Below, in pieces: positions 1 to 23,543 of a stretch of DNA of 23,543 bases. The notes beneath the pieces were generated by a model. That model was not told the origin of the DNA and did not search any database. It was given only the letters and a program-made list of their open reading frames with translations. The stretch's first letter is position 1, and every line of letters starts with the position of its first letter. Position numbers and translations under genes: made by a program. The DNA comes from a virus, in the IMG/VR virus record IMGVR_UViG_3300042453_005840, positions 1 to 23,543 of that record, one strand, 5' to 3'.

Positions 1-9
1 TGTTTGTAT

Positions 10-19
10 TATTATTTAA
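10..19 (-). promoter_or_regulatory. late-promoter-like TTAAATAATA motif, edge copy
   Basis: On the minus strand this reads TTAAATAATA, identical to the motif before the starts at 4229, 4561, 5734 and 7279. It follows the kinase stop codon and points to a gene whose start lies just off the left edge. It resembles the T4 late consensus TATAAATA through the shared TAAATA core. The match is seen directly; promoter function is inferred. Confidence 0.5.
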
Positions 20-25
20 TACAAA

Positions 26-658
26 TCACATATTAGCTAATAAAGAACCATCTTCTTCTCCGTAAAATTTACCGTTAGATTTGATGTACAAGGGTATTTG
101 CTCTATTCTTAGATCTGCTGGACCTTCAAGTGTAATTACTGCAGGACAATCTTCTTTTGAAAAGAAAATACCTAATTGTTTTTCATAAGACCCGACTACA
201 GCTCTAAAAAGATTATCAATTTCTTGACGATAAACTGGGTCGGTAGCACGGCCTTTCTTTGGAACTATATTAATTTCTTCTCTTAACGGCAAATAAAATA
301 TAATATCAAAAACTTTTATTGCTTCAAAAGCTATACGCTTTGAGTCCATTATAAATTCATCTGATACTTTACCTTTTTCATTAAGCCAAAGAGAATAAAC
401 AATATTATCAATTACACAACGATCAAAAACTAAAAACTCATTGTCTTTTGAAATAGCTTTCTGAGTGTCATCAATAATTGCGTTAAGAATTGCTCTTTGA
501 GACTCTTCAGTACCTTCTTCATTATTAACAATTTTACCAGTCTTTATAAGTTTACGATAAGTAGAATTAACTTCCTTATACATCGGCCACTTTTTAAGAA
601 ACCCTTTAATCAGTGTAGATTTACCATTACACTGTGTGCCCATAAACGCAATTTTCAT
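26..658 (-). CDS. P-loop (NadR-like/AAA_28-type) nucleoside or nucleotide kinase
   Basis: A 210-residue P-loop protein with a Walker A motif at residues 7-14 (GTQCNGKS) right at the N-terminus. A later VFDRCVIDN segment is typical of small-molecule kinases, where an Asp-Arg pair helps bind phosphates. The overall pattern resembles AAA_28 proteins, including the ribosylnicotinamide kinase half of NadR, and also deoxynucleotide kinases. It is the last visible gene of the operon that carries queD and queE, starting 2 bases after the queE stop codon. An NMN-adenylyltransferase-like gene lies upstream at 2365-2979, so a split NadR-like NAD salvage role is conceivable. A dNMP kinase supplying phage DNA synthesis is the main alternative. 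Kinase fold is well supported; substrate is not determined. Confidence 0.7.
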   Translation of the reverse strand: MKIAFMGTQCNGKSTLIKGFLKKWPMYKEVNSTYRKLIKTGKIVNNEEGTEESQRAILNAIIDDTQKAISKDNEFLVFDRCVIDNIVYSLWLNEKGKVSDEFIMDSKRIAFEAIKVFDIIFYLPLREEINIVPKKGRATDPVYRQEIDNLFRAVVGSYEKQLGIFFSKEDCPAVITLEGPADLRIEQIPLYIKSNGKFYGEEDGSLLANM

Positions 659-660
659 TG

Positions 661-1419
661 TTATACTTTAAGTGCTTTGTTCCAAATTAGCAATTGAAGT
701 CTTGGTGAAAAATTAACATGCATAGCTTTTGCATACTCTGCTACAGCAGGGGCGTTCCGGACATGTTCTTCTCTTGAACCACAACATGGCATAAACCAAA
801 TACGATATAGAGGTACATTAATACCTTGATCGTCGTTAACATATTTTTTCCAAATTTCTTCAATATCTTTATCTGAAGTAATAACAAATTTAAAACCAGA
901 GCCATGCGATACGTGCCACCGTAATACATCCGGTTTATATGTTTTTTCCTCGGGATCGCCATTAGTTGATAATTTAGGAGATGTTGTGAATGTAGCCTTA
1001 AAAACAGTGCGCCATATTTCAGAAGGAATAAGTGTTGCATTAGTTTCAAAATCAATACGCGGAATAAAACCATATTTGTCTACAAAAGCCTCAATAAATT
1101 TAAGAAGCTGCTTTTCCTGAATAAAGGGCTCTCCACCGGTTAGTTTAAGAATAGCTCTATTGCGAAGATGTTCAATATAGTTATTATCTTCCATCATTTG
1201 AAATACTTCAGCAAAGGTTTTTTTATTCTTTACTGACCAAGATACAAACGAATCACAACCGTTCGGTGAATCTTCTGAAGCAAAACCTATACAAGTTAAA
1301 TTACACATAGCCATACGCATAAAAACAGATGGCTGCCCTACAAATTCACCTTCTCCTTCGATAGTATAAAACACTAAATCGTCAGATAAGAACAATGTTT
1401 CTTTATTAATATCAATCAT
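661..1419 (-). CDS. queE: 7-carboxy-7-deazaguanine synthase QueE-like radical SAM enzyme
   Basis: QueE converts 6-carboxytetrahydropterin to 7-carboxy-7-deazaguanine, the step after QueD on the way to preQ0. The 252-residue protein has the QueE opening TIEGEGEFVGQPSVF (residues 19-33) and the SAM-binding GGEP motif at 95-98. The Fe-S cluster cysteines appear to be C39, C43 and C55, spaced CX3CX11C rather than the usual CX3CX2C. The insertion lies between the second and third cysteines. It sits 3 bases after a small membrane protein gene and in one operon with queD. In phages such genes usually feed 7-deazaguanine modification of phage DNA or tRNA; no later pathway gene (queC, a DpdA-type transferase) is in the window. 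A GGGGGT run 7-12 bases before the ATG could help initiation. Confidence 0.82.
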   Translation of the reverse strand: MIDINKETLFLSDDLVFYTIEGEGEFVGQPSVFMRMAMCNLTCIGFASEDSPNGCDSFVSWSVKNKKTFAEVFQMMEDNNYIEHLRNRAILKLTGGEPFIQEKQLLKFIEAFVDKYGFIPRIDFETNATLIPSEIWRTVFKATFTTSPKLSTNGDPEEKTYKPDVLRWHVSHGSGFKFVITSDKDIEEIWKKYVNDDQGINVPLYRIWFMPCCGSREEHVRNAPAVAEYAKAMHVNFSPRLQLLIWNKALKV

Positions 1420-1422
1420 AAA

Positions 1423-1620
1423 TTAACCCCCAATAATAAACTTGTAAAGTACACTACAAAGCACAATTGCAACCCACCCTAAGGGATTGAGTAATAATAG
1501 ATAAAACATTGCAAAAATCAATACTGAACAAATAGTTAAAAAGTCCCAAAAACCGATTTTACGGTCCTTAGGGACAACTTGTTCAAATTTAGCTGTAATT
1601 ACTTCAAGATCCTTTTTCAT
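1423..1620 (-). CDS. small two-helix membrane protein
   Basis: A 65-residue protein with a polar N-terminus (about residues 1-23) followed by two hydrophobic stretches, roughly residues 24-44 and 46-63, separated by a short NPLG turn. This predicts a helical hairpin in the inner membrane with little outside it. I chose the ATG at 1620; an in-frame GTG at 1629 would add three residues. The start lies inside the 3' end of queD, overlapping it by 17 bases, and queE begins 3 bases after its stop. The family is not recognised. Its position between queD and queE suggests co-expression, not a role in deazaguanine synthesis. Small phage membrane proteins often act in lysis or superinfection exclusion, but nothing in the sequence shows this. 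Confidence 0.6.
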   Translation of the reverse strand: MKKDLEVITAKFEQVVPKDRKIGFWDFLTICSVLIFAMFYLLLLNPLGWVAIVLCSVLYKFIIGG

Positions 1621-2050
1621 AAATTGCACTATTTAAATCATGTTCCCAAACTTCTACTCTTTCAATCCAGCAACGACCAGTAGACATTTCTCGAATCATG
1701 GGGTCTACTTTTTTGAAGCACCACTCGGCTGTCTTCTCTATACCTACTCCATCCATAATACGGAGCTGACAGCCACCATATTCATGTAGACGTTTAAATT
1801 CTTCTAATAACGGATCATCTTTAGCAATACAAAGAGTGTGATCAAACTGATCCTGTAAAACTTTTTTAACATGTTTTAATCCGCCAAAATTAATAACCCA
1901 ATTTTTATCATCAAGACCTGCACACCCGAACCAAAACTTTGCTTTAAGTTGATAACCGTGCACATACTTACAGTGTGTACCTTTCGCACCCCACTGCCTA
2001 AAGGCACAAGATCCTAATTCTATAACCTTTGTTGATTGAAATTTACTCAT
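1604..2050 (-). CDS. queD: 6-carboxytetrahydropterin synthase QueD-like
   Basis: QueD makes 6-carboxy-5,6,7,8-tetrahydropterin from dihydroneopterin triphosphate, supplying QueE. The 148-residue length is near the family norm. Recognisable parts are the C27-x3-H31 pair, the GLDDKNWVINFGGLK core (residues 45-59) and the FDHT motif (69-72, H71). The usual zinc set is three histidines in an AAH and an HGH context. Here the first region reads FRQW and the second HGY, so two usual ligands seem replaced, and H26 is a possible substitute. Such FRQ...SHC...HGY variants are, as far as I recall, a recognised QueD-like subgroup. The gene overlaps its upstream neighbour by 1 base and the following membrane protein gene by 17, so it is translationally linked to both. 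Confidence 0.8.
   Translation of the reverse strand: MSKFQSTKVIELGSCAFRQWGAKGTHCKYVHGYQLKAKFWFGCAGLDDKNWVINFGGLKHVKKVLQDQFDHTLCIAKDDPLLEEFKRLHEYGGCQLRIMDGVGIEKTAEWCFKKVDPMIREMSTGRCWIERVEVWEHDLNSAIYEKGS
1627..1636 (-). promoter_or_regulatory. weak late-promoter-like motif (TTAAATAGTG)
   Basis: The minus strand reads TTAAATAGTG, two changes from the TTAAATAATA motif seen elsewhere. It ends 6 bases before the ATG at 1620 and lies in the final codons of queD. It might give the small membrane protein an extra late start site. The match is imperfect and may be chance in AT-rich DNA. Confidence 0.25.
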
Positions 2051-2337
2051 TAAGCCTGTTGTAGTGGTACAATATTAAGGTTCTCTTTAAAGAAGTTAAA
2101 CACGGATTGTGTCCAATTATCTTCGTAATTTTCTTCTTGATAAAAAACAATATTTTTAAGATTTGTTGAACCGTTTAATTGGGTTTTAAGCTTTTTAGAA
2201 AGGGAAACCATTTTATTAATATCTTTCTCAGACCAATCAGCTCCAACATTAACAGAAGAAGCAAACAACAAGGCTTCTAAAAGCATGTTTGCCTCATCTT
2301 GTTTAAGCTCAAGTGTTACTGTACTACTATTTTTCAT
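2050..2337 (-). CDS. hypothetical protein, first gene of the que operon
   Basis: A 95-residue protein that I do not recognise. It looks mostly helical: residues about 10-30 (ELKQDEANMLLEALLFASS) and 38-55 are amphipathic, and the C-terminus has an aromatic stretch (WTQSVFNFF). It has no cysteines, signal peptide or membrane segment. It is the promoter-proximal gene of the operon with queD and queE and overlaps the queD start by one base (TAATG). Its ATG lies 8 bases after a perfect TATAAT, so its mRNA should begin at or just before the start codon. Early-expressed small phage proteins of this type are often host-takeover factors, but that is only a guess from position. Confidence 0.65.
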   Translation of the reverse strand: MKNSSTVTLELKQDEANMLLEALLFASSVNVGADWSEKDINKMVSLSKKLKTQLNGSTNLKNIVFYQEENYEDNWTQSVFNFFKENLNIVPLQQA

Positions 2338-2345
2338 ATAGCAGT

Positions 2346-2373
2346 ATTATACTGACTTCAGAGCTTATTTCAA
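2346..2373 (-). promoter_or_regulatory. sigma70-type promoter for the que operon
   Basis: On the minus strand the -35 box TTGAAA (2368-2373) is followed by a 16-base spacer and a perfect -10 box TATAAT (2346-2351). The ATG of the first gene begins 8 bases after the -10 box. Transcription should start at about 2339-2338, so the message would be leaderless or carry 1-2 bases. The -35 box lies just upstream of the adenylyltransferase gene's stop codon edge (2365-2367), with which the spacer overlaps. This is the best promoter match in the window and marks the que operon as early. Confidence 0.75.
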
Positions 2374-2979
2374 CTTTTTATTAAACAAGTTATATATACT
2401 CGGATCAAACTTACCATAAAGGTCTACGATGATTTGCTTTTTTTCTGGCTCTGTAACATGCTTATATATATCTCTTATTTGAGTTGCCCCTGTAATAGTT
2501 TTACCCAACACTTTAAAAGGAAAAGTTTTTCCTACTTTTACGTAGCCTTTTTCTCCCATAGGGAGCAACTTGTCGGCATCTTCTAATTTTTGCAAATAGG
2601 GCATTGTGCCGTCTTTTTTAGGTTTGTAAGAAAAACGGTCTGCATCTTTTTGAGATACCACATAAATTAAATGATCTTTATTTTCATTATAATTTTTAGT
2701 TATCTCTTTTGCTACATAGGTAGCAGCAACCTGTATTATGCGATCTCTAGGTACGCCTGCTTTTTCTAATAAAAATTTACGTTCTTGAAAATTAAACGGT
2801 GACTTTTCATTAACAACATTAGATGTAGCTACCCATACATCCGCATCTGGATATTCTTGTACTAAAGCATTATAAGCCGCAGCATGTCCTTTGTGTGCAG
2901 GTTGAAATCGACCGGAGTAAATTATTACAAGTTTACCATCTCTTGTTTGTTCGGTAAAAAAATTATTAAAAGCTATCAT
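2365..2979 (-). CDS. NMN-adenylyltransferase-like nucleotidyltransferase
   Basis: A 204-residue protein of the HIGH/(H/T)xGH nucleotidyltransferase superfamily. The signature GRFQPAHKGH is at residues 23-32, and the C-terminal ITGATQIR (162-169) matches the ISSTxIR phosphate-binding motif of nicotinamide-mononucleotide and phosphopantetheine adenylyltransferases. Such enzymes join a nucleotide phosphate to AMP or CMP, for example NMN + ATP to NAD. The gene overlaps the upstream ligase-like gene by 4 bases (ATGA), so the two are probably made together. Possible roles are NAD synthesis during infection, replenishing NAD against NAD-depleting host defences, or activation of another small phosphate. 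The fold is clear; the substrate is inferred. It could equally be a cytidylyltransferase. Confidence 0.75.
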   Translation of the reverse strand: MIAFNNFFTEQTRDGKLVIIYSGRFQPAHKGHAAAYNALVQEYPDADVWVATSNVVNEKSPFNFQERKFLLEKAGVPRDRIIQVAATYVAKEITKNYNENKDHLIYVVSQKDADRFSYKPKKDGTMPYLQKLEDADKLLPMGEKGYVKVGKTFPFKVLGKTITGATQIRDIYKHVTEPEKKQIIVDLYGKFDPSIYNLFNKKLK

Positions 2980-4229
2980 TTAAATTTATCCTCTTTTGAA
3001 ATTGCAAAATTTGCTTTAGAAAATTCTAATCTATCGACAAGTTTTACCATATTACCGACCTTGTCTACAGCAACGAACCCTTCACCGGGGGTAACTTTAA
3101 GTGTGCCGTCTGGTTGTGTTAAAAATTGTTTTGTTTTAATAGCAGAAGAGTACTTGTTAAAAAATATTTTTTTAAGCTCTGCTAATTTTTTTGTTATGTT
3201 AAAGATATTGACTACAGACATTTTGTTGGTATTAAAAAATTGAACTGCTTTATCTTTAGCATCTACTTTTTTTTGTCTACCAGCTTCGGTTTTCATTTTA
3301 TCTGCCTCTTTGTCCATTCTGGCATTGTACCAACTTATAAACTCGTTGAAGGTTTCTTCCGGATCATCTACAAATTTACCTTGGCGGATAAGAGTGTTTA
3401 TAAATGTGTTGGCTAAAATATAAAAATTATTAGGAAGTGCTGTCCAGTCTGTTATCCCTGAAGCCTTTTGTATTGAGTTTACTGTTTCAGCAATAACTTG
3501 TTTTTCGTTATCCGTTAGTGTTACCGTACCAGAAACATCTTTAAACTTAGCATCGTCAAACCAAACTTCTGGAGTTTGATTAAACTCTGAAACATTAACA
3601 TCAGCTGACTTTGAAAGTTCTGTCAAAGAAGGTCCTGTATAACGAGTATGAAATACTACACCGATTTGAGCGTTTTGAATTCTTTTGCCAAGCTCAGAGC
3701 TAGCTTCAACAGCGTATGTAATGGTATTAGGCTTGAAAGTAATTAGTTTTTCACCTTGAAAGTTTATTTGATTGAGTGTAGCTTTATCAAACATAAAGTC
3801 ACATTGATATACATTAGACTTTATAACTTTTGAAAGATATAAAAGAGCCATCTTCATTTTTTCGGCCAATCCGGGTGCTTGACCGTAATTTATCTGAATA
3901 TCTTGAACAGTGTAGTTAATTTTTGGTGTCTTCGCTGCTATACTTTTTGTAGACACAAAAAACTTATTATTTTCAGGATTATAACCACAAATTATAGCAG
4001 GTGCGCCGTCGTATTTTACCGTTGTAAAAACACCAGAATCAGCATTACCGTTAAAAGCGTCCATGAGAGCATTGATAAATGAGAGAGCGGTATCTAGTCC
4101 TTCCTTTTGACGAGTTAAAATAAGCTCCTCTAAATGGGTGAGATGCTTTATAATACCCGTTTGTTGTTCAATAACAAGGTATTTACTAATACTGTTTTTA
4201 TAAAAGCTATTAAAAGCTTGTTCAATCAT
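2976..4229 (-). CDS. large phage protein with ligase/nucleotidyltransferase-like motifs
   Basis: A 417-residue protein. It contains motifs like those of the covalent nucleotidyltransferase superfamily (DNA ligases, RNA ligases, capping enzymes): motif I K72-Y-D-G75, where the lysine would carry AMP; a possible motif III at YQCDFMFD (141-148); motif IV EGFV (383-386); and motif V VKLVD (395-399). The segment ITFKPNTITYAV (163-174) reads like a conserved block of phage relatives, which I believe are catalogued as a domain of unknown function. The middle (about 200-370) is helical and polar, unlike a minimal ligase. The gene starts 7 bases after a TTAAATAATA motif and overlaps the adenylyltransferase gene by 4 bases. 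Nucleotidyl transfer is an inference from motifs; which nucleic acid or protein is the acceptor is not visible. Confidence 0.5.
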   Translation of the reverse strand: MIEQAFNSFYKNSISKYLVIEQQTGIIKHLTHLEELILTRQKEGLDTALSFINALMDAFNGNADSGVFTTVKYDGAPAIICGYNPENNKFFVSTKSIAAKTPKINYTVQDIQINYGQAPGLAEKMKMALLYLSKVIKSNVYQCDFMFDKATLNQINFQGEKLITFKPNTITYAVEASSELGKRIQNAQIGVVFHTRYTGPSLTELSKSADVNVSEFNQTPEVWFDDAKFKDVSGTVTLTDNEKQVIAETVNSIQKASGITDWTALPNNFYILANTFINTLIRQGKFVDDPEETFNEFISWYNARMDKEADKMKTEAGRQKKVDAKDKAVQFFNTNKMSVVNIFNITKKLAELKKIFFNKYSSAIKTKQFLTQPDGTLKVTPGEGFVAVDKVGNMVKLVDRLEFSKANFAISKEDKFK

Positions 4230-4236
4230 AACGCTG

Positions 4237-4246
4237 TATTATTTAA
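4237..4246 (-). promoter_or_regulatory. late-promoter-like motif before the ligase-like gene
   Basis: The minus strand reads TTAAATAATA, ending 7 bases before the ATG at 4229. The TAAATA core matches the T4 late consensus TATAAATA. Initiation a few bases downstream would leave at most a very short leader. It overlaps the stop codon of the possible 22-residue ORF at 4239-4307. Confidence 0.55.
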
Positions 4247-4307
4247 GCGTTAAGAGATAGCGTAGTTTATTAATAACTGCTAGAATTTCGTCTCTGAATT
4301 TGCTCAT
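4239..4307 (-). CDS. possible 22-residue ORF beginning MSKF
   Basis: An ATG at 4307 opens 22 codons (MSKFRDEILAVINKLRYLLT, then LK) before a TAA. The first four residues match the start of the upstream 82-residue protein (MSKF), and the ATG is only 5 bases after that gene's stop (TAA CTGGT ATG). It would form one short amphipathic helix. The AAATAA of the following promoter motif supplies its stop codon. It may be a leader-type ORF coupled to its neighbours, a decayed gene end, or chance. Little more can be said at this length. Confidence 0.3.
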   Translation of the reverse strand: MSKFRDEILAVINKLRYLLTLK

Positions 4308-4312
4308 ACCAG

Positions 4313-4561
4313 TTACACAGCAGGTTGTGTAGCGATATTAGGCTGTTGTGCAGTTTTTTGTTGCTGTTGTTTTTGAGCGTCGAGAATTTGTTGCAACACT
4401 TTTGGATCCAAATTAAGCAATTTTGCAGCTTGCTGAACGGCTTGTTGTTGCTGAGCAGGAGTTTGATTTGTTGTCTGATTTCCTGCAGCAGGCTGCGTTT
4501 GCGTAGATGTAACGGGTAACGCTTCTTCTATTTTTTTATAAACGGCATCAAATTTACTCAT
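4313..4561 (-). CDS. small glutamine-rich protein
   Basis: An 82-residue protein of low complexity. After an N-terminal helix (MSKFDAVYKKIEEALP, residues 1-16) it is dominated by Gln, Ala, Thr and Pro, with runs such as QQQQ and a Q-rich tail. One more ordered stretch, LLNLDPKVLQQILDAQKQQ, lies between about residues 48 and 66. There are no cysteines, membrane segments or enzymatic motifs. It follows a TTAAATAATA motif by 3 bases, so it is probably a late gene and perhaps a minor virion or assembly protein. The family is not recognised. Its low-complexity tail makes homology searches unreliable. Confidence 0.6.
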   Translation of the reverse strand: MSKFDAVYKKIEEALPVTSTQTQPAAGNQTTNQTPAQQQQAVQQAAKLLNLDPKVLQQILDAQKQQQQKTAQQPNIATQPAV

Positions 4562-4564
4562 ATA

Positions 4565-4574
4565 TATTATTTAA
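4565..4574 (-). promoter_or_regulatory. late-promoter-like motif before the Gln-rich gene
   Basis: The minus strand reads TTAAATAATA, separated from the ATG at 4561 by only TAT. This is one of the closest pairings in the window. If it acts as a T4-like late promoter, transcription would begin at or very near the start codon. Confidence 0.6.
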
Positions 4575-4628
4575 TCAGGAACAGTAATTTTCTCGGCCTA
4601 TTTGGCGAAGGGCTTACAATTCTTTACA

Positions 4629-5120
4629 TTAATTAGGGGTGCCGTTAGCTAAATCAACTGTGCCCATTGAAAAAGTTTTAGTTTTTTTATTTTTCTTTTG
4701 AAAATTGTATAGAGCGTTTTTCTTGAGAAATTTTTCAAGCTTTGAACTAATAAGTTTATTACTTGATACAGCTCTTAGAATAGCATATTCAGTATCCGGA
4801 GAATCTAGTTGTTTAACTTTAACCCACGGTACCGGAAGCACCTTTAAAACATTTTGTAAATGTTTATCGGTAAATCCTACTTCTTTCGGTAAAGAGTAAA
4901 CAACAAGCGCTTTAGGGTACTTTGAACTGCATTTTTGATATCCATGACAAAGTTTATCGAGACAGTAGTGATAAAAGAATTTTTGAATATCCTTAGATTT
5001 AAAGCTGTAAGGAATCTTATACTTTTTACAGAATCCATACGACTCTTTTAAAGCTTCTAAAAAGTGGGGATAAAAATCTATACCGCAAACGCGAGACTTA
5101 GGGTATTCTTTAAAATGCAT
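4629..5120 (-). CDS. hypothetical protein
   Basis: A 163-residue basic protein that I do not recognise. It has five cysteines scattered in the first half (in VCGIDFY, GFCKKY, YCLDKLCHG and QKCSSKY), a central alternating region (ALVVYSLPKEVGF) that suggests a beta strand and helix, and a lysine-rich C-terminal third (KKNKKTKTF). No catalytic motif, signal peptide or membrane segment is visible. The ATG at 5120 overlaps the stop of the upstream zinc-module gene by one base (TAATG), so the pair is translationally coupled. A 67-base spacer separates its stop from the motif before the Gln-rich gene. By context it belongs to the late minus-strand block. Confidence 0.6.
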   Translation of the reverse strand: MHFKEYPKSRVCGIDFYPHFLEALKESYGFCKKYKIPYSFKSKDIQKFFYHYCLDKLCHGYQKCSSKYPKALVVYSLPKEVGFTDKHLQNVLKVLPVPWVKVKQLDSPDTEYAILRAVSSNKLISSKLEKFLKKNALYNFQKKNKKTKTFSMGTVDLANGTPN

Positions 5121-5734
5121 TATTGTAATAATGCTTGAACTTGCTCGAGTGTCAAGCCATCTTTAATAGCACTATCAGTAGTTTCATGAAGTTGGGCAAA
5201 AATATTATTAATCTTTTGCTCGTACTCTAAAAACTTTTTATGGTTTTCTTTATTGTACTCAATTTTAGAAGCATTTTCTAAAATTGCTGTCTGGTTTATA
5301 AGATCTAATTTTGAACCAAGATATTTTTTAATTTTTAAAATTGTTTTAGTTTCTGAAGAATAAGCGGCTTTTTCTTGTTCAGTAATAGGCTCTTTAACTT
5401 TATCTCCTTTTTCATTTACAATACCGAGTTTATAAGCTTCAAAATCTGTAAAGTTTTTATTAAGTTGTTGGGTTAAAAATTTGTTTTTTAAAGATTCGTT
5501 AAACATTTTGTTATAATCAATACCGTGAAGATGTATATCAGAAAACGGATTTAATTTACACCCACGACCGTAATTTGGTGAACCACAATAAGAACATTTT
5601 TTAGCATCACTTGGATGAAAATGCACTCCTTTAGGCGCATACCTACAACCTTTACCATAAGATGTCGCATTGCAATATAAACACCTTGAAACCGGCTTAA
5701 AAGAGGAAGCTTTTTTTTCGTCAATTAGTTCCAT
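5120..5734 (-). CDS. protein with two tandem zinc-binding-like modules
   Basis: A 204-residue protein whose first 71 residues hold two copies of one module. Copy 1 is C18-x2-C21-x8-C30-x7-H38-x-H40. Copy 2 is C47-x2-C50-x8-C59-x8-H68-x-H70. Both share a YGxGC core and a P-rich link to HxH. Three cysteines and a histidine pair are a plausible zinc site. The rest is polar and helical, with coiled-coil-like stretches near residues 130-200. The spacing implies an internal duplication. Zinc-ribbon-like modules of this shape occur, as I recall, in other T4-type phage proteins of unknown role; binding of nucleic acid or protein is possible. Its ATG lies 4 bases after a TTAAATAATA motif and overlaps the GIY-YIG gene's stop. 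Confidence 0.65.
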   Translation of the reverse strand: MELIDEKKASSFKPVSRCLYCNATSYGKGCRYAPKGVHFHPSDAKKCSYCGSPNYGRGCKLNPFSDIHLHGIDYNKMFNESLKNKFLTQQLNKNFTDFEAYKLGIVNEKGDKVKEPITEQEKAAYSSETKTILKIKKYLGSKLDLINQTAILENASKIEYNKENHKKFLEYEQKINNIFAQLHETTDSAIKDGLTLEQVQALLQ

Positions 5735-6153
5735 TATGTATTATTTAAGAGGTTCTTGGGCGGAGTCCCGATACGAACATTTATAATTCCGTTGTAATAG
5801 TCATTCCTACGAAGAACGTCTCGAGCTATCTGTTCTTTAATCTCTTCGTATCCGAGTTCCCATTTGGAACCACACACTTTTAAAATACGAAATTCAAAAT
5901 TTTCTTTGCCATATTTTTGAATATCTTCGTTTAGTTCTTTTGAAGATGAAGTGTATGTTTTCCAATCTGATTCTTTATGATCTATTCTATTACGAGTTTT
6001 GCCCTTAAGGGGCTTACGTTTAATTTTACGGATACACTGCTTTTTACCGATATATTTTTTACCATTAACCTTGTTTGCTATTTCATAAATGAAACCAAAC
6101 ATGTTTTCATGTATATAAACATTTTCGTTAATGAGCCAATGACCGGTATCCAT
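5734..6153 (-). CDS. GIY-YIG family endonuclease-like protein
   Basis: A 139-residue protein. The GIY-YIG signature appears as GFIY (residues 20-23) and YIG (34-36), followed by a basic segment (KKQCIRKIKRKP) that could supply the catalytic arginine. A later KWELGYEEI segment could supply the metal-binding glutamate. DWKTYTSSSKELNEDI and KYGKENFEF are typical of short phage GIY-YIG proteins often labelled Seg-like homing endonucleases. Such enzymes cut one or both DNA strands; free-standing copies commonly spread between phage genomes. It lacks a clear C-terminal DNA-recognition domain, so it may be a minimal nuclease. M18 is an alternative start just before the motif. Its stop overlaps the zinc-module gene by one base. 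Degradation of host DNA or repair are other possible roles. Confidence 0.7.
   Translation of the reverse strand: MDTGHWLINENVYIHENMFGFIYEIANKVNGKKYIGKKQCIRKIKRKPLKGKTRNRIDHKESDWKTYTSSSKELNEDIQKYGKENFEFRILKVCGSKWELGYEEIKEQIARDVLRRNDYYNGIINVRIGTPPKNLLNNT
5739..5748 (-). promoter_or_regulatory. late-promoter-like motif before the zinc-module gene
   Basis: The minus strand reads TTAAATAATA, 4 bases before the ATG at 5734. It lies inside the last codons of the upstream GIY-YIG gene, where it encodes Leu-Asn-Asn followed by Thr and the stop codon. Confidence 0.55.
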
Positions 6154-6162
6154 AAAGCAGAA

Positions 6163-6375
6163 TTAGCGTTTTTTCTTACGCTTTTTCTTGCCCTTAATTA
6201 AGCCGCCGCGGGTCATTACACCACCCTTACCATATATCGAATAGGGAATTCTTGTATCTCCAGATGCATATGTATCCCCAGAAAACTGGGATGTACCCCC
6301 AGCCGGAGCTCCTAAAACTGCAGCAGCAGTCATTTCATTTAAAGCGTCTAAAATTATTTGTTCTAAATTAATCAT
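6163..6375 (-). CDS. small protein with Gly/Ser middle and poly-basic tail
   Basis: A 70-residue protein in three parts: an N-terminal acidic helix (MINLEQIILDALNEM), a Gly/Ser/Thr-rich middle (GGTSQFSGDTYASGDTR), and a strongly basic end (KGKKKRKKKR, the final ten residues). The tail could bind DNA or another polyanion. I do not recognise the family; similar small proteins occur, as I recall, near structural genes of T4-type phages. Its start codon overlaps the upstream gene's TGA (ATGA) and lies 1 base after a TTGAATAATA motif, so both coupling and its own late promoter are possible. Confidence 0.6.
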   Translation of the reverse strand: MINLEQIILDALNEMTAAAVLGAPAGGTSQFSGDTYASGDTRIPYSIYGKGGVMTRGGLIKGKKKRKKKR

Positions 6376-7142
6376 ATATTATTCAAATCAATATCTTCCA
6401 AATCCGGGAACTGCTGTTTTAGTTCGATCAAATGTCCTGCCCCTGCAAAACAACATCCTCCATTACCCATTAAATTATAAATTGTGGAGTTTCTTTCTTC
6501 TTCAAGTTTATGCATTAATTGACCAAAATATGTAGATGTATTAGGATATTCTTGACCTTTTGGATACACACTTAACTCCATTTCTGTTAATAAATTAAAA
6601 AGTTTCTCTTTATCATAAGGTTGATTAAGCTTTTCATAAAATCCTGCTTTTTTCATATGATAAGAAAGCCACTGTAATCGCTTATTAGGATCTTTTGGAG
6701 AATTTTTCGGCCAGTGTGTAGCAGGTCTTGCCAAAGCATCAAGCATGGTACCCTTTGTGTATGTGTACTGTTCTATAATTTTATTAAATTCATGCTGCAT
6801 AAAAACATATACAATATTGTAATTTATATTAGCCGTTCCTTTACCTTTATTTTCTGTTATATCGTCCCAAGATAAAGACTGTATAGGATATTTTAAATTA
6901 TTTTTTTTCATAAACGGAACCATTCCTGGTTCTTTGCTATAATCTTTTGCAGCTACGCCTTCAGCGTAAAATTTAAGATTAGGTATTTGTTTTATTCTTT
7001 GTATAAGGTCTTGAGATAATTCTATACTTTTACCATGTTCAACCCCTATACAACATCCTGTACTACCTCTAAAAACAATACCTTTGTTAGCATATGTTTG
7101 TGCTTGCTCAAGAATTAAATTTACTAAATTATTAAAGTTCAT
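6372..7142 (-). CDS. TraB/Tiki/GumN-superfamily-like protein
   Basis: A 256-residue protein. The residues that define the TraB/PrgY-Tiki-GumN family are two GX2H motifs, a glutamate and an arginine. All have candidates here in the right order: G33-V-E-H36, E61 in YAEG, R217 in EEERN, and G234-A-G-H237 followed by L. The layout, N-terminal GX2H with a Glu about 25 residues on and an Arg about 20 residues before the second GX2H, also fits. Members include metalloproteases that cleave Wnt (Tiki) and bacterial proteins of unclear substrate. Cys-Cys pairs just before both motifs (30-31, 230-231) may be a local trait. I chose ATG 7142, which overlaps the upstream TGA (ATGA); a GTG at 7160 would add six residues. 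There is no signal peptide, so it is probably cytosolic or virion-associated. The assignment rests on motifs only. Confidence 0.5.
   Translation of the reverse strand: MNFNNLVNLILEQAQTYANKGIVFRGSTGCCIGVEHGKSIELSQDLIQRIKQIPNLKFYAEGVAAKDYSKEPGMVPFMKKNNLKYPIQSLSWDDITENKGKGTANINYNIVYVFMQHEFNKIIEQYTYTKGTMLDALARPATHWPKNSPKDPNKRLQWLSYHMKKAGFYEKLNQPYDKEKLFNLLTEMELSVYPKGQEYPNTSTYFGQLMHKLEEERNSTIYNLMGNGGCCFAGAGHLIELKQQFPDLEDIDLNNI
6377..6386 (-). promoter_or_regulatory. late-promoter-like motif (TTGAATAATA)
   Basis: The minus strand reads TTGAATAATA, one change from the common motif, ending 1 base before the ATG at 6375. It forms the last codons (Leu-Asn-Asn-Ile) of the upstream TraB/Tiki-like gene. 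Confidence 0.45.
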
Positions 7143-7279
7143 TTGTTTACTTTTACACACTTATTTACTCTAGTACCATCTTTAAGCTTTGTACCAGCTC
7201 TGCGATAACCCTTCCAGCATTTTGGATCTAATCTACGCTTTTCTTTTTTTTCAGCTAAAAATTGCTTAAAGGATTGCAT
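7139..7279 (-). CDS. 46-residue basic protein with CWKGYRRAGTK motif
   Basis: A short gene directly before the TraB/Tiki-like gene, overlapping it by 4 bases (ATGA). It encodes 46 residues: an N-terminal helix (MQSFKQFLAEKKEKRRL), then DPKCWKGYRRAGTK and a short DGTRVNKCVK end. The two cysteines (C21 and C41) flank a basic segment. From memory, the DPKCWKGY...GTK...G..VNNCV pattern recurs at the ends of, or as, small proteins in many T4-type marine phages, where its function is unknown. The ATG lies 5 bases after a perfect TTAAATAATA motif, and the ATGA coupling, pattern and motif together make a real gene likely. Confidence 0.75.
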   Translation of the reverse strand: MQSFKQFLAEKKEKRRLDPKCWKGYRRAGTKLKDGTRVNKCVKVNK

Positions 7280-7284
7280 ATATA

Positions 7285-7294
7285 TATTATTTAA
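7285..7294 (-). promoter_or_regulatory. late-promoter-like motif before the 46-residue gene
   Basis: The minus strand reads TTAAATAATA, 5 bases before the ATG at 7279. Unlike other copies it lies in noncoding DNA, in the divergent region between the minus-strand block and the plus-strand recombination genes. Confidence 0.6.
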
Positions 7295-7317
7295 GTTGTT
7301 TCCTACCTAAAAGAAGC

Positions 7318-7328
7318 TATTATATACG
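7318..7328 (+). promoter_or_regulatory. putative promoter for uvsY
   Basis: The element TATTATATACG shares the block TTATATAC (7320-7327) with the promoters before genes 55 and 46, at nearly the same distance from the start codon (9 bases here, 8 in the other two). No convincing -35 box lies 16-17 bases upstream of TATACG; TTGTTT at 7296-7301 would suit an alternative -10 TATTAT (7318-7323). It is the weakest of the three copies. Confidence 0.45.
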
Positions 7329-7336
7329 GTACTAAT

Positions 7337-7756
7337 ATGGATGATCAAGAACAGTCTGTTATCTCGTTAATTGAAAAATATAACGAAGAGATCAAAAAAT
7401 ACGTTACCGTAGATGAGTTTAATATGAAGCAGGTTCAGATGGATCTGCCAGCTACCCGTCACTACTGGGTCGGTCGTCTTATGTACCACAAACAAGAAAT
7501 TTTAAAGCTCAAAAAGCTAAGAAAAGAGGCTCAGAAAAAAATTGCTGATAAACTAGAGCATGAGTCACCTGTCGGTCTTAATCCTAAAACTTTAGAACAA
7601 GCTCAGCAAAACCATCCTCTTATTGCTAAAATTGACGGTCAGATTGCAGAGCATGATCTTATTGTAGAATATTTGGGTAAGATTGAAGCTAATTTTAGAT
7701 CTATTTCGTTTGACATTAAAAATCTTATAGAGATTGTCAAACTTGAAACAACGTAA
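7337..7756 (+). CDS. uvsY: UvsY-like recombination mediator
   Basis: UvsY loads the phage recombinase UvsX onto single-stranded DNA covered by gp32. At 139 residues this protein is almost the T4 length (137). The similarity is in layout: a block with HYWVGRLMYHKQEILKLKKL (about residues 42-61) followed by EAQKKI, then an aspartate-rich turn and a C-terminal helix (FDIKNLIEIVKLE). T4 UvsY has matching YSKWLNKHSSIKKEMLR, EAQKKV and FAIKHI segments. The protein is mostly helical and charged. It overlaps uvsW by one base (TAATG), as expected for the uvsY-uvsW pair of T4-type phages, which strengthens the call. The ATG lies shortly after a promoter-like TTATATAC block, with no Shine-Dalgarno sequence. 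Confidence 0.8.
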   Translation: MDDQEQSVISLIEKYNEEIKKYVTVDEFNMKQVQMDLPATRHYWVGRLMYHKQEILKLKKLRKEAQKKIADKLEHESPVGLNPKTLEQAQQNHPLIAKIDGQIAEHDLIVEYLGKIEANFRSISFDIKNLIEIVKLETT

Positions 7757-9201
7757 TGGTAAATGTAACGTTCGATTATGATACATCTCGCAAAAAAGGT
7801 ATAATAGTTTCAGACTATCTACCTAATATTCGAGAACACTTTTCGGTTGAAGATAAACAGCAAGTCTTCAAGCGCCGTTATGCTATTGGCTATAGGCCTC
7901 AAACAAGGCAATACGCTATAACACCTCAAGGTAGATTTGAACCTAGATTACTCTTTTCGATTCTAGAGTTTTTACAGAGTCAAGATATACAGTTTAATAT
8001 AGAGCTTACTAATAAGTTTAGAGATATTATTACTATACCTACTCTAAAAGAAGAACTTATAAAGTTAAATTTAGATCCTCGAGACTATCAAGAAGAGTCG
8101 GTCTTAGCTGCTATTAAAAATAAGTCAGGTGTTATTGTCCTGCCAACTTCGGCAGGTAAGACGTTAGTAATTGCTTTACTTGTTAAATCTATTCAAGCAC
8201 AGCACGATTGTAAAACATTAATTCTTGTACCTGACATTCAGCTTGTAGCACAAACCTATTCTGACTTTCTTGAATATGGAATACCGGAAGAAGAAGTTAC
8301 TAAGTGGACAGGATCGATAGAACCTAATAAAAGCGCTAAAATAGTAATTTCAAATGCACAAATTTTACTTTCTGAAAAACAAGATTTATCTTTGCTTAAA
8401 GATATAAAATTACTTGTTATAGATGAAGTACATAAAATTCGTTATGGAAACAAAATTAATAAAGTGGTGGAGCAAATTCCTGCATTATTTCGCTACGGAC
8501 TTACAGGAACTTTGCCAGACAATAAAATCGACCAATGGAACATATTCGGGAAGATAGGAAGAGTAATTTACTTCAAACAGTCAGCTGATCTTAGAGAACA
8601 AAAGTATATATCTCAGGTTCACGTTGCTGCTTTGAAGTTAAACTACAGTAATGTTCCTCAATTTACAATTCCTTCTATGCATAACCCAACAGCCGGGTAT
8701 GAAGAAGAAATAACCTGGTTACAAACAAATAAGTTTAGAAACGATATTATAACTAAACTTGTTAATAAACAAGATAAGAATACCCTTATAATGGTTGATC
8801 GTATTGCTCATGGTGAAGAACTATTGAGAGTGCTTCAAGAAGGTACTACTAAAGAGGTTCACTTCGTACATGGTGCTGTAGAAATTGAAGAACGAGAAAT
8901 GATTCGTAAACTTATGGAAGAGCAAGATAATGTAGCTTGTATTGCCATTTCAAAGATCTTCTCAACCGGTATTAATATTAAAAACCTACATAATATTATT
9001 TTTGCTGCTATTGGAAAGGCCCGAATAAAAATTATTCAGTCAATTGGTAGAAGTTTAAGAAAGCATGCTAGTAAAAAACGGGCTACTATTTTTGATATTT
9101 GGGATAATTTAAGATATGGTAATAAGCATGTTGTGGAGCGTTTAGCACTTTACGACCGGGAGCAAATATCTTATTCAGTTACGGAATTATACGAGAGTTG
9201 A
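7756..9201 (+). CDS. uvsW: UvsW-like superfamily 2 helicase
   Basis: UvsW unwinds branched DNA and R-loops, helping the switch from origin-dependent to recombination-dependent replication. The 481-residue protein (T4 UvsW is about 500) has an N-terminal domain of about 100 residues. It is followed by helicase motifs: a Q-like RDYQEE (109-114), motif I PTSAGKT (130-136), motif II DEVH (223-226), motif III-like GLTGT (248-252), a second RecA-like domain, and motif VI as QSIGRSLRK near residue 430. All ATPase residues look intact. It is coupled to uvsY by a one-base overlap. Its end overlaps the -35 box of the next promoter. UvsY next door separates it from generic bacterial SF2 helicases. Confidence 0.88.
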   Translation: MVNVTFDYDTSRKKGIIVSDYLPNIREHFSVEDKQQVFKRRYAIGYRPQTRQYAITPQGRFEPRLLFSILEFLQSQDIQFNIELTNKFRDIITIPTLKEELIKLNLDPRDYQEESVLAAIKNKSGVIVLPTSAGKTLVIALLVKSIQAQHDCKTLILVPDIQLVAQTYSDFLEYGIPEEEVTKWTGSIEPNKSAKIVISNAQILLSEKQDLSLLKDIKLLVIDEVHKIRYGNKINKVVEQIPALFRYGLTGTLPDNKIDQWNIFGKIGRVIYFKQSADLREQKYISQVHVAALKLNYSNVPQFTIPSMHNPTAGYEEEITWLQTNKFRNDIITKLVNKQDKNTLIMVDRIAHGEELLRVLQEGTTKEVHFVHGAVEIEEREMIRKLMEEQDNVACIAISKIFSTGINIKNLHNIIFAAIGKARIKIIQSIGRSLRKHASKKRATIFDIWDNLRYGNKHVVERLALYDREQISYSVTELYES

Positions 9202-9225
9202 TTTATTTACAAGTTGTTATATACT
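9198..9225 (+). promoter_or_regulatory. sigma70-type promoter before gene 55
   Basis: A -35-like TTGATT (9198-9203) is followed by a 16-base spacer and a -10-like TATACT (9220-9225). The larger block TTGTTATATACTA is shared with the promoter before gene 46. The ATG begins 7 bases after the -10 box, so the message should be leaderless or nearly so. The -35 box includes the uvsW stop codon. Confidence 0.65.
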
Positions 9226-9232
9226 ACCTATT

Positions 9233-9796
9233 ATGCCTCGTCGTAGAAAAATTAAAGATGAAGATTTTAGTTACGATCCCAATGAAGAAGATTTTTCTTC
9301 TCTCTGGGATTCAGATATAAAAGTAAAGAAAAAACGAGTCCGTCGTACCAAGGAAGAACTTAAACCGAATTATGTAGACCCTATAGAAATGGAAAGCCTA
9401 ATTTCACAGTACTACAAAGAAGGCGGTAAAGATATTCCCTCTGATTTAGCCGACATGATACAAAAAATAGCCACCCGTCTTGGATATGCACAGAATTTTA
9501 TCAATTATTCTTATAAAGAAGAAATGATTGGCGATGCAATTATTAAAATGATTACAGCATTAACTCGTAAACGTTTTAAATGTAATTCAGGTTATAATCC
9601 ATTCTCTTATTTCACAAAAGTAGCTTATCGAGCTTTTCAAAACCGTATTAAAAAAGAAAAGAAAGAACACGACACCATTCATCGTTATCAAAACGAGGTC
9701 TACTCTTTACTTACTGAATCTGGTCAAATACCATTTCAGAAAAATACAAAATTTGATACCGAGTATGATGATTCATACCGTTTAGAAAATCAATAA
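9233..9796 (+). CDS. 55: gp55-like late sigma factor
   Basis: T4 gp55 is the small sigma-like factor that directs host RNA polymerase to TATAAATA late promoters. This 187-residue protein (T4 185) matches it in the sigma region 2-like core: YKEEMIGDAI (residues 94-103), then NPFSYFTKVAYRAFQNRIKK (122-141) and KEKKE. T4 has [29 protein letters not shown] and ERKE. It has a basic N-terminal stretch (VKKKRVRRTK, 31-40). The last residues (DDSYRLENQ) do not obviously resemble the hydrophobic clamp-binding end of T4 gp55 (SLDFLYEANDE), so coupling to the sliding clamp may differ. The TTAAATAATA motifs on the opposite strand are its likely targets. The gene overlaps gene 47 by one base. Confidence 0.85.
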   Translation: MPRRRKIKDEDFSYDPNEEDFSSLWDSDIKVKKKRVRRTKEELKPNYVDPIEMESLISQYYKEGGKDIPSDLADMIQKIATRLGYAQNFINYSYKEEMIGDAIIKMITALTRKRFKCNSGYNPFSYFTKVAYRAFQNRIKKEKKEHDTIHRYQNEVYSLLTESGQIPFQKNTKFDTEYDDSYRLENQ

Positions 9797-10857
9797 TGCA
9801 GTTTAGTTCAAATAAAGTCGCTTGTATATCGGATATACATTTAGGGGTCCATCAAAATTCCCAAACGTGGCATAATATAGCTATAGATTTTGCGAAATGG
9901 TTCGATCAAGAGCTAAAACTCAGAAATATAAAAGATATTATTATTGCTGGTGATATATTTCACAATCGCCATGAGATAGGTGTTAATACTATTCATTGCG
10001 CTTATGAATTTTTTAATATCTTAAAAAATTACAATATTTTAACAATAACAGGTAATCATGACTGTTATTATAAAGATAAATCAGATATCAATTCTATATC
10101 TATTCTTGACGGTTATAAAAATGTAACAGTTTTTAATGAACTTAAAACCGTTAATCTTAATAATAAAGTCTTTTGCTTCTGCCCTTGGGGAGTACCTGTA
10201 GAAGAAATACCACCCTGTGATATAGTAATCGGTCATTTTGAAATTCTAAATTTTAAAATGAATACCCATAAAGTTTGTGATCACGGTATTGAGAGTGAGT
10301 CGTTATTAGATAAGACAAAACTCGTTATTACAGGTCATTTTCATTGTCGGGATCATAGAAAATATACAAACGGTAAATCTATTATCTATCTTGGTTCACC
10401 GCACGAACTTGACTTTGGCGATAGAGAGCAAGTGAAAGGATTTACTATTCTCAACACTGATGATTTATCGCTTGAACTTGTAGAAAATAATATAACACCA
10501 AAACATAAAAAAATAAAAATTTCTGATCTTTTAGACGGTAAACTTAATTTAGAAAATATTTCTACTGAACTGCAAAACAATTTTATTAGTCTTTGCGTTG
10601 ATCGTAACGTTAATGAGCAAATATTAAACGTAATGTTTTCAAAATTTAATCAGTTTAAACCTAAACACGTTAGAACTGATTTTAATATTTTTGAAGCAGT
10701 TCAATTATCAGCAACTGAACTTAATGAAATATCTATAGATATTGATACTGCTTTACATGAATTTGTAAATCTTCTAGATACACCAGTACCTAAAAAAGAT
10801 ATTCTTGATAAATGTATTGATTTGTACCGAATTTCTCAAACAGTAAATGAACACTAA
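9796..10857 (+). CDS. 47: gp47-like recombination nuclease subunit (Mre11/SbcD type)
   Basis: Gp47 is the nuclease subunit of the gp46/gp47 complex, which resects DNA ends for recombination-dependent replication. The 353-residue protein (T4 339) has the calcineurin-like phosphoesterase motifs in order: DIH (13-15), GDIFH (52-56), GNHD (86-89), GHFE (146-149) and GHFH (180-183). The metal-binding residues appear complete. The C-terminal third is less conserved and should contact gp46. It follows gene 55 by a one-base overlap. Its partner gene 46 is not adjacent: it begins about 10.7 kb downstream, beyond the glycosyltransferase island, whose first gene overlaps the last 11 bases of 47. Confidence 0.9.
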   Translation: MQFSSNKVACISDIHLGVHQNSQTWHNIAIDFAKWFDQELKLRNIKDIIIAGDIFHNRHEIGVNTIHCAYEFFNILKNYNILTITGNHDCYYKDKSDINSISILDGYKNVTVFNELKTVNLNNKVFCFCPWGVPVEEIPPCDIVIGHFEILNFKMNTHKVCDHGIESESLLDKTKLVITGHFHCRDHRKYTNGKSIIYLGSPHELDFGDREQVKGFTILNTDDLSLELVENNITPKHKKIKISDLLDGKLNLENISTELQNNFISLCVDRNVNEQILNVMFSKFNQFKPKHVRTDFNIFEAVQLSATELNEISIDIDTALHEFVNLLDTPVPKKDILDKCIDLYRISQTVNEH

Positions 10858-11641
10858 AATTGGAGTCGGAATTATAACCTGTGATAGACCTGATTATTTT
10901 AAAAAACTGATCAAGTCTTTAGAAGGTATTTCTATCTCTGATTTTTATATTATTAATGACGGCGAAAAACAGATAAACGGTGGAGGGGTAAAAACTCACA
11001 ATAACATACCACCCAAACAAGGTGTTGGTAAAGCTAAAAATCAGGCATTGAGATATCTTAAAGATTGTGATTATATTTTTCTTTTAGAAGACGATATTAT
11101 TATTAAAGATAAAACTGTATTTGCAAAATACATAGAAGCTTCGAAGATATCGGGCATTCAGCATTTTAATTTTGCATTTCATGGTGTTGATAATTACTTT
11201 TCAGATGGGTCCCCTGCTGTACGCTTAAAACTAGATTATTCGCCGACAGTTTCAGTTAGTTTATACCCAAATGTGTATGGTGCTTTTTCAATGTACACAA
11301 AAAAATGTATTGAAGAAGCGGGTTTAATGGACGAGTTTTATTATAATGCTATGGAGCATGTTGATCATACCACTCTTATTATTAAAGCTAACATGCATCC
11401 TCCGTTTCGTTGGTTTGCTGATATTACAAACAGTCACAAATATATTGAAGAAATTGACAGAGCTCATTCTGGTTCTGAAATTCGCAGAGATCAAAAATGG
11501 ATTGAAAACTTCTGTACTGCTTGCAATTACTTCACTCAAAAACATGGTTTTGATGTTCGAGACCCTCACGCAACAGTAGCTTCAAAAGAAGAAACAATAA
11601 ACGCCATAAAACAAATTAAAAATAAGTATGGACAAAAATAA
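10847..11641 (+). CDS. GT2-like glycosyltransferase, tandem copy 1
   Basis: A 264-residue GT-A type enzyme. The opening IGVGIITCDRPDYFKKLIKSL (split at residues 5-25) is the classic GT2 nucleotide-binding start, and LLEDDIII (79-86, EDD at 81-83) is the DxD-type site that binds the metal and sugar nucleotide. Downstream, a PPFRWFADIT block is shared with the next gene. It begins inside the 3' end of gene 47 (11-base overlap), so it is translated in the same operon, and it overlaps the next gene by 14 bases. No membrane segment is present, so it should act in the cytosol. Sugar and acceptor are unknown. It is clearly a paralog of the following gene. Confidence 0.8.
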   Translation: MNTKIGVGIITCDRPDYFKKLIKSLEGISISDFYIINDGEKQINGGGVKTHNNIPPKQGVGKAKNQALRYLKDCDYIFLLEDDIIIKDKTVFAKYIEASKISGIQHFNFAFHGVDNYFSDGSPAVRLKLDYSPTVSVSLYPNVYGAFSMYTKKCIEEAGLMDEFYYNAMEHVDHTTLIIKANMHPPFRWFADITNSHKYIEEIDRAHSGSEIRRDQKWIENFCTACNYFTQKHGFDVRDPHATVASKEETINAIKQIKNKYGQK

Positions 11642-12410
11642 AATAGGTATTGGTATAACTACATATAACTCTGAAGAGTATTATGAAACACTTTATAATT
11701 CTTTACCTCTAGACAAAATTGATATTTTAGTTACTGTTAATGGCGGTCAAGTATATAAAAACAAATATAACAGTAATTGGATACAACACATTGAAAACGT
11801 TTATCCTTCTGTCTGTAGAAATGATTGTATCAATTTCTTACTTCAAAGGGGTTGTGAGCATATTTTTATAATTGAAGATGATATGATTTTAAAATCACCA
11901 AATATTTTTGATGAATACATTAAGGCATCAAAAGAATCTGGTCTTAAGTATTTTTCATTCGTGTCTACGTCTTGGGAATCAGGAACGCCGGGCAGCAGAA
12001 CACCACGTCTAACTGTTGAATATAAGAACGGTGTTAATATATCTTTTTATAAAAATATGTGCAATGAGTTCACATATCATCATAGAACATGTTATACTAA
12101 AACAGGTCTGTATGATACAAATTATCGAGATCCTTGGGACATAGATATGGCATACAGAGAATCTCAACAAGATTACGCAGCACCGTTTTGGTGGTTTGCA
12201 GATATTACAATTTCAGATAAGTTAATAATGAACAACCCTAACGCCGTTTCTCGCCTACAAGGCGAACGACCTGACGGATCAAGAGAACAAAGAATACAAA
12301 AAGAGTGGCAGTACTTTGTGCAGAAACACGGTATTATGGTTAATCAAATTTCTGATACATCAAAAGAACAGGTAATACAAAAACTTAAAAATATATGTAC
12401 GAAGAGTTAA
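11628..12410 (+). CDS. GT2-like glycosyltransferase, tandem copy 2
   Basis: A 260-residue paralog of the preceding protein. Matching blocks are IGIGITTYNS near the N-terminus, IIEDDMIL with EDD at residues 83-85, an EYIKASKESGLKYF helix, WWFADIT and a C-terminal QKHG. The fold and catalytic region are thus the same, but the acceptor-side residues after the EDD have diverged, suggesting a different linkage or acceptor. It starts 14 bases inside copy 1 and its last bases overlap the methyltransferase remnant. There is no Shine-Dalgarno sequence. Cytosolic by the absence of hydrophobic segments. Donor and acceptor unknown. Confidence 0.78.
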   Translation: MDKNKIGIGITTYNSEEYYETLYNSLPLDKIDILVTVNGGQVYKNKYNSNWIQHIENVYPSVCRNDCINFLLQRGCEHIFIIEDDMILKSPNIFDEYIKASKESGLKYFSFVSTSWESGTPGSRTPRLTVEYKNGVNISFYKNMCNEFTYHHRTCYTKTGLYDTNYRDPWDIDMAYRESQQDYAAPFWWFADITISDKLIMNNPNAVSRLQGERPDGSREQRIQKEWQYFVQKHGIMVNQISDTSKEQVIQKLKNICTKS

Positions 12411-12565
12411 AAAAATTATATAATAGAAACGACATACCAGATTTTTTACAAAAAAAATATCCGAACGGTATTGGTATTGAGCTTGGTGTTGCAACTGGCC
12501 AGTATTTAACTGAATTAGCTGAGATAGTCACCTTCCCTTGCAGTTCATGGTTTGTATTTAAATAG
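12395..12565 (+). pseudogene. truncated SAM methyltransferase remnant
   Basis: A 56-codon reading frame begins at ATG 12395, inside the end of the previous gene, and stops at TAG 12563. It holds a helical start (MYEELKKLYN) and then GIGIELGVATGQY (residues 26-38), which is the SAM-binding motif I of class I methyltransferases. The intact methyltransferase at 19450-19977 has the matching AEIGVFEGGFSNL in the same position. After about residue 45 the similarity ends and a short unrelated tail (FPCSSWFVFK) leads to the stop. The remaining domain, including motifs after motif I, is missing, so activity is not expected. It looks like what remains after a deletion or a recombination event joined the next glycosyltransferase gene here. 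Confidence 0.6.
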
Positions 12566-12566
12566 T

Positions 12567-13367
12567 ATGAAAATTATTATTGGTATAAACAACTTTAAAA
12601 AAGAAGAAAATCTTAATCACAGAGAAAAAATGTGTATTGATTCTCTTTTTAAATTAAAACAGCTTTATCCTGATTTACAATTAATAAATTTAACGTTTAA
12701 AGACGAAAAATTTGCTGCACTAACAGGTTTTAATAACCTGCATTGTTTACAACAAATACCAAATGGTATTACTAATAAAAAAATACCTTTCGTAAACGAA
12801 ATTTTTGATAATTTAGCTAATATTAATTCAGATTATTTTATTTTCATTAATAATGATAATCTAATATCTAACAGATATATAAAAACAATTTTACAAAATA
12901 CAGAGTATGATTGTTTTCCGGCATCTAAGCTTCATTTTATGAAATTAGATTCGATAGATGATTTAAACAGTGAGCCTCAATCTTTAAGTGTACATGGTTT
13001 TGATGGTTTTGCTATTAAAAATGAATGGTGGAAACAAAACCGACAAAACTTCCAACCTATGCTTTTAAGCAGGGCATACTGGGATACATATTTTTACTGT
13101 AAATGTCAGCTTTATGGAAAATGTTTAACACTTAATAAACCACCCGCTGTTTTATTTCATCTTGATCATAAAAGTTCCTCTATGGAACAAGACGCCGGTA
13201 ATACATATAACGAACAAATTTTTGCGCAGGATAAAGATAATTTACCTCAAAAATGGTTTTCTTATGTACAGAACGTTTTATTAAAGCGTTCGACTCAAAA
13301 CAATATATTATGGTACGTACCATTTGCAAACGAGACTGAATTGGAAAAACAATATTTTTCAAAATGA
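12567..13367 (+). CDS. glycosyltransferase-like protein (GT-A type)
   Basis: A 266-residue protein with a GT-A layout: a beta-strand opening MKIIIGINNF, an N-terminal helix, and YFIFINNDNLIS with a NND element near residues 95-98 in the place of the DxD motif. A VHGFDGFAIKNEWW block follows near the middle, and HLDHKSSS later could hold metal-binding histidines. The exact CAZy family is not clear; it is GT2-like. The ATG at 12567 is preferred to a TTG at 12552 because it follows the remnant's stop directly and begins at the conserved strand. Its end overlaps the next gene by 4 bases (ATGA). Soluble, with no membrane helix. Confidence 0.6.
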   Translation: MKIIIGINNFKKEENLNHREKMCIDSLFKLKQLYPDLQLINLTFKDEKFAALTGFNNLHCLQQIPNGITNKKIPFVNEIFDNLANINSDYFIFINNDNLISNRYIKTILQNTEYDCFPASKLHFMKLDSIDDLNSEPQSLSVHGFDGFAIKNEWWKQNRQNFQPMLLSRAYWDTYFYCKCQLYGKCLTLNKPPAVLFHLDHKSSSMEQDAGNTYNEQIFAQDKDNLPQKWFSYVQNVLLKRSTQNNILWYVPFANETELEKQYFSK

Positions 13368-14113
13368 AAACAATACTAATCAGTTTTGCATCTGAAGATA
13401 AAAAATACGGTCATCGTTTTTTTAGATCTCAAAATATATTAGTTGAATCAGCCAAAAAATATTTTAATGGTTATATTTCATACAACCCTAGTAACATAGA
13501 AGAAGATTTTTACCAGCGTAATAAAAATATTTTTTCCCAAGATAGAGGCTACGGGTATTGGTTATGGAAGCCTTATATTATAAATAGAGCATTAAAGTTA
13601 CTAAATGACGGTGATACATTGTTTTATGTAGATAGTGGTAATTCTGTAATTAGTGATATTCAACCTTTAGTTGACATTGTTAAAAACGACCAAAAAGGTA
13701 TTTTATTATTTGAAAATAGAGATGGTTCGCCACCAGGAACTATTTGGAAAAATATAGAATGGACAAAGTACGACTGTTTTAATAAAATGAATTGTTTAGA
13801 AGAAAAATTTGTAAACGGAAACCAAGTGAACGGTTCATATATACTTTTAATAAAAAACAATTACACTAATAACTTTTTTAATGAATATTTAAATTACTGT
13901 CAAGACGAAGATATTTTAACAGATAAACCTTCACAATTAGGTCCTGAGTTTCCAGCATATAAGGCACACAGACACGATCAATCTGTACTATCATTGATGT
14001 CAATAAAATATGATATTACAATAGCGAGAGATCCTTCAGAATGGGGCAACAAATACATTTCGAAAAAATTTAACTACCCTCAAATATTTCTACATCATCG
14101 CGGTTTTATCTAA
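13364..14113 (+). CDS. glycosyltransferase-like protein with GYGYWLWKP motif
   Basis: A 249-residue protein. Key blocks are GYGYWLWKP (residues 62-70), LFYVDSG (86-92, a possible D-x-S/G metal site), and HRHDQSVLSL (202-211). This combination, an N-terminal strand, a GxGYWxWKP segment, a YxDxG motif and a late HDQS, is one I associate with an uncharacterised glycosyltransferase-like family found in capsule and phage clusters. The HDQS motif resembles the DQ-containing end of GT8/GT32-type folds. It starts with an ATGA overlap on the previous gene, and the next gene begins immediately after its stop codon. There are no hydrophobic segments. Its sugar and acceptor are unknown. Confidence 0.6.
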   Translation: MKTILISFASEDKKYGHRFFRSQNILVESAKKYFNGYISYNPSNIEEDFYQRNKNIFSQDRGYGYWLWKPYIINRALKLLNDGDTLFYVDSGNSVISDIQPLVDIVKNDQKGILLFENRDGSPPGTIWKNIEWTKYDCFNKMNCLEEKFVNGNQVNGSYILLIKNNYTNNFFNEYLNYCQDEDILTDKPSQLGPEFPAYKAHRHDQSVLSLMSIKYDITIARDPSEWGNKYISKKFNYPQIFLHHRGFI

Positions 14114-14905
14114 ATGAATAATATTGTTTTAGCTTTATCTTTAAATTATACTACAGATTTTTTAAAACCATTTTTAAAAAGTTTTGAAAAGTATTCTTCA
14201 GGGCAATTACATTTAATAACAGATATACCTGACAATTTTAAGGAATATAAAAATGTATTACCTATCGATATTAGAACTTTGCTTATTGAGCATAATATAC
14301 CCGCTAATTTAACTGCTTTTAATTACAAACCAATTTTGTTTTACCTCTATCTTAAAAAATTTCAAGATATTCAGCATGTATTAATCTCAGATACCGATGT
14401 TATTTTTCAAAATGATCCTTTTAAAGCAGGTAAAAAACTTATTAATACTGAAAATGACTTCGTTATCTGTGAAGAAAAAAAAGCATTTACAGATTGTACA
14501 GTTAATACTACTTGGCTTCGTGTTAGCTATCCTGATTTATTAAATGAACTAACACCTCTTAAAATATTAAACAGCGGTATAGTTTATGGCCATAAAATTG
14601 CATTACAAGATTATTTTAAAAAAATGGCATATGAAATGCAAAATATTTTACCTAAGTGCAATTACCCTATTTTAGATCAAATAATATTAAACGTTTTGTA
14701 TTACAAACACAAAAATATTGCACCAAAACTTCTAACACACGGTAATGATTTCATTGTACATCTTTCACAGGTTAATGATTCTGAACTAACCGAAAGCAAC
14801 ATACAAAATAATTTATTTACTTTTAACAACAATATCCCTACTATTGTACATCAATATAACAAAAAACCTATATTGAATAATTTTTATACTAAACTATACT
14901 TGTAG
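14114..14905 (+). CDS. glycosyltransferase-like protein with DTD motif
   Basis: A 263-residue GT-A-type protein. VLISDTDVIFQNDPF (residues 89-103) contains the DxD motif (D93, D95) in the typical context of GT8-like and related enzymes, where a strand ends in D-x-D and is followed by a loop with NDP. LNSGIVYG further on matches the usual NSG segment. The C-terminal half has a late HQY block that may close the active site. It begins with no spacer after the previous stop and ends one base before the next start. It lacks a recognisable ribosome binding site, as do most genes here. Donor and acceptor cannot be told. Confidence 0.65.
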   Translation: MNNIVLALSLNYTTDFLKPFLKSFEKYSSGQLHLITDIPDNFKEYKNVLPIDIRTLLIEHNIPANLTAFNYKPILFYLYLKKFQDIQHVLISDTDVIFQNDPFKAGKKLINTENDFVICEEKKAFTDCTVNTTWLRVSYPDLLNELTPLKILNSGIVYGHKIALQDYFKKMAYEMQNILPKCNYPILDQIILNVLYYKHKNIAPKLLTHGNDFIVHLSQVNDSELTESNIQNNLFTFNNNIPTIVHQYNKKPILNNFYTKLYL

Positions 14906-14906
14906 A

Positions 14907-15851
14907 ATGGACTCTAATTTAGTATACGTGTTTTTAACAAGCAATTTTTGTGCACCTAAAAACACAACACCTAGTCAATGGAGCTATAATAGTATACCTG
15001 ATTACTATTTAAAAACAATACAGCATAATTCTAAAAAATTTAAAAAAAGCTATTTTTTAACAGAGAATAGTCAAATAAAAACTATAAAAAAACAATTAAC
15101 AGATATTTCTAACCTTATTGATATCGTACCCGTTGAAGATTTAATTTGCAATACCGATGAGTTTAAAGAAACTATTAGTGTACTAGACACATTATGGCCT
15201 CGATATCGTTACGATACATTTTGGTTTGTTACATTTATTCGAAGTATTTTATTAGGAATTTTTATTAATGAACAAAAATTAAAAAATACTATACACGTTG
15301 AAGCTGATAATTTAATTTTTGCAGAAAGTTTAAAATCTCTATTTGAACTTCTAGAATCGGGAGAGTTTGCTTATTCTAATGAAGCGCCGTATGCATCTGC
15401 TTTAGCACTTATGGCTTTTAAAGATGAAATATCCGGACAAAATTTTGTTAAACATCATATCACACTTTTAAAAAAAGGAGATCAAACTTTAAATCCGTAT
15501 GTAGGCCATTTTTATGGCCATGTAACTGATATGGCTTTTATAGATCTAATATATCGCGCTAAAAAGAATTACAGAATGTTACCATGCTTGCCCTATGGTC
15601 CTTTTTCAGAAAATTTTGACAAATTACAATGTGTGTTTGATCCTATATCGTATGGTCAGTTTTTAGGTGGCACTAATCAAGGCGCTTCAGCTGGTTATAC
15701 CGAATATAGACATTATGTCGGAAAAGAAATAATAGAAAATAAAATAAAAGTTTTTTTTGACAAAAAACCATTTATACAATATAATAATAAATTAATACCT
15801 ATCTTTAATTTACACCTACACAACAAAAAAGCTATACAACAATTTTTATAA
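14907..15851 (+). CDS. probable glycosyltransferase with VEADN motif
   Basis: At 314 residues this is the longest gene of the island. An N-terminal strand (LVYVFLTSNF) and a central TIHVEADNLIFAE (residues 128-140), with D134 in a relaxed ExD arrangement, suggest a GT-A fold. The region LALMAFKD (about 168-176) and the aromatic-rich LPCLPYGPF segment (about 225-233) are unusual for GT2 enzymes. The C-terminus carries a QGASAGYTEYRHY block. It may belong to an uncharacterised glycosyltransferase-like family, and the class is inferred mainly from neighbours and from the N-terminal pattern. It follows the previous stop by one base, and the next gene follows it by one base. Confidence 0.5.
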   Translation: MDSNLVYVFLTSNFCAPKNTTPSQWSYNSIPDYYLKTIQHNSKKFKKSYFLTENSQIKTIKKQLTDISNLIDIVPVEDLICNTDEFKETISVLDTLWPRYRYDTFWFVTFIRSILLGIFINEQKLKNTIHVEADNLIFAESLKSLFELLESGEFAYSNEAPYASALALMAFKDEISGQNFVKHHITLLKKGDQTLNPYVGHFYGHVTDMAFIDLIYRAKKNYRMLPCLPYGPFSENFDKLQCVFDPISYGQFLGGTNQGASAGYTEYRHYVGKEIIENKIKVFFDKKPFIQYNNKLIPIFNLHLHNKKAIQQFL

Positions 15852-15852
15852 T

Positions 15853-16650
15853 ATGTTAATTGTCGATAATATAATAACACCTGAAAAAATTATATCTCTT
15901 GCACAAAATTGTTTAAGTGAAAGACGCAATTGTGGAATACATCTTGAACCTTCTCGAAACATTTTCTTTGTTAAGACTGACTATATTAATGATTTTTATA
16001 ACCGTTATTTGCCACACATTGATTACGATTTTATACTATTAACTCACGATTCTGATATTCCAGTTACTGAAACTCATCTACCTATTTTAAACCACCCTCG
16101 TTTGATAAAATGGTTTGGGATGAACTGTCATATTTTGCATGATAAATTACAACCAATACCTATAGGTATTGCTAATGAGTGCTGGCCACACGGTGATAAA
16201 CAATCTTTACTTGATATAGCTAATGATACAAATATCACTAAAACAGGTCTTGTGTATTCCAATTTCAGTGAGGGTACAAATTTAAATCAAAGACAAAACG
16301 TAAATACAATTCTAAATGATTTAAAAGGCCTTTATATAGAAACAAGCAAAAAAACCTATAGAGACTATTTACACACAGCAAAACAATATAAATTTATAAT
16401 ATCTCCTCCGGGCAATAGTGTTGATTGTCATCGAATTTGGGAATCAATATATATTGGTACAATACCAATTGTACTTAAAAGTATACCAATGGTCTTTTTT
16501 AAAGATTGCCCAATACTTTTTATTAATAATTGGAACGACCTGTTTCAAATAAATTTAGAAGAAAAATACAATATCTTAGTTCAAAAGTCAAAAGAAAAAG
16601 CTAATTTTGATTTTTATAGGGAAATTATTTTAAAGACTGCCTTATTATGA
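15853..16650 (+). CDS. exostosin/RXYLT1-like glycosyltransferase (GT-B type)
   Basis: A 265-residue protein that differs from its GT-A neighbours. The C-terminal half contains the block SPPGNSVDCHRIWESIYIG (residues 184-202), then TIPIV (203-207). This is the pattern of the exostosin (GT47) and RXYLT1-type C-terminal nucleotide-binding domain, in which the glycine-rich loop, the DCHR and the WE pair contact the donor. The N-terminal half has an LLTHDSDIP segment (62-70) and PIGIANECWPHGD (103-115). RXYLT1 is a human xylosyltransferase; the phage protein lacks any membrane anchor. It ends with an ATGA overlap on the next gene. The family call is good; the sugar is unknown. Confidence 0.72.
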   Translation: MLIVDNIITPEKIISLAQNCLSERRNCGIHLEPSRNIFFVKTDYINDFYNRYLPHIDYDFILLTHDSDIPVTETHLPILNHPRLIKWFGMNCHILHDKLQPIPIGIANECWPHGDKQSLLDIANDTNITKTGLVYSNFSEGTNLNQRQNVNTILNDLKGLYIETSKKTYRDYLHTAKQYKFIISPPGNSVDCHRIWESIYIGTIPIVLKSIPMVFFKDCPILFINNWNDLFQINLEEKYNILVQKSKEKANFDFYREIILKTALL

Positions 16651-17468
16651 AAAAAATATTTTTATCTTTGCCTTATTATACAGATTGGAGACAAGATGCT
16701 TTTCAAACATTTATGGTACCTCGCAATAAAAAATTTTGTGAATTACACGGGTACAAATATATAGAAATATCTCATAAAATAGCACCACCTGTTCAAATTT
16801 TTAATAGAAACATACCCTTTAGTAACAATATAATGTTTTTTCGCTGGAAGATATTAAAAGATGCAATTGAAGCCGGTAAACTCAATGAAGGGGATATTAT
16901 TAATATGTATGATTGTGACGTTTTTATTGTACAACCACAATTAAAATTTGAAACAAGTAAAAGCTTTACATATGTAATAGATTCTGGTAATACACACTGC
17001 ATGGGTATTTTTTCTTTAAAAGTAAATCAATTTACAAAAAAGCTAATAGATTGTATGCTGTCTCAAACATTTTTTGATAAACTATATAACTACCCTTTGT
17101 ACCATGAATATCACAAAACAAGTGTTCCTTTTTATGAGTGTGATCAGCATGCCTTTTACCATTTTGCAGGTATTAAACCTCATAGCTGGACGTCTTTTTT
17201 AGATTTGCCAAATTACGGCTTTCATAGCTATATAACACCAGGAACATGTTTTACATTAGACGAACTTAAAGATAATATAGAAATATTAGGCCCGGAATGG
17301 AACACCACTCATTTAGTAGAAGAAACAGGAGATAATGGTAGCCCGAACTGGTTCGATATAGTTAGAACAACAAAGGATAAAGTTATTAATAGGCATTTTG
17401 CAGGCGGACAGCCCTGGCTTTGCAAAGAATGGAAAGATTATTCTAAAAAGTATGAAAGTACAATTTAA
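16647..17468 (+). CDS. glycosyltransferase-like protein with DCD motif
   Basis: A 273-residue GT-A-like protein. NMYDCDVFIVQP (residues 87-98) places a DxD (D89, D91) after a hydrophobic strand. An upstream FFRWKILKDAI helix (64-74) precedes it, as the conserved RxxxxxxL(I) helix does in GMA12/MNN10-like galactosyl/mannosyl transferases. The C-terminal RHFAGGQPW resembles the HxxGxxxPW end of that class, where the His helps bind the metal. It begins with an ATGA overlap on the exostosin-like gene, and the next gene starts inside its last 17 bases. No transmembrane region is present, unlike the Golgi relatives. Galactosyl or mannosyl transfer is possible but inferred. Confidence 0.65.
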   Translation: MKKIFLSLPYYTDWRQDAFQTFMVPRNKKFCELHGYKYIEISHKIAPPVQIFNRNIPFSNNIMFFRWKILKDAIEAGKLNEGDIINMYDCDVFIVQPQLKFETSKSFTYVIDSGNTHCMGIFSLKVNQFTKKLIDCMLSQTFFDKLYNYPLYHEYHKTSVPFYECDQHAFYHFAGIKPHSWTSFLDLPNYGFHSYITPGTCFTLDELKDNIEILGPEWNTTHLVEETGDNGSPNWFDIVRTTKDKVINRHFAGGQPWLCKEWKDYSKKYESTI

Positions 17469-18048
17469 TATACTCGCCTCTCAACACCTTATACATAGAA
17501 TTGACACAATACTTTCTACATGGGGTAAAGATTTAACAGATATTATTTTTTATTCAGATTATGAAGATAAAAATAAAAATGTCATCAAAACAACGATCAG
17601 TTTAAATACTGGTCAATATGATAGCTGTCCAGAAAAACTATATAACCGATTAAGACAAATTAAAGAAAATAATATCTACGACTGGTATGTGTTTGTTGAT
17701 GACGATACCTTTGCTCACACAAGTAATATTAACAATTTTTTAAATACAGCTAAAAAAGATGAAAGTTATGGTAGCCCCGCTAATTGGGGTTACCCACAAG
17801 GCGGTGCTGGATTTATTTTAAGTAATGAAACAATCGACAAAATTGTTTTAAAAGATTTGTTATATTATGAACCCACCCGTTTTAGTGATGAGTTTATCGG
17901 TTTTATATTTAAAGATAATAATTTAAACTGGACCTGGATAGACGGTATGTATCATAACCCAGCCTTAACATCAGATATCAGTAAAAGAGCATTAACCCTA
18001 CACCCACTTAAAGACAAACAACAAATGTTGCTACTATATGAAAATTGA
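17452..18048 (+). CDS. GT31/Fringe-like glycosyltransferase
   Basis: A compact 198-residue enzyme. The features are those of the Fringe/beta-1,3-glycosyltransferase class: DWYVFVDDDTFAH (residues 77-89) with a DDD (83-85) that binds Mn and the donor phosphate, and GGAGFILS (117-124), the conserved GGAGxxLS loop. TFAH and the SDEF segment also fit. I chose ATG 17452 because an ATG at 17398 would add 18 residues that lie fully in another gene's coding frame and match nothing in the class. The last 11 bases overlap the next gene. Eukaryotic relatives carry membrane anchors; this one does not. Typical donors are GlcNAc or Gal, not determined here. Confidence 0.72.
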   Translation: MKVQFNILASQHLIHRIDTILSTWGKDLTDIIFYSDYEDKNKNVIKTTISLNTGQYDSCPEKLYNRLRQIKENNIYDWYVFVDDDTFAHTSNINNFLNTAKKDESYGSPANWGYPQGGAGFILSNETIDKIVLKDLLYYEPTRFSDEFIGFIFKDNNLNWTWIDGMYHNPALTSDISKRALTLHPLKDKQQMLLLYEN

Positions 18049-18745
18049 TCACATATATATTATTCATTACCATCAACAAGTAAACCGTAAACAGTATTTA
18101 GATTCTGTTTTACCCTTATTTAATATTCCTTTCGAATATAGAAGTTTGTATGATAGAAAATCACCAGAAATTTTTGAAGAAAAATATTTTGATCAAACAA
18201 ACGAAAATAGGCAAAAAAGAAATAATATTACTGAAAAATATTACCGAGTGTTTGAAGAGCATACTGGTTGCCCGCTTCACTGGGGTGAACGAGCTTTAGC
18301 TTATAGAGCTGCTACTCTTGAACATTATAAAACCTACGAACATATTCTTGATAACACCCAGTACAATAACGTTCTAATACTTGAAGATGATGTTCGCTTT
18401 AAAGATAATTTTTTAGAAAAGCTCGATTCCCATTTACGTGTTATACCTGATACTTGTGATATATGCTATATTGGTTCGGGCTGTAATTTGCAATTACCAT
18501 ACCACACTACAAATTTAGTTGATAAGCACCCGTTGTATCATAGTCGCTGCAGTGACTCTTATATTGTAACAAGATCGGCGTTAGAACGTATTGTTAAAAT
18601 TGCGCTGCCATTTTTTGCTGCTATAGACTGGGAATTAAACTATATACAAGCTGCATTAAAATTAAACGTCTATTGGTCAACAGACCCTATAACATATCAA
18701 GGGTCACAACATGGTTACTATAAAAGTAGCTTTGATATTAATTAG
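18038..18745 (+). CDS. family 25 (LPS-type) glycosyltransferase
   Basis: A 235-residue GT25-like protein. The family's opening (MKIDHIYIIHYHQQVNRKQY, residues 1-20) is followed by a CPLHWGERALAYRAATLEHY stretch (78-97), equivalent to the conserved G-E-x-A/GC-xxSH region. LILEDDVRFKDNF (113-125) supplies the EDD acidic motif. DSYIVTRSA and IDWELNY near the C-terminus, then SQHGYYKSS, are likewise family-like. Bacterial GT25 enzymes add galactose or related sugars to lipooligosaccharide, and related collagen galactosyltransferases modify hydroxylysine, so both glycan and protein acceptors are possible. It overlaps its upstream neighbour by 11 bases; the downstream ATG lies 4 bases after its stop. 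Confidence 0.78.
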   Translation: MKIDHIYIIHYHQQVNRKQYLDSVLPLFNIPFEYRSLYDRKSPEIFEEKYFDQTNENRQKRNNITEKYYRVFEEHTGCPLHWGERALAYRAATLEHYKTYEHILDNTQYNNVLILEDDVRFKDNFLEKLDSHLRVIPDTCDICYIGSGCNLQLPYHTTNLVDKHPLYHSRCSDSYIVTRSALERIVKIALPFFAAIDWELNYIQAALKLNVYWSTDPITYQGSQHGYYKSSFDIN

Positions 18746-18749
18746 AATT

Positions 18750-19460
18750 ATGAAAAATCTAATATATTTTATTTCAAATAAAAAATACAAAGACGTTTTA
18801 CAATATAATATCGAAAATATAAATCGTTTACATAATGATATAGATATATGTTGTATCGCAGATAAAGATTTAAACTTCGATTCAAACGAAACAAAACCAA
18901 ACTTTGTTTATTATATTGATAATTTTGATTATAGGTACACTGCAAAATATATAATTTTTGAGTGGGAGAAAAGTAATCAGTATGACAACTTTTTATATTT
19001 AGATACAGATAGTGTTGTTACAAAAAATATTTTAGAAATCTTTAGCATTATAGAAAACAATAAAAATATTATACACGGAACAAAAGAAGGAGAATATCTC
19101 AACACAACAGGTTCTTATCACAAATTCACAGATAAAGTTTACGAACACAATCCACCGTTTTATAATGCCGGAATTTTTGGTTTTAACAAAATGCTGTTAT
19201 CAACTTTTCCTGATTTTATTACCTATATAAACACTAACAAAAATAGTGCATTTATTGATCAGGCGCTTTTTAATGAGTATTTCGCTGGTGAAAAAAATTT
19301 ACTTCAAAACACTTTAGAACCTTTTGTGCACCTCTTTACTCAAAATAAAACAACTCGAGATCTTTTTAAAAATGCTCATATTATACATTTTTTGGGTGGC
19401 ATGTATGACGGTAAAAGTGTTAATTGTATAAAAGAAATTTTTGCGGCTCATGAAAACTAG
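18750..19460 (+). CDS. GT8-like glycosyltransferase
   Basis: A 236-residue GT-A protein with a DxD in FLYLDTDSVV (residues 81-90, D85 and D87), a central FYNAGIFGFNK (137-147), a DQALFNEYF block and a C-terminal HIIHFLGG with a late metal-binding His. This set, DxD then NAGI/VFxF, DQxxxN and HFxGG, is the GT8 (glycogenin/LgtC) signature. GT8 enzymes mostly transfer glucose or galactose with retention of configuration. I use ATG 18750, 4 bases after the previous stop, instead of an earlier ATG at 18711 that would add 13 residues inside the neighbour's frame. The last 11 bases overlap the methyltransferase. Confidence 0.77.
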   Translation: MKNLIYFISNKKYKDVLQYNIENINRLHNDIDICCIADKDLNFDSNETKPNFVYYIDNFDYRYTAKYIIFEWEKSNQYDNFLYLDTDSVVTKNILEIFSIIENNKNIIHGTKEGEYLNTTGSYHKFTDKVYEHNPPFYNAGIFGFNKMLLSTFPDFITYINTNKNSAFIDQALFNEYFAGEKNLLQNTLEPFVHLFTQNKTTRDLFKNAHIIHFLGGMYDGKSVNCIKEIFAAHEN

Positions 19461-19977
19461 AGAAGAACTTATTAAACTTTACCCGAAAAATAGTGTTGGA
19501 GCCGAAATTGGCGTTTTTGAGGGCGGTTTTAGTAATCTCATAATAGAAACAGCAATACCATCAACATTTTTTATGGTTGATTTATTTACTGGTTATGCTG
19601 TTTCAGGCGATAAAAACGGTAATAATCCAGAAGAAGTTAATTTAGATGTTGTTTATCAAAAATTAACAGAAAAATACACAACAAATAATAATATAAAATT
19701 ATACAAAGGCTGTAGTTTAGATTTTTTTAAAAGTATACCAGATAATTTTTTAGATTTTATTTACATTGATGGTGAGCACAGTTATCAAGGTGTCAAACTC
19801 GATATTAATGAAGCACAGAAAAAAGTTAAACCGGGAGGTATAATAAGCGGTCACGACTACACACCCCGTTTTCAAGGTGTAATTGACGCAGTAGATGAGT
19901 TTTGTTTAAATTATAAACTTGAAAAACAGTTAACAGAAGATGGCTGCCCTAGTTTTTTTATTATTAATAAAAAATGA
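19450..19977 (+). CDS. class I SAM-dependent methyltransferase
   Basis: A 175-residue enzyme that looks complete. Motif I is AEIGVFEGGFSN (residues 18-29), the SAM-contacting acidic residue follows in FMVDLFTG (41-48), and IDGEHSYQGVKLDI (106-119) and KPGGIISGHDY (127-137) are the later motifs seen in Methyltransf_24-type proteins. The latter's HD pair often holds a metal in O-methyltransferases. In a glycan locus the simplest role is O-methylation of a sugar, which can cap or protect a chain. The first 11 bases overlap the GT8-like gene, and the stop overlaps the next gene by 4 bases. A related truncated copy is at 12395-12565. Confidence 0.75.
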   Translation: MKTREELIKLYPKNSVGAEIGVFEGGFSNLIIETAIPSTFFMVDLFTGYAVSGDKNGNNPEEVNLDVVYQKLTEKYTTNNNIKLYKGCSLDFFKSIPDNFLDFIYIDGEHSYQGVKLDINEAQKKVKPGGIISGHDYTPRFQGVIDAVDEFCLNYKLEKQLTEDGCPSFFIINKK

Positions 19978-20834
19978 ATTTTCAAAAACAAAACTTTGTA
20001 GACGGTAGTTTTTACCTTTATAATCATTTTCAAAAAAATGATCCTTTTGCTGCCGGTAAGATTGGAAATTGCGAATTAATGTGTATATACAACTATTTTT
20101 ATTTTGAACATAAAAATCAACCCGTTCAATGGCTTCCAAATGTTGTAGAAGAAATATACAACAATGCAGGTGTTTTTCCGCAAACTGAAAAATCCCGACT
20201 CGATTTTATAAATGAAATTATATGTTGTTTACCGTATATAGATTGTTTGGCTTGGTGGTCAATGTTTAATTTAGATTTTGAAGCACGTTTTATTAAAAAG
20301 TATTCTCCTAACTGTGAATTAATCGACTTACAAAGCTTAGAACCTTTTTATTCAGGGTCCCCTTGGACCGAACATTTAAAAGATAAAAAAGTTTTAGTTA
20401 TTTCACCATTTATTGAAACAATTAAACAACAATACAAAAATAAAAATAAAATTTGGAAAGATGCTCGACTTTTACCAGACTTTGAACTCTTAACTATAAA
20501 ACATCAACATTCTCCAGGAATAGACAAACCGAGCAAATATGAAACATGGATAGACATGGTTAAAGATTTAAAAGACCAAATGAGTAATTTAGAATACGAT
20601 ATTGTATTAACAGGCACAGGCGCATCTTCCCTGCCGTTAATTTCTCATGCCCGAAAATCAAATAAAAAAGGAATTCATCTAGGAGGCCCTTTGCAGTTAC
20701 TCTTTGGTATTAAAGGCGGTAGATGGGATAGTGGAAACATCGGAAAAGTGCATTATAATGATAGCTGGACAAGACCGTCCATAAAAGAAACACCTGAAAA
20801 ATTTAAAAATATTGAAGGAGGCTGTTATTGGTAA
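19974..20834 (+). CDS. GT-D-fold-like putative glycosyltransferase
   Basis: A 286-residue protein. The N-terminal KIGNCELMCIYNYF (residues 29-42) resembles the conserved G(D/N)xEL segment at the start of GT-D fold enzymes (DUF1792 type), where the acid binds the metal and donor. Two later blocks are GTGASSLPL (213-221) and HLGGPLQLLFGIKGGRW (235-251). I have seen the GGxxQLLFGIKGxRW pattern in uncharacterised polysaccharide-cluster proteins. The paired tryptophans (LAWWSM, 92-97) are unusual. It starts with an ATGA overlap on the methyltransferase, and the next gene follows by one base. Glycosyltransferase activity is an inference from the partial motif and the neighbours; it has no GT-A DxD. 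Confidence 0.5.
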   Translation: MNFQKQNFVDGSFYLYNHFQKNDPFAAGKIGNCELMCIYNYFYFEHKNQPVQWLPNVVEEIYNNAGVFPQTEKSRLDFINEIICCLPYIDCLAWWSMFNLDFEARFIKKYSPNCELIDLQSLEPFYSGSPWTEHLKDKKVLVISPFIETIKQQYKNKNKIWKDARLLPDFELLTIKHQHSPGIDKPSKYETWIDMVKDLKDQMSNLEYDIVLTGTGASSLPLISHARKSNKKGIHLGGPLQLLFGIKGGRWDSGNIGKVHYNDSWTRPSIKETPEKFKNIEGGCYW

Positions 20835-20835
20835 T

Positions 20836-21564
20836 ATGATCGAAAAAAATATATTTCAAACTTTTAGTGAAAAAACTTTACCTGAAGAAGTTCAAAAACT
20901 AATCGAAACCTTAAAAAATAATAATCCTGATTACAAGTATTATTTTTTTGATGAGTCTGATAGACGGGACTTTATTACCACTAATTACGGTAAAGATATT
21001 TGCTCAGCGTATGATGCTTTACAAATAAATGCTGCTAAAGCAGATTTTTGGCGTTACTTAGCGCTATATTTTTACGGTGGTATATATATTGATATAGATT
21101 CTTGCGTTAATGAACCCTTCGATAGTTTTTTATTATCCACCGATAAAGCTTTAATAACTCGAGAAAGTAATAAAGGTAAATTTGTACAGTGGGGTATGTT
21201 TTTTTGCAAAAAGCACCCTGTTCTAGAGAAGCTTATAAAGTACGTAGCATTTAATGTACTACATTTAAAAACAAATAAAATTACAGTTCACGAGCCTAGC
21301 GAGTTATTTAGAATTACAGGACCTGGCGCATATACAAATATAATAGAAGAACAATATATAAACGATAAAGAACAGGACTCTGTTTATGATACAGCGGATG
21401 AAATTTTAAATACCAAGACGAATATTAGCGAAAGAGCCGATTCAGCTCGTTTTTTAGGAATAGACTATAATGGCAAGTGTTCTTTTAAACATGATTATGT
21501 TGATTTACTACAAAAAATTCCATGGACAGTGTCTTTACAAACAACACCACTTGTAAAGTGGTAG
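20836..21564 (+). CDS. GT32-like glycosyltransferase (OCH1 type)
   Basis: A 242-residue enzyme with the GT32 sugar-binding block: AAKADFWRYLALYFYGG (residues 66-82) leads into IYIDIDS (83-89) with the DxD at D86 and D88. The opening IEKNIFQTFSEKTLPE is typical, since OCH1-like proteins begin with PKxIHQTW. A GPGAYT segment (about residues 164-169) resembles the GP(A/R)xxT end of the catalytic domain. Relatives transfer mannose, galactose or N-acetylglucosamine. It is the last gene of the island. Its 3' end holds the -35 box of the gene 46 promoter. A GGAGG-like run lies 14 or more bases before the ATG, too far for a normal Shine-Dalgarno. Confidence 0.8.
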   Translation: MIEKNIFQTFSEKTLPEEVQKLIETLKNNNPDYKYYFFDESDRRDFITTNYGKDICSAYDALQINAAKADFWRYLALYFYGGIYIDIDSCVNEPFDSFLLSTDKALITRESNKGKFVQWGMFFCKKHPVLEKLIKYVAFNVLHLKTNKITVHEPSELFRITGPGAYTNIIEEQYINDKEQDSVYDTADEILNTKTNISERADSARFLGIDYNGKCSFKHDYVDLLQKIPWTVSLQTTPLVKW

Positions 21565-21578
21565 AATTGTTATATACT
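21551..21578 (+). promoter_or_regulatory. sigma70-type promoter before gene 46
   Basis: A -35-like TTGTAA (21551-21556) is followed by a 16-base spacer and TATACT (21573-21578). The surrounding TTGTTATATACTA is the same block as before gene 55. The GTG start of 46 is 7 bases after the -10 box, so the transcript should be leaderless or nearly so. It gives gene 46 an independent supply despite its separation from 47. Confidence 0.62.
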
Positions 21579-21585
21579 ATTAAAA

Positions 21586-23382
21586 GTGCGTTTAGTAAAT
21601 TTTAAATCTCTTTGTATAAAGAATTTTCTTTCTGTCGGAGAAACACCAGTTGTTATTAATTTTCAGCCTGGTGTAAATGTTATTACTGGAACAAATTACG
21701 ATAAAGAAGATTCTAAAAATGGTGTCGGTAAATCAACTATAGCTGACGCTCTTTATTTTGCTTTATTTGGAACAACAATTAGAGAACTTTCCAAAGATTT
21801 AATAGTTAATTCTTTTACTAAGAAAAAATGTGAAGTGGTTTTAGATTTTAATATTGAAAATGGTAATGGTTTATCGCAATACCAAATCACCCGCACAATT
21901 AACCCTACAAAATGCTATATGACAAAAAACGGGGAGGATATAACCCGTTCTACGATGGCTAAAACGAATGAATTTATTCAAAAGCTTGTTTTATCAAATG
22001 GTAAAATTTTTCAAAACTCAGTTATAATGACTATCAATAACACTGTGCCTTTTATGGCTCAGTCAAAGATTGATAAGCGTAAATTTATTGAAAGTATTCT
22101 CAGTCTTGAGATTTTTTCAGATATGCTTTCCAAAGCACGAGAAGAGCATAATATTCTTAAAAAAGATTACGAAGTACTTTTTGCTAAAGTAGAAGGTATA
22201 GAAAAAGGCTTTAATTTCAATAAAGAACAGCTTGACACCTTCGAAGAAAATAAAAAACAAAAAATTGCTGAACTTATAAAACGTATTGATGAAAATAAAA
22301 CTAAAATAAAGGAACTTTTAAAACAAATTAAAGAGCTTCCTAATGATGTTATAAAAAAGTTAGATGAAAAAGAACAAGCTTGTAGAGACGAACTTACAAA
22401 TATACAAAAAGAATATAAACATGCATATCAGATTCTTGCAGATTTTAAAAGCAAAATTAGTCATATAGAAGATCAGCTAAAAGAAATTGAAAGAGTCGGT
22501 GCAATTTGTACAACTTGTAAGAGAGCTTATTCTGATGATGATCTTAAACATAAAGAGGCTAATAAAAAAGAACTCAATACCAAACAAAAAGATCTTAACA
22601 AAGAATTAACTATCTCTCAAAAAACTTTAGATAAAATTAATACCGATCAAGCAAAAAAAGAAAAAGAACTTAAAGATATTCAAGACAATAAAAATATTAT
22701 AAAAGATATTATTAATAATAATAAAAATATAGAAACAAAAATTAGTCTCATTAACGAAAGCATTCAGATACTTTTAAAAGAGATTGAGGATATTAAAGAA
22801 CAAACTAATAAAGCATTAGAAAATGTTGTAAAAGAACTTAAAGAAAAACTTGAAACTGGTAAAGCAGAGCTTGAAAAGCTTGATAAAGATTGCGCAGTAC
22901 TTGAATGTGTTAAGTTTGTAGTTTCAGAAGAAGGAGTTAAATCTTATATAGTTAAAAAGATTTTAGCTGTTCTCAACGGTCGAATGGCTTATTATCTTGA
23001 CAAACTTCATGCAAATTGTTTATGCCAATTCAATGAATTTTTTGACGAGCAGATTACAGATGAAAAAGGTGAACTGAAATCTTATTTTAATTTTTCTGGC
23101 GGCGAACGAAAAAGAATTGATTTAGCTTGTTTATTTTCTTTTTTAGATATCCGTAGAATGCAAGGCGATGTTCATTTTTCAACTATCTTTTATGACGAAT
23201 TACTTGATTCTTCCCTTGATGATAAAGGAGTAGAATTGGTATTAGATGTACTTCGAGAAAGGTCTCAAAAACATAATGAAAATTGCTACATTATCACTCA
23301 CCGAGGGACCACTATCACAGAAAAAATTGATAACACTATATTTCTGGAAAAGCGTAACAATTTCACATATTTATTAAATTAA
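21586..23382 (+). CDS. 46: gp46-like recombination nuclease subunit (Rad50/SbcC type)
   Basis: Gp46 is the ATPase partner of gp47; it drives end resection for recombination-dependent replication. The 598-residue protein (T4 560) begins with a GTG codon and IKNFLSVGE (residues 11-19), close to the T4 start. The P-loop is unusual: ITGTN (33-37) is separated from NGVGKST (45-51) by seven extra residues. A long coiled coil runs to a zinc-hook CXXC (C308, C311), then back. The ABC signature is FSGGER (503-508) and Walker B ends in D537-E538. Overall it looks complete and active. It is read from its own promoter at the end of the glycosyltransferase island. Its normal partner gene 47 ends 10.7 kb upstream. 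Confidence 0.92.
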   Translation: MRLVNFKSLCIKNFLSVGETPVVINFQPGVNVITGTNYDKEDSKNGVGKSTIADALYFALFGTTIRELSKDLIVNSFTKKKCEVVLDFNIENGNGLSQYQITRTINPTKCYMTKNGEDITRSTMAKTNEFIQKLVLSNGKIFQNSVIMTINNTVPFMAQSKIDKRKFIESILSLEIFSDMLSKAREEHNILKKDYEVLFAKVEGIEKGFNFNKEQLDTFEENKKQKIAELIKRIDENKTKIKELLKQIKELPNDVIKKLDEKEQACRDELTNIQKEYKHAYQILADFKSKISHIEDQLKEIERVGAICTTCKRAYSDDDLKHKEANKKELNTKQKDLNKELTISQKTLDKINTDQAKKEKELKDIQDNKNIIKDIINNNKNIETKISLINESIQILLKEIEDIKEQTNKALENVVKELKEKLETGKAELEKLDKDCAVLECVKFVVSEEGVKSYIVKKILAVLNGRMAYYLDKLHANCLCQFNEFFDEQITDEKGELKSYFNFSGGERKRIDLACLFSFLDIRRMQGDVHFSTIFYDELLDSSLDDKGVELVLDVLRERSQKHNENCYIITHRGTTITEKIDNTIFLEKRNNFTYLLN

Positions 23383-23388
23383 ACTTCT

Positions 23389-23543
23389 ATGTCTCAATAC
23401 CTCATTCAACAATCTGGTATACCTTTTAATTTAGGTGCACCTATAGGCTTACCACCCTTTATACCCTCTACTACTCAAGCATTACCGATACTACAGGGCC
23501 CTAACGTACCACCACCTGAAATACCCGGACAAAATTTACCACG
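23389..23543 (+). CDS. proline-rich protein, N-terminal part only
   Basis: An open frame starts 6 bases after the gene 46 stop and runs off the window, giving 51 complete codons. The protein begins MSQYLIQQSGIPFNL and is rich in Pro, Gly and Leu (GLPPF, VPPPEIPGQN), suggesting an extended, little-folded N-terminus. I do not recognise it. In T4 the region after gene 46 leads towards the sliding-clamp gene 45 through small genes, but nothing here shows that. No Shine-Dalgarno or clear promoter precedes it; it is probably co-transcribed with 46. Confidence 0.55.
   Translation, partial: MSQYLIQQSGIPFNLGAPIGLPPFIPSTTQALPILQGPNVPPPEIPGQNLP

Follow-up and report, generated by a model that had tools for sequence, protein, structure and literature searches.

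The window, which is the whole stretch of DNA analysed here and comprises a complete virus record of 23,543 bases at 31% G+C, is a 23.5 kb fragment from an uncultured T4-like myovirus. Its recognisable genes include those for a helicase, two recombination proteins and a late sigma factor, and four minus-strand ORFs lie under copies of a short repeated box:

2976..4229, minus strand: DUF6267 gene (PHROG 455), a T4-like hypothetical, under the box at 4237-4246
4313..4561, minus strand: 82-aa ORF beginning MSKFDAVYKK, under the box at 4565-4574
5120..5734, minus strand: 204-aa ORF, PHROG 2086 (function unknown), under the box at 5739-5748
7139..7279, minus strand: 46-aa ORF, MQSFKQFLAEKK, with a T4 capsid-targeting-like N-terminus, under the box at 7285-7294
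7756-9201: UvsW-type helicase, a T4-like protein
9233..9796, plus strand: gp55-type late sigma factor gene (PHROG 234, E 2.5e-24)
9796-10857: gp47-like recombination protein, by homology in relatives
21586-23382: gp46-like recombination protein, by homology in relatives

The window also encodes a SegE-type endonuclease. Queuosine/deazaguanine pathway genes, QueE-like and QueD-like, are found at 661-1419 and 1604-2050, and an island of about 12 ORFs, several of them glycosyltransferase- or methyltransferase-like by eye, separates the gp47 and gp46 homologues (10847-21564). Late-type ORFs with T4 capsid-targeting-like N-termini (MQSFKQFLAEKK, MNFNNLVNLILEQ and MIAFNNFFTEQ) start on the minus strand of the window at 7279, 7142, 6375 and 2979, and at 11119, 12804 and 101352 of the relative G002; they carry an (L/F)xE-type site some 9-12 residues from the start, a feature that internal head proteins processed by the gp21 protease would be expected to show.

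A close isolate was not found among the phage collection, where the best tblastn identities were about 30-38%, and IMG/VR relatives range from 39% to 100% identity over the DUF6267 protein and from 41% to 100% over gp21. Three large relatives, G002 (103 kb), G009 (112 kb) and G003 (75 kb), together supply 324 ORFs of at least 60 aa, and G013 (236 kb) and G014 (87 kb) are deeper sister contigs; genes were called as first-ATG ORFs, with no trained gene finder, on contigs that are incomplete. Big tRNA arrays are present in L042, L043, L036, L030 and L046, and 20 tRNA genes in G003.

The copies of the box in the window are as follows:

10..19, minus strand: candidate late-promoter box aimed off the left edge; an ORF (MFNF...) lies 14 nt after the box in relatives G001, G002, G003 and G004
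4237..4246, minus strand: candidate late-promoter box, TTAAATA (4246-4240) plus ATA, before ATG 4229 of the DUF6267 gene
4565..4574, minus strand: candidate late-promoter box before ATG 4561 of the 82-aa ORF
5739..5748, minus strand: candidate late-promoter box before ATG 5734, lying inside the upstream SegE-like GIY-YIG ORF at its 3' end
6377..6386, minus strand: variant TTGAATAATA before ATG 6375, probably not a promoter
7285..7294, minus strand: candidate late-promoter box, conserved in relatives, before ATG 7279

Five of these are exact copies of TTAAATAATA, where dinucleotide shuffles of the window predict 0.92 and none of 100 shuffles reached five. Because the count is no higher than chance once a single mismatch is allowed (23 versus 21), the signal resides in the exact core together with its position. 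The gaps of 7, 3, 4, 1 and 5 nt that the sequence-only reading gave between motif and ATG at 4229, 4561, 5734, 6375 and 7279 are all exact, and the further copy that it saw pointing off the left edge is present. That reading listed all six copies as possible late promoters, a view that stands for the five conserved in relatives but probably not for the sixth. In relatives, the copies at 4237, 4565, 5739 and 7285 keep a fixed or near-fixed distance to the orthologous ATGs: a 10-nt spacing is kept at 4237-4246 in 12 of 16 distinct upstream sequences, 6 nt at 4565-4574 in 4 of 4, and 7 nt at 5739-5748 in 13 of 15. The copy at 6377-6386 was rejected as a promoter, as the box is missing in relatives of the downstream 70-aa gene; this segment encodes the C-terminus of an upstream 256-aa ORF that relatives lack at that place, and the match is probably due to chance.

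The association of the box with start codons extends across the lineage. The sequence-only reading had proposed plotting the motif against gene starts genome-wide, and in G002, G009 and G003 the two are strongly tied: [ACT]TAAATA occurs 85 times at 4-16 nt before the ATG against 2.1 expected, with 7 occurrences (4.2 expected) at 17-42 nt and 3 (8.2 expected) at 43-93 nt. Similar behaviour is seen in the further relatives G015-G018. The spacing is stricter still in G013 and G014, where the distance from box to ATG is exactly 5 nt at 74 distinct sites and TAAATA at exactly 5 nt is the top-enriched pair of hexamer and position (83 versus 0.41 expected); in G013, 64 instances of HTAAATA-N5-ATG were counted, and 4 of the reversed control. 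TAAATA tops all 15 permutations of its own bases at 4-16 nt before starts, with 30-fold enrichment, and is followed by words that overlap its own register (ATAAAT, ATAATA, AATAAT). A logo of 78 sites reveals no conserved -35 region and an AT-rich downstream segment.

The genes that carry a near box are predominantly those for virion proteins. Seven large relatives together contain 53 virion genes recognised as T4 homologues, 31 of which have such a box; of the 63 recognised replication or metabolism genes, 3 have it, each of them phoH. The Fisher p of 8e-11 exaggerates the contrast, since orthologues are not independent, but the bias recurs in each contig. The roughly 40% of recognised virion genes that lack a near box would be read from upstream promoters. 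With regard to the transcription machinery, six of seven large relatives have a gp55 homologue, a gp33 homologue was not detected in these incomplete contigs, and gp45 gave at best a marginal match (G009, E 0.0025), the gp45 Pfam control matching nowhere in the same incomplete set.

The box resembles the T4 late promoter, TATAAATA, which works with gp55, gp33 and gp45 (PMC2988020). The match of its TAAATA core to T4 late promoters, suggested from the window, is borne out by the lineage, in which no word before starts is more enriched than the TATAAATA-like [ACT]TAAATA, and the gp55-type sigma factor reported nearby is indeed encoded at 9233-9796. The likeness extends to the lack of a -35 region, the AT-rich downstream sequence and the preference for virion genes. 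It does not extend to position 1 of the box, which unlike in T4 may be A, T or C in the lineage, or to placement. The contrast with the leadered T4 layout is upheld: T4 boxes lie mostly 21-28 nt before the ATG, with strong Shine-Dalgarno (SD) sites in the leader, whereas those of the lineage lie mostly at 4-16 nt, with no SD. The same script found 3 near (4-16 nt) and 12 mid (17-42 nt) boxes in the T4 late region, 0 and 4 in Syn9, 2 and 8 in S-CAM9, 0 and 8 in XG4, and 2 and 14 in Melnitz, and in T4, the cyanophages, Melnitz and XG4 the box is mostly 18-36 nt before the ATG. Pelagibacter phage HTVC008M has both layouts. Like the lineage, it has a class of 11 genes with the box exactly 5 nt before the ATG, all at deposited start codons and with weak SD pairing; unlike the lineage, it retains many leadered genes with 18-31 nt spacing and strong SD pairing (mean -6.1 kcal/mol).

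Pairing with the anti-SD sequence further separates the lineage from these phages. Against an internal-ATG control, an SD signal is absent before lineage start codons, where pairing does not exceed that at internal ATGs (in G002, +0.07 versus -1.13 kcal/mol), as opposed to strong pairing, -5.05 versus -1.27 kcal/mol in T4 and -3.83 versus -1.38 kcal/mol in HTVC008M. The missing signal suggests that the host probably does not depend on SD sites. A phage-encoded ribosomal protein, bS21, is found in G002 (4091-4225) and G003 (18502-18642), and no phage record matched it by tblastn. The best matches of the G002 protein among solved ribosomes are 9i5v and 7jil, the latter from Flavobacterium johnsoniae. 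A Bacteroidota host is thereby only hinted at, since TAnnTTTG, the -7 box typical of Bacteroidota, shows no enrichment in front of starts. Scans of genome contigs with the gp21 protease and a glycosyltransferase-like ORF of the window, aimed at the host, returned no relatives. Lake phages with bS21 and assigned Bacteroidetes hosts are known (PMC9723584). A phage-encoded IF3 was looked for without success.

Taken together, the evidence, all of it drawn from sequence, makes it likely that gp55-type late promoters yield leaderless or ultra-short-leader mRNAs in this lineage. The motif would serve as the -10-type box, with [A/T/C]TAAATA as its core, in a T4-type late promoter, and its predicted reader is the gp55-like phage sigma acting on host RNA polymerase. 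Numbering of the T4 late box begins at -13 (PMC2988020), so that its last base is at -6, five bases remain to +1, and a gap of 5 nt puts the A of AUG at +1. By this geometry, from which we infer leaderlessness, placement of the box would set +1 at the AUG or up to about 10 nt before it. The predicted starts are 4234 for the box at 4237-4246 (a 5-nt leader before ATG 4229), 4562 for 4565-4574 (1 nt before ATG 4561), 5736 for 5739-5748 (2 nt before ATG 5734) and 7282 for 7285-7294 (3 nt before ATG 7279). Since spacing in the window's own clade ranges from 4 to 16 nt, many mRNAs would have leaders of 1-10 nt rather than none. Weighing against the leaderless reading are this spread of spacing, the virion genes that lack a near box, gp23 among them, and the lack of a gp33 match or a firm gp45 match in the incomplete contigs. 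In the 5-nt class of the clade, T precedes the ATG in 20 of 20 cases, and in classes of longer spacing an A usually lies 5-6 nt past the box; both agree with the pyrimidine/purine preference of transcription starts. Translation of the late virion mRNAs would begin without an SD site, the ribosome probably recognising the 5'-terminal AUG directly.

Could the motif instead be a translation signal, an unstructured A/U-rich segment that aids SD-independent ribosomes as in Bacteroidota? The lineage does have no SD signals, and its upstream regions are A-rich in general. However, the enrichment is specific to one hexamer and far exceeds that of its permutations, the box marks virion and not replication genes, it lies farther upstream of starts in T4, Syn9, S-CAM9 and Melnitz, and A-richness leaves the exact 5-nt spacing of G013 and G014 unexplained, so that we regard a purely translational role as improbable. 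It is also conceivable that the boxes are artefacts of start-codon choice or AT-richness, with real starts downstream and the boxes being chance AT-rich words that contain a stop codon. First-ATG calling and the box's internal TAA might bias the calls towards ATGs that follow the box, but enrichment of words that contain TAA and are free of the register (TAATAA, TAAAAT, TTAAAA) is no more than 1-3 fold, whereas TAAATA reaches 24-30 fold, which argues against both AT-richness and the in-frame TAA as causes. Furthermore, the N-termini that follow the ATG are conserved, gp21 aligns with gp21 of HTVC008M from residue 3, and the 5-nt starts of HTVC008M are deposited annotations; an artefact is thus the least credible account, with hardly any probability left to it.

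A third alternative accepts the boxes as late promoters and places +1 farther upstream, or has 5' extensions added, for instance by slippage as in poxvirus late mRNAs, to give real leaders. T4 late transcripts are normally leadered, as the spacing of their boxes allows, but initiation upstream of a -10-type box would break the geometry of the T4 late promoter (PMC2988020), and the exact 5-nt class offers no homopolymer at +1 to permit slippage. We hold such hidden leaders to be very improbable, and favour leaderless or nearly leaderless late mRNAs.

Leaderless placement, originally proposed for late genes, is supported there by the boxes; it is not, however, confined to them. In box-less genes, sigma70-like -10 hexamers peak 6 nt before the ATG (16 versus 1.33 expected), which is the leaderless distance for a -10 element that ends at -7. 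The two kinds of promoter, each with its own offset, both point to leaderless mRNAs. In the window, two such candidates are seen:

2346..2373, minus strand: sigma70-like promoter TTGAAA-N16-TATAAT, ending 8 nt before ATG 2337
9198..9225, plus strand: sigma70-like promoter TTGATT-N16-TATACT for the gp55 gene, separated by 7 nt from ATG 9233, a leaderless-like position

The major capsid gene, gp23, has no near box. Its upstream leader contains a conserved GGTCGAAA element in L063-L127 and G016. Most nearer relatives also have AAAGGAG there, 10-15 nt from the ATG, and no other SD-like site recurs in the virion genes of this lineage. Tentatively, and with the balance of probability against it, it may be that a whole T4-like lineage has come to express its genes from leaderless mRNAs, with host-sigma-type early and gp55-type late promoters both setting +1 on or next to the AUG, and with gp23 as a conserved leadered SD exception that a different ribosome state possibly translates, some members encoding bS21.

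Leaderless late phage mRNA is already known. Middle and late mRNAs of Thermus phage phiYS40 are leaderless, as reviewed in PMC3594737, and phiYS40 is thus alike in expressing late genes from leaderless mRNAs; it differs in having a Thermus host, in which leaderless genes are common, and the accessible part of that review describes no T4-type gp55 late promoter. In Deinococcus-Thermus, genes with a -10 element adjacent to the ORF, a few bp upstream, likewise produce leaderless mRNA (PMC12340547), but these are cellular genes read by RpoD, whereas the lineage combines a phage late sigma box with sigma70-like early boxes. In marine T4-like phages, late genes are preceded by NATAAATA or TATAAATA late promoters, and the accessible part of that report does not mention leaderless placement (PMC2984593). 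The open-access literature searched yielded no account of T4-like phages with leaderless late transcription, and no leaderless report for HTVC008M. A lineage-wide origin of leaderless late mRNA from T4-type late promoters appears to be undescribed.

For these uncultured phages, the position of the box provides a precise rule for annotating start codons, and HTVC008M, which is cultured and has both layouts, makes the leaderless question directly testable. T4 late transcription is a textbook system, in which leaders carry the ribosome-binding sites. A lineage-wide move of its promoters to the leaderless position would show how phage promoter placement is adapted to Shine-Dalgarno-independent translation and, if confirmed, a classic phage switch would have been refitted for a different mode of translation start.
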